Below, piece after piece: positions 1-64,000 of a stretch of 64,000 nucleotides of DNA. Origin of the DNA: Opitutus terrae PB90-1 (GTDB lineage: Bacteria; Verrucomicrobiota; Verrucomicrobiia; Opitutales; Opitutaceae). Where the stretch lies: NCBI RefSeq assembly GCF_000019965.1, contig NC_010571.1:3667001-3731000 (forward strand), in the 5' to 3' direction. Each line of letters opens with the position of its first letter. Within the stretch, counting starts at the first letter, position 1. The position numbers and the translations under genes were made by a program. The notes below the pieces were generated by a model. That model had not been told where the DNA came from. It did no database searches and worked only from the letters and a program-made list of their open reading frames with translations.

Positions 1-290
1 TTCTGATCTCCCTTGCCGTAGGCATTGATCAACAGCGGCAGCACGCCGTCGACGGTTTGGTGGTCGCGCACGCCTTCGACATCGATCGCCGGGCCGTTGC
101 GCACCGTGAACGGCAGCAGGCGCAGCCCTTCGTGGCCGGTCGCGTCGGTGCTGACGATCCTGAGCACGTGCGCCCCATCGGCGAGCCGGCGCGTGTCCAG
201 CTCGAAGCTGACCGGCGCGGCGTATTCACCGATGGGTTCCGCCGCGTCGTCGAGGTACAGCCGGATGCGGGTTTTCGTTTCCATGATCAT
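1..290 (-). CDS. cbb3-cluster protein with Ig-like N-terminus, partial (C-terminus beyond window)
   Basis: Only the first 96 residues are present; the gene runs off the left edge. It starts MIMETKTRIR at 290 (an alternative start is the second Met, 284) and overlaps the stop of the small membrane protein upstream by ATGA, so it belongs to the cbb3 oxidase operon. The visible part is a beta-rich Ig-like segment with the phrase NGPAIDVEGVRD and no signal peptide or heme motif. From memory, similar proteins beside cbb3 oxidases in Bacteroidetes and Verrucomicrobia continue into a membrane segment and a cytochrome c domain, but that part cannot be seen here. The function is therefore an inference from position. 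Confidence 0.6.
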   Translation of the reverse strand, partial: MIMETKTRIRLYLDDAAEPIGEYAAPVSFELDTRRLADGAHVLRIVSTDATGHEGLRLLPFTVRNGPAIDVEGVRDHQTVDGVLPLLINAYGKGDQ

Positions 291-550
291 TCCTGTTCGA
301 GGATCGCGCGCTTGATGTGGTCGGCACCGCGTTCGCCGGGCCGCAGCAGGTATTTCAACGAGTAACCCAGCGTAACGCCTACCACGGCGACGGCGCAGAG
401 CACGATGACGTAGTCGAACGGACCCTGCGGTCCGCCGCCGTGGGTGAAGCGTTGCCAGATCGACGGCTGCTGGGCGCTGCAGACTTCGCAGGCGAAGGCG
501 ACGGTCCGCGAGAGCAGGAGCAGCGCGAGAAGATGGAGCAGGCGACTCAT
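287..550 (-). CDS. small cbb3-associated membrane protein with CxxC
   Basis: An 87-residue protein with a hydrophobic N-terminal segment (residues 1-20), then ACEVCSAQQPSIWQRFTHG with a CxxC pair, then a second membrane segment and a basic tail. It starts with ATG at 550, overlapping the stop of the CcoO-like gene (ATGA), which makes co-translation likely. A longer frame continues upstream but would lie inside the previous gene. Small CxxC-containing membrane proteins of this look recur beside cbb3 oxidases; the role (assembly, heme or copper handling, or a CcoQ-like function) is not known to me. The CxxC is not followed by His, so it is not a heme c site. Confidence 0.75.
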   Translation of the reverse strand: MSRLLHLLALLLLSRTVAFACEVCSAQQPSIWQRFTHGGGPQGPFDYVIVLCAVAVVGVTLGYSLKYLLRPGERGADHIKRAILEQE

Positions 551-1551
551 GGTTGAATCGACTGAAGCACGGCGTTCACTTGTTCCTGCGAGACCTCGGG
601 TGCCTGATTGCCCCAACTGGTCCGCTCGTGATTGATGATCGCGCGCACCTCGGCGGGCTTGAGTTTCGCGATCGTGCCGATCGGCGGCATCACGGCGAAG
701 CCTTCCGACACCCGGCCGTCATAGCCCTTCATCACGATGCCGATGAGTTTCGCCGGATCCTCGGCGAGCACGATCGAGCTGCCCTTCAGTGACGGAAAAG
801 CTCCCTTCAGGCCCTGGCCGTTCGGTTGGTGGCAGGCCTGGCAATGCGTCGCATAAAGCGCGGCGCCGTCCAGTTCGGTGGTGATCACGGCCGCGTCGCT
901 TGGACCCGTTGCCGAGGAATCGCGCTGGTAGAGAAACGCCGGCGCGGCAGTGCCGCCGGGCAACGCGGGTTGCTTCAGCGACTGGAGATACGCGACGAGT
1001 TGCAGCGCCTCGGGCCGGGCAACCACCGTCCCGGGACCGCGCTTGTACTCCTCTGGGACCGCGACGACCGTGTCGCCGGGCGCGGCCTGCTCGCGGTATT
1101 CAAACAACCACTCGTAGGCCGGCATGATCGACGCCGCGACGACGGCGCGCGGGTTGTAGAGATGGAGCAGATGCCAGGTGCTGCTGGGCTGCCGTTCCCC
1201 AATGCTGGTCAGGTCGGGACCCGTGCGCTCGGTGCCCATGAGGGTGGCGGTGTTGCGCCAAAGATCCATTCGGTCGATCCGGGCGTAGTCGGCCGCGATG
1301 CTGGGCCGACCGCCCCAGACCTGATCCATCGCGACGTTCCGGACCTGTTGGGTGTGGCAACTCACGCAGCCGTTGGCGACGAAGAGCCGTTTGCCCGCGA
1401 GCTCGTCGGCGGTCAGCGGCTGGCTGTCGGGCAGCGGGGCGTTGTTGGCCTGATTGTCGAGCGCGGGGAAGATGGCGATGAGGGAGGTGAGAACGGCGAA
1501 CATGCCGAACGCCGAACCGAACAGGAGCCGGTGATCGTCGTGCAGGCTCAT
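547..1551 (-). CDS. ccoO: cbb3 cytochrome c oxidase subunit II fused to an extra cytochrome c domain
   Basis: 334 residues. An N-terminal membrane anchor (about 10-32) is followed by a FixO/CcoO-type cytochrome c domain with heme site CVSCH at 62-66 and the CcoO phrase HTQQVRN. A second cytochrome c domain has CQACH at 237-241, with a likely distal Met in AVMPPIGT near 288. Classical CcoO is a mono-heme protein of about 200-240 residues and CcoP is separate; this protein seems to carry both functions, passing electrons from soluble donors to the CcoN active site in the periplasm. It begins four bases before the ccoN stop (ATGA overlap), so the two are translationally coupled. Confidence 0.9.
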   Translation of the reverse strand: MSLHDDHRLLFGSAFGMFAVLTSLIAIFPALDNQANNAPLPDSQPLTADELAGKRLFVANGCVSCHTQQVRNVAMDQVWGGRPSIAADYARIDRMDLWRNTATLMGTERTGPDLTSIGERQPSSTWHLLHLYNPRAVVAASIMPAYEWLFEYREQAAPGDTVVAVPEEYKRGPGTVVARPEALQLVAYLQSLKQPALPGGTAAPAFLYQRDSSATGPSDAAVITTELDGAALYATHCQACHQPNGQGLKGAFPSLKGSSIVLAEDPAKLIGIVMKGYDGRVSEGFAVMPPIGTIAKLKPAEVRAIINHERTSWGNQAPEVSQEQVNAVLQSIQP

Positions 1552-3266
1552 GCCGTCACCTCCGCGGGGAATGGATCGCGAGGAGAGCGGGCCGCGGTGG
1601 ACGCGACCGCGCGCGGACCCGCGATCATGCGATAGAGGTTATAGGCGAACACCCAGTGCGAGATCCACATGAGCGTCCCGCCGATCGCGCGCCACAGCCA
1701 GTAGGGCGCCATGAGCACAACGCTGTCGATGAACGGCTTTCCCTCCAGCCACGCGAGGCCGCGCAGGGTCCCGCCGATCATCAGCGGCACCGTGTAGAAC
1801 AGCAGTCCCAGCAGCGCCATCCAGAAATGCGCCCCGACCGTGGCCTGCGGCGGTTCGCGACCCGTCAGCCGCGGCACCGTCGCGTAGATACAGCCCCACA
1901 GCAGGAACGTGATGATGCCGTACATTGTGAGGTGCGAGTGCGCGACCGTGAAGTCGGTGAAGTGCCAGAACAGATTGGTCGACCGGAACGCTTCCGCGGT
2001 GCCTTGCATCGAGCCGGTGAAGTAGAAGACGACCCCGACGAGAAAGAAGGGCAGGGTGTAGCTGCTGCCGATCCGGTGAAAGCTGCCGCGGAACGTGAGC
2101 AGGAAGTTCGCAGTACCCGCCACCACCGGGATCACCATCCCGACGCTGGCCACGATCGCGACGGTCTGCAGTGACCACGGAATCGAGCTGAATACGAAGT
2201 GGTGCGTGCCGATCAGCGTGTAGAAGAGGATCTGTGTCCAGAATGCCAGGATACCGAGACTGTAGGAGAAGATCGGCGTGTTGAGCTGCTGCGGCAGGAA
2301 ATAATACGTGAGCCCCAGCAGGAACATCATGAACCACATGCCGACGCCTTGGTGCATGTAGTAGCCCTGGATGATCGTCTCGCCGAGCCCGCGCTGCCAG
2401 AAGGGCGTGTACGCGACGACGACGATGACCGCGACGAACATCACCGCGGCGACGATGTACCAGCTCGAGATGTAGATCTCGCGGCTGCGCCGCTGGGCGA
2501 TCGTGCCGATCAGATTGGTCAACGCGAGCAGGATGCCCGCGGCGAAGAGCGCCATCACCGGCCAGATGTACTCGCGATATTCGCCGCCCCCATTGTTCAC
2601 CCCGGCCATCAACGCCACGCTGCCGAGGATCACGGCCGCATTGATTAACCCGAGTGACCACCAGCCGCGGCGCAGGCTTTTCAGCGGGGCGTTGCTCACG
2701 ACGCTGGTGACGTAGAAGCCCAGGCCCGCCATCGCCAGCGAGGCCCAGCCCCAGAATACGGCGTTGGTGTGGACCGGCCGCAGGCGACCGAAACTCAACC
2801 AGCTGACCCGATCCACGTCCGGTGCCACGAATTTGATCCCCAAATACTCGCCAACGGTGGTGCCGAAAAGCAGCCAGAATGTCGCCGTGCCGAGATACCA
2901 GAGCAGCAGGCGCGCGAGACCCGGATCGAGGCCGGGCCGCGACACGGCTTTCTGCTTCGCGGGCACGAAGCGCACCGTTCCCGCCTCATCGACGTTGCTG
3001 ATCACCCCGTGGCCATTCGTGCTCGTGCTGGGCTCGTTCACTGCCGCCTCGAACAGCGGGTCGCGCCCGGCGACGGCGACGCTCACCGGCCCGGCGCTTC
3101 GGCGAGGGCCGGCCCAGCGGCGGAATTTCTGTCCCAGCAGTGCCAGGGTGACGAGCACGGGAATCGCCAGCAGCACTCCCGTGATGATAACGCCGGGTTC
3201 ACTCCAGGCGCCAGGGGCGATCGTGGCGGGGAAGACGCTTCCGAGCAGGGCGGAGACCAAGACCAT
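1548..3266 (-). CDS. ccoN: cbb3-type cytochrome c oxidase subunit I
   Basis: 572 residues from the chosen ATG at 3266; an upstream TTG (3404) would run through the promoter and the FNR box, so it is rejected. Family ligands are visible: low-spin heme His in RPVHTNAVFWG (166), the CuB His in YYMHQGVG (305), the CuB His pair in GTHHF (355-356), and the heme His residues in AHSHLTMYG (443, 445). About 12 core membrane helices are evident, preceded by an extra N-terminal helix and a charged linker of about 100 residues that ordinary CcoN lacks. This is the catalytic subunit reducing oxygen to water with proton pumping at low oxygen. It is divergent from the MarR gene, with an FNR-type box in between. 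Confidence 0.96.
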   Translation of the reverse strand: MVLVSALLGSVFPATIAPGAWSEPGVIITGVLLAIPVLVTLALLGQKFRRWAGPRRSAGPVSVAVAGRDPLFEAAVNEPSTSTNGHGVISNVDEAGTVRFVPAKQKAVSRPGLDPGLARLLLWYLGTATFWLLFGTTVGEYLGIKFVAPDVDRVSWLSFGRLRPVHTNAVFWGWASLAMAGLGFYVTSVVSNAPLKSLRRGWWSLGLINAAVILGSVALMAGVNNGGGEYREYIWPVMALFAAGILLALTNLIGTIAQRRSREIYISSWYIVAAVMFVAVIVVVAYTPFWQRGLGETIIQGYYMHQGVGMWFMMFLLGLTYYFLPQQLNTPIFSYSLGILAFWTQILFYTLIGTHHFVFSSIPWSLQTVAIVASVGMVIPVVAGTANFLLTFRGSFHRIGSSYTLPFFLVGVVFYFTGSMQGTAEAFRSTNLFWHFTDFTVAHSHLTMYGIITFLLWGCIYATVPRLTGREPPQATVGAHFWMALLGLLFYTVPLMIGGTLRGLAWLEGKPFIDSVVLMAPYWLWRAIGGTLMWISHWVFAYNLYRMIAGPRAVASTAARSPRDPFPAEVTA

Positions 3267-3302
3267 GATGGAGCACGTTAGCCGCCGGTCGCCGGCGGAG
3301 GC

Positions 3303-3316
3303 TTGATCTGGATCAA
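3303..3316. promoter_or_regulatory. FNR/ANR-type box upstream of ccoN
   Basis: TTGAT-CTGG-ATCAA is a perfect match to the Crp/Fnr-family consensus TTGAT-N4-ATCAA. It lies 37 bp upstream of the ccoN start codon, a position compatible with activation at low oxygen. No fnr gene is in the window. Confidence 0.8.
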
Positions 3317-3343
3317 TCTTGGCCGGATATGACGCGCGATTTA

Positions 3344-3360
3344 TATCGTAAAACGAGATA
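3344..3360. promoter_or_regulatory. palindromic operator candidate upstream of the MarR gene
   Basis: TATCGT-AAA-ACGAgATA: the core TCGT-AAA-ACGA is perfectly inverted. It lies 48 bp before the MarR start. A nearly identical site (9744-9758) overlaps the start of the Cys/Met PLP gene. Autoregulation by the MarR protein is an inference. Confidence 0.5.
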
Positions 3361-3407
3361 ATCAGGCTTGCGCGCCGGCGGCCGATGCCTTCTGCTGACG
3401 CCAACGC

Positions 3408-3878
3408 ATGGCTGCGAAGGACCAGCCGCTCGGCAAAAAGGATTACGAGACGCTAGCGGAGTTTCGCTACGCCCTGAGAAAATTCCTTGGCTTCAGCGAA
3501 GAGGCTGCGAGCCGGCATGGCGTGACGCCCCAGCAGTATCAGGCGCTGCTGGCGATCGAAGGTTTTCCCGGCCGCAATTGGGTCACCATTGGCGAGCTCG
3601 CCGAGCAGATGCGGATCGCGCATCACAGTGCGGTCGGACTGGTCGACCGGATGGAAGCCCTCCGGCTCGTGCGACGCGTCACCGCGAAGGAAGACCGCCG
3701 CCGCGTGCAGGTGCTCCTGACGGCCAAGGGTCTGAAACTGCTGGAGAAGCTCTATCGCGTGCATCGCGGCGAATTGCGTTCGACCGGCGCGAAACTGGCA
3801 GCGCTTTTGCGGAAGGCGGCCGTGAAGATCCCGCGCCGCGCCGCGGCGACCGGTGGGACGCCCGAGGAGGCGGAGTAG
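3408..3878 (+). CDS. MarR family transcriptional regulator
   Basis: 156 residues, the usual MarR length. The winged-helix core is clear: WVTIGELAEQMRIAHHSAVGLVDRM is the recognition-helix region and LVRRVTAKEDRRRVQVLLTAKG is the beta-wing with the conserved D-R-R motif. The C-terminus is basic and then acidic (TGGTPEEAE). The gene is divergent from ccoN. A palindrome (TATCGTAAAACGA) just upstream suggests it may bind its own promoter, and a matching site at the PLP gene near 9750 suggests a second target. The ligand cannot be read from the sequence. Confidence 0.9.
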   Translation: MAAKDQPLGKKDYETLAEFRYALRKFLGFSEEAASRHGVTPQQYQALLAIEGFPGRNWVTIGELAEQMRIAHHSAVGLVDRMEALRLVRRVTAKEDRRRVQVLLTAKGLKLLEKLYRVHRGELRSTGAKLAALLRKAAVKIPRRAAATGGTPEEAE

Positions 3879-3914
3879 GCGCTTTCGAGAACTTGTCACT
3901 GTGGCCGGTTGTTC

Positions 3915-3998
3915 TGTAGGGCCGGTGCTCGCCGCCGGCCGGGAACGGATTTGGCACGCGAATGTAGTTTCCGACTGCCGGCGAGTGGCAGCCCTACA
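3915..3998. repeat. imperfect inverted-repeat element with TGTAGGGC ends
   Basis: The left arm has TGTAGGGC (3915-3922) and CTCGCCG (3928-3934). The right arm has CGGCGAG (3979-3985) and GCCCTACA (3991-3998). The arms pair except for a 5-base bubble, with about 44 nt between. The ends resemble the larger element at 9523-9655, so this is probably a member of a dispersed intergenic palindrome family. The rest of 3879-4175 holds a terminator candidate and an FNR box. Confidence 0.6.
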
Positions 3999-4018
3999 AA
4001 CGCTCTGCGGGCGTTTTT
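3998..4018 (+). terminator. candidate intrinsic terminator after the MarR gene
   Basis: AAACGC (3998-4003), loop TCTGCGG, GCGTTT (4011-4016), with the T run extending to 4018. It is a short stem followed by five Ts in total, about 120 bp past the MarR stop. Confidence 0.45.
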
Positions 4019-4109
4019 GGATCGCCTCGCGTTGGCGGGCAGCGAGCGCAGATCGGAGGCGACCGACTGCGGCGCCATTGCGCGGGGAGCGGCGCTGCCG
4101 CGGCGCCAC

Positions 4110-4123
4110 TTGATCCAGATCAA
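4110..4123. promoter_or_regulatory. FNR/ANR-type box upstream of ndh
   Basis: TTGAT-CCAG-ATCAA is a perfect consensus Crp/Fnr-family site 52 bp upstream of the NDH-2 start codon. It matches the box before ccoN, suggesting both ends of the respiratory chain respond to the same oxygen regulator. Confidence 0.78.
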
Positions 4124-4175
4124 CTGCACCGGCGATCGTCGTTCGCCGATTCGATCGGGTTCGGTAGAGTGAGCC

Positions 4176-5561
4176 ATGAAGGAAGCAACGCTTCAACCGG
4201 CGGTGGCGGCGAAAACGACGGACCTCGGCGGCGGTCCACGGCAGCCCAGGGTGGTGGTGCTCGGAGCTGGCTTCGGCGGCCTCGCTTTTGTGCGCAACTT
4301 TCCGCGCGACCTCGCGCAGATCACGATCGTTGATCGAGCCAACTACCACTTGTTTCAACCGCTGCTGTATCAGGTCGCCGCGGCCGGTCTCGCGGTGCCG
4401 GACATTGCGCAGCCGGTGCGATCGATCATGGCGCAGCGGCAGGACGTGACCGTGCTGATGGATGAGGTGCGGGGGATCGATGTATCACGGCGACGAGTAG
4501 TGCTGCACGCGACTGAGCTCGACTACGACTATCTGGTCGTGGCGCTCGGCGGTCACACCAGCTATCACGGCCACCCCGAGTGGGCCGACCACGCGCCCGG
4601 CTTGAAATCGATCGGCGATGCGCTGCGCATTCGGCGGCAGGTGCTGCAGGCCCTGGAGCGAGCCGAGCTGAGCAACGACCCCGACGAGCGACGCCGTTTG
4701 ACGACGGTGGTCGTGGTAGGCGGAGGACCGACCGGAGTTGAGCTGGCCGGAGCGTTCGCAGAACTGCACCGGCATCTGCTGGCGAGTGAATTTCGGCGGC
4801 TCACAAGCGAGTCCAGCCGCGTGCTGTTGATCGAGAACGGACCACGTCTGTTGCCGGGTTTCTCGACCACGCTTTCGGCGAAAGCGCAGAGGCAATTGGA
4901 GAGCCTCGGAGTCGAAGTGCGGCTCGGCACGCGCGTCCACGACATCGGACCCGAAGAAGTCGTGTTGGCCGATGAGCGAATCGGTGCGGCGACCATCGTC
5001 TGGGCGGCGGGCGTGGCCGCAAGTTCGTTGGGCGCCGGGCTCGGCGCACCGCTGGACCGCACGGGTCGCGTCCGGGTGCAGTCGGATCTGAGCATCGCCG
5101 GCCGGCCCGAAGTCTTTGTGGTGGGCGACCTCGCCGTCGCCATTGATGACAATGGCGAGCCGGTACCCGGCGTGAGCCCGGCCGCGATCCAAATGGGAGC
5201 ACACGTGGCGCGAACCATCACCGCTGAAATGCACAGCGGCGAGGCTGCGCCCGCGTCCACCCGCGAGCCGTTCCGCTATCGGGACAAAGGCGCCATGGCG
5301 ACGATCGGGCGGTCGCGGGCCGTGGCGCGGATCCGCCAATGGGAGTTTAGTGGGGCCGCCGCGTGGCTGCTGTGGCTCTGCGTGCATCTCCTGTTTCTGA
5401 TTGGATTCCGGAACAAGATAGCGGTTCTCATCCAGTGGGTTTATTCGTATGTGACCTACCGGCCGGGCGCGCGGGTGATTCACTCCGCGCCGTCGCTCCC
5501 GCCGCCACTAGGGCGAGTGATCGGCGGTGCTTCGGTCCGCTCGGTGCCAACGCCGCCATGA
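4176..5561 (+). CDS. ndh: type II NADH:quinone oxidoreductase (NDH-2)
   Basis: 461 residues, typical for NDH-2. It has two Rossmann glycine motifs: GAGFGG (30-35) for FAD and GGGPTG (182-187) for NADH. The quinone-site motif FQPLLYQVA (60-68) and the second FAD motif (VFVVGDLA, about 315) are present. The C-terminus carries a hydrophobic/amphipathic stretch (WLLWLCVHLLFLIGFRNK) typical of the membrane anchor. The enzyme oxidises NADH and reduces quinone without pumping protons. An FNR box lies upstream, and the next gene overlaps its stop by ATGA. Confidence 0.94.
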   Translation: MKEATLQPAVAAKTTDLGGGPRQPRVVVLGAGFGGLAFVRNFPRDLAQITIVDRANYHLFQPLLYQVAAAGLAVPDIAQPVRSIMAQRQDVTVLMDEVRGIDVSRRRVVLHATELDYDYLVVALGGHTSYHGHPEWADHAPGLKSIGDALRIRRQVLQALERAELSNDPDERRRLTTVVVVGGGPTGVELAGAFAELHRHLLASEFRRLTSESSRVLLIENGPRLLPGFSTTLSAKAQRQLESLGVEVRLGTRVHDIGPEEVVLADERIGAATIVWAAGVAASSLGAGLGAPLDRTGRVRVQSDLSIAGRPEVFVVGDLAVAIDDNGEPVPGVSPAAIQMGAHVARTITAEMHSGEAAPASTREPFRYRDKGAMATIGRSRAVARIRQWEFSGAAAWLLWLCVHLLFLIGFRNKIAVLIQWVYSYVTYRPGARVIHSAPSLPPPLGRVIGGASVRSVPTPP

Positions 5562-7372
5562 CTGCGGCCGACTCCGAGCCAGCGGAGATGATTCTCGGTT
5601 TGGCCGCCGCCACGGGAATCGCGCGTGGCCAGGCCGTGATCTGCCACTGCGGCGACAACGTGGCGGTGCCGCGCCGTCTGCTCGGCGAGGATGAGGTGCC
5701 GGGGGAGTTACAACGTTTCGAAACGGCGTTGCGCGAAACCGAAGGGCATCTGCGCACGATGGAAACGGAAGTTCGCGCCAGGTGCGGGGCCGCCGACGCG
5801 GCGGTGTTCGATGCGCAAATTCAGATGCTGCGCGATCCGTTGCTGCGCCACGAGGTCATCGGCCGCTGCACCAAGGGCAAGCTCAACGTCGAGGCGGCCC
5901 TGAGCGATGCGGTCGACGAGTTGATGGCGGCTTTTCGGGCCATCGACGATCCCGTCTTTCGCGAACGCGCCGCGGACGTGCAGGACGTCGGTCGGCGACT
6001 GCTCAACCGGTTGCTCGCGCGCGAGGACACCGACGTGCGCTCATTGCCCGCCGGGAGCGTGGTCGTGGCGCGCGAACTCCTGCCGTCGCTCGCGGCGGGG
6101 CTGGGGCCGAATCGGATTCGCGCCTTGGTGGCGGAGCGCGGCGGCACGACCGCCCACGCCGTGATCCTCGCGCGCTCGCTTGGGATCCCGACAGTCATTC
6201 ACGCGGATGGCGCGACGACGAAGATCCGGCCGCATGATCCCGTGATCGTGGACGGAGTCGCGGGCCGCGTGTTTGTCCGACCCTCTGAGAGCGTTTCCCG
6301 CGAATACGAACGGCTGCAGGCGAGCCTTGCGAACCGGGACCAGGCGCTGCGGGAACTCGTGACGCTGCCGACGGTGACGCAGGACGGCGTGGCGATCGGC
6401 TTGAGCGCGAACGTCGGCAACGTGGCGGATGCCGCGGCGGCGGCCCGGGCGCACGCCGACGGTGTCGGGCTGTATCGGACCGAGTTCGCTTTCCTCGTCA
6501 ATGCAGGTTTCCCGACGGAGGAGGAGCAGTTTCAAATCTATCGTTCCGCGGCAGCGCAGTTGAAAGGGCGGGAGATGGTGCTCCGCGTGCTGGACCTGGG
6601 CAGTGACAAGCTGCTGCCGTATTTTCCGTTGCCGATCGAAGCGAATCCCTCGCTGGGCCGGCGGGGCACGCGGCTGTTGATGAGACATCCGGAAATCCTG
6701 CGCACGCAGTTGCGAGCCGCGCTGCGAGTGAGCGCGACTCACGCGCTCTCATTGTTGTTCCCGATGATCGGAGGTTTGGACGAATTTCTCGCCGCGCGCC
6801 AAGCGGTGGAGGACGCGAAGGCCGCACTGCGCGCCACCGGACAGCCGTTCGATCCGGCGATCCGCGTGGGCGCAATGATCGAAACGCCCGCGGCGGCGAT
6901 CACCGCGCGCGCGCTCGTTTGGGCGGCGGACTTTCTCAGCGTGGGCACGAACGATCTCGTGCAGTATCTGCTTACGACCGACCGGACGAGCAGCGAGATG
7001 GCGGGATACTACGAGCCGCTGCATCCGGCGGTGCTGCAGGTGTTGAAACACATCATCGAGGCTGCCACCGCCGAAGCGAAGCCCGTCTCGCTGTGCGGCG
7101 AGATTGCGGGGAATCCCGCTTACACCGAGTTGCTGCTCGGCCTGGGAGTCCGATCGCTCAGCGTCGCGCCAACCGAACTCCTGGAAATCAGACGCGTCGT
7201 GCGAACGCTCGACTCACGCGAGGCCAGCAGGCTGGCCGAACGCGCGCTGGCCGCCGGCACGATTGCGGAGGTCAAAACCATCGTGGCGGCAAAACGCGTG
7301 CCGAACGATGAAGCGACTTTCCAGCGTCGCGCGCTCCAGCGCTGGCGCTGGGAGGGAGGCGCGGGGCCGTGA
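5558..7372 (+). CDS. ptsI: phosphoenolpyruvate-protein phosphotransferase (PTS enzyme I type)
   Basis: 604 residues from ATG 5558, which overlaps the ndh stop; an earlier in-frame Met at 5363 lies inside ndh and is rejected. The EI landmarks are all seen: phosphorylated His200 in GGTTAHAVILAR, the PEP-binding phrases GLYRTEFAFL, LRVLDLGSDKLLPYF and NPSLGRRG, the signature DFLSVGTNDLVQYLL, and the catalytic Cys in SLCGE. The protein transfers phosphate from PEP to an HPr-type carrier. No HPr, EII or GAF domain is visible nearby, so it may be regulatory rather than for sugar uptake. The coupling to ndh is unusual; separate ptsP- or ptsA-like naming is possible. Confidence 0.88.
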   Translation: MTAADSEPAEMILGLAAATGIARGQAVICHCGDNVAVPRRLLGEDEVPGELQRFETALRETEGHLRTMETEVRARCGAADAAVFDAQIQMLRDPLLRHEVIGRCTKGKLNVEAALSDAVDELMAAFRAIDDPVFRERAADVQDVGRRLLNRLLAREDTDVRSLPAGSVVVARELLPSLAAGLGPNRIRALVAERGGTTAHAVILARSLGIPTVIHADGATTKIRPHDPVIVDGVAGRVFVRPSESVSREYERLQASLANRDQALRELVTLPTVTQDGVAIGLSANVGNVADAAAAARAHADGVGLYRTEFAFLVNAGFPTEEEQFQIYRSAAAQLKGREMVLRVLDLGSDKLLPYFPLPIEANPSLGRRGTRLLMRHPEILRTQLRAALRVSATHALSLLFPMIGGLDEFLAARQAVEDAKAALRATGQPFDPAIRVGAMIETPAAAITARALVWAADFLSVGTNDLVQYLLTTDRTSSEMAGYYEPLHPAVLQVLKHIIEAATAEAKPVSLCGEIAGNPAYTELLLGLGVRSLSVAPTELLEIRRVVRTLDSREASRLAERALAAGTIAEVKTIVAAKRVPNDEATFQRRALQRWRWEGGAGP

Positions 7373-7385
7373 GCGCGCGGACCGC

Positions 7386-8228
7386 TCACGCCACGCGAGA
7401 TCTGGCGATCCGCGTCGCTCGGTCGGACCGGGCCGGCGTGGCGGACCCGAGCCACCACGCGACAACGCCGAAATACGCGACGTAGGCGAAGACCATGCTC
7501 AACGTAGGCGTGCTCGTGTACCCGAACAGGCTGCCCAGCAGCGAACCGAGCGGCGATTCGTCGCTCAGCCACGCGCGGGTGTTCCAGATTGGCGTGTCGC
7601 CGGCGGAAATCCATCCGGCTTCGTTGAACTCATGCACGCCTTTCGCGAGCAAGCCCGCCGCGACAAACGCCAGCAACACCGAGGTCGCCTGGAAGAAACG
7701 GCGCGGGCTGAGCGACGTCGTGGACGAGAAGACCAGCGTGCCGAGCAAACCCGCGCCGAGCAGGCCGAGCAGCGCGCCCGCGACGGTGCGGGTACCGCTC
7801 GTGTTGAACGCCGCCGCGGTGAGGAACAGCGCCAGCTCGACGCCCTCGCGAAAGACCGCGACGAAGGTCAACGCAAACACGCCGCGCGCCCCAGGAGAGG
7901 CGACCGCGTTGCCGACACCGGCGTGGAGGGCGTCGCGCAGGTGGCGCGATTGGCGGCCCACCCAGAAGAGCATCCACGTGAGCAGCGCCGCCGCGATGAG
8001 CAGCAAACTGCCTTCGAAAATCTCCTCGGCCGCGCCTTCGAGGCTCCAACCGAGCCATTGCAGCAGCAGGGCGACGACGATGCTGAGTGCACCGGCGGTT
8101 GCGGCGCCACGCCAAACCAAACGAAAGCAGTCGCGACGACCGACCCGACGCAAGGCACCGAGTACGATCGCGACGATCAGCGCCGCCTCCAAACCTTCGC
8201 GCAGGGCGAGAAAAAAACTGGCGAGCAT
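7386..8228 (-). CDS. efeU: FTR1/EfeU family high-affinity iron permease
   Basis: 280 residues from ATG 8228; the longer frame adds 12 residues overlapping the ferredoxin region. Two REGxE iron-translocation motifs are present: REGLE (10-14) and REGVE (127-131). About seven membrane helices are apparent. The family imports iron across the inner membrane. It follows the ferredoxin gene by 13 bp on the same strand, so the two are probably one operon. No EfeO or EfeB gene is beside it, so the partner oxidising or delivering iron is not known. Confidence 0.9.
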   Translation of the reverse strand: MLASFFLALREGLEAALIVAIVLGALRRVGRRDCFRLVWRGAATAGALSIVVALLLQWLGWSLEGAAEEIFEGSLLLIAAALLTWMLFWVGRQSRHLRDALHAGVGNAVASPGARGVFALTFVAVFREGVELALFLTAAAFNTSGTRTVAGALLGLLGAGLLGTLVFSSTTSLSPRRFFQATSVLLAFVAAGLLAKGVHEFNEAGWISAGDTPIWNTRAWLSDESPLGSLLGSLFGYTSTPTLSMVFAYVAYFGVVAWWLGSATPARSDRATRIARSRVA

Positions 8229-8241
8229 GGTGTATCTCGAA

Positions 8242-8484
8242 TCACGCGGCCTCGTCGCCGTCATTGCCGATCGCCTCGACCGGGCAGCCCTGGATGGCCT
8301 CTTCGGCGAGCGCGATCTCCTCGGGCGTCAGCGGCTGCCGTTTGACGAACGAAAAGCCGCTTTCGTCGTCCCGGCCAAAGATGGTAGGAGCCGTTTCGCG
8401 GCAGAGGTCGCAGTCGATGCATTGCGAGTCGACGTAGAAGCGACCGGGGACGTTTTGTGGAAGACGATCGGAAGGATTGGCCAT
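8242..8484 (-). CDS. [4Fe-4S] ferredoxin (single cluster)
   Basis: 80 residues with the single-cluster pattern CIDCDLC (Cys 22, 25, 28) and the distal C67-P in GCPVEAIG. The linker between is long and acidic. Such small ferredoxins (Fer4_13/15 type) carry electrons for cytochrome P450s, reductases or regulatory steps. Here it leads a two-gene operon with the FTR1 iron permease and is divergent from a LysR regulator. A role in reductive iron uptake or in iron-dependent redox control is an inference from context. Confidence 0.9.
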   Translation of the reverse strand: MANPSDRLPQNVPGRFYVDSQCIDCDLCRETAPTIFGRDDESGFSFVKRQPLTPEEIALAEEAIQGCPVEAIGNDGDEAA

Positions 8485-8541
8485 GGTGATTTCGGTTACA
8501 GCACCGCGATCATAACCGACGGTCCTACGCGCGAGAAATTC

Positions 8542-8556
8542 ATTGGTCGTATCAAT
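8542..8556. promoter_or_regulatory. LysR-type binding site candidate (T-N11-A)
   Basis: ATTG-N7-CAAT, an inverted repeat matching the LysR-family T-N11-A rule, lies in the 74-bp divergent gap between the ferredoxin and LysR genes and ends 2 bp before the LysR start codon. Autorepression plus control of the ferredoxin/FTR1 pair would fit. Confidence 0.55.
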
Positions 8557-8558
8557 CC

Positions 8559-9485
8559 ATGTGCCGCATGAATGAATTCCTCCCCACGACTCCCTTCGAT
8601 CTCTACGAGCTGCATCTCTTCCATCTCGTCGCTGAACATCGCAGCTTCACGAAAGCGGCGCAGGCCGCCGGGCTGACGCAAAGTGCGGTGACGCGGCAGG
8701 TCCAAGGGATGGAGACGAGCCTTGGGCTGGAGCTGTTCGAGCGCACGACGCGCACGGTCGAGCTGACGCCGGCCGGACGCGCCTTGTGGCGCGAGGCCGC
8801 GCGGTTGATCGGAGATCTCGATCAGACGCTGCGTCGGTTTCGCGAAGAGTTCAACGGCGCGAAGAAGGTGATCCGCGTGGGGGTCTCGCGCTCGGTCGGG
8901 TTGGCCTACCTGCCGGGTTTTTTCCACGCGAACCTTCGCCGCCTGCCGCGGGTAGGCTACCGCGTGTCGTATGAGCCGAGCACGGCCATCCTCGATGGTC
9001 TCGAGCGCAACGAACTCGACGTCGGTGTGATGTGTCCACCGCGACGGCTGCCGCGCACCGTACGCGTGACGCATCGGTTCAGTGACGCGTTTACCCTGAT
9101 CGCCAGCGCCGAGGCGGCCGCCAGCTATCCGGGAGCGGAGGCGCCACGGGCGGATCGGATGGGGTGGGCGCAGCAACAGAATTGGCTGATGCTGGATGAA
9201 GGCGCGAATACCGGACGCCAGTTGCGCGCGTGGCTCGCGCGGCAGGGCGCGACGATCGAGCCGGGGATGCTGCTGCCGGGATTCGATCTGATCATCAATC
9301 TGGCGGCCTTGGGGATGGGCGTCGCCTTCGTGCCGTTGCGCGCGCTCGCGCTCTACGCCCGCAAACGCAGCCTGTGCCGGCTGTCCTGGCCGGAACCGTT
9401 CGTGCGCGAGCTCTGCGTGCTGGTGCGCCGCCATCGCCAGCTCCCGCCGCATCTGGAACAGTTCATCGCGAATGTGCTGTTCTAG
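8559..9485 (+). CDS. LysR family transcriptional regulator
   Basis: 308 residues, the usual LTTR length. The N-terminal helix-turn-helix is clear (FHLVAEHRSFTKAAQAAGLTQ, then SAVTRQVQGMETSLGLELFERT). The remainder fits the two-lobed substrate-binding domain (VGVSRSVGLAYLPGFF and LGMGVAFVPLRALAL). ATG 8559 is used; a Met three codons later (MNEFLPT) is also possible. It is divergent from the ferredoxin/FTR1 operon with an LTTR box between, so that operon is the likely target. The inducer is unknown; iron or redox state would fit. Confidence 0.9.
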   Translation: MCRMNEFLPTTPFDLYELHLFHLVAEHRSFTKAAQAAGLTQSAVTRQVQGMETSLGLELFERTTRTVELTPAGRALWREAARLIGDLDQTLRRFREEFNGAKKVIRVGVSRSVGLAYLPGFFHANLRRLPRVGYRVSYEPSTAILDGLERNELDVGVMCPPRRLPRTVRVTHRFSDAFTLIASAEAAASYPGAEAPRADRMGWAQQQNWLMLDEGANTGRQLRAWLARQGATIEPGMLLPGFDLIINLAALGMGVAFVPLRALALYARKRSLCRLSWPEPFVRELCVLVRRHRQLPPHLEQFIANVLF

Positions 9486-9522
9486 TCGCGGCGCAGCGAA
9501 TCGGCAGCGCCTGCCTGATGTG

Positions 9523-9655
9523 GGTAGGGCGAACCGTCCCGGTGAGCCGTTTCGACAAGCCCTTCGACAAGCTCAGGGTCCCGAGCAGGGTCGAGGGACT
9601 CAAGGCGCCGAGCCCGTCGAGGGGCCGCGGCTCGGCGAGGACGCCTCGCCCTACC
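9523..9655. repeat. intergenic inverted repeat with GGTAGGGCGA ends and a nested repeat
   Basis: The left arm (9523-9549) and right arm (9628-9655) are imperfect inverted copies, both ending GGTAGGGCGA when read outward-in. Between them lies a second palindromic sequence containing TTCGACAAGCTCAGGGT and GGGTCGAGGGACTC, a type widely seen as dispersed repeats in environmental genomes. No ORF is supported in 9486-9757. It looks like a MITE/REP-type element into which another repeat is nested. Confidence 0.6.
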
Positions 9656-9743
9656 AGGAGAGGCGCGACTGCAGCGTAACAAGCTCCGGCACGCCCGTCG
9701 GTCGCCTGCGTGACAGACCGGCCGCTTGCGATCCGCTGCAAAC

Positions 9744-9758
9744 TATCGTAAGACGATA
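9744..9758. promoter_or_regulatory. perfect palindrome overlapping the PLP gene start
   Basis: TATCGT-AAG-ACGATA is perfectly inverted and ends on the A of the first ATG. It shares TATCGTAARACGA with the site at 3344-3360 before the MarR gene. Its placement suggests repression by blocking initiation. Confidence 0.6.
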
Positions 9759-11035
9759 TGATGAACCATCACGACAGCTGGTTGGAGCAAGCGGCCGGGA
9801 ATCCGGCGAGCGACCCGCGCCACGAGCCCTCCCCACCGCGGCGCCAAAGGAACGCGTCCTATCAGCTGGCCACCCGCTGCGCACGCGCGGGAAGCGGTCC
9901 GCGCGAGGCGGGCCGCAACGCGTCGGTGCAACCGGCGATTCACCAGAGCGCCATTTTCGACTTGGGTGCACCGGAGGATGCCGAGGCGATTTTTTCCGGA
10001 GCGCGGAAAGGCTATGCGTATTCGCGTTTCGGCAACCCGACCGTCGATGCGCTCGCGCGGAGCCTGGCTGACCTCGAAGGTGGCCACGGAGCCGTCGTCA
10101 CCAGCTCCGGAAACGCGGCGGTCCTCTGCGCCGTGACGGCGGCGTTGCAGGGACGGCAAGGTCCGCTGGTGACGCATCCGGACATTTACGGCGGCAGTTT
10201 CGAACTGCTGCGCATCCTGGCAGACGTCTATCGAGTGCCGGTGGAGTTCGTCGATCCGGCGGACGAGGACCAGTGGTTTCGTGCTTTGGAGCGGGCTGGT
10301 GCCGTCCTTGTCGAGACGCCGTCGAATCCGCTGCTGCGGCTCATTGACCTCGCGGCGATCGTCCAGCATGCGAAAGTTGGCGGAGCCGAGGTGATCGTGG
10401 ACAACACCGTGGCAACGCCGTTCAACCAACGTCCGTTTCAATTCGGCGCCGACTGGGTGGTTCATTCCACCACCAAGTATTTGAACGGCCATGGCGACCT
10501 GATCGGCGGGGGCGTGATCCGCCGCGAGCCGTTCACCGCCAGCCACCGCAGCATTCACAAGAATCTCGGCGGGACGGTGAACGCGTTCGACGCCTGGCTG
10601 GTGATGCGCGGATTGCGGACCTTCACGCTCCGGATGGAAGCACACAACCGCAGCGGCGAGATCGTGGCGCGTTGGCTGGAGCAGCGGCCGGAAATTTCGC
10701 GCGTGTACCATCCCTCGCTCGACTCGCATCCGCAGAGGGAACTGTTCGGGCGGCAGATGAGCCACGGCGGCGGGCTGCTCTCCTTCGAACTTCGCGGTGG
10801 CGAGCCGGCGGCCATCCGCTTCCTCAGCCGAATGCAACTCATCGTGCATGCGGTGAGCCTCGGGGGACCGGAGACGCTGGCGACGATGCCGGCGCGGTCC
10901 AGTCATCGCGGCATGGCCCCGGACGCCCGACAGCGGGCTGGCGTGCGAGATGGCTTGGTCCGGCTTTCGGTCGGGCTCGAACACGTCGACGACATCCTCG
11001 CGGACTTGGACCACGCGCTGCGAGCCGAGACGTGA
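9758..11035 (+). CDS. Cys/Met metabolism PLP-dependent enzyme (cystathionine gamma-synthase / lyase family)
   Basis: 425 residues. The family signature is clear: the PLP-binding Lys240 in HSTTKYLNGHGD, the YSRFGNPT phrase (88-95), TSSGNAA (115-121), and VIVDNTVATP with the PLP Asp. The first 50 or so residues are a low-complexity, Arg/Pro-rich extension, so the real start could be the Met at 9758, 9761 or later. Members catalyse cystathionine synthesis or cleavage, methionine gamma-lysis or O-acetylhomoserine sulfhydrylation; the sequence alone does not separate these. A palindrome overlaps the start codon, and a small cysteine-rich gene follows 26 bp later. Confidence 0.88.
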   Translation: MMNHHDSWLEQAAGNPASDPRHEPSPPRRQRNASYQLATRCARAGSGPREAGRNASVQPAIHQSAIFDLGAPEDAEAIFSGARKGYAYSRFGNPTVDALARSLADLEGGHGAVVTSSGNAAVLCAVTAALQGRQGPLVTHPDIYGGSFELLRILADVYRVPVEFVDPADEDQWFRALERAGAVLVETPSNPLLRLIDLAAIVQHAKVGGAEVIVDNTVATPFNQRPFQFGADWVVHSTTKYLNGHGDLIGGGVIRREPFTASHRSIHKNLGGTVNAFDAWLVMRGLRTFTLRMEAHNRSGEIVARWLEQRPEISRVYHPSLDSHPQRELFGRQMSHGGGLLSFELRGGEPAAIRFLSRMQLIVHAVSLGGPETLATMPARSSHRGMAPDARQRAGVRDGLVRLSVGLEHVDDILADLDHALRAET

Positions 11036-11061
11036 CTCGTTATGAGGCAGGAAAGGAATCC

Positions 11062-11292
11062 ATGAGTATAAAAGCCATAACCAAGAACGAGAACGTGGAA
11101 ACGCTGCATGAGCCCCGTGCGACAGTGCAGCCGAACGCCGATGTCGCTTGTGAGGAATGTGCTGCGCTGGGCGCGTTTGTTTTCGACGGAATCGCGCTTT
11201 GCGTCCGCTGCTATGCTGAGAAGGGCTCGTGTTGCCCAGAATTCGGCAAAGATGATCCTTGGGTACGTCGCGATTTCACGGCGGCCAGCTAA
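11062..11292 (+). CDS. small cysteine-rich (zinc-ribbon-like) protein
   Basis: 76 residues starting ATG 11062, preceded by a good purine-rich ribosome site (GGAAAGGAAT), rare in this window. Six cysteines are arranged CxxC (30, 33), CxxC (47, 50) and CC (57-58), a pattern suited to a zinc or metal cluster. The base composition near its start is less GC-rich than its neighbours. It lies 26 bp after the PLP gene and may be co-transcribed. I do not recognise the family; a metal-binding or redox role is inference. Confidence 0.6.
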   Translation: MSIKAITKNENVETLHEPRATVQPNADVACEECAALGAFVFDGIALCVRCYAEKGSCCPEFGKDDPWVRRDFTAAS

Positions 11293-11638
11293 GCGCGTGG
11301 GGACTGCGTCCGGCAGGCCGGCCGCGTCGGGCTTGGACTCAAGGAGAGATGAGAGCCAACCCGGAATGCCCTTGTGCTTGATGTCGTGCGCCGCGGCATG
11401 GACCCTGATGCCGTTCCCGCATCGCAATCGCCTGCCCACGTCGCGATGTGGACGCCTCGGAACCTTGGGCGTCTCGAAAATCAATCCGCCTGGTTCCAGG
11501 CTGACGCGGACAGCCGAGCTTCGCGCAGCTCCGGCAGCTGACTAGCCGTCGCGCCCAGCTAAAGCCTTATGCTTGTGGAGCGGCGAGGAGCAAGAACAGG
11601 AACGCCGGGCGGACCGCGCCCCAGGCCCAGGGGGTTAG
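11293..11638. other. 346-bp stretch without a supported gene
   Basis: All six frames were considered; those open are short and their translations (rich in Arg, Ser, Ala) look like noise. No terminator with a T-run, tRNA or clear repeat is seen. It separates the convergent small cysteine-rich gene and the SDR gene. Confidence 0.5.
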
Positions 11639-12412
11639 CTACAACCGCGGAAGAGTCAGTCCGCCATCCACCAAGATCACTTGCCCGGTGGAGAACGCAA
11701 AGTCACCGCGCGCGAGAGCGGCGACCGCGCGGCCGACATCGTCGGGGTAACCCCAGCGCGGCTGCACACAAAGTCCGTTAGCGATGAGCTGGTCGTATTT
11801 CTCCGTCACTGCGCTCGTCATGTCGGTCTTGATCACGCCGGGACGCACCTCGTAAACGGGGATGCCGTCGGCACCCAGCCTCGCGGCGAAGAGCTGCGTG
11901 AGCATGCTGAGCCCCGCCTTCGCGATGCAGTACTCGCCGCGGTTGATGCTGACGACCGTGGCGGAGACCGAGGTGACGTTGACGATCGCAGCGGCAAACG
12001 ACGGGTTGGTTTGCCGGGCCGCGAGCATGGCGCGCGCGAAAGCCTGGGTCAGAAAGAACGGTCCGCGCAGGTTGGTGTCGAGCACGCGGTCGTAGCTTTC
12101 CTCCGAGGTTTCGAGGAGATCGGCGCGGACGGATGGGGCGACTCCGGCGTTGTTCACGAGGAGATTGACGGCGGAACCGGAGAAATCGCGGGCGGCGGCG
12201 AGGATCGCGGCGCGTCCCGCCGCCGTCGCGATGTCGCCCGGCGCATAACCGACGCGCACACCCGCCGCGCGCAGTCGCGCCAGCGGTTCGGCCACGGCGG
12301 CCTCCGGCCGCACGCCGTTGACGAGCAGATCCCATTTTTCGGCGGCGAGCTTTTCGGCGATGCCGAAGCCGATGCCGCGCGTGCCACCGGTAATGAGGGC
12401 GATTTTAGGCAT
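11639..12412 (-). CDS. short-chain dehydrogenase/reductase (SDR), 3-ketoacyl-ACP-reductase-like
   Basis: 257 residues, classical SDR. The cofactor motif TGGTRGIG is at 8-15, NNAG at 87-90, catalytic Ser in NVTSVS (148-150), and YxxxK in EYCIAKAG (Tyr161, Lys165). It lacks the acidic residue typical of NAD-specific members after beta-2 (VNGVRP), so NADPH may be preferred. It is the last gene of a leftward cassette (GH88-like, isomerase-like, Gfo/Idh, SDR), 83 bp after the oxidoreductase. In that context it most likely reduces or oxidises a sugar or keto-sugar acid rather than a fatty-acyl chain. Confidence 0.92.
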   Translation of the reverse strand: MPKIALITGGTRGIGFGIAEKLAAEKWDLLVNGVRPEAAVAEPLARLRAAGVRVGYAPGDIATAAGRAAILAAARDFSGSAVNLLVNNAGVAPSVRADLLETSEESYDRVLDTNLRGPFFLTQAFARAMLAARQTNPSFAAAIVNVTSVSATVVSINRGEYCIAKAGLSMLTQLFAARLGADGIPVYEVRPGVIKTDMTSAVTEKYDQLIANGLCVQPRWGYPDDVGRAVAALARGDFAFSTGQVILVDGGLTLPRL

Positions 12413-12424
12413 GGAGAAAAGTCC

Positions 12425-12449
12425 AGAGCTGAGAGGCTAGAGCTGAGAG
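12425..12449. repeat. 11-bp direct repeat, period 14
   Basis: AGAGCTGAGAG occurs twice (12425-12435 and 12439-12449) in the 83-bp gap between the SDR and Gfo/Idh genes. Function unknown. Confidence 0.6.
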
Positions 12450-12495
12450 CCCGACCAGGCAGAACGACGCCCGAAATAGGCGGATGACCGCGGGA

Positions 12496-13641
12496 CTATA
12501 GTTTCGGCACGGAGACCCAGCGGCGCTCGGCCCAGGATTTGAGGCCCAGTTCGGCGAGCTGCACGCCCTTGGCGCCTTCGAGTAGCGTCCAGGGGAACGG
12601 CGAACCCGTGACGACGTGTTTCAGGAAGAGCTCCCACTGCACCTTGAACGCGTTGTCGTAGACGCGCTGATCGGGCACGCGGGTCCAGCCGTCGAAGAAT
12701 TTCACCGGGCTGTCGATATCCGGGTTCCACACACAGCGCGGCGTGGCGGAGAGATGTTGGGCGGTGCAATCACGCAGGCCGGCGACCGCGGTGCCGTGCG
12801 TGCCGTCAACCTGCAGCGTGAGCAGATCGTCCCGGCGCACACGCACGGTCCAGGAGGAGTTGAAGTGGCAGATGATCCCGTTGTGCAGCTCGAACGTCGC
12901 ATACGCTGCGTCGTCGGCGGTCGCCTGGTATTTCCGGCCGGCCTCGTCCCAACGTTCCGGGAGGTGTGTCGCACCGAGGCAGGTGAGCGCCTTGACCTCG
13001 CCGAAGAGATTCTGAATCACATACTGCCAGTGGCAGAGCATGTCAGTGATGATGCCGCCGTCCTCCTCCTTGCGATAATTCCATGACGGGCGCTGCAGCG
13101 GTTCGTGCTCACCGGTGAAGACCCAGTAGCCGAACTCGCCGCGCACGGAAAGAATCCGGCCAAAGAATCCGGTATCGATTAGGTACTTCAGCTTGAGCAG
13201 CCCGGGCAGCCAGAGCTTGTCCTGCACGACGCCGTTTTTGAGCCCGGCGGCCGTGACCTCGCGGGCGAGGGCGAGCGCCTCCGCGGAGCTGGTCGCGGTG
13301 GGCTTTTCACAATAGATGTGTTTTTTCGCCGCGATCGCCTTGCGCACGCCGATTGGGCGCTGGCCGGTGAGGGTGGCGTCGAAGTAGATCTGGTTCGCGG
13401 GATTCGCAAGTTCGGCGTCGAGGTTGGTCGAGATGCGGCTCACACCGGTGCGGGCCGCGAGGGCGCGGAGTTTGTCCTCGCTGCGGCCGACCAGAACCGG
13501 ATCGGGCAGGATCGTCTCCGCGTCGCCGAGCTTCACGCCGCCCTGATCAATGATCGCCTTGATGGAGCGAATTAGATGCTGGTTGGTGCCCATGCGTCCG
13601 GTGACGCCGTTCATGATGATGCCGAGGCGGTGAGTTTTCAT
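12496..13641 (-). CDS. Gfo/Idh/MocA family oxidoreductase
   Basis: 381 residues from ATG 13641 (MKTHRLGIIMNGVTGRMG); 14 further codons upstream are open but lack support. The N-terminal Rossmann domain has the glycine-rich segment GIIMNGVTGRMG in a slightly divergent form. The family Lys is in YCEKPTATSS, and a C-terminal beta-sheet domain follows. Members oxidise or reduce sugars, often at C3, using NAD(P). It sits between the isomerase-like protein (47 bp upstream) and the SDR. This trio with a glycosidase resembles keto-sugar pathways, in which a Gfo/Idh enzyme oxidises the sugar and a TIM-barrel partner acts on the 3-keto product. Confidence 0.9.
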   Translation of the reverse strand: MKTHRLGIIMNGVTGRMGTNQHLIRSIKAIIDQGGVKLGDAETILPDPVLVGRSEDKLRALAARTGVSRISTNLDAELANPANQIYFDATLTGQRPIGVRKAIAAKKHIYCEKPTATSSAEALALAREVTAAGLKNGVVQDKLWLPGLLKLKYLIDTGFFGRILSVRGEFGYWVFTGEHEPLQRPSWNYRKEEDGGIITDMLCHWQYVIQNLFGEVKALTCLGATHLPERWDEAGRKYQATADDAAYATFELHNGIICHFNSSWTVRVRRDDLLTLQVDGTHGTAVAGLRDCTAQHLSATPRCVWNPDIDSPVKFFDGWTRVPDQRVYDNAFKVQWELFLKHVVTGSPFPWTLLEGAKGVQLAELGLKSWAERRWVSVPKL

Positions 13642-13688
13642 GGAAGGAGGAAAAGAGGAGCGGAGCCGCTGGGTTACAGGCAAACGAC

Positions 13689-14519
13689 TCAGACGTGGTT
13701 ATGATAGGCGGTGACGATCCGGGCGAGAAAGTCGTCCTGATCGTCCGCCCAGTGTCGCGTCGAGAAGATCTCCACCTCGTTGAAGCCGTTGAAGCCGGCC
13801 GCTTCGACCCAGCTCCGAATCTGACGAAGCGGGATGCAGCCGTCGCCCATGAGCCCGCGGTCAAGCAGCAGGTCGCCGGTCGGCGTGCGCCAGTCGCAGA
13901 CATGGTAGGCGAGGATCTTCTTAAGCCGGCCGCAGCGAGCGATCTCGCGTTCCAGGGCGGGATCCCACCAGAGATGGTAAACATCGATCGCCACGCCGAC
14001 CCACGGCGAGTCGAGCTGCGCGGCGAGATCGTTGGCCTGGCCGAGCGTGTTGATGGCCGAGCGGCTGTCGGCGTACATGGGGTGCAGCGGCTCGATCGCG
14101 AGCTTCACATTGGCGGCGGCGCAATCCGGCAGGAGCGCGGCGATGCCTTCGGCGATCTGCTGGCGCGCTTCGACGAGCGGCAGGCCGGGCACGGCACCGC
14201 AAACGAGCACGATGTGCGGTGCGCCGAGTTCGTGGGCTTCGGCGATCGCCCGGCGGTTGTCGTCAAGCGCCTTGGCGCGATCTTCTGCGAGCCGGGCCGG
14301 AAAGAACCCGCCGCGGCACAGCGAGACGACCTCCAGGCCCGAGTCGCGCAGCATCGCTCCGACTTTGACGGGATCCCGATCGTCGAGCGCGTCGCGCCAG
14401 ACGGTGATGCCTTGGACGCCCGCAGCGGCGTAGCGCGCCGCGGCGGTTTCGATCGGCCACGGCTTGGTGGTGATCGTGTGGAGACAGAGACGTGAGTTGT
14501 CCGCAACGGCGAGGGGCAT
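13689..14519 (-). CDS. sugar phosphate isomerase/epimerase-like TIM-barrel protein
   Basis: 276 residues with the AP-endonuclease-2/xylose-isomerase-like barrel. Metal-ligand segments are visible: LAIEPLHPM (Glu), VGVAIDVYHLWWD (Asp, His), YHVCDW (His) and FNEVEIF (Glu). Members include hydroxypyruvate isomerases, tagatose epimerases, inosose dehydratases and 3-keto-glycoside lyases. It lies 15 bp downstream of the GH88-like gene and just before the Gfo/Idh gene. The exact reaction cannot be fixed; the pairing with a Gfo/Idh oxidoreductase favours a keto-sugar substrate. Confidence 0.88.
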   Translation of the reverse strand: MPLAVADNSRLCLHTITTKPWPIETAAARYAAAGVQGITVWRDALDDRDPVKVGAMLRDSGLEVVSLCRGGFFPARLAEDRAKALDDNRRAIAEAHELGAPHIVLVCGAVPGLPLVEARQQIAEGIAALLPDCAAANVKLAIEPLHPMYADSRSAINTLGQANDLAAQLDSPWVGVAIDVYHLWWDPALEREIARCGRLKKILAYHVCDWRTPTGDLLLDRGLMGDGCIPLRQIRSWVEAAGFNGFNEVEIFSTRHWADDQDDFLARIVTAYHNHV

Positions 14520-14534
14520 GTTGGAGCTCGTCTG

Positions 14535-15914
14535 CTAGAGACCGAAGAAGGTGTAAGGTGACCTGGACTCCGCGAGGGTGCGAAGCAGCAGCGCGAGTTC
14601 GAGGAGATGGTAGTCGCCCCATTGGCAGGACTCGCCGCAGGGCACGCGGCGACCGGCAGGAACATGGTCCCAACCGGCCGGCCGGTGGTAGACGGTATGG
14701 AGCAGCAGTCCCTGGTGACCGGGCGCGGTGGAGAGGTAGGGCTCGTTGAGCAGCGTCCTGGCCACGGTGAGTCCGGCGGCCAGGTAGCGGGCGGCGGCTT
14801 CGGACTGCTGTCGGCCTTGGAGGAAAAGCGCCAGACGAACCAGCCCCTGCCCAGCGATCGCCGCTGCCGAGCTGTCCACCGGCTCGTACTCATTGAACGG
14901 ATCCGCCGGGCGGTTCAGGTAGTCGCCGAGCCGGTGCAGGCCGGGCGCGCCGGTGTCCCAGTAGGGCACTCCATCGGTCGGTGTGTGCTCGAGGTAGAAG
15001 TCCGCGCAGGCGGTCGCGGTTGCGAGGAAACGCTCCAGCACCGCGGGCTTGCCGCCGAACGGCGCCAGGTCCGCTTCGGAGCGCGTGTCCAAAAAGGCGA
15101 GCTGCTCGGCGTAGCCACAGATAATCCAGGCCAATCCGCGGGTCCAGGTGGTGAACGGCGAGTAGCCCTGCTGGCTGCTGGGACAACGATAGGAGCCGTC
15201 GTTCAGATTGAAGACCGACTCGTGGGCGACGCGCCCACGCACATCGTAAGCGTCGCGACCCTGGCCAAAGTAGACGTTATACCGCGCGGTCGTGTCGGCG
15301 TGCTGGACGAGGCGTTGCAGCAGCGAAAGGCGGCGATCGCGTTCGCCCATGAGGCAGTGGCCGAACGCGTGCGACAACGCCAGCACGCGGAGCGAACGGA
15401 TCGTGTCGGCAAAGAGCGAGTGCGGGCCGTTAAACGAGTAGATGTAGCCCTGGCCTTCCGGGAGGTCGGTCCAGCGCGCGGCCTGTACCGCGCCGGAGAG
15501 TTTGAGGGCGAGTTGGTAGAACTGCAGTTCGCCCTCGCTGCAGTCGAACCGACCGGCGCGCGCGAGATGATACAGCGTGCCGTACGTGGACACGTTGTTG
15601 AAGCCATGATCGTGCACTCCGATGTGGCTGACGTGCGTGGCCATGTGCTCGCGGGTGGCGTTGCGGCCGAAGGCCAGCATGTGCTGGTCGCCGGTCGCGG
15701 CGAACTGCAGCAGGGCGGAGCCGAACTGGAAGCCCTGTGTCCACTCCGTCCAGCCACGTGAGGTGTAGCGTCCCTCCACGGTGAACACGGGGGTGCCTTG
15801 GCGCGGATCCCAGCTGCGTTGCAGCAATTCGATCTTGGTGGCGGAAAGCGCGAACAGCCGGTCGAGATCACGATCGAGCGCGGACGGGGAGAGGGAAAGA
15901 TCGGAGCGGATCAT
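14535..15914 (-). CDS. GH88-like unsaturated glucuronyl hydrolase
   Basis: 459 residues from ATG 15914; the frame extends 57 codons further but overlaps the AraC gene start. The (alpha/alpha)6-barrel family signature is visible: HIGVHDHGFNN with Asp102 and FADTIRSLRVL with Asp170 align with the two Asp residues known in GH88, and GLAWIICGYAE and EPVDSSAAAIAGQ match later family blocks. No signal peptide is seen, so it probably acts in the cytoplasm on unsaturated oligosaccharides produced by a lyase. It heads the leftward cassette and is divergent from an AraC regulator. Confidence 0.85.
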   Translation of the reverse strand: MIRSDLSLSPSALDRDLDRLFALSATKIELLQRSWDPRQGTPVFTVEGRYTSRGWTEWTQGFQFGSALLQFAATGDQHMLAFGRNATREHMATHVSHIGVHDHGFNNVSTYGTLYHLARAGRFDCSEGELQFYQLALKLSGAVQAARWTDLPEGQGYIYSFNGPHSLFADTIRSLRVLALSHAFGHCLMGERDRRLSLLQRLVQHADTTARYNVYFGQGRDAYDVRGRVAHESVFNLNDGSYRCPSSQQGYSPFTTWTRGLAWIICGYAEQLAFLDTRSEADLAPFGGKPAVLERFLATATACADFYLEHTPTDGVPYWDTGAPGLHRLGDYLNRPADPFNEYEPVDSSAAAIAGQGLVRLALFLQGRQQSEAAARYLAAGLTVARTLLNEPYLSTAPGHQGLLLHTVYHRPAGWDHVPAGRRVPCGESCQWGDYHLLELALLLRTLAESRSPYTFFGL

Positions 15915-16061
15915 GAGGTGGGCGAGTCGGCGGGCACCGTTGTTTTCCGGCGGCACCGGCAGAGTCTGGGGTGAGTCGGGCAGGGCGCGGCGTCCACGGA
16001 GGAGGAGGACGCTGCTCGACCGATCGACAGCCCTGAAGTGTAGCGAGTCGAGCCTGAAACC

Positions 16062-16940
16062 GTGAGGAGTTTTTCGGTGCAACATGGGACATTTTCGGCA
16101 TCATTCGTGTCCACTGTGCGCCGCTTTCGCTCCCTGCTGATCGACCAGGCCGACATCCGCATCCCGGGATTGTCCGTCATGACCTTCGCGTTGCACCGCC
16201 ACTTGGCCGAGCACGAAGCAATCGCGCCGCACCGGCATCGTTGGTGCCAGGCCCTGCTCTACCTGAGCCAGCAGGGCAGGCAGGCGGTGGACGGCGCGGC
16301 TGTGCAGGTGAATCCCGGCACGCTGATCCTGATGCCGCCGGGCGTGGCGCACGCGTTTCGGCGCAGCGGACGCGCGGCGCCCTTGTGCTTGATGATCAAC
16401 TTCCGGGTGCGGCGGGCCCGCAGCCGTTCCGTGGCGGTGTGCAGCCTGACTCGATCGGAATTGTCGGAGATCCGGCATCATCTCGCGCGATTGATCCGGC
16501 TGCAGCAAACGCCGGGCGACGCACTGGCTTGGGAGGGCGCGACACTCGTGTTGCTGACGCTGATGCTCTGCTTGCGCACAGCGGGCTGGCTGGGGCAAGA
16601 GGCGGGAGCGACGGCCATCCGGCCATCACGGGCGATTTCAGGGCTGCTGGCGGCGATGCCCATGGCCGGCTCGCTCGCGGAGACGGTGCAGCGAAGTGGG
16701 TATCATCGGGATCACCTCAACCGGCTGGTGCGCGGCGAGACCGGATTATCGCTCGGCCAATTCCGCGCGCGCCAGCGGCTGATCAGGGCGAAGGAACTCC
16801 TCACTCATGGCGTGCGCGTGGGGGAGGTGGCGAACGCGGTTGGACTCCCGGACCAAGGTTACTTTGCGCGCTGGTTCCGGCGGCAGACGGGGCAGGCGCC
16901 GTCCGCGTGGAGCCGCCGACCGCGGGCGGCCCAGCCTTGA
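16062..16940 (+). CDS. AraC family transcriptional regulator
   Basis: 292 residues from GTG 16062; later GTG codons near 16110 are equally possible and would give a more typical length. The N-terminal cupin-like sensor region (HRHLAEHEAIAPHRH) has the His-rich pattern of sugar-sensing AraC proteins. The C-terminal double helix-turn-helix runs from about 200 (LAETVQRSGYHRDHLNRLV) to GEVANAVGLPDQGYFARWFRRQTG. It is divergent from the GH88-like cassette with a 147-bp gap, so that cassette is its likely target. Confidence 0.85.
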   Translation: MRSFSVQHGTFSASFVSTVRRFRSLLIDQADIRIPGLSVMTFALHRHLAEHEAIAPHRHRWCQALLYLSQQGRQAVDGAAVQVNPGTLILMPPGVAHAFRRSGRAAPLCLMINFRVRRARSRSVAVCSLTRSELSEIRHHLARLIRLQQTPGDALAWEGATLVLLTLMLCLRTAGWLGQEAGATAIRPSRAISGLLAAMPMAGSLAETVQRSGYHRDHLNRLVRGETGLSLGQFRARQRLIRAKELLTHGVRVGEVANAVGLPDQGYFARWFRRQTGQAPSAWSRRPRAAQP

Positions 16941-16961
16941 CGGCCATGGCCGCCGAGCGGT

Positions 16962-17861
16962 TCACCGGCGCCGACCGCGACTACGATGGCGACCGGATGC
17001 ATCGCGCGGGGAGTGCGGGGAGCCGACTACCGGCGCCGGCGCTTGGTCGAGCACCCAGCGTTTCGGAGGGGAACCGAACCGGGCGCGAAAGAGCCGGTAG
17101 AAATGCGAGAGGTCGTTGAACCCACAGGAAAACATCACGCCCATGACGGAGTGCTCCCGCGTGCGCAGCAGTCGCGCGGCGTGGTCGAGCCGAAGCCGAA
17201 GCAGGTAGTCGGAAAACGTTTCGTTGAACTCGGCGCGAAAGAGCGCGCTGAACCGCCGGCGCGACAGACCGGCCCGGGCGGCGGCGCCGTCGAGGTCCCA
17301 AGCGTTATAGAAGGTTTCGCGGATCTCCCGTCCGACGGCGGCGACACGTTGCGGGGCTGTGTCTCCGCCGGGCCGGGCTGGCACGCGCAAGAGCATGACG
17401 AAAATCTGCGCTGCGAGCGCGCGGATCGCCACCGGACTGCCAGGCAGTTCATGGGCTTGCTCGAGCAACGCCTGACGCCAAAGCCGTTCGAGCCGCAGCT
17501 GACTCGGACGGGCCAGACATAGCCGGCAGCTCGTGGCGTCGGTCAACCCGGTCCAGAGCTGCGCCAGATCAGGATCCGACCGGAGAAAAGAATCGGCAAA
17601 GCACAGAAGCAGCAGAGTAGCGGGAGAGACATCGTCGATCGCGTGGCAAGTCAGTTGAGGCGTCACAATCAGTGAACCGGCACCGACGGTCGAAACAGGG
17701 CGGCCGGACTCGTGGAAGCTGACCTCGCCCGCGAGCACGTAGATGAGCTTGTGAAAAGGGTCCGTGCGCTCGGCCATGTGGAAGCCGCTGTCGTGCACAC
17801 TCTCGGCGAAGAGTACGCCGTGCCGGGGCAGGATGATCGGCAGCGGGGTGGAATGCTTCAT
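16962..17861 (-). CDS. AraC family transcriptional regulator
   Basis: 299 residues. A cupin-type sensor domain (FHKLIYVLAGEVSFHESG) is followed by the AraC DNA-binding domain (LDGAAARAGLSRRRFSALFRAEFNE and GVMFSCGFNDLSHFYRLFRARFG). The last 25 residues are a low-complexity basic tail. It is convergent with the AraC gene at 16062 and points away from the URO-D gene upstream (17949), which reads in the same direction, so the two could be co-transcribed. Target unknown; the neighbouring URO-D genes are candidates. Confidence 0.9.
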   Translation of the reverse strand: MKHSTPLPIILPRHGVLFAESVHDSGFHMAERTDPFHKLIYVLAGEVSFHESGRPVSTVGAGSLIVTPQLTCHAIDDVSPATLLLLCFADSFLRSDPDLAQLWTGLTDATSCRLCLARPSQLRLERLWRQALLEQAHELPGSPVAIRALAAQIFVMLLRVPARPGGDTAPQRVAAVGREIRETFYNAWDLDGAAARAGLSRRRFSALFRAEFNETFSDYLLRLRLDHAARLLRTREHSVMGVMFSCGFNDLSHFYRLFRARFGSPPKRWVLDQAPAPVVGSPHSPRDASGRHRSRGRRR

Positions 17862-17948
17862 GCCTGACTGAGTTTGCCCGATCTGCCAAACACGGCAAGG
17901 AGCGACTCCGGGGCCCTTGTCTCGCCGAAACCCCGGGTGGCCCCCAAG

Positions 17949-19034
17949 TCAGCCGCAGGCGTGGACGGTTTCGACCATCGCGAGGATGTTCTCGACGGGG
18001 GTGCCGGCCTGGGTGTTGTGGCACGAGCAGCAGATGAAACCCTCGCGGCCGGCGCCGAGCGTGCGGAGGCACTCCCTCACTTCAGCGCGGACCTCGTCCG
18101 CCGTGCCGCGCGGCAGCACCGTCTGGTTGTCGACCGCACCGTGGAAGATCACGCGGTGACCAAACTCCTTTTTCAGCTCGGCCAGATCCATTCCCGGGCA
18201 TGCGTGTTGGATCGGGTTCAGTACGTCGACGCCGCAGTCGAGAATCGGACCAATCAGCGGTCGCGCGGCGCCGTCGGTGTGGTAGAAGACCTTGAGCCCG
18301 TGCGCGTGAATCAGATCGCACCAGCGTTTGAGCCGCGGCTCCAGGTGTTGCCGCCACATGGCGGGGGAAATCAGCAGTGAACGCTGGCCGGCGATATCAT
18401 CGCTGACGAACACGAGATCGAGGCAGCCGCGCGCGCGAGTGAAGTAGCGTTTCATCATCTCGGTCTGGATCGCCTCGATGCGGTCGAGCGTGGCTTCGAC
18501 GTATTCGGGCGACTCGACCAGATCCATCATGGCCTGCTCGAGGCCACGGAGTTGGCAGTAGATCTCGAAAAACGAAACCCACGGTCCGATGACGGCGAAA
18601 TCCTGAGCGGCGCGAAGCACGTAGCGCACGGCCGAGTTGTAGTCAACCCGGTCGAGCTGCGGCCACCACGGATAATCGTCGAGCGAGCCCGGCGTGTCGT
18701 AGCCCAGAAGCGGAGCGGCACCGAACTCGGCATACTGGGCCGCGCCCGCCTGGATGGTGCGCAAAGGCACACCCCACATCGTGCGCGTCGCCGCGGGATC
18801 GTCGGCGCCGGCGCCGGCGAGTGTGCCGACGCGCCCAGTGTCGCCACCGTCGTAGTCGAGGAACGCCCAGACGATCTTGTCGAGACCAAGCGCGCGATAC
18901 GCGGCGAGATCGTCCGCGACGCCGAAGTGCTGCCGCAGGGCGGCGCCGACTTCCGGCGTGTGCCACAGATCGACGGGCGTGCGGTCGACCGGTTCACGGT
19001 TGAGTGTGGCGAGGATACGTCGTTTCGGAGTCAT
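17949..19034 (-). CDS. uroporphyrinogen decarboxylase (URO-D) superfamily protein
   Basis: 361 residues from ATG 19034; a TTG six codons upstream is less likely. The URO-D/MtaA fold signatures are MTPKRRILATLNREPVDRTPV at the start and VFYHTDGAARPLIG near 240. The heme-pathway active-site Arg/Asp pattern is not evident. The HxC zinc motif of methyl-cobamide transferases is replaced by HTD, although a Cys/His cluster (FICCSCHNTQ) lies near the C-terminus. Proteins like this are numerous in PVC genomes and mostly of unknown function. It is divergent from a second URO-D gene, with an inverted repeat between. Confidence 0.85.
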   Translation of the reverse strand: MTPKRRILATLNREPVDRTPVDLWHTPEVGAALRQHFGVADDLAAYRALGLDKIVWAFLDYDGGDTGRVGTLAGAGADDPAATRTMWGVPLRTIQAGAAQYAEFGAAPLLGYDTPGSLDDYPWWPQLDRVDYNSAVRYVLRAAQDFAVIGPWVSFFEIYCQLRGLEQAMMDLVESPEYVEATLDRIEAIQTEMMKRYFTRARGCLDLVFVSDDIAGQRSLLISPAMWRQHLEPRLKRWCDLIHAHGLKVFYHTDGAARPLIGPILDCGVDVLNPIQHACPGMDLAELKKEFGHRVIFHGAVDNQTVLPRGTADEVRAEVRECLRTLGAGREGFICCSCHNTQAGTPVENILAMVETVHACG

Positions 19035-19064
19035 CAATGAAGCCGGGGTCAAGGGAGAGGACCT

Positions 19065-19084
19065 CGCACTTTTGTAGAAGTGCG
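19065..19084. promoter_or_regulatory. inverted repeat between divergent URO-D genes
   Basis: CGCACTT-TTGTAG-AAGTGCG has 7-bp perfect arms around a 6-base spacer. It lies 31 bp upstream of the leftward URO-D start and about 120 bp upstream of the rightward start at 19204 (36 bp before the alternative start at 19120). It is placed well for an operator controlling both directions; the binding protein is unknown (an AraC gene lies next door). Confidence 0.5.
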
Positions 19085-19203
19085 CCGGTCAAACACCAAG
19101 CCAAACCGCACGTGAACACATGGGGCAATTGCCCGATCTGCAAAATGACGCGAGCAGGATGACCCAAGACGCCGGCCGGGGGATCTGTTTCGCTCTTGCT
19201 CGC

Positions 19204-20268
19204 ATGAATGTCCCCGCCCCGGACCGCCCCGCACCGCGAACCGAAGTTGAAGCGACGCTCCGCTGCGAGCGGCCTCGGCCAGTGCCGTTGTTCCTCCCGG
19301 CGATCTACGAGCACAAGGCCGCCTTCATCGGTTCGACACCCACGGCGATCTCGCGCGATGGCGACCTGCTGACGCGCGCGATGCTGGCGGAATATGCGGC
19401 GATCCAGCCCGATGCCCTGGTGGTGGGGGTCGACGTCTACAACGTCGAAGCCGAGGCGGTGGGAAGCATAGTGACGTTTTACGAGGGGAAGGACACGAGC
19501 ATTCCAGGCATCAAGCCAGAGCATCACATCGTGGAGGTGGGCATGGATCTTTCGGCGGCCCGGCTGCCGAATCCGGCGCGTGACGGACGGATGCCGGTGA
19601 ATCTCGCGGCGGCGCGCGCCGTGCGGAAGGAACTGGGCGACGACTTCTGGCTGCGTGGCGCGGTGTCCGGGCCGTTTTCGCTCGCGATTTCGCTGGTGGG
19701 CGCCGAGTCGCTGTTCATTGCGTGCATCGAACAGCCGGAATGGGTGCGCAGTTGCCTCGACTATGCGAGCCGGATCATCCGGGAGTTTGCGAAGGGTTAC
19801 ATCGACGCTGGGGTCGAGCTGATCATGTTCGACTCGCAGGCCTCGCCCGAACTGCTGTCGCCTTCGATGTACGAGGAATTCGTGCTGCCGGTGACGCAGG
19901 AGTTCGTGGCGTGGGCCAAGACGCAGGGTGTCCGGGACCTGCCGCTGATCATCGGTGGCAACACCACGAAAATCGTCGACATGCTCGTCCAGACTGGGGC
20001 GAACAACCTGCTGTGTGATTTCACCGCTGACTTCGAGGAGTGGTCGGGTGCGGTCCGTTCTGCAGGACGGGCGTTTCGGCGAAACATCTCGCCGCGGTTG
20101 CTCGAAAAGGCGCCAGCCGAGGAGATCTACGAAGTGGCGCGCAGGGAAGTGGAACGCGGGCGCGATATCCCCGGATTCATCATGGGCACCGCGGTCGTAC
20201 CATTCGGCACGCCCACACCGAGTATTCGCGCAGTCAAGCAGGCGTGTCTCGACGCCGCGCGAAGTTAA
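19204..20268 (+). CDS. URO-D superfamily protein (MtaA/CmuA-like fold)
   Basis: 354 residues from ATG 19204, chosen because the family block (TEVEATLRCERPRPVPLFLP) starts soon after; ATG 19120 would add 28 poorly structured residues. Fold blocks seen include WLRGAVSGPFSLA, FIACIEQPEWVRSCLDY, GVELIMFDSQASPELLSP and TPTPSIRAVKQA. The metal-binding HxC and late Cys of corrinoid methyltransferases are absent, and it is only distantly like the divergent URO-D gene. It leads a rightward operon with two amidohydrolases and a DegT aminotransferase. Substrate unknown; decarboxylation or methyl transfer are the family possibilities. Confidence 0.82.
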   Translation: MNVPAPDRPAPRTEVEATLRCERPRPVPLFLPAIYEHKAAFIGSTPTAISRDGDLLTRAMLAEYAAIQPDALVVGVDVYNVEAEAVGSIVTFYEGKDTSIPGIKPEHHIVEVGMDLSAARLPNPARDGRMPVNLAAARAVRKELGDDFWLRGAVSGPFSLAISLVGAESLFIACIEQPEWVRSCLDYASRIIREFAKGYIDAGVELIMFDSQASPELLSPSMYEEFVLPVTQEFVAWAKTQGVRDLPLIIGGNTTKIVDMLVQTGANNLLCDFTADFEEWSGAVRSAGRAFRRNISPRLLEKAPAEEIYEVARREVERGRDIPGFIMGTAVVPFGTPTPSIRAVKQACLDAARS

Positions 20269-20298
20269 GGTGAGACTCGGGAGCGATCGGACCAACTC

Positions 20299-21066
20299 AT
20301 GCGGATCATCGACGTCCATACGCATCCATTGATGCACGAAGGCGGCATCGGCCGCCCGGAGTCCGCGGCGCTGCTGGCCCGCGCCCGCTCGCTGGGGATC
20401 CGGCATGTGGTGGTGCTGGGCGACGTGTTAGTGCACGGACGTTCGCCGACGGCGGCGCAGGTCCGGGCGATCAACGACGACACGGCGTGGCTGGCGCGGA
20501 AGCATCCGGGTTTCGTGACGGGCTTCTGCTACTTGAATCCGACGTTGGGGAAGACGGCCGTGCGGCGGGAGGTGGAGCGCTGCCTCGAGCTCGGGTTTCG
20601 GGGAATCAAGCTCGAGATCGCGAACAACGCCCGCGACGCCTGCATGCAGCCAGTGATGGCGCTTGCGGAACAGCATAGGCTGATCGTGCTGCAGCATGCG
20701 TGGAGCATGACCAAGATCCGGCAGCGGCGCTTTCACACGGACCCGGAGGATGTCGCGACGCTCGCAGACCGCTACCCGCGCGTGCGGATCATCATGGCGC
20801 ACCTGACTGGATGCGGCGTGCGTGGCGTGTTAGCGGTGAAGCCGCACGCGAATGTGTGGGTGGACACGTCCGGAGCTGCGCCGGAGGCGGGCCTGCTCGA
20901 GTTCGCGGTCGAACAGCTGGGCGCTAAGCGGATCCTTTACGGCTCCGACGTGCCGGTCCGTGATTTCCGGGTGGCGATCGCGCGCGTGAAAGGCTCGGCG
21001 CTGCGCGCGCCGGCGCAGCGCGCGATCCTGCATGATAACGCGCGCGATCTGCTGGGATTGCCATGA
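20299..21066 (+). CDS. amidohydrolase-related TIM-barrel hydrolase with intact metal site
   Basis: 255 residues, Amidohydro_2 type. The metal ligands are all present: HTH (7, 9) in IDVHTHP, His133 in VLQHAW, His168 in IIMAHLTG and Asp217 in LYGSDVP. Members cleave or decarboxylate small carboxylated or lactone substrates, for example ACMS decarboxylase-like and dicarboxylate lactonase-like enzymes. It follows the URO-D gene by 30 bp, and its stop overlaps the start of a second, degenerate amidohydrolase by ATGA, suggesting the two act together. Confidence 0.88.
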   Translation: MRIIDVHTHPLMHEGGIGRPESAALLARARSLGIRHVVVLGDVLVHGRSPTAAQVRAINDDTAWLARKHPGFVTGFCYLNPTLGKTAVRREVERCLELGFRGIKLEIANNARDACMQPVMALAEQHRLIVLQHAWSMTKIRQRRFHTDPEDVATLADRYPRVRIIMAHLTGCGVRGVLAVKPHANVWVDTSGAAPEAGLLEFAVEQLGAKRILYGSDVPVRDFRVAIARVKGSALRAPAQRAILHDNARDLLGLP

Positions 21067-21821
21067 AGTATTTCGATGCGAACACCTGGATCGGCCGATG
21101 GCCGTTCTCGCTGCAGCCGGCGCTGACGGCGCGGTCACTGGCGGTGCGACTGAAGGAGCATGGCATTGGCGGGGCGTTGGTATCGCCGGTCGATGCGGTG
21201 TTTGCCCCTGAGCCGACGGCGGCGAATCGCGCATTGCTGCGGGAGACGCGAACGCAGCCGATGCTGGTGCCGGTGCCGGTGATTCAGCCAGCGCTTGCCA
21301 ACTGGCGGGAGCAACTCGACGCCGTGGGGGCGGACGCACGCGTGCGGGCCGTGCGGCTGCTGCCGAACTATCACGGTTACCGGCTGACCTCGGCGCGCCT
21401 TGATGTGTTGTTCGAGGAACTCGCAGCACGCGGGCTGCGGGTGATCGTGACGATCCGGTTGATCGACGAGCGGCATGAATATTTCGCGCTGAAGATCCAC
21501 GGCGTGCCGGTGCGCGACCTGGACGCGCTGCTGCGGCGGCACCCGGAGCGGCCGGTGCTCGCGAGCGGGCTGCTGCGCACCGAAATGAAGACGCTTGTGC
21601 CCAAGCACCGAAACTTGCTCGCGGACCTGACGTTTGCCGAATGGTACGAGACCCTGCGCGACCTGCGTCGTACCTTGCCGGCGGCGCAGATCGCCTTCGC
21701 CTCGCACACCCCGTTTCTGATCATGGCGGCGGCGAAGGCAAAGCTGCAAGACACCGGTCTGCCGCGAGCGGAGCTCTCGCGGATTGCCGCCGGGAGCCTC
21801 GAGAAATTTCTCCGATCATGA
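21063..21821 (+). CDS. amidohydrolase-fold protein lacking the canonical metal ligands
   Basis: 252 residues, same fold and similar length as the gene before it, with which it overlaps by ATGA. The N-terminal HxH is replaced by DANTW (5-9), and the final Asp of the GSD motif is replaced by His215 in FASHTPFL. Few of the middle His ligands can be matched. It is therefore probably a pseudoenzyme, a partner subunit, or an enzyme with a different mechanism. Its stop overlaps the start of the DegT gene by ATGA, so the three proteins are likely made in fixed ratio. Confidence 0.82.
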   Translation: MKYFDANTWIGRWPFSLQPALTARSLAVRLKEHGIGGALVSPVDAVFAPEPTAANRALLRETRTQPMLVPVPVIQPALANWREQLDAVGADARVRAVRLLPNYHGYRLTSARLDVLFEELAARGLRVIVTIRLIDERHEYFALKIHGVPVRDLDALLRRHPERPVLASGLLRTEMKTLVPKHRNLLADLTFAEWYETLRDLRRTLPAAQIAFASHTPFLIMAAAKAKLQDTGLPRAELSRIAAGSLEKFLRS

Positions 21822-23026
21822 AACCGACCACACCACGGGTCAGCCGATCGATGCCGCGGCCGCAGCGCTGGGGTGCGGCTGAGCTCGAGCGGCTCAGCGC
21901 CATGGTGACGCAGCCGTCGCTTTTCTACTGGCGCGGGCCGCAGACCACCGCATTGCTCGATGAGTTTCGGCGCCGGTATCCGTTGAATTTTTGTTTTCCG
22001 ACCTCGTCTGGCACGGCAGCGCTCCACGTAGCGATCGCGGCCCTGCGACTGAAGCCCGGTGACGAGGTGATTGTGCCAGCCATCACGGATATGGGCTCGG
22101 TGATCGGCATCCTGTATCAGCAGGCGGTGCCGGTCTTCGCGGATCTCGAACCGCAGACGTACAATCTCGATCCTGCTGATGTTTGCCGCCGGATCACCGC
22201 GAAGACACGCGCGCTGATGCCGGTGCATCTGGCGGGGAACCCGTGTGACATGTCGGCACTGATGGCAATCGCACGGGAACATCGGCTGCAGGTGATCGAG
22301 GACTGCGCGCAGGCCTGGGGCGCGCGGTGGCGAGGGCAGCCGGTCGGGTTGCAAGGCAACCTGGCGTGTTTTTCATTCAACGACTACAAGCATGTGAGCT
22401 GTGGCGACGGCGGACTTGTGGCGACGAACCAACTGGAGCTCGGCACTGGGCTGGGCAAGTGGGGCGACAAGTTTTACGATCGCGAAACGGGCGGGCGCGA
22501 TCCGCTAGAGCTGGCGCCGAACTACCGGATGAGCGAGCCGCAGGCTGCCGTCGCGGCGGCGCAGCTGACCAAGCTGGAGCAGATCGTGGCGAACCGGCAC
22601 CGGGCGGGCACGCGGCTGACGGAGCAATTGGCCGGTGCGGCCGGACTGCGATTGCCGAGCGTTCAGACGGCGGATACGCACAGCTACTGGTTCTATCTGC
22701 TGCGGCTCGACAGGGAGCGGCTCGCGGTGAGTCGGGATGAATTTGCGCAGGCGCTGACGAACGCTGGCGTCAGTTGCACGCCGGGCTACATTCCACGACC
22801 GGTGTATCGCTACCCGGTGTTTCAGCAGCACAACTTCTTCAGCGGGCATTGGCCGGTGCGGGAACTGGGACTCACGCAAATGGACTACCGCCAGGTCAGG
22901 TGTCCGGAAGCGGAGGCGATTCTGGAGGACAGCGTGAAGCTCACGATCAACGAGGCGATGGACGACGCGTACATCGACGAAGTCGCTGCGGTGGTGCGAG
23001 ACGTCGCTCGGGCGGCGGCGCGGTAG
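21818..23026 (+). CDS. DegT/DnrJ/EryC1/StrS family aminotransferase
   Basis: 402 residues from ATG 21818, overlapping the previous stop; the frame is open further upstream but only inside the amidohydrolase. The PLP Lys191 is in FSFNDYKHVSCGDGG, with SSGTAALHVA (63-72), VIEDCAQAWGA (159-169) and the family C-terminal arm. These enzymes add or remove an amino group on keto-sugars or related cyclic keto compounds, using glutamate. A catabolic or biosynthetic direction cannot be told. It closes the URO-D/amidohydrolase operon. A second DegT gene faces it across a repeat-containing gap. Confidence 0.92.
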   Translation: MKPTTPRVSRSMPRPQRWGAAELERLSAMVTQPSLFYWRGPQTTALLDEFRRRYPLNFCFPTSSGTAALHVAIAALRLKPGDEVIVPAITDMGSVIGILYQQAVPVFADLEPQTYNLDPADVCRRITAKTRALMPVHLAGNPCDMSALMAIAREHRLQVIEDCAQAWGARWRGQPVGLQGNLACFSFNDYKHVSCGDGGLVATNQLELGTGLGKWGDKFYDRETGGRDPLELAPNYRMSEPQAAVAAAQLTKLEQIVANRHRAGTRLTEQLAGAAGLRLPSVQTADTHSYWFYLLRLDRERLAVSRDEFAQALTNAGVSCTPGYIPRPVYRYPVFQQHNFFSGHWPVRELGLTQMDYRQVRCPEAEAILEDSVKLTINEAMDDAYIDEVAAVVRDVARAAAR

Positions 23027-23081
23027 CTCAGAGGATGAACGGCACTGCGATGCGCGACCGGGATTGGCGGCGGAAGGACAT

Positions 23082-23294
23082 GTCAACTAATACCTGGATT
23101 CCGAATTTGGGCCACAGAGGGCACCGAGGTCGGGCCAGAGCCAAGCCGGAGGCTCCGAGGTACCTGGGTGGCTGATCGCGGTCGAGAGTCTCACCGTCGA
23201 GGGGCCCTGATCGAGACTACATCTGTGCCCTCTGTGTCAGAGCTCTGTGGCCTCTGTGGCCAATCTGAATTTCGGTAGTCAGGTAATAGGTGAC
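23082..23294. repeat. imperfect inverted-repeat element between two convergent DegT genes
   Basis: The left arm (23082-23129) begins GTCAACTAATACCTG and contains GGCCACAGAGGGCACCGAGG. The right arm (23225-23294), read from the other strand, begins GTCACCTATTACCTG and contains TTGGCCACAGAGG. The arms match over roughly 45 bases with scattered differences, around a spacer of about 95 bases. The CCACAGAGG phrase recurs inside each arm. No gene is supported in 23027-23350. It looks like a dispersed MITE/REP-type element and may also end both converging transcripts. Confidence 0.6.
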
Positions 23295-23350
23295 GTGTTG
23301 CGGGTGGGGCGGGAGGCGCGAGGACGCGAGAAGCGAACGGAGGGAGCCAA

Positions 23351-24589
23351 TCAGCCGTAGAGTTCGGCGTGGACGGCCTCGACGCTGGCGGCGATATGGT
23401 CGGCATCGTTGGACGTGTAACGCCAGCCGAGCGGCAGCGCGACGAAACGCGTGGTGAGCGCCTCGGTGCGAGGGAAGTCCTCCACGCGATAGCCGCGGGC
23501 CGGCCAGGGGAAAAGCCGGCGGAAGGGCGAGAGTGCACGATGCGCGGCGCGGCCGTTGATCACGTACTCGCGGCGGTATTGCGGATAAGTGCCGGTCCGC
23601 TGCTGGCAGCACACGCCGCGCTCCGTGAGCTTTTGGCGAAACGCCGCCGCCGCTTCCGAACCGCGCGCGTAGAAGTAGAGTTCGAAACCGTAATCGCCGT
23701 TGGGATCCGCCAGCGGGCGCAACTGGATCTGCGGAAGGCGCGCGAGCCGGGGAGCGATGAGCGCCTTCAGCGTGCGGCAGTGATCGCGGATCCGGTCGAG
23801 CTTCCGGAGTTGGGCGAGAGCGACAGCGGCCGTGAGCTCGGACATTCGGTACTGGCCACCCGCGAAGGCCGGCTCGCGCGCAGGGAGAAGCTGGGCGTGA
23901 TGATTGCGGTACTGGCCCAGATCGTGGAGCCGGACGGCGCGTTCGTAGATGAACGGATTGCTCGTGACGATGAGCCCGCCTTCGCCGGCGGTCATAGGCT
24001 TGTTGTGCTGGAAGCTGTAGATGCCGGCGTCGCCGATCGCGCCCGCTCGTCGGCCGCGGTACGTCGCGCCGGGCGCCTCGGCGCAGTCCTCGATCACCAG
24101 CAGCCCGCGGGTGCGCGCGGCGGCGAGGATTGGATCGAGGTCGGCCGCGGCACCCTGATAGTGAACCACCAGGATGGCGCGCGTGCGTGGCGTGGTAAGC
24201 CGGGCGATCTCGGACGGATCGAGACAGAGGGACGCGTCGATCTCCGCCAGCACGGGGCGTGCGCCGCAGCGGACCACGGCGGTGAAGCACGAAATCCAGC
24301 TCCAGGCGGGCACGATGACCTCGCTGCCGGGGCCGACGCCGGCGGCGGCGAGCACGACCTCGAGCGCCGCCGTGCCGCTGGTGACGGCGAGGGCGTGACG
24401 CGTGCCGAAGAGCGCGGCGGCCTCGGCTTCGAGCGTGGCGGCGAATGGCGGCGGATGCGCGGGATCGTTGCCATAATAGCGAAACAGCTCGCCGCGCCGC
24501 AAGGCGTCGAGCACGAGCGTTTCTTCTTCCGAGCCGATCGCCGCAGAGCCGAGGCCGGGCGGCGGACTGGAACGCATGGTTGAATTCAT
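23351..24589 (-). CDS. DegT/DnrJ/EryC1/StrS family aminotransferase
   Basis: 412 residues from ATG 24589, overlapping the stop of the gene before it by ATGA; 25 additional upstream codons are open but lie inside that gene. The PLP Lys197 is in YSFQHNKPMTAGEGG, with TSGTAALEVVLAAAGVGPGSEVIVP (70-94) and VIEDCAEAPGA (165-175) typical of the family. It differs from the DegT protein at 21818 in length and sequence, so it is not a recent duplicate. It is the last gene of the long leftward run. An amino-group transfer on a keto-sugar, using glutamate, is the usual reaction; the substrate is unknown. Confidence 0.92.
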   Translation of the reverse strand: MNSTMRSSPPPGLGSAAIGSEEETLVLDALRRGELFRYYGNDPAHPPPFAATLEAEAAALFGTRHALAVTSGTAALEVVLAAAGVGPGSEVIVPAWSWISCFTAVVRCGARPVLAEIDASLCLDPSEIARLTTPRTRAILVVHYQGAAADLDPILAAARTRGLLVIEDCAEAPGATYRGRRAGAIGDAGIYSFQHNKPMTAGEGGLIVTSNPFIYERAVRLHDLGQYRNHHAQLLPAREPAFAGGQYRMSELTAAVALAQLRKLDRIRDHCRTLKALIAPRLARLPQIQLRPLADPNGDYGFELYFYARGSEAAAAFRQKLTERGVCCQQRTGTYPQYRREYVINGRAAHRALSPFRRLFPWPARGYRVEDFPRTEALTTRFVALPLGWRYTSNDADHIAASVEAVHAELYG

Positions 24590-25389
24590 GGGAAGCGGAC
24601 GGGAAGCGCCCGCAGAAAGGATTCGAGCCGAAAGACGAAACCGAACTCCACCGCCACCCGCCACAGGGCCTGTTGTTTCTCACGCTCATCCCGGGCGGTC
24701 TCCCGATTCTCGACGGCGGTGACGGCTTCGCGGATGGTCGAACACAGGCAGCCGTGCCGGGCCATGTCGACCATGCCGCCGGGCGACATGAGCAGGCACC
24801 AGTTGACGGCGAATCCGACGTAGATGAGGTGATTGATCCCGTGGATCCGACAGAGGGTGGCGAGCTGGTCGCCATCCTCGGCGAGGCCTTCGCGGCCGAC
24901 GGGGCGCGCCGCCGGAGCGAAATCCAGTCGCGCGAATGCTTGTTCGATGTCAGCGCGATTGTGTTCGCCTGGAAACACGCAGGCCGCACGGATCCGCTGC
25001 AACTCCAGATATGCGGGGTCTCGCGTGACCAACAGCCGGCTCCTCGGCTTGGCGGCGATGGCGGTGGAAGCGCTGCTGAGCCGGGGCGCGCAGCGGCCGC
25101 GGCCGCTGATGACGTGGAACACGGGCATGGGCGAAGCCCGCACGGCGCCGAGCAGGCGCGGAAAGACCGTCCGGAGAATGGCGTCCGCGCGTGGCATGTA
25201 TTCGACGGCGCGCCACCAGCCGGGAAACGCAGCCGGTGAACCATGATCCCAGGCGTGCATCACCACGAGCGCGGTGTGAGCCGGGGCGAGTTCGATCTCG
25301 CGCTCGTGCCAGCCACCGTAACCCTCACCGGGCACGGGGCGCAACGGATCGGCATCGAATTGTTGGTAGAGTTCGGCGAGCACGCGCAT
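24586..25389 (-). CDS. isochorismatase-fold (cysteine hydrolase-like) protein with altered catalytic triad
   Basis: 267 residues. The block INHLIYVGFAVNWCLL with Cys198 and the following MVDMARHGCLCSTIREAVTAVENRE match the cysteine-hydrolase nucleophile region. The usual catalytic Asp after beta-1 is replaced by His45 (ALVVMHAWDHG), and the usual Lys is not obvious. Family members hydrolyse isochorismate, nicotinamide, carbamoyl compounds or other amides. It starts 2 bp after the SSS symporter stop and overlaps the DegT gene by ATGA, so it may act on the imported compound. Activity may differ from the family or be lost. Confidence 0.75.
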   Translation of the reverse strand: MRVLAELYQQFDADPLRPVPGEGYGGWHEREIELAPAHTALVVMHAWDHGSPAAFPGWWRAVEYMPRADAILRTVFPRLLGAVRASPMPVFHVISGRGRCAPRLSSASTAIAAKPRSRLLVTRDPAYLELQRIRAACVFPGEHNRADIEQAFARLDFAPAARPVGREGLAEDGDQLATLCRIHGINHLIYVGFAVNWCLLMSPGGMVDMARHGCLCSTIREAVTAVENRETARDEREKQQALWRVAVEFGFVFRLESFLRALPVRFP

Positions 25390-25391
25390 GA

Positions 25392-27206
25392 CTAGCGGGG
25401 AGTGGGCGGGCGGCCGGAGCGGGCGAGTTGGCGCAGCCCGAAGCCGATGCCGATGAGCAAGAGGCCGGCGATCGAATTGATCCGGCCCGGTGCCTGGGCG
25501 GTGGAAGGCAGGAAGGTGCAGGCCAGCAACACGACGCCCAGCACGAGGCTGAGGTTGCCGATGACGCCATAGACCGCGAGGGCATTGCCGACTGGCGCCG
25601 CGGCCTCCCCGGCCACCGGGGTGCGCAGATCACGGTCGAGCTGGCGTGCTTCGGCACTGGCGGGATCGTCATACCGATAAAACCACGCCGAAACCACAAA
25701 CACGACGGTCGACGCGATCACCGCGCTGAAGATGTTGCGTTCGTAGACGTGCGCCGGCCAGAGATCGAAAGCGAGCAGCGTGAAGGTCGTGCTGAACGAA
25801 GCGATGCACGAGGCCATGCCGGACCACCACGGCGTGCGACGATAGACCATGCCCAGCAGCACCGGCATCATGAAGCCCGGGCCGACGATCGAGTAGTATT
25901 TGAGGCCGAAGTCGAAGGCGCCGCCGCTCTTTGCGATGGCGAAGCTCGTCGCCACGCCACCAACACCGACGGCCAGCATCGTCGCGCGCGCCATCCAGAG
26001 CTCGTGCCGGTCGGAGGTTGGTCCGAACCCGAGCGCCCGGCGCACCGGGACGTAAACATCACGCGTGACAGCCGCGGCCAGCCAGTTGAAGGCGTCGTTG
26101 GCCTGGCCGAGCGTGGCGGAGAGAATGGCGGCGACGACGAAGCCCACCATGCCGTGCGGCAGCAGGAACATCGCGAGGCTGACGAACGACGCCTCCTCGG
26201 GCGCCTTGAGATTTGGCCAGAGCGCGGCGATGTCGGGGAAGATGAGCCGCGACCCCATCACGGGCAGCAGCCAGAGCAACGGTCCGAACAGCGAGAGCAC
26301 CGCGCCGAGCAGGGCCATCTTCTTCGCGTCGCGTTCACTGGGCACGCTATTGTAGCGCTGGGCGAAATGCCACGCGACGTTGTAGCCGAGGAAAGCGCTA
26401 ATGGAATACGCCAATAGGAAAAGCGGCTGCGCCGGCTGGCCGCTGGGCACCAGATACTCACGCGGCAGTTCGTGAATCAGTCGGTTGAAGCCCGCCCCGA
26501 TCCCGGAACCTTCGCCGAGATAGGCGAACGTCACGGGGAAAACGATGACGGACATCACCAGGATGATGAGTCCCTGCACGGCATCCGAAATCACCGCCGC
26601 CCACAGCCCGCCGGCGACGCTGTAGACGATCATGACCAGGCCGACGACGAGCATCGAGGCCTGCAGGCCGGACAGTTCCCAACCCAAGAGATGGAACACC
26701 TCGTGTTCGAACCCGAGCGCCGAGGACACAAAGATGCACAGGATGTAGAGCCCCTGGCCGATGCCGATAACCTGGGGCAGAATGGCGGTGACGGTATAAA
26801 AATACGTCGTCGAGGACGAATAGCGGCGGGTGAGAAATTGCAGCGGCGCATTGATGCGGGCGCGCCGCCACATCGGGGCGAAGTAGAAGTAGCCGCCGAG
26901 ATAAGCCCACGCAGCGCTGGTGAAAATCAGCGCTGTGCCGAGCCCGTTCTTGTAGGTATACCCGGCAGCGGCGACGAACATGAACGCGGAGAAGCCGGAC
27001 ACCCAGCTGGACACGCCCGCGACGAACCAAGGCACTTGGCCGCTGGCCTTGAAGAAATCGTCGGCGCCCCGGTTTTTCCGCGCGGCGTAGAAACCAATCC
27101 AGACGACAATCGCGAAATACAGCGCGATCAGCACATAGTCGGAGACGTTGACCGTGTTGAAATCGCGCGGGTTCATCGCGCCAAGAGGCTGGAGCACGAG
27201 GGACAT
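25392..27206 (-). CDS. SSS family sodium:solute symporter
   Basis: 604 residues with about 14 predicted membrane helices. Family features: DDFFKASGQVPWFVAGVSSWVSGFSAFMFVAAAGYTYKNG (sodium-site helix), AAILSATLGQANDAFNW (about 357-373) and an elongated C-terminus. Start ATG 27206 is used; the Met 10 codons later (MNPRDFNTVN) is also plausible. It imports a sugar, organic acid or similar solute with sodium across the inner membrane. It lies 6 bp after the heparinase-like gene, so it likely carries the products of that lyase or of the wider system. Confidence 0.9.
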   Translation of the reverse strand: MSLVLQPLGAMNPRDFNTVNVSDYVLIALYFAIVVWIGFYAARKNRGADDFFKASGQVPWFVAGVSSWVSGFSAFMFVAAAGYTYKNGLGTALIFTSAAWAYLGGYFYFAPMWRRARINAPLQFLTRRYSSSTTYFYTVTAILPQVIGIGQGLYILCIFVSSALGFEHEVFHLLGWELSGLQASMLVVGLVMIVYSVAGGLWAAVISDAVQGLIILVMSVIVFPVTFAYLGEGSGIGAGFNRLIHELPREYLVPSGQPAQPLFLLAYSISAFLGYNVAWHFAQRYNSVPSERDAKKMALLGAVLSLFGPLLWLLPVMGSRLIFPDIAALWPNLKAPEEASFVSLAMFLLPHGMVGFVVAAILSATLGQANDAFNWLAAAVTRDVYVPVRRALGFGPTSDRHELWMARATMLAVGVGGVATSFAIAKSGGAFDFGLKYYSIVGPGFMMPVLLGMVYRRTPWWSGMASCIASFSTTFTLLAFDLWPAHVYERNIFSAVIASTVVFVVSAWFYRYDDPASAEARQLDRDLRTPVAGEAAAPVGNALAVYGVIGNLSLVLGVVLLACTFLPSTAQAPGRINSIAGLLLIGIGFGLRQLARSGRPPTPR

Positions 27207-27212
27207 CGCGGA

Positions 27213-29297
27213 CTACACGATCACGCGCGGGATTCCCTGCGGTGGGATCTCGAACGCGACGTTGACCTGCTGTTTCCCCTGTTGGCCGGTCACCCGCCAC
27301 GCGTCCGCCGCGCGTTCGATTTTCAAGACGGGGTGCACCCCGCCGGTGGGCGCGGCGGTGGCCGCCGTAAGGATCAGGTGGTCCGTGGCGGCCGGGGAGG
27401 AGGCTTCGACGAACGGTTGAGGCGTCTCTTCGGGTGGCAGCGCGAGCCGATCGGTTCGCAACGCGAGCGGCTGCAGCCCGGTCAGCTGCGCTTCGAGTTG
27501 TGCGAGCGGACGCCGGATCTGGAAGCTGTCGTCGGACGTGACGGCGCTGCCGTGGCCGTCGTCGTTGAACACCTGATAGCGGAGCTGCACCGGCCGGGCG
27601 CGCCGCAGCGAGACGCGATCGAGCAGCAGCAGGATGTCGGGTTTGAGGAAGACCAGCGTGCGCGTGACGAGGACGACCTCGGGCAGCACGAGCGCATAGG
27701 CTTCGGTCGCATCGCTCGTGGCGGTCATCCAGTCTGGGCCCGTGCGGTAGTCCACGACCGAAGCGGTGGCCCAGGAGGAGTTGGTGCCCTCGTGGCCGTC
27801 GTGATACTGGTGTCCGTGCCCATCGATCAGGAGCGCGGTATGCGCTTCGGTCTGCCGGAGCAACCAGCGCGGGACCTTGGGCGAATAGCCGGCCTTGAAC
27901 GGATCGCTGAACAACCGCTCGCCGTGTGCCTTGAAGATGACGCTGTTGCGATCGGCGTGCTCGTGATTGGCGGGCCCGCCGCTACGGAGCGCCACGACCG
28001 AGTCGGCGGGCGCCCAACCGGTGCGCGAAACGATCCAATCGTTGCTGAGCCGTACGTCGAGCAACTCGGCGCCGGGGGGCTGTGTGGGGGCCTCGGGCCG
28101 ATACCAGACGGCCGCTTGGAACTGCTTGAGCGCGCCGACCTGTTGGGCGACGTAGTTGCTCAGCGGATCTTTCGCGACCTCTCCGACCCAAGGGGCGACG
28201 GATACGTCCATGCCGACGCCGGCGTCGGAGAAGTTTACCACGTCGAGGGCAGGATCGTAGTTGCCCTTGGGCGTGGCGTTGTAGCCGGTCTTGAGTTTCG
28301 GATCCGCGACGGTGCTCCCGCCGCATGGCATCGCAAGCGAAAGTGCGTAGCGGATCGTGCCGGGGTAGTTGATGAGCCGGCGCTCGTCGACACCAAGCCT
28401 TCGATACAGCGCTTCGGCGAGCATCGCGAGGTGCGTGGTGGTGTAGCCCCAGTAACCGACGCCCTCGTCGTAGGCGCCGTCGAGGCCGTACATGGTGGCG
28501 AAAGCCTGCGCACTCTGGCGGGAGAGCTGCAGCCACTTCTTCGCGTCGGGATGCCGGCCATAGAACCAGAGCGCGGCGATCCCGAGGCCGCAGGTGGGGA
28601 TGACCTTCAGGTTGGTCGGATTGAGAATCAGCGGCCAGCGGCTGAGATCGAAACGGAACTGGAAGTCATCCTCGGGATCGAAGCCCCAGCCGCGCACGCG
28701 GTCGGGATATTTCAGTCCGTACAACGTGCGATAGCATGCGGGCGCGCCCTCGGTGAGGATCTTGTCCTCGACGCGGCGGCGCAGTTCGGCGGGCACGGCG
28801 CTGCCCAACCAGTCGAGCGCGTAGCACGTGGCGATGGTGGCTTCGGGTGCGCGCTGGAGGCCGATCGTGTCCCGGCCCGCTTCGAGGAAGTAGTCCCAGC
28901 GCTTGTAGTCGCACAGGCGCGTGAGACCGAGGAGGGCCAGCTCGAGGTGTTGGGCGTCGCCCCAGACGACGTGGGCGAACGAGGAATTCTGCACGATCTT
29001 CCAGGCGCGGATAAAATCGACGACATGGTTGTTGAGCCGGAGCTCCTCGCGGAGAAAGCGGGTCTCCGTGGCGATGTCGACGTTGAGCAGTGTGGCGCGT
29101 ATCTCCGCCAGCCGCGGCAGCTCGAGGTTCGCCCGGATCCGCGGCAATTCGCTTTGGTCAAAAAGCAGTCCGCGACGCGGATCGGCGATGGCGGTGGACG
29201 GAACAGGTGAAGTCGCGGCGGGAGCGAGCCGCGCGAATGGGAGGGTGGCGGCGAGGGTGGCGGAGGTCTTGAGGAAGGTGCGTCGACTGGTGTTCAT
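27213..29297 (-). CDS. heparinase II/III-like polysaccharide lyase with Tat signal
   Basis: 694 residues from ATG 29297, which overlaps the ROK gene stop by ATGA; the frame is open far upstream but only inside the ROK gene. A twin-arginine signal (NTSRRTFLKTSATLAATLPFARLAPAA) directs export. An (alpha/alpha)-barrel domain (about 60-400; GLDGAYDEGVGYWGYTTTHL) precedes a beta-sandwich with the heparinase II/III core GGPANHEHADRNSVIFKAHGERLFSDP (His, Asp, Asn ligands). It probably cleaves a uronate-containing polysaccharide by beta-elimination in the periplasm, giving unsaturated products suited to the GH88-like enzyme. Which polysaccharide is unknown. Confidence 0.88.
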   Translation of the reverse strand: MNTSRRTFLKTSATLAATLPFARLAPAATSPVPSTAIADPRRGLLFDQSELPRIRANLELPRLAEIRATLLNVDIATETRFLREELRLNNHVVDFIRAWKIVQNSSFAHVVWGDAQHLELALLGLTRLCDYKRWDYFLEAGRDTIGLQRAPEATIATCYALDWLGSAVPAELRRRVEDKILTEGAPACYRTLYGLKYPDRVRGWGFDPEDDFQFRFDLSRWPLILNPTNLKVIPTCGLGIAALWFYGRHPDAKKWLQLSRQSAQAFATMYGLDGAYDEGVGYWGYTTTHLAMLAEALYRRLGVDERRLINYPGTIRYALSLAMPCGGSTVADPKLKTGYNATPKGNYDPALDVVNFSDAGVGMDVSVAPWVGEVAKDPLSNYVAQQVGALKQFQAAVWYRPEAPTQPPGAELLDVRLSNDWIVSRTGWAPADSVVALRSGGPANHEHADRNSVIFKAHGERLFSDPFKAGYSPKVPRWLLRQTEAHTALLIDGHGHQYHDGHEGTNSSWATASVVDYRTGPDWMTATSDATEAYALVLPEVVLVTRTLVFLKPDILLLLDRVSLRRARPVQLRYQVFNDDGHGSAVTSDDSFQIRRPLAQLEAQLTGLQPLALRTDRLALPPEETPQPFVEASSPAATDHLILTAATAAPTGGVHPVLKIERAADAWRVTGQQGKQQVNVAFEIPPQGIPRVIV

Positions 29298-30211
29298 GGG
29301 GTGGAAACGGGGCGGAGGTGACAACGGGCGATGGCGAGGGCGGCGTGGCTGCCGATCTGCTCGCCCAACGCGGCGGGGACGACGGAGCAAACGGCGAGGC
29401 TCGGGGCGAGGGCTTCGCGACGGAGGGATTCCTGCATGCCGCCTGCGATGAACTGTTCGCAGCGCGCGAAAATACTGCCGATGACGATGCGCTCGGGATT
29501 GAGTACATCGACGAGGATCGCGAGCGCTTCGCCGAGTCGGATGCCGACTTCGTGCCACAGCCGGAGTGCCACGGGATCGCCGAGCGTCGCGGCCGTCGCG
29601 GCCTCGCGGGCGGTGAGTTGATCCGGCAGGGCCTCGGGCCAGAAGCGGTGCGCGAGTTGCGCGATGCCGCCGCCGGAGCAGAAGCCCTCGAATGAGCCGG
29701 GCTTGCCGTAGCCGACCGGCCCGGTCGGGACGAGGCGCACGTGGCCCACTTCGCCGGCGTTGCCGTTCGTGCCTTCGTAGAGCCGTCCGTCGAGGATGAG
29801 GCCCGCGCCCATGCCGGTGCCCATCGTGAGGAAGATCATGTTGCGCGTACCGCGGCCGGCGCCGAACTGCCACTCGGCGAGCGCGCAGGCATTGGCGTCG
29901 TTCATGAGGCGGGCATCGCCGCCGTAGCGGCGGGTGAGTTGGTCGCAGATTGCGATGCGATCCCATCCGGGGAGATTCGGCGGGGACAGGATCAGACCGC
30001 GCTCGGCGTCCAGCGGACCACCGCAGGAAATGCCGAACACGACGTCGTCGCCGGGCTGCAGCCGGTCGATCTCGGCGAAAAGCCGTGCGAGCGTCGGGGC
30101 CGGTTTGTCCGAGGCGAAGCGCGCCACTTCGCGCACGCCGTCGTCGCCATCGGGAATGCTCACGGCACATTTGGTGCCGCCGAGATCGATGCCAATCAGA
30201 GATGAAGTCAT
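29294..30211 (-). CDS. ROK family sugar kinase lacking the zinc cysteines
   Basis: 305 residues from ATG 30211. Family motifs: N-terminal IGIDLGGTKCAV (phosphate-1), DANACALAEWQFG with the catalytic Asp, MGTGMGAGLI (phosphate-2), and GEVGHVRLVPTG. The region that usually reads CxCGxxGCxE is YGKPGSFEGFCSGGG here, so the three zinc cysteines are missing; a similar zinc-less form exists in other ROK subfamilies. It would phosphorylate a hexose or amino sugar after import. It lies 23 bp after the GxGYxYP protein and overlaps the heparinase-like gene by ATGA. Confidence 0.9.
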   Translation of the reverse strand: MTSSLIGIDLGGTKCAVSIPDGDDGVREVARFASDKPAPTLARLFAEIDRLQPGDDVVFGISCGGPLDAERGLILSPPNLPGWDRIAICDQLTRRYGGDARLMNDANACALAEWQFGAGRGTRNMIFLTMGTGMGAGLILDGRLYEGTNGNAGEVGHVRLVPTGPVGYGKPGSFEGFCSGGGIAQLAHRFWPEALPDQLTAREAATAATLGDPVALRLWHEVGIRLGEALAILVDVLNPERIVIGSIFARCEQFIAGGMQESLRREALAPSLAVCSVVPAALGEQIGSHAALAIARCHLRPVSTP

Positions 30212-30234
30212 GACGCGAACGCCGTGGACGCGGC

Positions 30235-31863
30235 TCACCGGTAGCCGGAAAAATGCTTAGGCTCGGCCGGATCCTGGTAGCGCGTGGTGTAGGTCTTCCT
30301 GCTCGCGGCGAGCTTCAGGAAGACATCGAGCGGGACGATCTCCACCGGACCGTCGAGCTGTTGGGTGATCTCGACGAGACTGTTCACGTCGTTGGACTCG
30401 CGGACGTGGACGAGGAGGAAGTAGGGGCGGACGCGGTTGAGCGCGATGAGCTCGTTGAGATCGGCGGCTACCTCCTCGCGCGGCCGGCGCGGATTGATGT
30501 AGTAGTCGTATGAAATCAGCGGGCGCGAATCGCGCAGGTCGCGGGTGCGCGCCGGACCATAGCCGTTGATGAAGCCGATCACGTTCGGAAACGCCGCGTA
30601 GTATCGGTCGACGGTTTCCTTGGTGAGATCGGCATTGCCAACATTTCCGTCGGCGGCGGAGTTGTCCATGATCTCCATCACGCGCTCGTCGAGGACCTCC
30701 ATCATCTCGTTGGCCTCGCGCATCAGAAGCGGGAACTTATCGGCCGGAATGTGATTTGGGTACATGTAGCCCGGGCCGGAGAGTCCGCCGATGAAGTAGT
30801 CGTTGGGCGTGGCGCTCTCGTGGAAATACTCGAGTGCGGCCGGCGTGAATTTCGTCCAGTTCATCGTGACCTGCCACGAGAACGGCAGCTTGCCGCGGCC
30901 GGGCTTGGTCCAGACGCCGATGCCGATGCTGTCGGACTGGACGAACGCGAGATAGACCTTGGGCCCGGCGGTGAGCTGGGCGTCGCGCGCGACGTGATGG
31001 TTATTGGTGAACTTGAAGCCCGGCGTGAAGCTGAAGTGGCAGTTGAAACTGAGATTGGGCAGATTGTGCAGGCCCTCCATCTTCAGGCCGTAGGTGGAGA
31101 GCAAGGTCGTGTGCTGCTCCTCGGTGTCCTTGCCATAGGCGTGCCAGCCGAAGACGATCGAAAGCGGCGTGAGCTCGGAGTAGAGCCGCTGCGCCAGGGC
31201 CAGTTCCTCCGCGTGAATCGGGTTGGCGGAGAGATCGTGGAAAAACATTTTGCGGCGAATGCCCCAATCCGCCATCGCCGGCATGCGGACCGCGCCGCGG
31301 TGGCCGCCCATCAGCATGATCGCATCGTGCGTGCAGCGCGACCAGTAGCGGTTGACGGCATCGGTGTAGATCTGGGCGTCGGTCTGTCCGGCGTAGCGGC
31401 CGCGGAGATCGTCGATCTGCGACAGACGATACGGCGCGAGCAGCGGCAACTGATCAGCCGTGACCACCAGCGCATCCTCGAGCCCGGCGATGGTGAAGGC
31501 GACATTCAGCGAGGCGCCGACAGCGGGATCCCAGATCACATAGCCTTTCGCGTGCCGCGCGAAGCGCGCGAGCGCGTCGGCGGCGGTTTTGATCTCGGTG
31601 AACGCGACGCCGTGCTTGCGCTGATAGAACTGGAACAGCGGCTCGGTGATTTCCCACTGGAAATCGGCGGGGTGCACGATGTAGAGCTGCGGCTCGTCGC
31701 GATTCGCCAGGCCCTGCAACGAGACGAGCAGCGCCTTTTCCGGCAGTCCGCCGGCGACGCGCCAGTCTTGATCCCAGCGCATGAAGAAAGCCGCGCGGCC
31801 GGATGCGGCGCCAGCGGTGACGGTGCCGAGCATCAACGAGAGAAACAGAAGAATTGGGCGCAT
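30235..31863 (-). CDS. GxGYxYP domain protein, copy A (putative glycoside hydrolase)
   Basis: 542 residues from ATG 31863 with a signal peptide (MRPILLFLSLMLGTVTAGAA). The name motif occurs as GLSGPGYMYP in the middle, with long conserved stretches around DLRDSRPLISYDYYINP and EIVPLDVFLKL. The protein is a clear paralog of the gene at 35509-37161: shared phrases include SLQGLANR, FTIAGLED, TPGFKFTNNHH and the TKPGRG block. It is likely periplasmic or surface-exposed. The family is thought to be a glycoside hydrolase from its genomic contexts, but no activity is known to me. It starts 4 bp after the stop of a small secreted protein. Confidence 0.88.
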   Translation of the reverse strand: MRPILLFLSLMLGTVTAGAASGRAAFFMRWDQDWRVAGGLPEKALLVSLQGLANRDEPQLYIVHPADFQWEITEPLFQFYQRKHGVAFTEIKTAADALARFARHAKGYVIWDPAVGASLNVAFTIAGLEDALVVTADQLPLLAPYRLSQIDDLRGRYAGQTDAQIYTDAVNRYWSRCTHDAIMLMGGHRGAVRMPAMADWGIRRKMFFHDLSANPIHAEELALAQRLYSELTPLSIVFGWHAYGKDTEEQHTTLLSTYGLKMEGLHNLPNLSFNCHFSFTPGFKFTNNHHVARDAQLTAGPKVYLAFVQSDSIGIGVWTKPGRGKLPFSWQVTMNWTKFTPAALEYFHESATPNDYFIGGLSGPGYMYPNHIPADKFPLLMREANEMMEVLDERVMEIMDNSAADGNVGNADLTKETVDRYYAAFPNVIGFINGYGPARTRDLRDSRPLISYDYYINPRRPREEVAADLNELIALNRVRPYFLLVHVRESNDVNSLVEITQQLDGPVEIVPLDVFLKLAASRKTYTTRYQDPAEPKHFSGYR

Positions 31864-31867
31864 GGTG

Positions 31868-32392
31868 TTATTTCTCGGCGGGGACTTTTGTGAAGCGGTA
31901 GACCAGCGGCCGCGACCGCGTGCTATGGAGCTCAATCAGCAGCAGGGCATTGTCGCCTTCGACGAGCCGGTATTCGGAGTAGATCCGCATGACGAAGTTG
32001 CCCTGCGAGCCCTCGATCAGTGGCTGCGCCTCGACGCGCAACGTCCGGTGATCGTCGAGCCAGGCGGCGGAGACTGGTGTGGGATGATCCTTTACCGGAT
32101 AGAGCGCCATGTGGCGCTGCTCGACGCGGAAGAAGTCGGCGATCGAGGTAGGCCTGGCGGTGTCGACGACGTTGATCGCAGAGACTTTCGTCGCGATCCA
32201 CTGCATGTCGTGGCGCAGGCTGACCTGCGTACCGGTGACAGAGATCACGAGATCCCACTGCTGCCAGCCATCGAGCGCGGAGCTGCGGGCGGGATCGAGT
32301 CGCCAGCGACCCTCGAACGGCGAGCTGGCATTCGCGGCAGTGGCGGCGCCGAGCAGCAGCGCCGCAAAAAGAAGAGGTCGGAGAAAACGCAT
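31868..32392 (-). CDS. small secreted protein paired with GxGYxYP, copy A
   Basis: 174 residues with a signal peptide (MRFLRPLLFAALLLGAATAANA). The body, FEGRWRLDPARSSALDGWQQWDLVISVTGTQVSLRHD, predicts an eight-to-ten-strand beta-barrel similar to lipocalin-like or META-type folds. It is a paralog of the small gene at 37158-37709: W-R(Y)-DxARS, ISVTG, and the ends RSRPLVY versus RNRPIVY match. In both cases the small gene directly precedes a GxGYxYP gene, so the pair is likely a functional unit. Function unknown. Confidence 0.8.
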   Translation of the reverse strand: MRFLRPLLFAALLLGAATAANASSPFEGRWRLDPARSSALDGWQQWDLVISVTGTQVSLRHDMQWIATKVSAINVVDTARPTSIADFFRVEQRHMALYPVKDHPTPVSAAWLDDHRTLRVEAQPLIEGSQGNFVMRIYSEYRLVEGDNALLLIELHSTRSRPLVYRFTKVPAEK

Positions 32393-32407
32393 GGGAGGTG
32401 AGGGTGT

Positions 32408-35356
32408 CTAGTTCGAATCGCGGAAGCGCAGCTTCTCCTCGTCGCGTTCGAGATATGGGACGCCGCGATCCATCCATTCGGGGCGCGGGGCGCCTTTGAG
32501 GAAATGGTCGAAGAACTGGCTCATGCGCCGCGCGAAGTCCTTCTGGTCGGCGCGTCGGCGGAGTCCGTGAAACTCGTTGTTGTAGTTGAACAGGTAGGCC
32601 TCCTTGTCGTGCCGGCGCAGCGCAAGGAAGAATTCGATCCCCTGATACCAGGGCACGGCGTCGTCCTGGTCATTGTGCAGCAGGAGCAGCGGCGTGGTGA
32701 CACGATGCGCGAAGAAGACGGGGGAGTTTTCGAGGTAGAGCAGCGGAGCGTCCTGGAGCGAGCGGCCGATCCGACTTTGCGCCTGTTCGTATTGATATTG
32801 CCGCGGCCGGCCCGAACCCCAGCGGATGCCGGAGTAGGCGCTGGTCATGTTGCCGACGACTGCGCCGGCTTCGGCCGCGCGGAAGCGATTGGTCTGTGTG
32901 ACCATGTATGCAATCTGGTAACCGCCCCAGGAGTGGCCTTGGATCCCAATGGCGTTCTCATCGACGAAGCCGCGGCGGACAAGTCCATCGATCGCGGGGA
33001 GGACGCATTTCAGCGCGCTCTGACCAGGATAGCCGACGGTGTAAGCTATGTCGGGCATCAGGATCAGATACCCGTTGCTGGTGTAGAACGGCGGGTTGAC
33101 CACCGTGCCGGGCAGTGGCGGTGTGAACGTGTGCACGACCTGCGAGAGCCGCTCGTAGAGGTAAACAATGAGTGGGTATTTTTTGTTCGGGTCGAAGTTG
33201 GCCGGCTTGAACAGCGCGGCGGGAAGCTCAACGCCGTCGGCGTTGCGATAGGTGAGCAGCTCGGTGCTGCCCCAGAGGAACGGCGCGAGTTGCGCGCCGC
33301 CGTCGGTGACCTTGGCGGGCGCGGTGAATGAGGTGTTGGTCGCGAGCAGGTCCGGATAGAGATCGAACCGCGAGCCGCTGAGGATGACGCGATCGGCCTC
33401 GAGCGCGCGGCCGAGATAGCGGACGTTCTGGTCGCGCCACAGCAACTGTTCAGGGGCCACGTTGGCGGCGAACGAGGTTCGGAAAAATCCGGAGCTGCGG
33501 GTGACCTCGCTCTCGCCCCGGAGGATCAGCGGGCGCGAGGCATCGATGCCGCGTTTGTCGTCACCGGGCTCCGAAGCCTCGGTGTTCTGCACGCGCAGCT
33601 GAATCCGGTTCGCGCGACCGAAGCCGCGAGTCAGGTTGCGCGCCGGCCGGCCGTCGGGAAACACCTGCCAGACGTCGTAGCGATCGTAGATGAGCAGCGA
33701 TTCGCCGTCGCGGGTCCAACCGGCGGTCCCACAGGAACCGGCGGGCTCCGGGACGTCGACGAGTTCGTCATACAGCGCAAATGGAATATTCGCCGACAGG
33801 GGCCGGATCGTGCCAGACTGTGCGTCGATGACGTGCCACTGTTTTTCGTGGAAGAAGGCGAGCCAGCGACCGGTGTGCGACCAGCGCTCGCCGGATTTCT
33901 CGCCGAGTTCGCGGTAAACGAGCTGGCGCTGGCCTGTGGCCGCGTCGACGAGATACAGGTCGTGATATGCCCGGTCGTAGGTTTCGCGGCGGCGGTAGGC
34001 GCGGTCGTCGCGGCCGAACCCGCGGGTGGCGTCGTCGTTCAAGACGACGTTGGCGAGGGCGGGATCGGCGAGTTGGACGTAGCGGTGGCTCGCGAGGTCG
34101 AAGACGCCGAGATAGGTGCGCTTGCGCTCCTGATCCGCGCGCACTTTCTGCATCGGCTGGATGTAGTCGTCGCGCCAGTGCCAGAGATCGAGCGAGACCT
34201 TGTCCTGGTCGAGCAGCTCCGCGAGCCGCGCGTCAGGCTCTTTGGGAAAAGGCGCGGCGGGCACGTGGATCTTTGTGCCGTCGAAGGAAAACGCTGCGGC
34301 CGCATCGCCGCTGACCGCGTAGCCTTCGGGCAATCCCGCCGTGCCGACCGGCACGATCTCCGTCGCCGCGGCGGTGCCGCGCTTCCAGTGGTAGAGTGCG
34401 AAACGCGGAGCCTTTGCTTCGGGCTCGGCGCGGTCCGAGGCGAACACGGCCTGGGTCTGCTCGCGATCCCAGGTGAACTTCACGTACCGACCGGGGCCAG
34501 AGACGAGGGCGATCGGAGTAGCGGAATCGCCGGGCGTGACGGCGTAAACCCCGTTCTCCGTCTCGGTGCGCGAAGCGACGGTGAACACGAGCATGCGGCC
34601 ATCACGGGCGAACGAGTAGTCGAGCACGTTGGGGAATACGCGCTCCGCCTTCTCAGTCGGGGCATACAGTTGCCGCAGCACGAGGTCGCTCCCGTATTTC
34701 TGATCCTTCCGTTTCTTTTGCTTCTCCGGATCTGCCGGTGATTTTTTCTCGCTGCCGGTTTCCGCTGCTGCGGCGGCGGTGGTGGGCTCCGGCTTCGGCG
34801 CTTCATCCTTCGTCTCGGGTGGCGGCTCCTTCAGGTAAGCGACCCAGCCGCCACCTTTCGCTGGCACCTGAAAGCTTTTCACGGATGCGATCCGGGTGAC
34901 GGTGCCGTTCGAGAGGTCCACGATTACGAGACCGTCCTTCGGCATCTCCTCCGGCTTCTTTTTGTCGCGTTTCGCCTGCAGGGTCTCGGCCTGCGCCGGG
35001 AAGGCGGTGGCGATGAGAAAACGTGAGTCGCTGGTGATCGCGATCGTGACTTCGCGCCGCGGAGCCGGCCGTTCGGGATTTTCCTCAGAGGCGGTGAGCG
35101 GCGGCGGCGGCAAAGCCCCGACGGGCACGCGGAATTCGGTGCTCCTGATGAGCGAGCGGGCGATCACGTCACCGTCGCCTTCCAGCGGCATGAACGAGTA
35201 GGCGAGCCATTGACCGTCGCGCGCGATGACGGGTGCGCCAATGGTCCGCCAGCTGTCGTAGTCGTCGTGGTTGAGGGGACGCCGGCCATCGGCGGCCGCA
35301 ATGGCGACGGCGCTGAGACAGACCAGGAGCAAGGAACGGAGGAATGGGCGAACCAT
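32408..35356 (-). CDS. S9 family prolyl oligopeptidase-type peptidase, secreted
   Basis: 982 residues from ATG 35356 with a signal peptide (MVRPFLRSLLLVCLSAVAIAAADG). A long N-terminal beta-propeller domain includes a low-complexity acidic/lysine stretch near 210-240 (EPTTAAAAAETGSEKKSPAD). The C-terminal alpha/beta hydrolase domain has Ser809 in GHSWGG, Asp near 898 in HNDQDDAVP and His930 in NEFHGL, so the catalytic triad looks intact. Such enzymes cleave peptide bonds; in a glycan locus it may act on glycopeptides or the protein part of a substrate. It lies between the two GxGYxYP pairs. Confidence 0.9.
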   Translation of the reverse strand: MVRPFLRSLLLVCLSAVAIAAADGRRPLNHDDYDSWRTIGAPVIARDGQWLAYSFMPLEGDGDVIARSLIRSTEFRVPVGALPPPPLTASEENPERPAPRREVTIAITSDSRFLIATAFPAQAETLQAKRDKKKPEEMPKDGLVIVDLSNGTVTRIASVKSFQVPAKGGGWVAYLKEPPPETKDEAPKPEPTTAAAAAETGSEKKSPADPEKQKKRKDQKYGSDLVLRQLYAPTEKAERVFPNVLDYSFARDGRMLVFTVASRTETENGVYAVTPGDSATPIALVSGPGRYVKFTWDREQTQAVFASDRAEPEAKAPRFALYHWKRGTAAATEIVPVGTAGLPEGYAVSGDAAAAFSFDGTKIHVPAAPFPKEPDARLAELLDQDKVSLDLWHWRDDYIQPMQKVRADQERKRTYLGVFDLASHRYVQLADPALANVVLNDDATRGFGRDDRAYRRRETYDRAYHDLYLVDAATGQRQLVYRELGEKSGERWSHTGRWLAFFHEKQWHVIDAQSGTIRPLSANIPFALYDELVDVPEPAGSCGTAGWTRDGESLLIYDRYDVWQVFPDGRPARNLTRGFGRANRIQLRVQNTEASEPGDDKRGIDASRPLILRGESEVTRSSGFFRTSFAANVAPEQLLWRDQNVRYLGRALEADRVILSGSRFDLYPDLLATNTSFTAPAKVTDGGAQLAPFLWGSTELLTYRNADGVELPAALFKPANFDPNKKYPLIVYLYERLSQVVHTFTPPLPGTVVNPPFYTSNGYLILMPDIAYTVGYPGQSALKCVLPAIDGLVRRGFVDENAIGIQGHSWGGYQIAYMVTQTNRFRAAEAGAVVGNMTSAYSGIRWGSGRPRQYQYEQAQSRIGRSLQDAPLLYLENSPVFFAHRVTTPLLLLHNDQDDAVPWYQGIEFFLALRRHDKEAYLFNYNNEFHGLRRRADQKDFARRMSQFFDHFLKGAPRPEWMDRGVPYLERDEEKLRFRDSN

Positions 35357-35440
35357 GAGCGAATTTGGGGGAGAATAGCGGAGAGGGAAGGCCAGGCGGT
35401 CGCCTCTCCGACTCAGCTGACTGACTTGGGAAGCTCGGCG

Positions 35441-35502
35441 CGCGCGCGTATCGCAACACCACCCTGAACAGACACACCACAACACCGGACGATACGCGCG
35501 CG
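35441..35502 (-). other. strong stem-loop between the GxGYxYP and S9 genes
   Basis: CGCGCGCGTATCG (35441-35453) and CGATACGCGCGCG (35490-35502) are perfect 13-bp complements with a 36-base loop. On the transcript it lies 6 bases after the GxGYxYP stop and about 85 bases before the S9 start. There is no T-run, so it may slow or protect the transcript rather than terminate it. Confidence 0.6.
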
Positions 35503-35508
35503 GCCTCG

Positions 35509-37161
35509 CTAAGGATTTCGATAAATGGGATCGGTGGGTTGCTGATAGTGGGTCTCGTACGTTTTCTTGTTCGCGGCGTATTTGAGGAAGACATCGAGCG
35601 GCACGACCTCCACCGGTTCGGTCAGGCTGCCGATGATCTTCGACACTTTCTCTATCGTGTTCGCCTCACGCACGTGCATGAGGAGGAAATACGGCCGCTT
35701 TGGGTTGAGGCGCGTGAGTTCTTCGATGTCCGCGGTGGCCTCCTCGATTGAGCGATCGACCGCGAGGTAGTAGTCGTAGCTGAGAAACGGCCGGCCATCG
35801 CGTAGGTCGAACGTACGCGCGGTGCCGTAGCCGTTGATGAATCCGAGCACGTTCGGGAACTGCTCGTAGTAGCGATCGACGACCTCCTTCGGCAGATCGG
35901 TGTTGCCGACGTGGCGATTGCCTTCCGAGTAGTCCATGATCTCCAGCACGCGCAGATCGAGCCGCTCCATGAGCCCGCGGCCGACCTTCATCAGCGCCGG
36001 GAATTTGTCGGCGGGAATCGCCTTGGGGTACATGTAGCCCGGGCCGCTGAGTCCGCCGATGAAGTAGTCGTTGGGAGACTTGTCCTCGTAGAAGAACTGG
36101 AGGACGGGCGGATTTAGCCAGACCCAGTTCATGAGCACCTGCCAGGTGTACGGGATTTGACCGCGGCCGGGTTTGGTCCAGGTGCCGATGCCCATCGAGT
36201 CGGTGGAGACAGCGCACACGTAGACCTTGTCCGCGGCGACGAGCTTCTCATCGAGGCGGATGTGGTGGTTGTTGGTGAACTTGAAATCGGGCGTGAGGGG
36301 GATCTGCGAGGTGAACGAAACATTCGGCAGGTTATGCAGCCCCTCCATGATCAAGCCGTAGTTGCCGACCAACGAAGTGTGCTGGCCCTCGGTGTCCTTC
36401 GCGTAGGAATGCCAGCCGAGCACAACGCTCGCCGGCTGCTGTTGGCTGAGGATTTTACGCAGAAGGGCGATCTCCTCGACGTGTTCGGGATTGGCGGAAA
36501 GATCGGAGAAGAACGCGCGCTGCTGGATGCCGAAGTCGGCAATGCCCGGCTGCATCTGCGGGCCGGACTCACCGCCCATCACGACGTAGTAATAACGCGA
36601 GCAACGGTCGAAATAGTGATCGTAAGCCCATTGGTAAATGGCGTGGTCGGGCTGGCCGGTGAACCGGCCGCGGAGGTCCACCACGGGGCGCAAGCCGTGC
36701 TTGGCCGCGAGCGGGAGCTGATCCTCGGTGACGACGACGAGATCTTCGACACCGGCGATGGTGAAGGCCACGATGAGCGAAGAACGGACCTGTTTGTCCC
36801 AGACGACGCAGCCTTTGGCGAACTGGCCGAACTGGGCGAGCGCGGCGTCGGCGTCGTTGAGTGCGAGCCGCTCGAACTGCACGCCGTGACGCTGTTGGAG
36901 AAAGCGGATGAGCGGGTGAACGATTTCCCACTGCCAGCTTTGGGGATACTCGAGGTAGAGCCGCGCGTCGCCGCGGTTGGCGAGTCCCTGGAGCGAGATC
37001 AGCAAGGCGTGCACCGGCAGGTCGCCGTCGAGCCGCCAGTTCTCGGAGAGCGGAATGAGCGTGGCGGAGGCAGGCGCACGCGGGAGCTGCTTCGGTTCGA
37101 GCTGGGCACCTGCCGGAAGTGCAAGCCCGAGAAAAAAGAGAGAGAGCAGGAGGCGGCTCAT
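35509..37161 (-). CDS. GxGYxYP domain protein, copy B (putative glycoside hydrolase)
   Basis: 550 residues from ATG 37161, which overlaps the small secreted gene stop by ATGA; a longer frame upstream lies inside that gene. It has a signal peptide (MSRLLLSLFFLGLALPAGAQ) and the motif GLSGPGYMYP. The central region TPDFKFTNNHHIRLDE, WTKPGRGQIPYTW and FLSYDYYLAVDRS align closely with copy A (30235-31863), giving clear paralogy; the lengths differ by eight residues. It is exported to the periplasm or surface. Its enzymatic role is unproven; the pairing with a secreted small protein and TonB receptor suggests glycan processing. Confidence 0.88.
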   Translation of the reverse strand: MSRLLLSLFFLGLALPAGAQLEPKQLPRAPASATLIPLSENWRLDGDLPVHALLISLQGLANRGDARLYLEYPQSWQWEIVHPLIRFLQQRHGVQFERLALNDADAALAQFGQFAKGCVVWDKQVRSSLIVAFTIAGVEDLVVVTEDQLPLAAKHGLRPVVDLRGRFTGQPDHAIYQWAYDHYFDRCSRYYYVVMGGESGPQMQPGIADFGIQQRAFFSDLSANPEHVEEIALLRKILSQQQPASVVLGWHSYAKDTEGQHTSLVGNYGLIMEGLHNLPNVSFTSQIPLTPDFKFTNNHHIRLDEKLVAADKVYVCAVSTDSMGIGTWTKPGRGQIPYTWQVLMNWVWLNPPVLQFFYEDKSPNDYFIGGLSGPGYMYPKAIPADKFPALMKVGRGLMERLDLRVLEIMDYSEGNRHVGNTDLPKEVVDRYYEQFPNVLGFINGYGTARTFDLRDGRPFLSYDYYLAVDRSIEEATADIEELTRLNPKRPYFLLMHVREANTIEKVSKIIGSLTEPVEVVPLDVFLKYAANKKTYETHYQQPTDPIYRNP

Positions 37162-37709
37162 GGTTGAGCGGCAGGGGAGACGCGGTTGAAGACGTAGACG
37201 ATGGGCCGGTTGCGGGTGCTGCGCAGTTCGGTGACGACCAGTTGGGTGCCGCTGGCGGACACCTTGTAGTCGGCGAGGACGTTGACCTCGCGCGGCCCCT
37301 GCTGCGTGGCGAGAACCTGATCGGTGCTCACGCGGAGAATGCGGCCCTCGTCGAGCCATTGGGCGCGGATGCGCTTGGGATGTTCCGCGCTGGCGTAGGC
37401 GCCGAGGTGGCGATTGTCGGGCCACCACGGGGCGGCGACGATGCTGACCGGCTGGGAAAGATCGATGTCGGTGCGGTCTTCGAAGTCGCGCCGGGCCCAG
37501 CCCAGACGGCGTTGGAGGGAAATCTTGTCGCCCGCAATCGTGACGGTGAGGTCGAACGATTGCCAGGGGCTCAGCTCGGTGCTCCGGGCGGCGTCGTAGC
37601 GCCAGTGGCCGGCGAGCGATGACGGCGCGGCCCCCTGCAATGGGGTAAGAAACCCGAGCGCGAACACGCCCGTAAGCAGGGCGGGAGCGGTACGAAGCGA
37701 GACGAGCAT
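37158..37709 (-). CDS. small secreted protein paired with GxGYxYP, copy B
   Basis: 183 residues from ATG 37709, with a signal peptide (MLVSLRTAPALLTGVFALGFL...LQGA). The mature part WRYDAARSTELSPWQSFDLTVTIAG is an all-beta pattern matching copy A (31868-32392). The chosen start is the first Met followed by a hydrophobic stretch; 18 upstream codons are open. It overlaps copy B of the GxGYxYP gene. It is the first gene after the TonB receptor. Function unknown; a binding partner or lipocalin-like carrier is a guess. Confidence 0.75.
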   Translation of the reverse strand: MLVSLRTAPALLTGVFALGFLTPLQGAAPSSLAGHWRYDAARSTELSPWQSFDLTVTIAGDKISLQRRLGWARRDFEDRTDIDLSQPVSIVAAPWWPDNRHLGAYASAEHPKRIRAQWLDEGRILRVSTDQVLATQQGPREVNVLADYKVSASGTQLVVTELRSTRNRPIVYVFNRVSPAAQP

Positions 37710-37860
37710 GATGCGAATGACTCGGAAAAAAGCCGACCCCCGAAATGGAAGCCGGCTTGTCAACTGGAACGTTGCCTAAAGCCGAGGGCGGAGGCCCCTC
37801 CGGAGATGGTGCGGAACTGTGGAAGGAAGCCGTCGCCGAGGCGACACTACGGCACATCCG

Positions 37861-37887
37861 GCCCCGGGGCGTGGAACGCCTCGGGGC
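37861..37887 (-). terminator. strong hairpin after the TonB receptor gene (no T-run)
   Basis: GCCCCGGGGCGT, loop GGA, ACGCCTCGGGGC: a 12-bp stem with one wobble, starting 14 bp past the receptor stop. A second hairpin, GTCGCC-GA-GGCGAC (37832-37845), follows. Neither has a T-tract; they may attenuate transcription, giving more receptor than downstream enzyme transcript, or be part of a dispersed repeat. Confidence 0.4.
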
Positions 37888-37901
37888 GAGTGCGAAGCAG
37901 C

Positions 37902-40900
37902 CTAGAACTCGAGGGTCGCCGAGAGAACAAACAGGCGGCCTTCGAGGATGCGGTAGAACCGGCCGCCATCCGGATTGGCGTAGAACGGAACCAGCTCATC
38001 GTGGTCGGTGAGGTCCTTGACGTTCACCTGAACCACGAAGTTCCGCTTCTGGGGCAGCGCGTAGTCCATCCGGATAAAGACGTCGGCGAACGTCTGCGAA
38101 GGCGCGTAGAACGCCTGGGACCGGTCGAAGGACATGTTGCCCAGCGCGTTCTTGGCCACGCCGAAGCCGATACCCATCCGGTCCTCCCAGCGGACGCCGC
38201 CGCCGACGGTGAGATTGCCAAAGTACTTCGGGATGATGCTGCTGTGGCGGCCGAAATTATAGCTGGTATTGAGATTCCAACGCCACTGCCGCTCTTCCTT
38301 GGCGGGATTGCCGTCCTCGGTCACGGCTTGCAGGACCGGGTCGACGATCGTGGTCTGCGCCACCTGCGCGAGGGTCTGCCCCGTGATTTCGTTGACGACG
38401 TACTTCTTGGCGAAATCGCTGTTCACCCATTTGGGCAGAACGAATTCGTTGATGTAGCGCTGCATGACCGGATACGTGTTCGACGTAACCGTCTTCTGCT
38501 TCGCCACGTTCATCAGAATCGTCCAGTGCGGCGTTGGATTGTAGGCGATCTCGAACTCGAGGCCTTCGCTCGTGAAGTCCTGCGTGCCGTTGTCGTTGGA
38601 GTTGCGGTTGGTCGTCGCCTGGGCGTTGGCCCAATCCGGTTGGAACCCGTTCATGTCGATCACGCCCTGGGGTGGCAGGTAGGCCTGGACATCGCTGGCC
38701 TTGAAGCCCTGCGCCACGTTGGCGGGGTTGTCGAGTTCGCGGGCAAGACTGAGCAGAATGCCCTCCGAGTTGCTCACGCCGCCCTTGTCGAACGAGTTGT
38801 TGAGCACGCCGGTTTCATACCAGTTGAAGCGACCCTGCAGCTTGCCATCGAGTGCGGAGACCATGAAGCCCATTTCCTCGGTGGCTCCGGTGAGGGGAGC
38901 AATCTGCTCATTGTAGATATTCACGCGGCCACCGGAGGGGCGGAAGTTGTCCGCCTTGCTCTTGTAGGCCGAGAAGTCCCAGCCGGCGGGAAGATACTTT
39001 TGCAGGAAGTCCGGCGTGTGCACCACGATGCTCCACGACTTGGTTTCCTCCTCGGCGTCGACTTTGAGGGGACGCGGCACGCCGGCGACATAGACCGGGT
39101 CGAAGATATTCTCGACGCCGGGGACGCCGGCGTAGTTTTGCGGCGCGCCGATGGCGCCGGACGACTGCTTGTCCTTGCGCCAGGTACCGGTAAGGATCAC
39201 GGCCTTGTCCCACAGGTAGTGCTGCGCCACGACAACTTGCGAGTCGATCTCCGTGATCGATTTGCTCGACGAGAACGAGGAAGGGAAGCCGCCGTTATCG
39301 CGCAGCCCGTAAGCCGGCGAGGTGACGGTCTTGAAGGACTTGCTGACGCTGTCCCAGCCGACGAAGGAGCCGCCCTGCGCGCGGTCGCGATTCGGGCCGT
39401 ACGTGACTCCGCCGATGCCCGCGCCGGCGAGATCGTTGATCGAGTTGGCCGCGAGGAAGTTCTTGCTGTTGGCCACGGGGAGCGTGTAAACGGAGGCGAT
39501 GCGTGCGTCCGCTTGGTTGATACCGGCGCCGTTGATGACGCCGCCGCTGAACGCGCTGGCCAGCGAGCGGAGATCCAGCTGATCACGGCTGTAATGCCCC
39601 TCGCCGCCGGCGACGCTTTCCTCGATCAGGCCGGTGAGGGTCAACTTGCCGAGGAGCTTGGAGAGCCAGCCCTTCTTCAACATGTCAGTGGCGCGCAGTT
39701 CGACGAATCCGGTGGCGCGTTTCGATTCGCGGTCAGAGGCACTGAGATTACCCGTCCAGAGACCGCCCATGACGGGTTGGCCGAAGGAGGGGTTGGCCAC
39801 CAGCGCGCCCGTGCCGGTGGCGTCGGCGGTGTTGATCAGGTAGCGGTTCGGGTCGATGTAGATCGTGCGCTGCTCGCTGCCTTGGAGTGAATTGTACCCC
39901 GAGGTGTTCATCGCCTGGTTATAATAGGAGAGTTCCATGCCGAGGCGGTTCTCGAACCAAGTCCCATCGAGTGAAGCGGTGTAGACGACCCAGTCGGAAA
40001 ACTCCTGGGACGAACCACCGGAGAACAGGTTCTTGCGGTAGTCGTAGATGCTGCGATCGGTGATCTGCGTGCCGACGTAGCCGTTGCTGTAGAAAGTGGC
40101 GGTGCCGGCGGGGACCAGGGTACCGTCGGACCGGTAGCCCGAGCGACGGATGATCTGGGTCTCGGTGAAAGGCTGGAGCATCATCCACTCGCCGAGTCCG
40201 CCAGCGGAGGGAATACCACGGTTGCCCCGGACGTAGGGCGTGCCCATGAAGGTCGGATTGGGATTGGAAGGATCGCCGTAGAATGCGGCCATGCCCGCGC
40301 CGGTGCCGCTGCCAGCGAGGGTCAGGAACGTGCTGTTGGCGACGCCGGGGACGAAGGCGCCAGTGCCGCGGAAGAATGCGCCGGCTTCGGCCGGCGAGTT
40401 GAAGACCGGCTTGCCCATGTTGATCCAGGGCGTGATGCCGTCATTCGGCGGGATATAGTCCGGACGCGAGGCAGCGCGGTCCGCCGACTCAAAGCTGCCG
40501 CGCGCGGTGAGGTTGAACGGCAGTTTGACGGCGGCGGCAACAAAGTAGCGCTTGTCCTTGGAGAAGGCCTGCCGCTGCTCATAGCGCGTATCCTCGTTCA
40601 ACGCGGCCACGTGGAGGGCGACGTACTTGTTAAGAACGTGATTATACCGAAGGGAGTAGCGCTGGGTGCCGTAGCTGTCGGTTTCGGCCCGGATGCGACC
40701 CCGATTGGAGAGGAAGTCGGCCTTGATCGTCGCGCTGTTCACAATACCACCGGGGCTGCCGAGGCCGAAGAGCGCTGAATTGGCTCCGCGTTGGACCTCG
40801 ACACGATCGGTGTTGTAGGTGTCGAACGGGATATCAGTGATGAAGTAGTCCCGGGTGAGGTCGGCTGCCGCCAAGCCGCGGATACGGGTGATGCCGCCGC

Positions 40901-41306
40901 CATGACTGTCGCGCTGCTGTTCCGGAATCGGGTTGCCGGAGCTCTGGCTCGCGGTGAAGTTGCCGCCCAAGCCGCCCACTTCGGTGTTGGGCGTGAAAAT
41001 CAGCACGTCCTCAAGATTGGCCGAGCCGGTGTCCTGGAGGAGTTCCTGGTTGACGATGGAGATCGAGGATCCGACATCACGGAGTTCGGTGCGAAGACGA
41101 GTACCTGCCAGAGTGGACGTCGCCTGATAGCCAATGTCGGATTCACCCGTGACGGTGAAGGGCGAGAGGATGATCGTATCGTCGTTTTCTTCAGCAGACA
41201 GAGCAGGGCTCTGAGGAAGAGCGGCCGGAGCGCTCTGGGCAAACAGGCCCCCCGCAACGATCAAGAAGGATGATGCGGCGAGCCACGGTTTGAGGTTTGT
41301 TTTCAT
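37902..41306 (-). CDS. TonB-dependent outer-membrane receptor
   Basis: 1134 residues from ATG 41306; ten more codons are open upstream. It has a signal peptide (MKTNLKPWLAASSFLIVAGGLFAQ), then an acidic stretch and a TonB-box-like DDTIILSPFTVTG (about 52-64). The plug domain follows (GTRLRTELRDVGSSISIVNQELLQ, DRVEVQRGANSALFG) and then a beta-barrel ending in aromatic VLSATLEF. No SusD-like gene is beside it, as usual for Verrucomicrobia. It would import oligosaccharides or other large ligands using TonB energy. It leads the enzyme operon and follows a LacI gene on the same strand. Confidence 0.95.
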   Translation of the reverse strand: MKTNLKPWLAASSFLIVAGGLFAQSAPAALPQSPALSAEENDDTIILSPFTVTGESDIGYQATSTLAGTRLRTELRDVGSSISIVNQELLQDTGSANLEDVLIFTPNTEVGGLGGNFTASQSSGNPIPEQQRDSHGGGITRIRGLAAADLTRDYFITDIPFDTYNTDRVEVQRGANSALFGLGSPGGIVNSATIKADFLSNRGRIRAETDSYGTQRYSLRYNHVLNKYVALHVAALNEDTRYEQRQAFSKDKRYFVAAAVKLPFNLTARGSFESADRAASRPDYIPPNDGITPWINMGKPVFNSPAEAGAFFRGTGAFVPGVANSTFLTLAGSGTGAGMAAFYGDPSNPNPTFMGTPYVRGNRGIPSAGGLGEWMMLQPFTETQIIRRSGYRSDGTLVPAGTATFYSNGYVGTQITDRSIYDYRKNLFSGGSSQEFSDWVVYTASLDGTWFENRLGMELSYYNQAMNTSGYNSLQGSEQRTIYIDPNRYLINTADATGTGALVANPSFGQPVMGGLWTGNLSASDRESKRATGFVELRATDMLKKGWLSKLLGKLTLTGLIEESVAGGEGHYSRDQLDLRSLASAFSGGVINGAGINQADARIASVYTLPVANSKNFLAANSINDLAGAGIGGVTYGPNRDRAQGGSFVGWDSVSKSFKTVTSPAYGLRDNGGFPSSFSSSKSITEIDSQVVVAQHYLWDKAVILTGTWRKDKQSSGAIGAPQNYAGVPGVENIFDPVYVAGVPRPLKVDAEEETKSWSIVVHTPDFLQKYLPAGWDFSAYKSKADNFRPSGGRVNIYNEQIAPLTGATEEMGFMVSALDGKLQGRFNWYETGVLNNSFDKGGVSNSEGILLSLARELDNPANVAQGFKASDVQAYLPPQGVIDMNGFQPDWANAQATTNRNSNDNGTQDFTSEGLEFEIAYNPTPHWTILMNVAKQKTVTSNTYPVMQRYINEFVLPKWVNSDFAKKYVVNEITGQTLAQVAQTTIVDPVLQAVTEDGNPAKEERQWRWNLNTSYNFGRHSSIIPKYFGNLTVGGGVRWEDRMGIGFGVAKNALGNMSFDRSQAFYAPSQTFADVFIRMDYALPQKRNFVVQVNVKDLTDHDELVPFYANPDGGRFYRILEGRLFVLSATLEF

Positions 41307-41419
41307 TTCTTCGTTTGGTCCTTGGGGATTAGGCAACTAGCAAAACAGAACGGTAACACCGCGAACGCGAAAACCGGCGACGGGAGGTCGCCGGGCTACT
41401 CGCGTGTTGGAGGGCCTGG

Positions 41420-42463
41420 TTATTTGGTGGAGGTTTTGGCGGGATCGAAAGTAAGCAGACGGGGCGATACCAAAACGCCGATACGGCCGGTAACAGTGGG
41501 GTTGTCGATGCGCCAGAGGAGATGATCGACGACCTTGCGAATCAGCGTGGACAGGTTGATGTCGATCGCGGCCGGGGAGTGATCCAGATTGTGATAGATG
41601 ACGGGATTGTAGTTGCCGAGGATGGCGTCGAAATCGCGCCCCGGCTGCTTGCCCGCCTCGCGCAGCGCGCGGAAAAACGAGCCGCAGAAGTGATCAGCGG
41701 GCAGATACAGGCCGGTCGTGCCCGGCGCGGCGTCGAGGAGGCGGTGCACCAAGGCGCCGCTTTCTCCGTGGAGCGGCGCGATTTCGAGATAGCTCACGCC
41801 GGGATTGGCGCGTCCGAAAATCGGATGCACGGTCAGTCCAAGCTCCTTCGCCCGCTCGGTGAAGGCGCGGCTGCGGGAGGCGATCGCGCTGTAATCGGGA
41901 TCGCTCGCAATGATCGCCACTTCGCGGTGGCCGTGCGCTTTGAGATACTCGGCCGCCATCCGGCCATTCTCTTCGTTGTTGGGCTCGACGTAGTCGCCAG
42001 CGTAATCGGCACTGCGGCGCGTCATGAACCAGACGTGCGGAACGTTGCCGAGTTCCTTCAGGCAGCCGGGCGAAGGCTGCATGCCCTGCAGGATGATCCC
42101 GTCGAGATCCTCGTTCGCGAGATTGCGCGGCAGTTCATCCGGGGAGTTGGTGAACAACAAACGGACGTCGACGCGATAGTGCGGATCGGCGGCTTGAACC
42201 TGCAGCAATTGGTCGTGAAACCAATTGTGGCTCGGGTTGCTGGCGTTCGCACCGACAAACCAGACGCCGATCCGGCGCCGCTCCTGTTCACGCGATTTTG
42301 GCCCGCGGCGACTCGCCGCCGGGGCGGGCACGTAGTTGCATTGCTGCATGACCGCGCGGATCCGTGCCAAGCTCGCCGGAGCCACGAGCTTCGGTTGGTT
42401 GATCGCGCGGGAAACCGTCGCGGGAGAGACTCGGGCTTTACGGGCGATTTCAGCGAGCAACAT
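41420..42463 (-). CDS. LacI family transcriptional regulator
   Basis: 347 residues. The N-terminal LacI helix-turn-helix is clear (LLAEIARKARVSPATVSRAINQPKLVAPASLARIRAVM), with an Arg-rich linker (RRGPKSREQERRR) and a periplasmic-binding-protein-like domain (IGVWFVGANASNPSHNW, DGIILQGMQPSPG, LPADHFCGSFFRAL). It probably senses a sugar. It is divergent from the GH78-like gene; the 250-bp gap holds several palindromes, including a perfect CGTTTCATGAAACG. The TonB receptor operon follows 113 bp downstream on the same strand, so it likely controls both directions. Confidence 0.92.
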   Translation of the reverse strand: MLLAEIARKARVSPATVSRAINQPKLVAPASLARIRAVMQQCNYVPAPAASRRGPKSREQERRRIGVWFVGANASNPSHNWFHDQLLQVQAADPHYRVDVRLLFTNSPDELPRNLANEDLDGIILQGMQPSPGCLKELGNVPHVWFMTRRSADYAGDYVEPNNEENGRMAAEYLKAHGHREVAIIASDPDYSAIASRSRAFTERAKELGLTVHPIFGRANPGVSYLEIAPLHGESGALVHRLLDAAPGTTGLYLPADHFCGSFFRALREAGKQPGRDFDAILGNYNPVIYHNLDHSPAAIDINLSTLIRKVVDHLLWRIDNPTVTGRIGVLVSPRLLTFDPAKTSTK

Positions 42464-42484
42464 GGGTGGGGTAGGTCAACCAGA

Positions 42485-42497
42485 CTGAAACTTTCAG
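42485..42497. promoter_or_regulatory. LacI-proximal palindrome
   Basis: CTGAAA-C-TTTCAG, a perfect inverted repeat 21 bp upstream of the lacI start; possible autoregulatory operator. It shares the GAAA/TTTC halves with the site at 42702-42721. Confidence 0.45.
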
Positions 42498-42701
42498 AAA
42501 ACATGTGTGAAAATGCGGTTCTTCCGTCAAGACATTTTCTGGAAAACGTTGTAGAATTGGGAGGGAGAATCGGGCGGTTTCGTTGCAGGTGGGGAACGCG
42601 CCGTAGAGGGGGTTACTCACGCCGCAACCGCTTATGACACTGGGCGGGGCGCCGTCTGTGCTGTGCGTCCGCCCGGGTGGCGCCGCATTTTGCGACCGCG
42701 G

Positions 42702-42721
42702 TGAAATCGTTTCATGAAACG
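42702..42721. promoter_or_regulatory. candidate LacI operator before the GH78-like gene
   Basis: Two overlapping palindromes: TGAAA-TCG-TTTCA (42702-42714) and the perfect 14-mer CGTTTCATGAAACG (42708-42721). A direct repeat of ATGAAACG follows at 42731-42738. The site lies 68 bp before the preferred start of the GH78-like gene. Confidence 0.6.
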
Positions 42722-42788
42722 GATGAAAATTATGAAACGAAGGATTGATATTTTCCGGTCGAGTCTCTTCCTTGGTGCCTACCCCGCG

Positions 42789-45233
42789 ATGGCTGCCCCT
42801 TTCGTTCAACGTTCTGCCTGGATCTGGTCCGCGGAAGGCACACACGCGGCGCCTGCTCCCGAGTCCGCATCGCCGTCGCATTACCAGGTGCGCCTATTCC
42901 GCCGCGTGTTTCTCCTGGAGAACGGAGGCCGGGAGGGACGGATCGCGGTTTCGGCCGACAGCCGCTATGTGCTCTACTGCAACGGGGCCCTGATCGGGCG
43001 AGGGCCGGCGCGGGGCGACGTGCACCACCAGTTCTACGATACCTACGAGCTCGCGCCATACCTGCACCGCGGCGCCAACGTACTTGCCGCGCTGGTGTTG
43101 GACATGTCGCACGTCGCGCACCGACCGGCTGCGTTGGGCGCACCGGGTGGCGTCATGACCTATGCGGGCGGCTTCCTGCTGGAAGGAGGTGTGGTTGACC
43201 TGAACGATCGGATGGAAATCCTGGATACGGGAGCGGCGGGTTGGAAGGTAACGGTCGACCGCAGCTATCGTTTTCAAAACGACGGCACGCGGTTCGAAGG
43301 GTATCATGGTTATTTCGAGCACCGCGTGTCGGCGGAAGCGCCGGCGGACTGGACGGCAGCGTCATTCGACGATTCAGCCTGGCCCGACGCGACGGTGCTG
43401 TATCGGGCCGAACGGCTGGAAAATCGACGGGATCCCGCCAGCCCGTATGGACTCGTCGCCCGGATGATTCCGCCCATGGAAGTGGGGCGGGTGGCGCGGT
43501 TCGCAGCGGGGGTGCTGCCGGGAGGCGGAAAGCCCGGTGCCGAATGGAAGCGACTCGCCGCCGGCAAGGGCGCTGTGACGATTCCAGCGCGCAGCACGGT
43601 GCGGATCATTCTCGACGCAGGGCGGATGACGACAGCGTATCCGTTGGTCCAGACGGACGGAGGCCCCGGGGCGCACATCCGGTTGACCTATGCGGAAGCA
43701 CTACGATTGCCGTGGTCGACGGTTGGCGCGCGGATGCTGGGCCGGCCGCAGTCGCTGGCGAACCTAGCCTCGCACTTTGCCGACGAGTCGAGTGGTTGGA
43801 CGTTCGACGCCCGCGGACACGTTACAGGCTGGTCGGACCGGTGGGAGCCCGCGGGCCGACCGCGCGAGGTTTTCGAACCGTGGCACTGGCGGTCGTTCCG
43901 CTTTGTCGAGCTGGAGATTGTCACAGCGGAGGAGCCGATGGAGCTAACGGATCTCGGCTACCGGTTCACCGCGTATCCTTATCGCGTCGAGGCGGAGTTT
44001 GCCTGTTCGGATCCGCGACTCGAACGGATCTGGCAGACGGCGCTGCATACGATGCGGCTCTGTTCGCATGAGACCTTCGTCGATTGTCCCCACTACGAGC
44101 AGATGCAGTATGCGGGGGACACGATGATCACCTCGAAACTCGCGATGCTGTCGACGGGCGACTATGCGCTGAGCCGGCAGGCGTTGTTGCAGTTCGACTG
44201 GTCGCGGATCCCCGATGGTCTGACGCAAAGCCGGTATCCTTCGCGGCTACTGCAGGTGATTCCGTCGTGGTCACTCCATTGGATCACGAGCATTCGTGAC
44301 TATGCCTGCTGCTCCGGCGACCTGCAGACCGTAAACGAGGTGCTGCCGGGCGTGCGCGTGGTGCTCGATTGGTACCGCCGGCATGCGGATCCGTCCGGAC
44401 TTCCGTCGCGGCTGCCGTACTGGAACATTACCGACTGGTGTTCGTGGTGGCCGCGGGGTGTCGTGCCCGGCGCCGACGAAGGTCCGACCTGCATCATCAG
44501 CGCGCAGTTTGTTCAGGCGCTGGCTGAAGCGGCCGATCTGCACGGCTGGGTGGGGCAGCGGCACGAGCAGCGGCGGCTTGCGACGGAAGTGAAGACGCTT
44601 CGCGGCGTGCTGCGCCGGAGGTTCTGGTCGCGCGATGAGGGCTTGTTCTTCGACAAGCCCGGCGGGCCGGAGGTCAGCCAGTATGGCAACGCCTGGGCCA
44701 TCGTGTGCGGCGCGGCCACCGCGGCCGACCGGAAGCGCATGCTGGCGCGTTTTCCCGCCGATCCGCTGCTGGCGCCGGGGTCGTTCTTCTGCTGGCACGC
44801 CGTGTTTCGTGCGTTGGAGGCGGCCGGCGCTTACGACCGCCTGCCGGAGTTTCTCGGGCCGTGGCACGAAATGGTCGAAGCGGGTCTCGACACGTTTGTG
44901 GAGGAAAACAGCTACTGGCGCTCGCTATGCCACGCGTGGAGCGCGCATCCGGCGCTGGAGTTTCTCGCCGGGGTGTTGGGCGTGAAAGCGCTCGAGCCGG
45001 GCTTCGCGACCGTGCGCGTGACACCACACCGGTGCGGACTGCGTGAAGCCCGGGGGCAGGTCTGCACGCCGCGCGGTCCCATCACGGTGGCTTGGACCTG
45101 GGAAAAAGGCCGGTTCCGCATCCGGGTGACCGCGCCGCGCGAACTGCAGGTCGAGATCGGGTTGCCGGACGGATCTGACCACAGAATGACCCACGGACGA
45201 TTTGAAACCGAAGTCGTGATCCATGAAGCCTGA
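42789..45233 (+). CDS. GH78-like alpha-L-rhamnosidase family protein
   Basis: 814 residues from ATG 42789 (MAAPFVQRSAWIWS); starts at 42714-42732 would add up to 25 residues and overlap the operator, so 42789 is preferred but not certain. The domains follow GH78: N-terminal beta-sandwiches (to about 390), then an (alpha/alpha)6 barrel with FVDCPHYEQMQYAGDT (general-acid block), EENSYWRSLCHAWSAHP (second Glu block) and a C-terminal beta domain (FATVRVTPH). It would release rhamnose or a related deoxysugar or uronate from glycans. No clear signal peptide with this start. It heads a rightward operon; the next gene overlaps it by 11 bp. Confidence 0.85.
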   Translation: MAAPFVQRSAWIWSAEGTHAAPAPESASPSHYQVRLFRRVFLLENGGREGRIAVSADSRYVLYCNGALIGRGPARGDVHHQFYDTYELAPYLHRGANVLAALVLDMSHVAHRPAALGAPGGVMTYAGGFLLEGGVVDLNDRMEILDTGAAGWKVTVDRSYRFQNDGTRFEGYHGYFEHRVSAEAPADWTAASFDDSAWPDATVLYRAERLENRRDPASPYGLVARMIPPMEVGRVARFAAGVLPGGGKPGAEWKRLAAGKGAVTIPARSTVRIILDAGRMTTAYPLVQTDGGPGAHIRLTYAEALRLPWSTVGARMLGRPQSLANLASHFADESSGWTFDARGHVTGWSDRWEPAGRPREVFEPWHWRSFRFVELEIVTAEEPMELTDLGYRFTAYPYRVEAEFACSDPRLERIWQTALHTMRLCSHETFVDCPHYEQMQYAGDTMITSKLAMLSTGDYALSRQALLQFDWSRIPDGLTQSRYPSRLLQVIPSWSLHWITSIRDYACCSGDLQTVNEVLPGVRVVLDWYRRHADPSGLPSRLPYWNITDWCSWWPRGVVPGADEGPTCIISAQFVQALAEAADLHGWVGQRHEQRRLATEVKTLRGVLRRRFWSRDEGLFFDKPGGPEVSQYGNAWAIVCGAATAADRKRMLARFPADPLLAPGSFFCWHAVFRALEAAGAYDRLPEFLGPWHEMVEAGLDTFVEENSYWRSLCHAWSAHPALEFLAGVLGVKALEPGFATVRVTPHRCGLREARGQVCTPRGPITVAWTWEKGRFRIRVTAPRELQVEIGLPDGSDHRMTHGRFETEVVIHEA

Positions 45234-46077
45234 ACTTGATTTCGCGCTACCGACAGACGGCGTGGTCGAGATACGCTGTCGAAAAGGCCCGATGCTCGCG
45301 CGGTACGTGTACCTGCCGAACACTCCGCTGGCTGAATCGCCGCGGCCATACTTCCATCCGCTGTGCTCGATGGCGGGCGAAGAGCTGACCTGCTTTCGGC
45401 CGAATGACCATCCGTGGCATCATGGACTGAGCTTCACGATCAACCAGGTTTCGGGGCACGCGTTCTGGGGCGGGCCGACTTATCGCCAGCCGGACGGCTA
45501 TCAGTGGCGGACAGATCATGGGCGGCAGTGGCACGTTGAGTGGCACAAACGTTGCGCCGAGCAGCTGGCGCATACGATCGAATGGCAGACGGGCGCGCGG
45601 GAGACGCTCTTGCGCGAACAGCGGGTGCTGTCGTTCAAGGTGCTCGGTCCCGCGGCGTGGCAGCTGCGATGGCAGGCGGAGTTGGTCAACGTCACCAGCC
45701 GCGCGCTCGAACTCGGTAATCCCTTTTCCTCCGAAGGGCTGGATGGCTCCCACTACACGGGGCTGCAGTTTCGCGGCGCCCGCGACCTGCTCGACGACCA
45801 CGGCGATGCGGCAATCGGCGTTTTCGGCGAGGGCGGGCTCGCGGGGGAAACGGCCGTGCACGGAACGGCCGCGAAGTGGATGGAGTGGCACGCCCAGAAA
45901 GACACCACGCTGCATCGCGTCACCATTCGTTTCGAAAACCACACCGGGCCGCTGCACTGGTTCGTGCGGCGGCACAATCCGCTCGCCGCGTTCCCGTTTC
46001 AGTACGAACACGATTTGTCCTTACCGCCGACCGGACGGCTCGAGATCGATCACACCCTTACTTTTACCGACGCATAA
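45223..46077 (+). CDS. DUF6807 / PmoA-like protein
   Basis: 284 residues. The recognisable block is RPYFHPLCSMAGEELTCFRPNDHPWHHGLSF (about 42-72), which has the His residues shared by this family; a beta-sandwich continues to the C-terminus (EYEHDLSLPPTGRLEIDHTL-like end). Older annotations call it methane oxygenase PmoA, which is misleading; it has no membrane helices and occurs mostly in sugar-catabolic loci. It lacks a signal peptide. It overlaps the GH78-like gene by 11 bp and is followed by an Asp-box protein. Function unknown; binding or modification of a sugar is likely. Confidence 0.82.
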   Translation: MKPELDFALPTDGVVEIRCRKGPMLARYVYLPNTPLAESPRPYFHPLCSMAGEELTCFRPNDHPWHHGLSFTINQVSGHAFWGGPTYRQPDGYQWRTDHGRQWHVEWHKRCAEQLAHTIEWQTGARETLLREQRVLSFKVLGPAAWQLRWQAELVNVTSRALELGNPFSSEGLDGSHYTGLQFRGARDLLDDHGDAAIGVFGEGGLAGETAVHGTAAKWMEWHAQKDTTLHRVTIRFENHTGPLHWFVRRHNPLAAFPFQYEHDLSLPPTGRLEIDHTLTFTDA

Positions 46078-46152
46078 ATGTCGAATCGGGCGCGCCCGGC
46101 CTACGCGTCGCTGCGGTCAAGTCCGCTCGTGCCCACCAACGCCCTCTTTCTC

Positions 46153-47169
46153 ATGGCCAGGATCAAAATTTGTCTCGCGCTGCTGGTGCTGCTCACCGGG
46201 GTGAGCCGCGCCGGGCCCGCCCGGCAACACGAGCTGTATGTCTGCGCGACGATCAGCCGCAACTATGTCGTTGGCTCGAAGCTTACGACCCTGAGTGGCC
46301 TGTATCATCGTGCTCCGGACGGCAGCTACGTTCACTTTGGCGTGAATTTCCCCGGGATCTTCAGTCTCGCGATGGATCCACGCGATCCGCGGGTGCTCTA
46401 TGTGGCGTCGTTGAACGGTGCGCTGTGCAGCAGGGATGGCGGCGAGACTTGGCGCATTGGCACGAGCTGGGACATGACGGAGCCGAAGGACATTTCGGTC
46501 GATCCCCACGCGCCGGACCACGTGTACCTTGCGCTGCCCGACGGCATCGCGGTGTCGCCCGACCGGGGCGCGACCTGGCCGCGGCGCGAAAACGGGCTGC
46601 CGGAGCGTGGTAAGTACACGCAGGTCCTCAAGGTGGATCGCACCCGCGCCGGCCGCGCGCTCGCCGGCTGCGAGTCGGGCATCTACCTGACCGAGAATAC
46701 GGCGCAGTCGTGGCGGCAGGTTTTCAGCACGCGGACCACGATCACGGATCTGCGGCAGTCGCCGCACGATCCGCAGCACTGGCTCGCGACCACGCAGAGT
46801 GACGGCGCGCTCCAGTCGCAGGATGGCGGGCTCACCTGGACGCGCTTCGAAGGAGTGCCGTCCGCGGAGGCGCTCTACAACGTCGCGTTTGACGCCGCGA
46901 ACGCGCGACGGTTCGCGATCGGCAGCTGGACCTATGGCGTCCTCGTGACCGAAGACGGCGGGGCAACCTGGCACGAACGCAATGCCGGTCTCCCGGACGG
47001 GCACTGTGTTTTCCGCGTCGGGATCGATCCGGACGACGGGCGGCTCTACGCCGCGGTGTACAAGGAGGCGCTGTTCGAGTCGCGGGACTTCGGTCGCACG
47101 TGGCAAAAGGCCGGGTTGGAGGGCTCCACCGTCTACAACTTCGTCTTCGTGCCCAAGGCGGCGCAGTGA
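46153..47169 (+). CDS. secreted Asp-box/BNR-repeat beta-propeller protein
   Basis: 338 residues from ATG 46153 (MARIKICLALLVLLTGVSRA is a signal peptide); a start at 46078 directly after the previous stop would add 25 residues lacking signal character. At least five Asp-box units are seen: SRDGGETW, SPDRGATW, SQDGGLTW, TEDGGATW and SRDFGRTW, spaced about 40-60 residues apart, as in sialidase/VPS10-type propellers. Catalytic residues of sialidases are not evident. It may be a glycosidase or a glycan-binding protein. The next gene starts at its stop (GTGA overlap or 20 bp on). Confidence 0.85.
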   Translation: MARIKICLALLVLLTGVSRAGPARQHELYVCATISRNYVVGSKLTTLSGLYHRAPDGSYVHFGVNFPGIFSLAMDPRDPRVLYVASLNGALCSRDGGETWRIGTSWDMTEPKDISVDPHAPDHVYLALPDGIAVSPDRGATWPRRENGLPERGKYTQVLKVDRTRAGRALAGCESGIYLTENTAQSWRQVFSTRTTITDLRQSPHDPQHWLATTQSDGALQSQDGGLTWTRFEGVPSAEALYNVAFDAANARRFAIGSWTYGVLVTEDGGATWHERNAGLPDGHCVFRVGIDPDDGRLYAAVYKEALFESRDFGRTWQKAGLEGSTVYNFVFVPKAAQ

Positions 47170-47189
47170 ATGCCGTCGCCTCTTCAATC

Positions 47190-49076
47190 ATGACATCACG
47201 AACGCTTTTCCTTGCCGGCCTGGTGCTCGCGATCAACTTCACGCTACGGGCGCAGCCGTCCTTTGAAGCTCCGCCGGCGGCGCCGACGGTGATCGAGCGG
47301 GCTGATCAGCGTCGGGCGGCCTATCTGGCCCGCGTTGACGAAGTGCTCGCCTGGCGCTGCAGCCGCGTGAAGCCGGGCGAACTGATCACGGACCTGGCGG
47401 GAATTTCCGCCAAGCTTGCACGGGGCGAGGACGCCGACCTCTGCTCGCGCAGTGTGATCGAACTGATGAAGACGCCGGGCAGCGGACCGTTTTGGATGTT
47501 TCCCGTCGTGGGCGTGGCGTATCTCGGGCGCGACCAGCTTTCGCCAGAGGCACGGCAATCCATTCGCGAGGCGTGGCGCCGCGGGATGCAGATGCGCGGT
47601 GACACGGAAAACCACTGGGTGATGTACTACACCTCGCTGTACCTGATGGCCGAGCTGTACCCGGACGAGCCGGCGGACAGCTGGTACACGGGCAAGAGCT
47701 CCGCGGAGAATCTGGCGGAGGCGCGCGGTTATCTGCTCGATTGGATGAATCTGGCGACGACGATCGGCCAGGGGGAATTCAATCCCACGCACTACATCGG
47801 CGAATACGCGATCCCGCTGCTGTACCTCGCGACCTGGGCGGAGGATCCGGCGATGCGGCTGCGCGGACAGATGAAACTCGACTGGATCCTGGCCGACCTT
47901 GCGGCCAACACCCTGAATGGCGTGCTGCACGGGGCGAACGCCCGCACCGACGACACGTCGGTGATCGAGCGCTGGAACGCACTGGCGTCCTTCTTCAGCT
48001 GGCTCGCTTTTGGCAACACGCCACCGCCGGCGGGCTACGGAGGCTGGGGCGTGTACTTCGCGACCGTGGCCCGCCATTACGAAGTGCCCGAAGTGATCTA
48101 CCGGATCGCGGTCGATCGCGAGGGGGACTACGTCCAGCGGGACCTCAAGCGGACCCGCCGTCGCTGGCGCAACAGCGACGTGCTCATGGCGCCGATCTAC
48201 AGGACCAACTACACCCGGCGCGACTATGCCGTGGGTTCGTACCAGGGCGGCATGGCCGATCCGATTCAGACCCACGTGTGGGATGTGACGTGGGCGGTGC
48301 CGGATCCCCGCGGGGTACACAACACGATGTTCTCGATGCATCCGGTGTCGTCGAGCTACGACATGCAGACCTACTTCACCGAACTGCCCGATCAGATGAT
48401 CAAGGGCGTGACGAAGGAGGGCAAAGCCTCGTACGATTCGCCGGACAAATTTCTCGGCGGCTCGCGCTTCGAGCAGGTGTTCCAGGATTTGGACACAGTG
48501 ATCGCGCTCTACAACATTCCGCCGGGAGAGCGCTTCCCCCATATCAACGGCTTCTTCTCCAAGGATCTTGTCCATCTCACGGTGGACGCGTCCGGATGGA
48601 TCTTCGCCCAGGGCGGCAGGGCCTACCTGGCGTACCGCCCCTTGGCGGGCTACGAGTTGCAGCCATTGGCCCGAATCAAGTCGTCGTGGACGGGCGAGCG
48701 CGCGGACACCGGTGACAAGCGCCTCTACAGTCCGCATCTGAAAAACGGGACGATCGTGCAGGCAGCCAGTGTCGACGAGTTTGCGGATTTCGCGGCGTTC
48801 CAAGCCGCAATCCGTGCGCTGCCGCTGGAGTATCAACTCGAGCCGGTGCCCACGGTGAAGTTCACCACGTTGCGCGGCAAGGAGGTGGTTTGCACGTTCG
48901 GCGCTGCGCCGGTGGTGAACGGACAGCCCGTCGACTACACGAAATGGAAGCTCTTCGAGGGGCCGTACCTGAATGCGGAAAAAGGATCACGGCGATTGAC
49001 TCTGACACACGGTCGGCTGGAACGCATCCTCGACTTCAATTCGCTGAGCATCACGGAGCGAGTTCATGAGCGTTGA
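47190..49076 (+). CDS. secreted (alpha/alpha)-toroid-like protein of unknown function
   Basis: 628 residues from ATG 47190 (signal MTSRTLFLAGLVLAINFTLRAQ); a GTG at 47166 overlapping the previous stop is possible. The first half is alpha-helical with repeated Trp/Tyr-rich helices (GDTENHWVMYYTSLYLMAELYPD, NALASFFSWLAFGNTPPPAGYGGWGVYF), like glycosidase or lyase toroids. The second half is beta-rich (PHINGFFSKDLVHLTVDASGWIFAQGGRAYLAYRPL). I do not recognise the family; lyase or glycosidase activity is plausible from the fold and position. Its end overlaps the M28 gene start by 11 bp. Confidence 0.7.
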   Translation: MTSRTLFLAGLVLAINFTLRAQPSFEAPPAAPTVIERADQRRAAYLARVDEVLAWRCSRVKPGELITDLAGISAKLARGEDADLCSRSVIELMKTPGSGPFWMFPVVGVAYLGRDQLSPEARQSIREAWRRGMQMRGDTENHWVMYYTSLYLMAELYPDEPADSWYTGKSSAENLAEARGYLLDWMNLATTIGQGEFNPTHYIGEYAIPLLYLATWAEDPAMRLRGQMKLDWILADLAANTLNGVLHGANARTDDTSVIERWNALASFFSWLAFGNTPPPAGYGGWGVYFATVARHYEVPEVIYRIAVDREGDYVQRDLKRTRRRWRNSDVLMAPIYRTNYTRRDYAVGSYQGGMADPIQTHVWDVTWAVPDPRGVHNTMFSMHPVSSSYDMQTYFTELPDQMIKGVTKEGKASYDSPDKFLGGSRFEQVFQDLDTVIALYNIPPGERFPHINGFFSKDLVHLTVDASGWIFAQGGRAYLAYRPLAGYELQPLARIKSSWTGERADTGDKRLYSPHLKNGTIVQAASVDEFADFAAFQAAIRALPLEYQLEPVPTVKFTTLRGKEVVCTFGAAPVVNGQPVDYTKWKLFEGPYLNAEKGSRRLTLTHGRLERILDFNSLSITERVHER

Positions 49077-50457
49077 GCGACTGACTCGTGCCGTGCTGGC
49101 GGCTCTCGCGCTGTGGGTCGCGGCGCCTGCCGCTACCGGCGACAATCCGGAGCAGCTGCCGGAGCCGGTGATCGAGTCGGCGGCACGCGCGCATGCCATG
49201 CTGACGCGGCTTTGCGACGATTTCGGCGGACGATTGACGGGCACGCCGCCGGCGCAGGCGGCGCTCGCGCGGCTCGCGTTGGAACTGCGTGCGCTTGGGC
49301 TCGAACCCAAGCTGCGCTCTTTTTCGATGCCTGGCTGGGAGCGAGGCGATGATCGGGTGGAACTGCTGACGCCGGTTCCTCGCAAACTCCGCGCCGCGGC
49401 GTTCGGCTACGTGCAGCCGCACCCAGCGTTTGAGGCGGATCTCGTGAACCTCGGTGCGGCCAGCGAAAAGGAGTGGCCGGTTGGATCAATCGCGGGCGCG
49501 GTGGGGTTGATCACGTCGAGTTCGTCAGCCTCCCTGCGCGCGACAGTGGAACTCGCTCAGGTGCGGGGACTGCGCGGGCTGCTCTACGGCGGGCGGGAAT
49601 CGGGCGGGCAATTGCTCCTGCGCACGGGCAGTCACGTGGGCGAGCCGCTGCCTGTCCCCGTCTACGCGCTGACCGACGAGGAGGCGCGCTGGTGCGCACG
49701 AAGGCTGCAGCGCGGTGAACCGATGCGTGTGCGCCTCGAAACGCGCTCGCGCTGCCGCACCGTCGAAACGGCGAATCTGTCGGTGACGCTCAAGGGCCGG
49801 GCGCCGGAGCGAATCGTGGTGGGAGCGCACTTCGACAGCTGGGACATCGGGCAGGGGGCGATCGACAACGGACTCGGGGTGGCGCAGCTGTTCGCGCTGG
49901 CCGATGCGTTGCGCGAGCGGAAGCTCGAGCGCACGGTCGAGCTGATCTGGTTCAACGGTGAGGAGCAGGGGCTGTGGGGATCGCGGGAGCAGGCGGCGCG
50001 GCTCGGTGACACCCCTATCATCGCGATGATCAATCTCGACATGGTGGGCGTGCCGCAGGCCGTAAATGCATTGGGCGACGAAAGTCTCGTACCCTGGCTG
50101 GAGCAGTGGAACGCGCGCCGCGGCGACGGGCGGCTGCCGTTGGGCGTGCAGAACAACCTGTGGACAGGCAGCGACCATACCCCATTTCAACTGGCCGGAG
50201 TGCGCGCGATCACCTTTCACGGCCCGATCGATCGCGAGTCGGTTCGGTACTATCACGACTTCGCCGACACGATCGACAAGCTGCCGGTCACGATCGTCGC
50301 TGATTCGGCGAAAGTGATCAGCGATCTGGTTGTGGCGCTGGCCAACGACGCATCCGTGCCGGTCGTCCGGCGCTCGGCGGCGGAGACGGAGCGGATGTTC
50401 GTCAAGGCGGGTGTCGACCAGCGGTTGCGCGGGCTCGGCTGGTGGCCTTTCCCGTAA
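49066..50457 (+). CDS. M28-type zinc aminopeptidase/carboxypeptidase, secreted
   Basis: 463 residues with a signal peptide (VLAALALWVAAPAATG). The M28 zinc ligands are present: His255 and Asp267 in VVGAHFDSWDIGQGAIDNG, Glu299-Glu300 in WFNGEEQG, Asp325 in INLDMVG, and His397 in YYHDFAD. A protease-associated-type domain (about 120-240) is inserted before the catalytic part. It removes amino acids from peptide ends in the periplasm. Its place inside a glycan operon, together with the S9 peptidase of the neighbouring operon, suggests a glycopeptide or proteoglycan substrate, an inference. Confidence 0.9.
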   Translation: MSVERLTRAVLAALALWVAAPAATGDNPEQLPEPVIESAARAHAMLTRLCDDFGGRLTGTPPAQAALARLALELRALGLEPKLRSFSMPGWERGDDRVELLTPVPRKLRAAAFGYVQPHPAFEADLVNLGAASEKEWPVGSIAGAVGLITSSSSASLRATVELAQVRGLRGLLYGGRESGGQLLLRTGSHVGEPLPVPVYALTDEEARWCARRLQRGEPMRVRLETRSRCRTVETANLSVTLKGRAPERIVVGAHFDSWDIGQGAIDNGLGVAQLFALADALRERKLERTVELIWFNGEEQGLWGSREQAARLGDTPIIAMINLDMVGVPQAVNALGDESLVPWLEQWNARRGDGRLPLGVQNNLWTGSDHTPFQLAGVRAITFHGPIDRESVRYYHDFADTIDKLPVTIVADSAKVISDLVVALANDASVPVVRRSAAETERMFVKAGVDQRLRGLGWWPFP

Positions 50458-50547
50458 CGACCGCTTCGGAACAACTGCACACCGACGCCGTCGGCCACCG
50501 GTTCTCCAATTCTTATCCAACCTTAATCCTCGGATTTGTTACCCCTC

Positions 50548-52662
50548 ATGACCCTGCTCGGACTTCATCCCGTCGACGCGCTCATCGTTGTCGCCTACAT
50601 CATCGGCGTTCTGCTCATCGGCAAGGCGCTCGCGCATGGGGTGAAGGGGGAGAAGGACTTCTTCCTGGGGGGGCGCTCGCTGGGGCGCTGGTTCCAGTTT
50701 TTCCTCAGCTTTGGCACGATGGCGGATCCGGGGCAGGCGACGACTACGGCGAGTTCGGTTTATCGCCAGGGGGCCGGCGGTGCGTGGCTCGCGTTGATCA
50801 CGCTTTTTCTCACGCCGTACTACTGGTTCACCACGGTGTGGTTCCGCCGCGTGCGGCTGACCACGATGGCGGACCTCTTTGAAGACCGGTTTGGCCGACG
50901 CTTCCTGGCCACCCTCTACGCGGTCACGACGATCCTGATGGCCATCGTAGCGATCGCGAGTGGCAACGTGGTCGCGTTGAAAACGCTGCAGCCCTTGATG
51001 GTGAAGGATCCGGCGAGCTACACCGTGCAGGAACAGCAACGAGTCGCGTACTATCACGAGTTCGCCGACCTGCGCGCGCAACGGACGGCTGCGGCCCTCG
51101 AACCGGCAAAGGCTGCGCGCTACGATTTGCTGAAAGACTACTATGACCGCGGCGAACTGCAGCCATACGTCACGTATCTACATCCGGTGACGTTCTACCT
51201 CGTATCGTCGACGGTGGTCGCCGTGTTTGTGATGCTGGGAGGACTGAAGGCCTCGGCCGTCGTTGACGCGGTGCAGGCAATTCTGGTGATCCTGATCTCC
51301 ACCATGCTCATCCCGTTTGGATTGCTGCGAATAGGAGGAGTGTCGGGATTGCACGAGAAAGTGCCCGCGGTGATGTTCAATCTGTTCGGCGGGGACGGGG
51401 CGAGCGAGTACACTTGGTACTCCATCGGCGCGTTGCTGTTCGTGCAGATCGTCGGAATCGTCGGATCGCAGGCGAATATGACTATCGCGGGCTCCGCGAA
51501 GAATGAGATGGCCGCGCGCTTTGGCGCAGTGACCGGCGGCTTCGGCAAACGCTTCGTCACGATCGCGTGGGCCTTCTGTGGGCTGATCGCGATCGCGCTG
51601 TTCGGCCCGAACCTTTCCGATCCAGACCAGGCATGGGGACTGCTGACGCGTGCGCTGCTGCCCGTCGGCCTGATCGGCCTGATGATCATCGGACTGCTCG
51701 GAGGAAAACTCGCGCTGCTCGGCGCGCAGTCGGTGGTGCTTTCCGGACTGGTGGTGAAGAACCTCTATGAGCCGCTGCTGCCCGGCCGATCGGAGCGGCA
51801 CTACATGATCGTGGCGCGCGTGACGGTCCCGGTCGTGCTGGCGCTTGGCGTCGGCGTCGGTCTTTACATGAACAGCGTCGTCGCGATCCTGAAGTTCGTC
51901 ATCGTGCTGCTCGTGGTCTGGGGCGTGCCGATCACGATGATTTTCCTGTGGCGACGCGTGACCGAGGCTGCCGTGCGCATCCAGGTAATCGCGACGCTGG
52001 TGTTCATCGCAGTGATTCCGTCGTTGGTGCCGGCCATTCCGACGCTCGCGCAGTCAGAGGCCTTGACCGTCATGACTCGCGAGCGGACGGAGCATGTCCG
52101 GCGCGCCGCGACGCTGGAGGACGTGGCGGCGGGCCGAGCGCAGGCCGCGGGCGAAATGATCGCACGAACGCGCGTGATCGAGCCGGTCTCCGTCTTTTTC
52201 GAGGAAGGGGTGGTCCGCACGAACCCCGCCGATCTCTCCTCGCCCAGAACGGGCAAAGGATTGTTCCGAGTCGAGGCGTATCTCGTTTCACTGTTGGGCT
52301 TCGACGTGGCCGGGTTTAGTCCCGCGATGCTGATGACGACCCGGTACATGGTGGATGGACTGCTGCCCATTGCGATCCTGATGATCGCCAGCCTGCTAAC
52401 CAAGCCGACGGAACCGGCGCGGGTAGCGCGTTTTTATGCCCGGCTGAAGACGCCCGTCGCCGCAACCCTCGAGGAGGATGCCCGCGAGATCGAGGCGAGT
52501 TACGCCGATCCGGGCCGCTTCGATCACCTCAGGTTGTTTCCGCGCACGAATTGGGAGCTGACGAGATGGGATCGTTACGACGTGCTCGGCTTCCTGGGGT
52601 GCTGTGGATTGGTTGGCTTTGTGTTGCTGTTCTTCAAGGCAGTGCTGGTGGTCGGGAGCTGA
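50548..52662 (+). CDS. SSS family sodium:solute symporter with a long insert
   Basis: 704 residues from ATG 50548 (a TTG four codons earlier is also open). The core of about 13-14 helices carries FFLGGRSLGRWFQFFLSFGTMADPGQATTTASSVY (45-80, sodium-site helix). Two long non-membrane inserts stand out: about 150-205 (QPLMVKDPASY...ELQPYV) and about 500-560 (EALTVMTRERTEHVRRAATLEDV), which ordinary SSS proteins lack. It imports the operon's sugar product with sodium. It lies 90 bp after the M28 gene. Confidence 0.88.
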   Translation: MTLLGLHPVDALIVVAYIIGVLLIGKALAHGVKGEKDFFLGGRSLGRWFQFFLSFGTMADPGQATTTASSVYRQGAGGAWLALITLFLTPYYWFTTVWFRRVRLTTMADLFEDRFGRRFLATLYAVTTILMAIVAIASGNVVALKTLQPLMVKDPASYTVQEQQRVAYYHEFADLRAQRTAAALEPAKAARYDLLKDYYDRGELQPYVTYLHPVTFYLVSSTVVAVFVMLGGLKASAVVDAVQAILVILISTMLIPFGLLRIGGVSGLHEKVPAVMFNLFGGDGASEYTWYSIGALLFVQIVGIVGSQANMTIAGSAKNEMAARFGAVTGGFGKRFVTIAWAFCGLIAIALFGPNLSDPDQAWGLLTRALLPVGLIGLMIIGLLGGKLALLGAQSVVLSGLVVKNLYEPLLPGRSERHYMIVARVTVPVVLALGVGVGLYMNSVVAILKFVIVLLVVWGVPITMIFLWRRVTEAAVRIQVIATLVFIAVIPSLVPAIPTLAQSEALTVMTRERTEHVRRAATLEDVAAGRAQAAGEMIARTRVIEPVSVFFEEGVVRTNPADLSSPRTGKGLFRVEAYLVSLLGFDVAGFSPAMLMTTRYMVDGLLPIAILMIASLLTKPTEPARVARFYARLKTPVAATLEEDAREIEASYADPGRFDHLRLFPRTNWELTRWDRYDVLGFLGCCGLVGFVLLFFKAVLVVGS

Positions 52663-52687
52663 GTCGGCAGATCGAGAAGCAAAGACG

Positions 52688-53875
52688 ATGTGGCGGCACA
52701 GACCGATCGCGCGGCTTTTCCTCGCTGCAGGCGTGATCGGCCTGCTGTCCTCAATGTTCGCTGTGCCGTGCCAGCAGGCCGGACGGATTCCGCTCATCCA
52801 CCTGACGGATCTTTATGACCCGCCGCAGGACCCGGATGACCATATCGACCTGGCGACGATCGTAGCGCTGCCGGAGTTCGACCTGCAGGGCGTAGTCCTC
52901 GACGTGACGGATCGGTTTCTTGTGCCCGCGCCGATCGGATACGATATCGCACGCGCCCCGGGCCTCGAGTCCGTGGCGCGACTCGGACGGATTGTCGGGC
53001 GGACAATTCCCGTTGCGGTCGGCCCCAGGCATCCGCTGCGAAATCCAAACGATACGGCCGCCGATCGACCGCCATCAGAACAGGTCGGGATCGCGTTTTT
53101 GCTGGAGCTGCTGGAGCGCAGTCCGCAGCCTGTCATGATATCGGTTGTTGGCTCAGCGCGGGCGCTTGCAGCGGCCTACAACCGCAATCCGCAATTGGTC
53201 CGGGCGAAGACCCGCGCGGTCCTGCTCAACGCGGGCTCGACGGCGGGAGTGAAACGCGAATGGAATGTGGGGTTGGACGTGCACGCCTATGTGGCGCTGT
53301 GGCGCTCGAATCTTCCGCTGCGATGGTATCCGTGTGCGACCGATCGCGGAGCGTTCGACCCGGCACACGTGCACGGGACGTTCTGGCGGGCGACTCACGC
53401 ACGCCTCTTCGCGGGGCTGTCGGAGCCCATGCGCGAGTGGTTCAGGGAGGCAATGCTGGCAACTCCGCGCCTTGCGGGTGGAGCGGACGGCGGCGCTCGT
53501 GCAGGTGAAGTCACTTGGGAGCAAGAGCTGGCGCAGGAGCGCAACCTCTGGGCGACGATCTCGCTCACCATGGCCGCCGGCCGCGTGCTGGCGCGGACAC
53601 ACGACGGCTGGCGTTTCGTGACTGCGTCCGAGGTGATCGGCCAGGAAACGTGGCCGGTGCGGTTGGATTCGATTCGGGCCGAGGTTGATCCTGCCGGAGT
53701 GGTGACGTGGCATACCGTGCCGCGGGCTGATACCACAACCATGCTGTTCGCCCGCCAGCCCGGCGGCGGCTACGGGGTGGCGATGGCGGAAGCGTTGAAC
53801 GCGCTGCTTTGCTCGATAGGGCGGCCGACTGAAGGCGAACGCGCAACTCAGGTCAGTGGCACCCCAAAGTCGTAG
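52688..53875 (+). CDS. nucleoside hydrolase-like protein, secreted
   Basis: 395 residues from ATG 52688 (MWRHRPIARLFLAAGVIGLLSSMFA, signal-like); 25 bp after the SSS symporter. The N-terminal sequence HLTDLYDPPQDPDDHIDLATIVAL resembles the Asp-rich metal site of inosine-uridine nucleoside hydrolases, with a late C-terminal domain. The canonical spacing of the Asp motif is altered (DPPQDPDDHIDLA). It probably cleaves an N- or O-glycosidic bond in a ribose- or furanose-type substrate in the periplasm. The last 28 bp overlap the converging mutarotase-like gene. Confidence 0.75.
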   Translation: MWRHRPIARLFLAAGVIGLLSSMFAVPCQQAGRIPLIHLTDLYDPPQDPDDHIDLATIVALPEFDLQGVVLDVTDRFLVPAPIGYDIARAPGLESVARLGRIVGRTIPVAVGPRHPLRNPNDTAADRPPSEQVGIAFLLELLERSPQPVMISVVGSARALAAAYNRNPQLVRAKTRAVLLNAGSTAGVKREWNVGLDVHAYVALWRSNLPLRWYPCATDRGAFDPAHVHGTFWRATHARLFAGLSEPMREWFREAMLATPRLAGGADGGARAGEVTWEQELAQERNLWATISLTMAAGRVLARTHDGWRFVTASEVIGQETWPVRLDSIRAEVDPAGVVTWHTVPRADTTTMLFARQPGGGYGVAMAEALNALLCSIGRPTEGERATQVSGTPKS

Positions 53876-54699
53876 CCGACGCTCCACTCGCGGGCGGCCC
53901 CTGGACCGAGCTCGAAAGCGTGATACGGTTCGATTGAGAACGTGTTACTGTTGCCCCAGATCAAGCACTCCGAGGGGGCGAAGCTGGTGCGAAAGTCGAT
54001 GCCGCTGAGTTTCGGGTGGTTGAGTCGCACGACCAACGGCTGATCGGCTGGCAGGCGCAGCGTGTCGAGATGACCGTCCTTCTCGTCGCGAAACACGCGC
54101 AACTGCGTCAGCGTACGACTGGCGAGCGCGAAGGCTGGATTTTTCACCAGCACGCTGCCGGCCGGCACCTCGGCGGAAATTTGGCCGGCGGTGAGCGCAA
54201 AGAAGGGATGCGCGAACCACTCGACTGGGAAGGCGCTCGTTCCGTGGTTGGTCACGCGCGTTGTGGAGAGGAGCGTGCGTGCTACCAGTTGCACGGTTCG
54301 TTCCAGACGGTAGTGAATCCCGACGGCCTGCTGGCGAGTCGAGAAGACCGCGTGCGCTGGCGCGAGCGCCACTTGCCATTCGCACGGTTGCGCCAGGCTT
54401 ACGCTGGAATCGACTAGCAGCGCGAGTTCGCCAGCGCCGAGCGCGACGCCGCGGTTGCCGCTCCAGGTGAGCGGTTCACCGCTACGCCGCCGATGACGAA
54501 ATGACTCGGGCAAACCCTGTCCGTTGAACGCGCCGGGCGCCGGTTTGGGCCACTCCGGGCCGGCCAGCAGGGGGCCGGACCGCGGGTCATGGACCTGCCA
54601 GATGTAGCCGCCAGCGCAGTACCGATGGCCGAGTCGCTCCCGATCAACAACCGGGTCGAGCAGATCGACCCGAAGATGGTCATTGGCGATCTGCAGCAT
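53848..54699 (-). CDS. aldose-1-epimerase-fold protein
   Basis: 283 residues, mostly beta-strands, of galactose-mutarotase-like fold: RTLLSTTRVTNHGTSAFPVEWFAHPFFALTAG and IEPYHAFELGPGAAREWSVGYDF are typical of epimerase or DUF4432-like proteins (the His and Glu positions fit). No signal peptide, so it acts in the cytoplasm, probably on an anomeric centre. It converges with the nucleoside-hydrolase-like gene, with a 28-bp coding overlap. It follows a Gfo/Idh/MocA gene on the same strand by about 117 bp and may be its partner. Confidence 0.8.
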   Translation of the reverse strand: MLQIANDHLRVDLLDPVVDRERLGHRYCAGGYIWQVHDPRSGPLLAGPEWPKPAPGAFNGQGLPESFRHRRRSGEPLTWSGNRGVALGAGELALLVDSSVSLAQPCEWQVALAPAHAVFSTRQQAVGIHYRLERTVQLVARTLLSTTRVTNHGTSAFPVEWFAHPFFALTAGQISAEVPAGSVLVKNPAFALASRTLTQLRVFRDEKDGHLDTLRLPADQPLVVRLNHPKLSGIDFRTSFAPSECLIWGNSNTFSIEPYHAFELGPGAAREWSVGYDFGVPLT

Positions 54700-54816
54700 G
54701 GTCAGCGAAAGCGCCTCACGGGGAGTGTGGTGGCCCGGTCGTTCACCACGAGGGTGAACCGATAGCGCGGCCGTGCGCCGCTCTCGGTCCCGGCGCGTGG
54801 AAGTTCGTCCCTCGGT

Positions 54817-55917
54817 TCAATTCGCGACCAACCGCCGGGGAGAGCGACCGCCGTTGAGCGTCTGATAAAACGGATCGCCGGGCTGGATGGAGCCCCGCGG
54901 GACGATCTCGCCGGTGAACGCCGATTTGTAGATCGAGGTCAGCAGATCGAGCGTCTTGTACGCTTCCGCGCCGGAGGTGAGTGGCCCGCGTTTGGCGTCC
55001 ATGTCGCGGACGAACGCGTTGAGCTGAGCGCCGTGCGACGACGGCACGTCGGGCGGGAACGATTGCCACGCCTGCAACAGCGCGTCGTCCTGTGCCGGCG
55101 GCACGGGCGTGAAGCGCCAGTTTTCCCGGCCGTAACCGTAAAGGTGGGTGAGTTCCACCGTCGCCCGCTGGTAATCGAGCCGGAGGTAAGTTTCCTGTCG
55201 CGGACTCAGCGCGCTATTGATGATCGAGCCCAGCGCACCGTTGGCAAAGGTCACAATCGCCATCGAAATGTCTTCCACTTCGATGTGCCGATCGAGTGTC
55301 GCGGCGGCGGCGCGGACCTCTGTCCAATCACCCATCAAATGGAGGAAGTGATCCATCGCGTGAATGCCCAGCACCATCGTCGGTCCGCCGAGCGCGGTTT
55401 CCCAGCGGCCCTGCCAGGGCACGGAATAGTAGGCGGTGTCGCGGAACCAGAGCGTGTTGCAGACGCCGACGAGCGGCCGGCCCAGCTGGCCGGAATCGGC
55501 CAGGCGGCGGACGTGATCGCTCGAGGAGCCAAACCGCATCTGGAAAATACAGGCCGTGTGACAGCCGGTGCGTTTCTCCGCGGCGCGAATCTGGTCGAGT
55601 TCGGCGAGCGAGCCGCACAGCGGCTTTTCGCAAAACACCCAAGCCCCGGCTTCCATCGCCTTGATGCTCATCGGTGCGTGCTGCGCCGGCGGCGTCGCGA
55701 TGAACACGATGTCGGGCCGGACCTGGGTGAGCATGGTGGCGTAGTCGGTGAACTGGCGCTGAATCCCGTGCCGCCGGACGAACTCTCCAACGCGGCCGGC
55801 GTCGATGTCGACCGCGGCCTCGAGGGTCACGCGACCCTCCGTGGCATCGACCGCCCGGACATGGGCGTCGCTAATTGAGCCGGTACCGACAATCGCAGCG
55901 CGGTAAATTTTCTTCAT
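54817..55917 (-). CDS. Gfo/Idh/MocA family oxidoreductase
   Basis: 366 residues from ATG 55917 (MKKIYRAAIVGTGSISDAH; 22 upstream codons are open but without support). The Rossmann motif GTGSIS is at 11-16, the family Lys is in VFCEKPLCGS, and a family His is in GGPTMVLGIHAMDHFLHLMGDW. It oxidises or reduces a sugar with NAD(P). It lies upstream of the mutarotase-fold gene on the same strand and is divergent from an AraC gene (243-bp gap). Whether it works with the keto-sugar cassette near 13 kb is unknown. Confidence 0.92.
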   Translation of the reverse strand: MKKIYRAAIVGTGSISDAHVRAVDATEGRVTLEAAVDIDAGRVGEFVRRHGIQRQFTDYATMLTQVRPDIVFIATPPAQHAPMSIKAMEAGAWVFCEKPLCGSLAELDQIRAAEKRTGCHTACIFQMRFGSSSDHVRRLADSGQLGRPLVGVCNTLWFRDTAYYSVPWQGRWETALGGPTMVLGIHAMDHFLHLMGDWTEVRAAAATLDRHIEVEDISMAIVTFANGALGSIINSALSPRQETYLRLDYQRATVELTHLYGYGRENWRFTPVPPAQDDALLQAWQSFPPDVPSSHGAQLNAFVRDMDAKRGPLTSGAEAYKTLDLLTSIYKSAFTGEIVPRGSIQPGDPFYQTLNGGRSPRRLVAN

Positions 55918-56159
55918 GAGAGGGGAGGGCAGGCTTGGCCACGGACCGGCTTGTACGTCGTGAGATCTGCGCGTTTCCCGCAAGTTCGCTCGATCGGCGG
56001 CGGCGAGGCAACCGAAGAGTGCACGCGAGCAGCGGTAATTAGGGCGAGCGTGAACAGCCGGGCGGCCGACGCGAAATTCAGAGCCACTTGGGAAGACTAC
56101 ACCAATTGGAGCGCGAACGAAATGGTTGAACTGGGAGAACTGATGTAAAATCTGGGTCG

Positions 56160-57041
56160 ATGCCGCCCGCGCCTCGCTATGTTGCCCAACCCTGGTTGAA
56201 AAGCCCGTTGCGGACGCCCGTCGGAGAAATCCAGCTGGCCGGACTGCTGCGGAACGTGCAGGGGATTGATCCCGCGACGATGCGCGTGCTCCGACATTTC
56301 ACGCTCGTACTGATGGTCGAGGGACGCGGTTACTATCGCGACGAGCAGGGGGTGGCGGAGGAACTCAGGCCGGGCGATGTCGTGATGGTGTTCCCGGGCA
56401 TGGCCCACGCCTATGGGCCGCTGAGCGGAAGCGAGTGGACTCAGATCTATTTTGTATTTGATGGGCCGCAGTTCGCGCTCTGGCGCGAGCGGGAGCTGCT
56501 GAATCCCCGGCGGCCCATCTGGCGTCTGGGGCTCCCGGATTACTGGCATCAGCGGTTGCGCGAAGTGGTGAAGGGCGAGCCGCTGCTCGGGGTGGCGGCG
56601 CCGCTGCGGGCGCTGGGGCGTTTTCTTCAAGTGCTGAGCGAGATGACGGCGACGGACATGGAGAATGCGCGCCAGAGTGGGGGCGACGCGTGGCTGGAAA
56701 AGAGCCTGCGGTTACTGGGGGAGCCGGGCACGGCAGGCTGGCCCTCGCCGCAGACCGTGGCGCGGCAGGTGGGGTTGAACTACGAGAATTTCCGCAAGCG
56801 CTTTGTTCAACTCACGGGCGAGTCTCCCGGCCGGTACCAGCGGCGCCGGCGCATCGATCTGGCGTGCGCCGCCATCTACCACGGCGAGCTTTCGCTCAAG
56901 CATATCGCCGACGAGCTCGGTTTCTGCGACGTGTTTCATTTCTCCAAGGCGTTCACGCAAACGATGCGGATGCGACCGTCGGAGTATCGCAAACGCGTGC
57001 ATGGCGCAGCGCCGATGGACCGGGAAACTAACGACCGTTGA
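56160..57041 (+). CDS. AraC family transcriptional regulator
   Basis: 293 residues. A cupin sensor domain (about 20-110; FTLVLMVEGRGYYRDEQG, LRPGDVVMVFPGMAHAYG) is followed by the AraC DNA-binding domain (PSPQTVARQVGLNYENFRKRFVQLTGESPG and IADELGFCDVFHFSKAFTQTMRMRPSEYRK). It is divergent from the Gfo/Idh gene (54817-55917) and converges with the beta-helix gene, overlapping its 3-prime end by 14 bp. A role in inducing either neighbour is an inference. The preceding 240 bp hold no clear gene. Confidence 0.92.
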   Translation: MPPAPRYVAQPWLKSPLRTPVGEIQLAGLLRNVQGIDPATMRVLRHFTLVLMVEGRGYYRDEQGVAEELRPGDVVMVFPGMAHAYGPLSGSEWTQIYFVFDGPQFALWRERELLNPRRPIWRLGLPDYWHQRLREVVKGEPLLGVAAPLRALGRFLQVLSEMTATDMENARQSGGDAWLEKSLRLLGEPGTAGWPSPQTVARQVGLNYENFRKRFVQLTGESPGRYQRRRRIDLACAAIYHGELSLKHIADELGFCDVFHFSKAFTQTMRMRPSEYRKRVHGAAPMDRETNDR

Positions 57042-59286
57042 AGCGCGGCGGCACGATGGAGCGCCACTCGTCGCGCTCGAGGCCGATCTTTTCCACCGGA
57101 ATCGGTTCGTAACCATTGCGGGCCAGCGCGGCAGGATCAACCGCCGTAAACTCGAGGCTGAGCGGATCGAAACGACCGGCGGTGGTCTGAAGCGTATTGC
57201 CCGCAAGCTCGCGCGAGGCGGCCGGATCGCTGCTGAGCAGGAGCGAGTAGCCGTCCACGGCGTCGATGTTGAGGAAGTAGGGGTCGGGCCGGCCGTCGTT
57301 CACTGCGCGGCGGCGCCAGAGTTTCGGATCCGCGATCGTGTTGTCGCGCAACTCGACGCAACGCGCGAAGTCGAAGGCGAAGTAGTCGTAGACATCCAAC
57401 CAGCGGCCGCCGAACGAGACGTTGCGCACGATCCGATTGCCTTTCGGAACCGCAGGTTCGTCGGCGAGCAGCGTGGCCAGAGCCGGATAACGCTCGGTGT
57501 AGGGCGGACGATCCGCGTTCATTTCCCGAAAGCGTTCGAACATCCATGGGTAGCGTCCATCGAAGTAGTTCGAGGCCCAGCCGAGTCCGCGCGCATCCAG
57601 GTGAACGGAAGGCTCGCACTCGATGAAGAGGTTGTTCGCGACGAGATTGTCCCGGCCGCCGCCGATCTGCACCGCGCGGCCGGCCCGGTAAAAGATATTG
57701 CCGGTGACCGAGAATCCGCTGGAAAAGTCGTCGAGATAGACGGCGGTCACGCCATGGAGCCCCGGGCCTTGGAGATGATGCCAGTAGTTGTGCCGAATCA
57801 CGTTGCCGCGCCAGGTCCAGTCGCGGCCCGTATGGATCGCGCCGGCGTCTCCGGTCTCTTGCGTGACGCTGTGCACATCATTGAACTCGACCACGTGATC
57901 ATTGCCGCGCAGGTACATCGCCTCGAACGGCGCATCGTGAATCAGGTTGTGCGCGACGCGCTGGCCGACGCCATCGATCATCACGCCGTACTGCCCGGTG
58001 CGCAGCCAGTGGCTGAAATGATGAATGTGATTGTTGAACACCCGATGGCGCGCGGGCGTCAGCGTCGGCCGGTTGCCACCATTCACCGTGATGGCTCCGA
58101 GCGCGAGGTCATGGAAGTCGCAGCTGCGGACCTCGTGGGCGGATCCGCCCTCGATCAACACGGCCAGATCGCCGAGATTGCTGAACGTGCAACCGACGAT
58201 GCGACAGTCCTCGCCCTCGCGCACCGCCACGCCCCCGGCGCGGCCGGCGGTGAAGCGCAGGCCGGCGATGGTGACGTGACGCGCGCCGGCCAGCCGGAGG
58301 AACGGCGTATCGAGAATGGACACGGTGACGTCGTCCGGGCCCGGCGTCGCGGGCGGATAGAAGTACAGCCGTCCCGCACCGCGATCGAGATACCATTCGC
58401 CGGGCTGGTCGATCTCCTCGAGAACGTTGAGGAAGTAGAAGCGTTGGTGGCGTGTGTAGCCGTAGTTGTGGTGCGGAGCCGCAAAGGTGAGCTCGCGCCC
58501 GCCGGACTGGACCGACTGCACGCGTTGAAACGAATCGCTCCAGTCCCACGTCCAGTAGCCGTGCGCGTAGAGATTGTCGTCCGGCGCCCAGTGGCTGGGC
58601 CGCGGGTCGTCGAACGTGATCCGGCCGTAGTGCCGGCCGGCGGGCACGCCGTCGAATCGCTTTTCGCGTTCCAGTCCCTCGTGGAGTCGCGTCGGACCGG
58701 TCTGGGGAACGTCGGCGATCAGCAGCCACTCCGTGTTGGGGTAGCGGGCAAGCTGCATCCGCCGTCCGCGAAAGAATAGCTCGAGGCCGGGCGAACCGCG
58801 CTGCGTGAGGGTGCCGAAGTCGGTGATCCCTTGGGCGCGCAGATCGGTCCACACTACCTTGTCGCGAACGCTCTCCTGCAGACGCTGGCCCACCGCAGCG
58901 TCCGCCACCGGACAAAACCCGCGCAAGGTGACGGCGCCGGAAAGGATAGCCGTCTCGCGATCAGCCACTCGCCACACCACGGGATGCTCGGCGGTGCCGG
59001 AATCCTCCGGTCCCAAATCGAGCGACGCGCTTCGGGCATACGTGCCGGCGTGGAGAACCACTTCGAGGCCCGCCGTGCGGTCGGCATTTTGCACCGCCGC
59101 GCGGGCACGCTCGAGCGAGGCGAAGGGTCCATCCGTTCTCGCGGAGTTCGGCGCCGCGCGGGTGCCGGACCATTGGTCCGATCCGTCTGAAGCGACGTGA
59201 AACTGAACCGGCGCGGCCGAAGCGCACGCGAACCAGCCGAATGTTGTGGCGCTGATGGCGACGAAAAACCGGGGGATCGAAAGCAT
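57028..59286 (-). CDS. right-handed parallel beta-helix protein, secreted
   Basis: 752 residues from ATG 59286 (MLSIPRFFVAISATTFGWFACASAA is a signal peptide). The middle (about 330-630) shows repeated beta-helix turns of the polysaccharide-lyase/glycosidase type (FRLAGARHVTIAGLRFTAGRAGGVAVRE, NVIRHNYWHHL), ending with DNTIADPKLW-like repeats. The N-terminal part (FASLERARAAVQNADRTAGLEVVLHAGTY) matches a DUF1565-type lead domain often fused to it. Many members act on pectin or related uronate glycans; no catalytic residues can be assigned here. It lies 40 bp after the putative glycosidase gene. Confidence 0.88.
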   Translation of the reverse strand: MLSIPRFFVAISATTFGWFACASAAPVQFHVASDGSDQWSGTRAAPNSARTDGPFASLERARAAVQNADRTAGLEVVLHAGTYARSASLDLGPEDSGTAEHPVVWRVADRETAILSGAVTLRGFCPVADAAVGQRLQESVRDKVVWTDLRAQGITDFGTLTQRGSPGLELFFRGRRMQLARYPNTEWLLIADVPQTGPTRLHEGLEREKRFDGVPAGRHYGRITFDDPRPSHWAPDDNLYAHGYWTWDWSDSFQRVQSVQSGGRELTFAAPHHNYGYTRHQRFYFLNVLEEIDQPGEWYLDRGAGRLYFYPPATPGPDDVTVSILDTPFLRLAGARHVTIAGLRFTAGRAGGVAVREGEDCRIVGCTFSNLGDLAVLIEGGSAHEVRSCDFHDLALGAITVNGGNRPTLTPARHRVFNNHIHHFSHWLRTGQYGVMIDGVGQRVAHNLIHDAPFEAMYLRGNDHVVEFNDVHSVTQETGDAGAIHTGRDWTWRGNVIRHNYWHHLQGPGLHGVTAVYLDDFSSGFSVTGNIFYRAGRAVQIGGGRDNLVANNLFIECEPSVHLDARGLGWASNYFDGRYPWMFERFREMNADRPPYTERYPALATLLADEPAVPKGNRIVRNVSFGGRWLDVYDYFAFDFARCVELRDNTIADPKLWRRRAVNDGRPDPYFLNIDAVDGYSLLLSSDPAASRELAGNTLQTTAGRFDPLSLEFTAVDPAALARNGYEPIPVEKIGLERDEWRSIVPPRFNGR

Positions 59287-59326
59287 GGAAAGATCAGATC
59301 GGACGAACTGGGGCAGGCGCACGCGC

Positions 59327-61648
59327 TCAGGCCCAGCCCTTCGGCCAGTGCGTGCCGGGAATGGGACGCCAGTAGGCGTTGGGATCGATTCGCGGCGGCA
59401 GATGCCGGTACTTCTCGGTGAGCCGAAGTTTCGTGCGCAGATTTTCCACGAGGTTTTCGCCGTACATGAAAGTGTTGTCGGCGACCTGGGAGACGACGAT
59501 CACCTCCGACTTGGTGGTTTCGAGCAGTTCGATCAGTTCACACGTGTTGGCGAGATCGAGATCGATCACTGCCTGCAACCGTTTCTGCTGGGCACGACGG
59601 CCGGCAGCTCGCGGACTCGCGAGGTAGCTGTAGACGCAATCACACCACGCGCAGACGTTGCGCAGCGCGGTGGCCCAGTGTTGATAGGCACGGACACGAT
59701 CACGCAGATCGGCGAAGACCGCCTGCGATTGCCCGCTCGTGCGCTGGGCGAGTCTCTCCAATTTCTGGCGCAGGCGGCGTACGCGCGGCAGGAGTTGGCG
59801 ATCCATGTCACCGCTCATCTTCGCGGCAGACTCGCGCGTCATCAGGTCAAAGAGGACATCCTTGCCAAGATCGCCGAGGCTGGGGTTGTTGTGCTGGAAG
59901 CAGCCGTGGCGCTCGTAGTAGGCCCGCTCGCTTGCGGGAATTGCCTCGATGTCGGGCACGATGGGGCGGTCCCACGTGCGCTGCCAGCAGAAGCCGAACA
60001 CGCAGTAGAGTCCGACCTGGGGCTGCCAGACCAGCGCGTCCTCGAATTCGCGCCAGGCAGCGGTAAGCGCACTCGCGTGCTCCGCTCCGACGCAGCGCGT
60101 CGCAAGCTCGTCGAGCACGGTGTCGATTGGTTTCTCCGGGAAGAATTGCACCGCCTGGATCACCGCGGCGTTGGGCCAATAGGGCGCCTGCGGCGCATTG
60201 GACAACCCTCCCATGCAGCTCGCGCGCTGAATACCGAGCTGGCGCATCGCGGTGAGCTTCTGGTGGAGCAGATGCGGGAAAGGCAGACCGAGCAACGGCT
60301 CGTGATTGTTCACGCCCGAGGCGGCATAGTTCAGCGCCGGCTCGGCCCCCTGTTCGCGCGAGGCCGCGAGCGGCTTGGCTTCAGTCGCGTCGAGCCACGA
60401 GTGGAAGATGCTGCCGGCGACGCCGGTGTTCTCGGGATATTTGGGGTGCGGATAAGGCAGCGCGTAACCACGGACGAGAAGCGATGGCGCCTCCCACGTG
60501 ACGTGCTCGTTCATGCCGCGCTTGATGTGGTCGTGCTCCACCTTGAACGGCTCGATGCGGAGAATCACGTCGAAGTCCGGATTGATCTCGGCGGCGGCGG
60601 TGCGGAGATTGTGCAGGTAGCGAACGATGCTCTGACCGGCGGCTTCGGCGACCTTGTCGTGGTTGCGCCACTCGCGGATCATGTACGGTCCGCCATTGCG
60701 TCCGACGTAGAGCGAAGCGGTGTGCTCGAAGCCGGCGCCGCTGTCGTTGGTCCACACGGACATGTAGCTGAGGTCGGGCACGGCTCGCATCAGCGCCTGC
60801 AGCGCTTCGCGGTAGTGGCGCCGCACGATCGGGTGGTCCTGGGCCATCGTGTAGCGCGGCAGCCGTGAGCGGAACGGGTGATCGACCCGCGCGCCGCGCA
60901 GCGTGGGATACTTCACGAAGAAGCGCTCGGGCATCGAACGCGGCTCGAACATGCACACCCCGGGTTTCAGTCCGTAGCGACGGCCGATCTCGGCCAGACC
61001 CTTCAGGTGGTTGAGATTCGCGTCGAGGTAGAACGCCGGCCAGATGCCGCGCGTCAGCTCGGTATCGACGAAGTGGTTGAACCCGGGCGCGTACGTGTAG
61101 AACTGCGGATAGTACTCGAACGGCACGAAGTCCTCGTGGGGGAGGTGCGCTTGCAGACTGTTGACCTCGAGATGCGTGAAACCCGACTCGGCCAGCGTGG
61201 CGGCGTAGCGGTCGCGGTCGAAATTGCGGGCGGAACGCCAGTATTGCGCGTAGCAGGCATCGAAGAGCGGACGATGCCAGCCGAACGTCGCGGGCAGCAG
61301 CACGCCGCGCGCGAGCTTTTCCTGACTCAGTTCCGTAATGCCGTGCGCCAGCAGCCGCACGGCGGCGTAGAGAAATGAGCCGTGCGTCGCGCAGATCTCG
61401 CCCGTGCCCTCGGGCGTGATGCGGAGCCACATCCAGGCAGAGTGGTCGCGCACGGCCGCGGGCAGCCGGCGTGCCCAGCGGCGTGACGCCAGGGCCACGG
61501 ATACGCCGCGGCCGGGATTGGCACCGGCGCTGACGCGTGCGTTGGTCAGCCGCGCCAGTTCGCTGGCGGCGGTGAGCTCGGCCGGTTCGGCGCGGAGCGG
61601 AACGTGCACGGTAGCGAGGGCGAGCGAACGGGTTGGGGTGGCGGACAT
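59327..61648 (-). CDS. large putative glycosidase (GH20b/GH67-like N-domain, TIM barrel)
   Basis: 773 residues from ATG 61648; upstream in-frame codons (to 61732) are poorly supported. The first 110 residues (ELTAASELARLTNARVS, THGSFLYAAVRLLAHG) resemble the small domain preceding catalytic barrels in GH20/GH67 enzymes. A TIM-barrel-like stretch follows (HLEVNSLQAHLPHEDF, PAFYLDANLNHLKGLAEIGRRYGLKPG, SVWTNDSGAGFEH). The C-terminal 250 residues are helical and Arg-rich (RRLRQKLERLAQRTSGQSQ). No signal peptide is seen. I do not recognise the family, so a new or rarely studied glycosidase family is possible. Confidence 0.75.
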   Translation of the reverse strand: MSATPTRSLALATVHVPLRAEPAELTAASELARLTNARVSAGANPGRGVSVALASRRWARRLPAAVRDHSAWMWLRITPEGTGEICATHGSFLYAAVRLLAHGITELSQEKLARGVLLPATFGWHRPLFDACYAQYWRSARNFDRDRYAATLAESGFTHLEVNSLQAHLPHEDFVPFEYYPQFYTYAPGFNHFVDTELTRGIWPAFYLDANLNHLKGLAEIGRRYGLKPGVCMFEPRSMPERFFVKYPTLRGARVDHPFRSRLPRYTMAQDHPIVRRHYREALQALMRAVPDLSYMSVWTNDSGAGFEHTASLYVGRNGGPYMIREWRNHDKVAEAAGQSIVRYLHNLRTAAAEINPDFDVILRIEPFKVEHDHIKRGMNEHVTWEAPSLLVRGYALPYPHPKYPENTGVAGSIFHSWLDATEAKPLAASREQGAEPALNYAASGVNNHEPLLGLPFPHLLHQKLTAMRQLGIQRASCMGGLSNAPQAPYWPNAAVIQAVQFFPEKPIDTVLDELATRCVGAEHASALTAAWREFEDALVWQPQVGLYCVFGFCWQRTWDRPIVPDIEAIPASERAYYERHGCFQHNNPSLGDLGKDVLFDLMTRESAAKMSGDMDRQLLPRVRRLRQKLERLAQRTSGQSQAVFADLRDRVRAYQHWATALRNVCAWCDCVYSYLASPRAAGRRAQQKRLQAVIDLDLANTCELIELLETTKSEVIVVSQVADNTFMYGENLVENLRTKLRLTEKYRHLPPRIDPNAYWRPIPGTHWPKGWA

Positions 61649-61850
61649 GATGGCGAGATGAAAACGCGGTCGGGACGAGGCAATTGCAAAGCGGCCAAAA
61701 CCCCAGTGGACACCAAACAAATCCCAAACCATACATGTTCGCTTCGTTAGTGTTGCTTTAATCTATCGACCGGCCGCTCCCGCGGGGCGCCTCCGCTCGC
61801 GTGCATGCCGCCGGAGCAATTCACACCCTCACCAACGCGAAACTCCCTCG

Positions 61851-64000
61851 ATGACGCAGGACCTGCTGGCCCTTTCCGACCACGAGCCGCCGATGGGCGA
61901 TCTCTTCACTGACGCGCGGCTCGATACGGGGCGCGCAGTCTGGACCGGCCGTTTGCCGGGCGAGCGCGAGATGGCCAAAAAACGCATCGTGCATCAGCGC
62001 GTCGTGCGGTTGCACGGTGAGGCGAAACTGCTGCGGCTCGGGCTGCGCCGCGGGCAGGGGTACCACAAATGCGGAAGCCGGCAGGACCTCGATTGGGTCA
62101 CTTCGCTGCGCGTGCTGGGCTGGACCGGTGGTCGCTGGCGTGAAGTGTGGCGGGGAGATGATCTGCGCGCGCCGGCCGTGGGTGCGGTTCGCTGGATCAA
62201 GCTGCCGCAGATGACGGTTTCCGGGGTGATCCTCGAAGTGCGGCGCTCAGGGATCGATGATGGATGGACGCCATGGAATCTCGCGATGTCGGCGTTTGTG
62301 CTGGAGGGCGAGTTGCTGGTGCCGATCGCGCCGCGCCAGGAACGGCTGCTCACGCTCGAAAGCGTGGAGCTGTCCGGGCTGCCGCGGGGTGTCACGGCGG
62401 AGGTGCGCGACGGTTCGGTGCGCTATCGTACGCGCGAGTTCGAAGTGGGCTTTGCGGTGGGTCGCCCAGGGTTCTCGTTTTTCGGACTGCACGTCGAGGA
62501 CGACGCGAATGCGGGGATCAACCTGCTGACGACGCGGCCGCCGCTGTTTCATCAGGGGCCGCAGCTGCATCCTCTCGGCGCGCCCCCGCTCATTGCGCCG
62601 GCGGTGCGCTGCGATCTTGAAGGCGCGGTTCGCGTGAAAGGCGCGACGGTGCGGTATGCGTTCTCCACGGGTGGGCAACACTACACGCTGACGTGGCGGG
62701 TGAGTTCGCAAGGACTCGAACTGCGCGCCGAGCGTTCGGCCGAGCGTGCGCTGTTCGCATGGCACAGCGCGGCGTGGCAGATCGGATTACGCAACAGCGC
62801 GAGCCCCTCGCAGGTGCTCGGCCGGCTGTTGATGGACGGCGAGAGCGGAGCCGTGGCGCTGCCCGCGCTGCTCACGCTGCCGGCATTTGGTTCGTGGGAC
62901 ATCCGCAGTTCGTCGCCGGCCGGCTGGGCGCGCAGCGACTGCCGGCGCAGCCAGGACGTGAACACGCTCGAACTCAAGGTTGGCGAAGAGCGCACGCCGG
63001 AAGGCATGTACCGATTGCCGGCGGGGACGCACCGCGCGATCTTCACGCTGACGCCGCATCGCCCCGGAGCCCTGCTGCACGCGAGCGCTCCGGCGGTGGC
63101 GAAACGGGCGGTGGCGCGGACGCGATGGACCGCGCTGACGTTTCGGAGCGATACGGCGACGCTGAGCAACAACGGCGCGTCGATGCATTGCCCGATCTGC
63201 ATGGACACGTGGTCGGCGATCGCACCCGGGCTGGGCGAGGTGTTTCCGGGACTGCCGGCGACCGAGTTTCTGCGGCTCTCGCTCGAACGCTGGCTGACGG
63301 GAGGACCGGGCTATGCCGCCGGTCGATTGCTACAGGGCGGGCGGGCGCACGATGCCGACGACGAATATCTGATGACGGGCGCGTCAGCGTTGCTCGGGCT
63401 CGGCAACTTTCTGCGGCAGACGGCGACCCGGGGCTGGTTTCGGGAATATCGTCCCTGGATCACCGCGAAGTTGCGGGCGGCGGAGCAACGCGATCTCGAT
63501 GGCGATGGCTTGATCGAAAGCGCCTATCGCACGGGAGTGAGCGGCACGAGCCAATGGAGCACGTGCTGGTTCGACGTGATCTCGTTTGGTTGGAAGGACG
63601 CCTTTGCGAACGCGATTCTCTACGGAGCGCTCGGCGCGCTCGAAGGAGGGCTGGAGCGCTGCGACGAGAAAGCGGAAGCACGGACGCTGCGTGCATGGGC
63701 CGAGCGGTTGAAACTGAACTACCGGGCCGCGTTCTGGAACGAACAAACCGGCTGGCTAGCGGGCTGGCGCTGCCGTGCGGGAAAGTTGCACGACTATGCC
63801 TTCCTGCCCATCAACGGAGCGGCGGTCGCGGTCGGACTGATCGAAGGCGCGGAAGCCCGCGTGATGCTGCGACGCTTGCTCACGGAAGCGGCGCGTGTGC
63901 GGATGCCGGATGCAGCACTGGGGATGCCCGGCAATCTGTGGCCGATTCCGGACTTTGATCTGGCCGACATCATGCAAGGCTATCCACTGGGCTACTACCA
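61851..64000 (+). CDS. putative (alpha/alpha)6 glycosidase, partial (C-terminus beyond window)
   Basis: Open reading frame from ATG 61851 to the right edge (716 full codons, no stop seen). No signal peptide at this start. The first 350 residues are beta-sandwich-like (GWTGGRWREVWRG, TWRVSSQGLELRAE), and the rest is an (alpha/alpha)6 barrel (LGNFLRQTATRGWFREYRPWITAKLR, FDVISFGWKDAFANAILYGAL, GWLAGWRCRAGKLHDYAFLPINGAAVAVGL). The overall shape is like GH63/GH78/GH95-type enzymes. It is divergent from the large glycosidase (59327) with a 200-bp promoter gap and probably belongs to the same regulon. Substrate unknown. Confidence 0.8.
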   Translation, partial: MTQDLLALSDHEPPMGDLFTDARLDTGRAVWTGRLPGEREMAKKRIVHQRVVRLHGEAKLLRLGLRRGQGYHKCGSRQDLDWVTSLRVLGWTGGRWREVWRGDDLRAPAVGAVRWIKLPQMTVSGVILEVRRSGIDDGWTPWNLAMSAFVLEGELLVPIAPRQERLLTLESVELSGLPRGVTAEVRDGSVRYRTREFEVGFAVGRPGFSFFGLHVEDDANAGINLLTTRPPLFHQGPQLHPLGAPPLIAPAVRCDLEGAVRVKGATVRYAFSTGGQHYTLTWRVSSQGLELRAERSAERALFAWHSAAWQIGLRNSASPSQVLGRLLMDGESGAVALPALLTLPAFGSWDIRSSSPAGWARSDCRRSQDVNTLELKVGEERTPEGMYRLPAGTHRAIFTLTPHRPGALLHASAPAVAKRAVARTRWTALTFRSDTATLSNNGASMHCPICMDTWSAIAPGLGEVFPGLPATEFLRLSLERWLTGGPGYAAGRLLQGGRAHDADDEYLMTGASALLGLGNFLRQTATRGWFREYRPWITAKLRAAEQRDLDGDGLIESAYRTGVSGTSQWSTCWFDVISFGWKDAFANAILYGALGALEGGLERCDEKAEARTLRAWAERLKLNYRAAFWNEQTGWLAGWRCRAGKLHDYAFLPINGAAVAVGLIEGAEARVMLRRLLTEAARVRMPDAALGMPGNLWPIPDFDLADIMQGYPLGYY

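Follow-up and report, generated by a model that had tools for sequence, protein, structure and literature searches.

Genes of the locus

The window, a stretch of 64,000 nucleotides from the genome of Opitutus terrae PB90-1, carried two copies of a gene pair, each consisting of a gene for a small, predicted secreted protein and a gene for a large GxGYxYP protein. The genes of the surrounding locus were as follows, with homologs counted among 80 related loci.

25392-27206, minus strand: sodium:solute symporter (PF00474, E 7.6e-28; homologs in 9/80 loci)
27213-29330, minus strand: heparinase II/III-type lyase (PF07940, E 1.4e-12; homologs in 19/80 loci)
29294-30208, minus strand: ROK-family sugar kinase (PF00480, E 1.9e-49; homologs in 5/80 loci)
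30235-31863, minus strand: GxGYxYP A (P0001, 542 aa), paralog of GxGYxYP B
31868-32392, minus strand: small A (P0002, 174 aa), predicted secreted lipocalin-like protein, paralog of small B
32408-35353, minus strand: S9 prolyl-oligopeptidase family peptidase between the pairs (PF00326, E 2.4e-22; homologs in 9/80 loci); its start codon is uncertain and the ORF extends to 35485
35509-37161, minus strand: GxGYxYP B (P0003, 550 aa), putative periplasmic glycoside hydrolase (Pfam and 3SGG profile matches)
37158-37709, minus strand: small B (P0004, 183 aa), predicted secreted lipocalin-like beta-barrel, upstream of GxGYxYP B
37902-41336, minus strand: TonB-dependent receptor, upstream of pair B (PF07715 plug, E 2.5e-8; homologs in 14/80 loci)
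41420-42463, minus strand: LacI-family regulator at the head of the locus (PF00356, E 7.6e-13; homologs in 13/80 loci)

Both pairs were located within this locus of LacI regulator, TonB-dependent receptor, S9 peptidase, ROK kinase, heparinase-type lyase and symporter. The initial annotation had described two paralogous pairs in the same gene order with an S9 peptidase between them, and this arrangement was confirmed, the peptidase by its PF00326 match. Namely, the GxGYxYP proteins were identical at 285 of 514 positions (55%) and the small proteins at 55 of 167 (33%, E 3e-32). The small gene was upstream in each pair, with an overlap of 4 nt in pair B and a gap of 4 nt in pair A. Promoter- and terminator-like sites occurred at chance level. 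The heparinase-type lyase had a possible Tat signal with a score below the cut-off, and its nearest solved structure was the oligoalginate lyase 3a0o (E 8.4e-10, residues 452-582). Although this type of lyase recurred among the related loci, the neighbor genes did not point to a single sugar as the substrate.

Features of the two partners

The small proteins A and B did not match any curated Pfam family, and searches of Pfam, NCBIfam and PDB sequences revealed no believable relative. When 56 rows of the small-protein family were compared with Pfam, there were three single weak matches, one of them to a lipocalin family, VDE (E 0.0056). The AlphaFold (AF2) model of small B was a 10-strand barrel (pLDDT 89.0, pTM 0.81) with the up-and-down antiparallel arrangement of the calycin superfamily. 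Among the 50 PDB matches listed for this model were the FABP, CRBP and SAHS folds, with Z of 13.4-14.5 and sequence identity of 8-15%. Foldseek matched the barrel at E 7e-5 (TM 0.44-0.51 on the query and rmsd 4-8 A among the matches listed), and its own barrel alignments were loose. Thus, according to a high-confidence model, small B would have a calycin (lipocalin/FABP-like) fold.

Calycins are characterized by a GxW motif in the first strand and by an Arg or Lys of the last strand that packs on the Trp. Gly34 and Trp36 of strand 1 were present in 56/56 barrel rows, and residue 176 at the end of the last strand was Arg in 37 rows and Lys in 18 (55/56, as read from the sequence rows alone). 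No Asp or Glu was found among the invariant barrel positions of the 56 rows. Conservation of the loops at the presumed open end slightly exceeded that of the opposite loops (one-sided p 0.037) but did not exceed that of the strands (p 0.061), and a gathering of conservation at one barrel end is not claimed. Calycin barrels usually bind hydrophobic ligands. The small proteins resembled FABP/CRBP, SAHS and lipocalins in the 10-strand meander of the small B model and in the GxW of the family rows, but differed from them in their low identity, in their lack of Pfam matches, in their predicted secretion and in being tied to one enzyme family.

GxGYxYP A and B each contained all four Pfam domains of their family (PF16216, PF20957, PF20958 and PF14323), far above the cut-off. 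A profile of 22 relatives, including both proteins from the window, matched 3SGG at E 7.5e-40, and the GxGYxYP part of a fused relative, L004, was modeled by AF2 with an overall fold close to 3SGG (Z 35.6, rmsd 2.5, 457 residues aligned). We know of no demonstrated glycosidic-bond cleavage for the GxGYxYP family. Its type protein is BT2193, the protein of PDB 3SGG, and it was described as a putative glycoside hydrolase family with a proposed GH9-like catalytic triad of Glu272, Asp331 and Asp333; that source calls the three positions "highly conserved", yet not invariant, and includes a personal communication that activity was not detected for GxGYxYP proteins of mannan PULs (Rigden 2014, PMC4071793).

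Motif counts covered 94 of 95 paired-clade ORFs, since the cut fused ORF L010 was dropped by length. The motif equivalent to Glu272 was present in 93/94 members and that equivalent to Asp331 in 94/94, a mapping taken from the 3SGG profile alignment with residue numbers that we converted. On the other hand, Asp333 and Asn334 (BT2193 numbering) were missing in the paired clade, where this stretch of 3SGG was an insertion relative to the clade profile and a short [ST]D[SACG][MILV]G[IL]G loop replaced it in 94/94 members. A regular expression for the canonical Asp333 motif matched 19 of 26 unpaired GxGYxYP ORFs and missed seven, one of which, L102, gave the short-loop string yet also had the canonical motif. 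Because the triad positions are not invariant according to Rigden 2014 (PMC4071793), the loss of Asp333 is no bar to membership of the paired clade in the family. However, with Asp333 and Asn334 missing, the hydrolase chemistry of this clade appeared less certain than that of the type protein. The window proteins shared with BT2193 the four domains, the GxGYxYP motif region and a sugar-catabolism locus, and their clade shared the Glu272 and Asp331 equivalents. They differed by the short loop and by the barrel, whether partner or fused, of which the available portion of Rigden 2014 (PMC4071793) makes no mention.

Pairing and fusion among relatives

The O. terrae genome had a third copy at about 3.80 Mb, where the barrel and then the GxGYxYP part were encoded in one protein of 704 aa, a length that depends on our choice of start codon. 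A search of this genome with the small-protein model gave three strong places, which were exactly the three GxGYxYP genes, and a fourth at E 0.07. The related loci were the best 80 of 119 genome-contig relatives. Together with the window, they contained 95 GxGYxYP ORFs, 77 of which had a small ORF immediately upstream in the same orientation and 14 of which were fused to a barrel. Three of the remaining four were cut by a contig end, and one, counted as beyond the 600-nt limit of the adjacency scan, had its small ORF 543 nt upstream. Start codons in these loci, and hence the intergenic gaps, were set by a simple rule. Since the similarity ranking of the relatives used a query that had a fused protein as its first row, this set leans towards paired relatives.

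Fused proteins came from records named from three phyla. Many of the named loci were metagenome-assembled, so that the single-phylum exceptions L017 (Spirochaetes) and L059 (Planctomycetota) could be binning errors. The model of the fused L004 had pLDDT 92.1 and pTM 0.88 over 702 residues. About 155 of these residues formed the barrel, and by our own arithmetic pTM would reach a ceiling of about 0.78 if the barrel contributed nothing. Some pairs were lone two-gene cassettes among unrelated genes. Additionally, in 16/80 loci the pair was located next to a SpoU-type rRNA methylase gene and not in a sugar locus; these neighbors count against a two-part glycan-cleaving enzyme, as does the lack of activity mentioned in Rigden 2014 (PMC4071793).

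A survey of 288 Verrucomicrobiota genomes was free of the lean of the fused query. It relied on a profile search with a barrel threshold of E 0.001. In the order of the window organism, all 13 genomes with GxGYxYP and all 30 of their GxGYxYP genes were paired (adjacent or fused) with equal copy numbers, and 30/30 small-domain matches belonged to such pairs. Chance pairing was excluded because the 30 genes matched the 30 small domains. No barrel apart from GxGYxYP was found at E 0.001 among the candidates scored in the 288 genomes, which for most of the genomes listed were the first 12. Outside the order, 15/15 GxGYxYP-bearing Verrucomicrobiota genomes (24 GxGYxYP matches) lacked the barrel at E 0.001, as judged from the same first candidates. 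Single absences in this search are less sure than direct reading of the loci, and 20 of the 24 unpaired loci, read directly with a relaxed profile, had no barrel (best E 1.3).

In the order of G292, whose record was named Bacteroidales, the barrel was absent from 7 of 10 GxGYxYP-bearing genomes at E 0.01. Four other genomes of this order had weak small-domain matches (E 5e-6 to 9e-3) and no GxGYxYP match. One of them was G422. By our own reading of the sequences, the proteins of the other three (L108-L110) were like generic secreted lipocalin-like proteins; they matched the small-protein profile weakly (E 2e-6 to 6e-6) and shared a signal-like N-terminus and a GTW start with the small proteins, but differed from them in being unpaired. 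Four unpaired GxGYxYP proteins (L102, L104, L107 and L113) had extra N-terminal residues at the position of the barrel. A general rule that GxGYxYP needs a small partner was rejected on the 15/15 genomes. Thus, the expectation that GxGYxYP genes elsewhere would usually lack the small partner, which the initial annotation had set against its own proposal, was true outside the clade and false within the order. The pairing is the mark of a clade or subfamily and not of GxGYxYP proteins as such, since those outside the clade were mostly without the barrel.

The A and B pairs fell into two old clades, with 38 and 31 of 89 pairs, respectively. GxGYxYP A resembled proteins from other genomes (up to 81% identity among 41 tree rows) more than it resembled B. 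The tree comprised 41 chosen rows with long outgroup branches, and the split rows were not shown to form one clade. Accordingly, the description of the pair as duplicated held for homology and gene order but not for a local event, and a recent tandem duplication was rejected because each clade spanned many genomes. The distance matrices of the partners were strongly correlated across the 89 pairs that were left after short or cut rows were dropped (r 0.927; maximum 0.13 in 1000 permutations). For the 12 two-pair loci, r was 0.916; when partners were swapped within these loci, it averaged 0.37 and was at most 0.879 over 1999 swaps. Such clade-matched divergence was compatible with an inhibitor and with an accessory subunit alike.

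A probable two-part enzyme and its alternatives

Within the clade, the barrel and the GxGYxYP protein formed one conserved, obligate two-part unit. This conclusion was well supported because in relatives the two parts were either neighbors or a single fused protein. The partners co-occurred strictly, were adjacent or fused, and had diverged in step, and comparative genomics showed the partnership to be obligate. The earlier idea of a two-component unit, in which the small beta protein assists the large one, was upheld for this clade by the fusions, the 30/30 pairing, the distances and the barrel model; it did not extend to the whole GxGYxYP family.

We consider it probable (about 0.62) that the unit is an obligate periplasmic two-part enzyme, in which the GxGYxYP protein has the barrel as a dedicated accessory subunit that docks on it and binds substrate or completes the site. 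The large subunit would be a putative glycoside hydrolase of a distinct GxGYxYP subfamily, and the small one a secreted calycin barrel, presumably docked in trans in the way that the barrel is attached in cis in the fused relatives. We infer this physical docking from the fusions and from the pTM of L004, which would need the relative placement of the two parts. The barrel would most likely bind part of the glycan or complete the substrate cleft, a role that may be likened to that of carbohydrate-binding domains in other GxGYxYP proteins. Some of these carry carbohydrate-binding modules, according to Rigden 2014 (PMC4071793), and they similarly place an accessory domain beside the same putative catalytic part; in our case the accessory was a calycin barrel, mostly encoded by a gene of its own. 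The likely job of the window pairs would be the breakdown of imported oligosaccharides, since they were located in a locus with LacI, TonB-receptor, heparinase-type lyase and symporter genes. Both glycan hydrolysis by the pair and substrate binding by the barrel are inferred, and the calycin preference for hydrophobic ligands would fit a glycan substrate only indirectly.

It was rather unlikely that the barrel has no catalytic part and is a dedicated periplasmic chaperone or stabilizer for GxGYxYP folding or export. The one-to-one genetics, the tight coupling, the upstream position of the small gene in 77/77 adjacent pairs, so that it is made first, and the invariant barrel positions without Asp or Glu would all agree with this role. 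However, the fusions keep the barrel for life, which a transient chaperone does not require, and other GxGYxYP proteins (3SGG and the unpaired genes) manage without it. The fusions also bear on a role of the barrel as an inhibitor or self-protection protein that restrains the enzyme in the periplasm. Small beta-barrel proteins are known to inhibit secreted proteases and lysozymes, and a small, predicted secreted barrel made first and once per enzyme would suit such a role, but a barrel fused in 14/95 ORFs is hard to square with a dissociable inhibitor, and we regard this explanation as very improbable.

Selection on the operon only was quite improbable as well. In that case, two independent periplasmic proteins of one pathway would never touch, and the barrel might, for example, carry a product or lipid. 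Both proteins read as secreted, and sugar loci contain many co-inherited proteins that have no contact with each other; against this stood the fusions, the pTM of the fused L004 model and the lone cassettes. That a recent local duplication made both pairs without further meaning was hardly credible. Shared gene order and homology were consistent with it, but A and B belonged to different clades, both of which included many other genomes, and the loci L027 and L056 held one pair of each clade, as did the window.

A more elaborate form of the two-part enzyme, which we consider unlikely, is a composite that arose when the lineage gained a calycin barrel and lost the Asp333/Asn334 loop. Its lipocalin-type pocket would hold a non-sugar (lipid, acyl or aromatic) part of the substrate while the GxGYxYP cleft cuts the sugar, making it a lipocalin-assisted hydrolase for glycolipids or for acylated or phenolic glycans.

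The GxGYxYP family has a crystal structure and a place in sugar-degrading loci, yet its mannan-locus members had no detected activity according to Rigden 2014 (PMC4071793). If the clade described here works only with its barrel, then assays that contain only its large protein might fail because of this dependence, and the natural fusion would be a ready-made test protein. The altered loop at the proposed catalytic site is a concrete point to probe. In the literature searched, as far as its text was available, we found no description of polysaccharide breakdown in which a calycin barrel is a dedicated subunit of the enzyme; if the two-part enzyme is real, the calycin barrel would gain this role.

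Locus of the two pairs and fold of the small protein

The coordinates given for both pairs in the initial annotation proved correct, and its description of pairs A and B as paralogs was borne out by identities of 55% between the two GxGYxYP proteins and 33% between the two small secreted proteins. The genes of the locus are given here in transcription order.

41420-42463 (-), LacI
37902-41336 (-), TonB-dependent receptor
37158-37709 (-), small B
35509-37161 (-), GxGYxYP B
32408-35353 (-), S9 peptidase
31868-32392 (-), small A
30235-31863 (-), GxGYxYP A
29294-30208 (-), ROK kinase
27213-29330 (-), heparinase II/III-type lyase
25392-27206 (-), sodium:solute symporter

Both GxGYxYP proteins matched all four Pfam domains, and the N-termini of all four pair proteins read as apparent signal peptides. 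The window was part of one 5.96-Mb contig, and its stretch from 12496 to 61732 read as a sugar-catabolism island, with a GH78-type rhamnosidase, GFO/IDH/MocA oxidoreductases, amidohydrolases, two sodium:solute symporters, and GH88 and GH141-insertion matches that were both weak (below cut-off). Downstream of the pair locus, a 675-aa ORF (23217-25244, minus strand) matched neither Pfam nor NCBIfam and was without a homolog among 80 related loci. Its start may be wrong because it overlapped a 267-aa ORF (24586-25389) that had homologs in 4 of these loci.

No Pfam match and no believable NCBIfam match were found for small A and small B, and there was no believable PDB sequence relative for small B or for a 56-row profile. 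AlphaFold2 predicted small B (56 rows) as a confident 10-strand barrel (pLDDT 89.0, pTM 0.81), and its nearest solved folds among the matches listed were FABP, CRBP/CRABP and tardigrade SAHS proteins. Foldseek gave E 7e-5 at a query TM of about 0.5, and the 50 fold matches listed had Z of 13.4-14.5 and rmsd of 2.0-2.6 over 110-122 residues. The predicted structures showed the small protein as a calycin. Gly34 and Trp36 in the first strand, Gln137-Gly138 and Arg166 were invariant in the 56 rows, and Arg or Lys ended the last barrel strand in 55 of them.

Pairing across genomes

The named-genome scan covered the best 80 of 119 related loci, which together with the window contained 95 GxGYxYP ORFs. 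A small ORF lay directly upstream on the same strand in 77 of them, 14 carried a fused barrel, 3 were cut by a contig end, and for the remaining one (L055) the small gene was located 543 nt upstream. Of the small matches, 91 of the 92 small matches among 5046 ORFs adjoined or lay within a GxGYxYP ORF, the exception being that of L055. The intergenic gaps were mostly short, with a 4-nt overlap in 19 pairs (start codons chosen by script).

Since this set leaned to relatives of the query, we also used 288 evenly drawn Verrucomicrobiota genomes, 28 of which had GxGYxYP (54 matches). The small domain was present in 13 genomes, every one from the taxonomic order of the window, with copy numbers of small domain and GxGYxYP equal genome by genome; by coordinates, 30/30 matches in this order were paired. 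No small domain was found in the other 15 GxGYxYP genomes (24 matches), and direct inspection of 20 of these 24 loci revealed no barrel. Thus, the constant pairing initially proposed held within the order of the window but not in these 15 genomes. In-frame TGA codons were seen in two small-domain matches (G018:C1:1166991-1167512 and G295:C291:4322-4792, one each), reflecting either decay or a match extending beyond the ORF start.

In the order of G292 (record named Bacteroidales), 10 of 247 genomes had GxGYxYP and 3 of the 10 had a strong barrel match, two of these being loci already in our set; weak barrel-like matches occurred in four other genomes without GxGYxYP. The phyla of G297 (record named Planctomycetota) and G295 (record named Spirochaetes), with 149 genomes each, had 3 and 1 genomes with GxGYxYP, respectively, and one each with a barrel, which were the ones already found. 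A large unpaired expansion was observed in G669, a genome from the phylum of G297, which had 11 matches to GxGYxYP but none to the barrel.

Some 200 additional N-terminal residues were present in three of the inspected unpaired proteins (L102, L104 and L107) and likewise in L113 from the order of G292. They occupied the same place as the barrel in the paired clade and, by sequence, look like a carbohydrate-binding jelly roll.

Fusion, joint divergence and the proposed catalytic site

A third GxGYxYP gene was located in the genome of the window at about 3.80 Mb (L001:1459-3573, minus strand). It encoded P0006, a naturally fused protein of 704 aa, in which an N-terminal domain aligning with small A and small B was followed by GxGYxYP. 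A three-sequence small profile found three strong places in this genome, each the partner of one of its three GxGYxYP genes, and a fourth at E 0.07.

The fused protein of a relative (L004, 702 residues) was modelled from 52 rows with pLDDT 92.1 and pTM 0.88. The barrel made up about 155 of the 702 residues, so that pTM would reach only about 0.78 if the large part were sure and the barrel added nothing; the model therefore implies a defined position of the barrel on the large part. The latter matched 3SGG, the structure of the GxGYxYP type protein BT2193 (Z 35.6), and the barrel again matched FABP-like folds.

Distance matrices of small and large partners from 89 pairs correlated with r of 0.927 (permutation maximum 0.13, 1000 permutations), and their clusters matched nearly one to one, except that GxGYxYP clusters 4 and 6 had a small cluster in common and that cluster 2, with two members, split. 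As a control for species history, partners were exchanged within the 12 loci with two pairs; the mean r was then 0.37 (maximum 0.879), against 0.916 for the native partners. Thus, the two genes duplicated and diverged as one unit. In a tree of 41 GxGYxYP domains, a single clade (support 97/100) held all 16 fused rows, from records named Verrucomicrobiota, Bacteroidota and Spirochaetota. Split forms among the best 80 of 119 relatives came nearly all from records named Opitutae or Verrucomicrobia, with L059 (Planctomycetota) as the exception noticed. A single event, either a fusion or a split, could account for the two states.

The proposed catalytic residues of BT2193 are Glu272, Asp331 and Asp333 in the inter-domain cleft (Rigden 2014, PMC4071793). 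When the clade profile was aligned to 3SGG (residue = chain position + 21, our own conversion), the equivalents of Glu272 and Asp331 were kept in 93/94 and 94/94 clade members, respectively. The stretch carrying Asp333 and Asn334 was absent from the paired clade and replaced by a short loop, [ST]D[SACG][MILV]G[IL]G, in 94/94 members; the canonical [DE]GD[NTSL] motif was present in 19 of 26 unpaired GxGYxYP ORFs. Therefore, the paired clade was distinct on two counts, the barrel and the altered loop.

Locus context and function

Homologs in the 80 related loci included LacI (13), TonB-receptor (14) and heparinase-type-lyase (19) genes. The 13 loci with LacI comprised 10 with a pair of clade B (L027 also had a clade A pair) and three with a clade A pair only (L037, L062 and L065). 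These neighbours point to a role in the breakdown of imported oligosaccharides that are perhaps rich in uronic acids.

In 16/80 loci, the pair instead had a SpoU-type methylase gene as its neighbour, and SDR and FtsJ-like genes often lay on its opposite flank. This suggests that the pair does not depend on a third constant gene. Around the clade A pairs at this fixed place (L035, L043, L045, L048, L061, L070 and others), no sugar locus was evident.

Of the readings considered, a two-part periplasmic enzyme has the best support. The initial annotation had proposed a two-component unit with an assisting small protein; genomics showed the unit, and we infer the docking of the two parts, the hydrolysis and the exact role of the barrel. 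GxGYxYP would be the putative catalytic subunit, and the barrel would stay bound to it as an accessory, contributing to substrate binding or giving the cleft its shape.

Neither the calycin fold nor the GxGYxYP family is new in itself. In the literature available to our searches on GxGYxYP, locus names, and lipocalin with sugar degradation, no report of such a partner was found. What appears to be new is the obligate GxGYxYP-barrel pairing, together with the fusion and the loop change linked to it, and this makes the function of the GxGYxYP enzyme family more directly testable.
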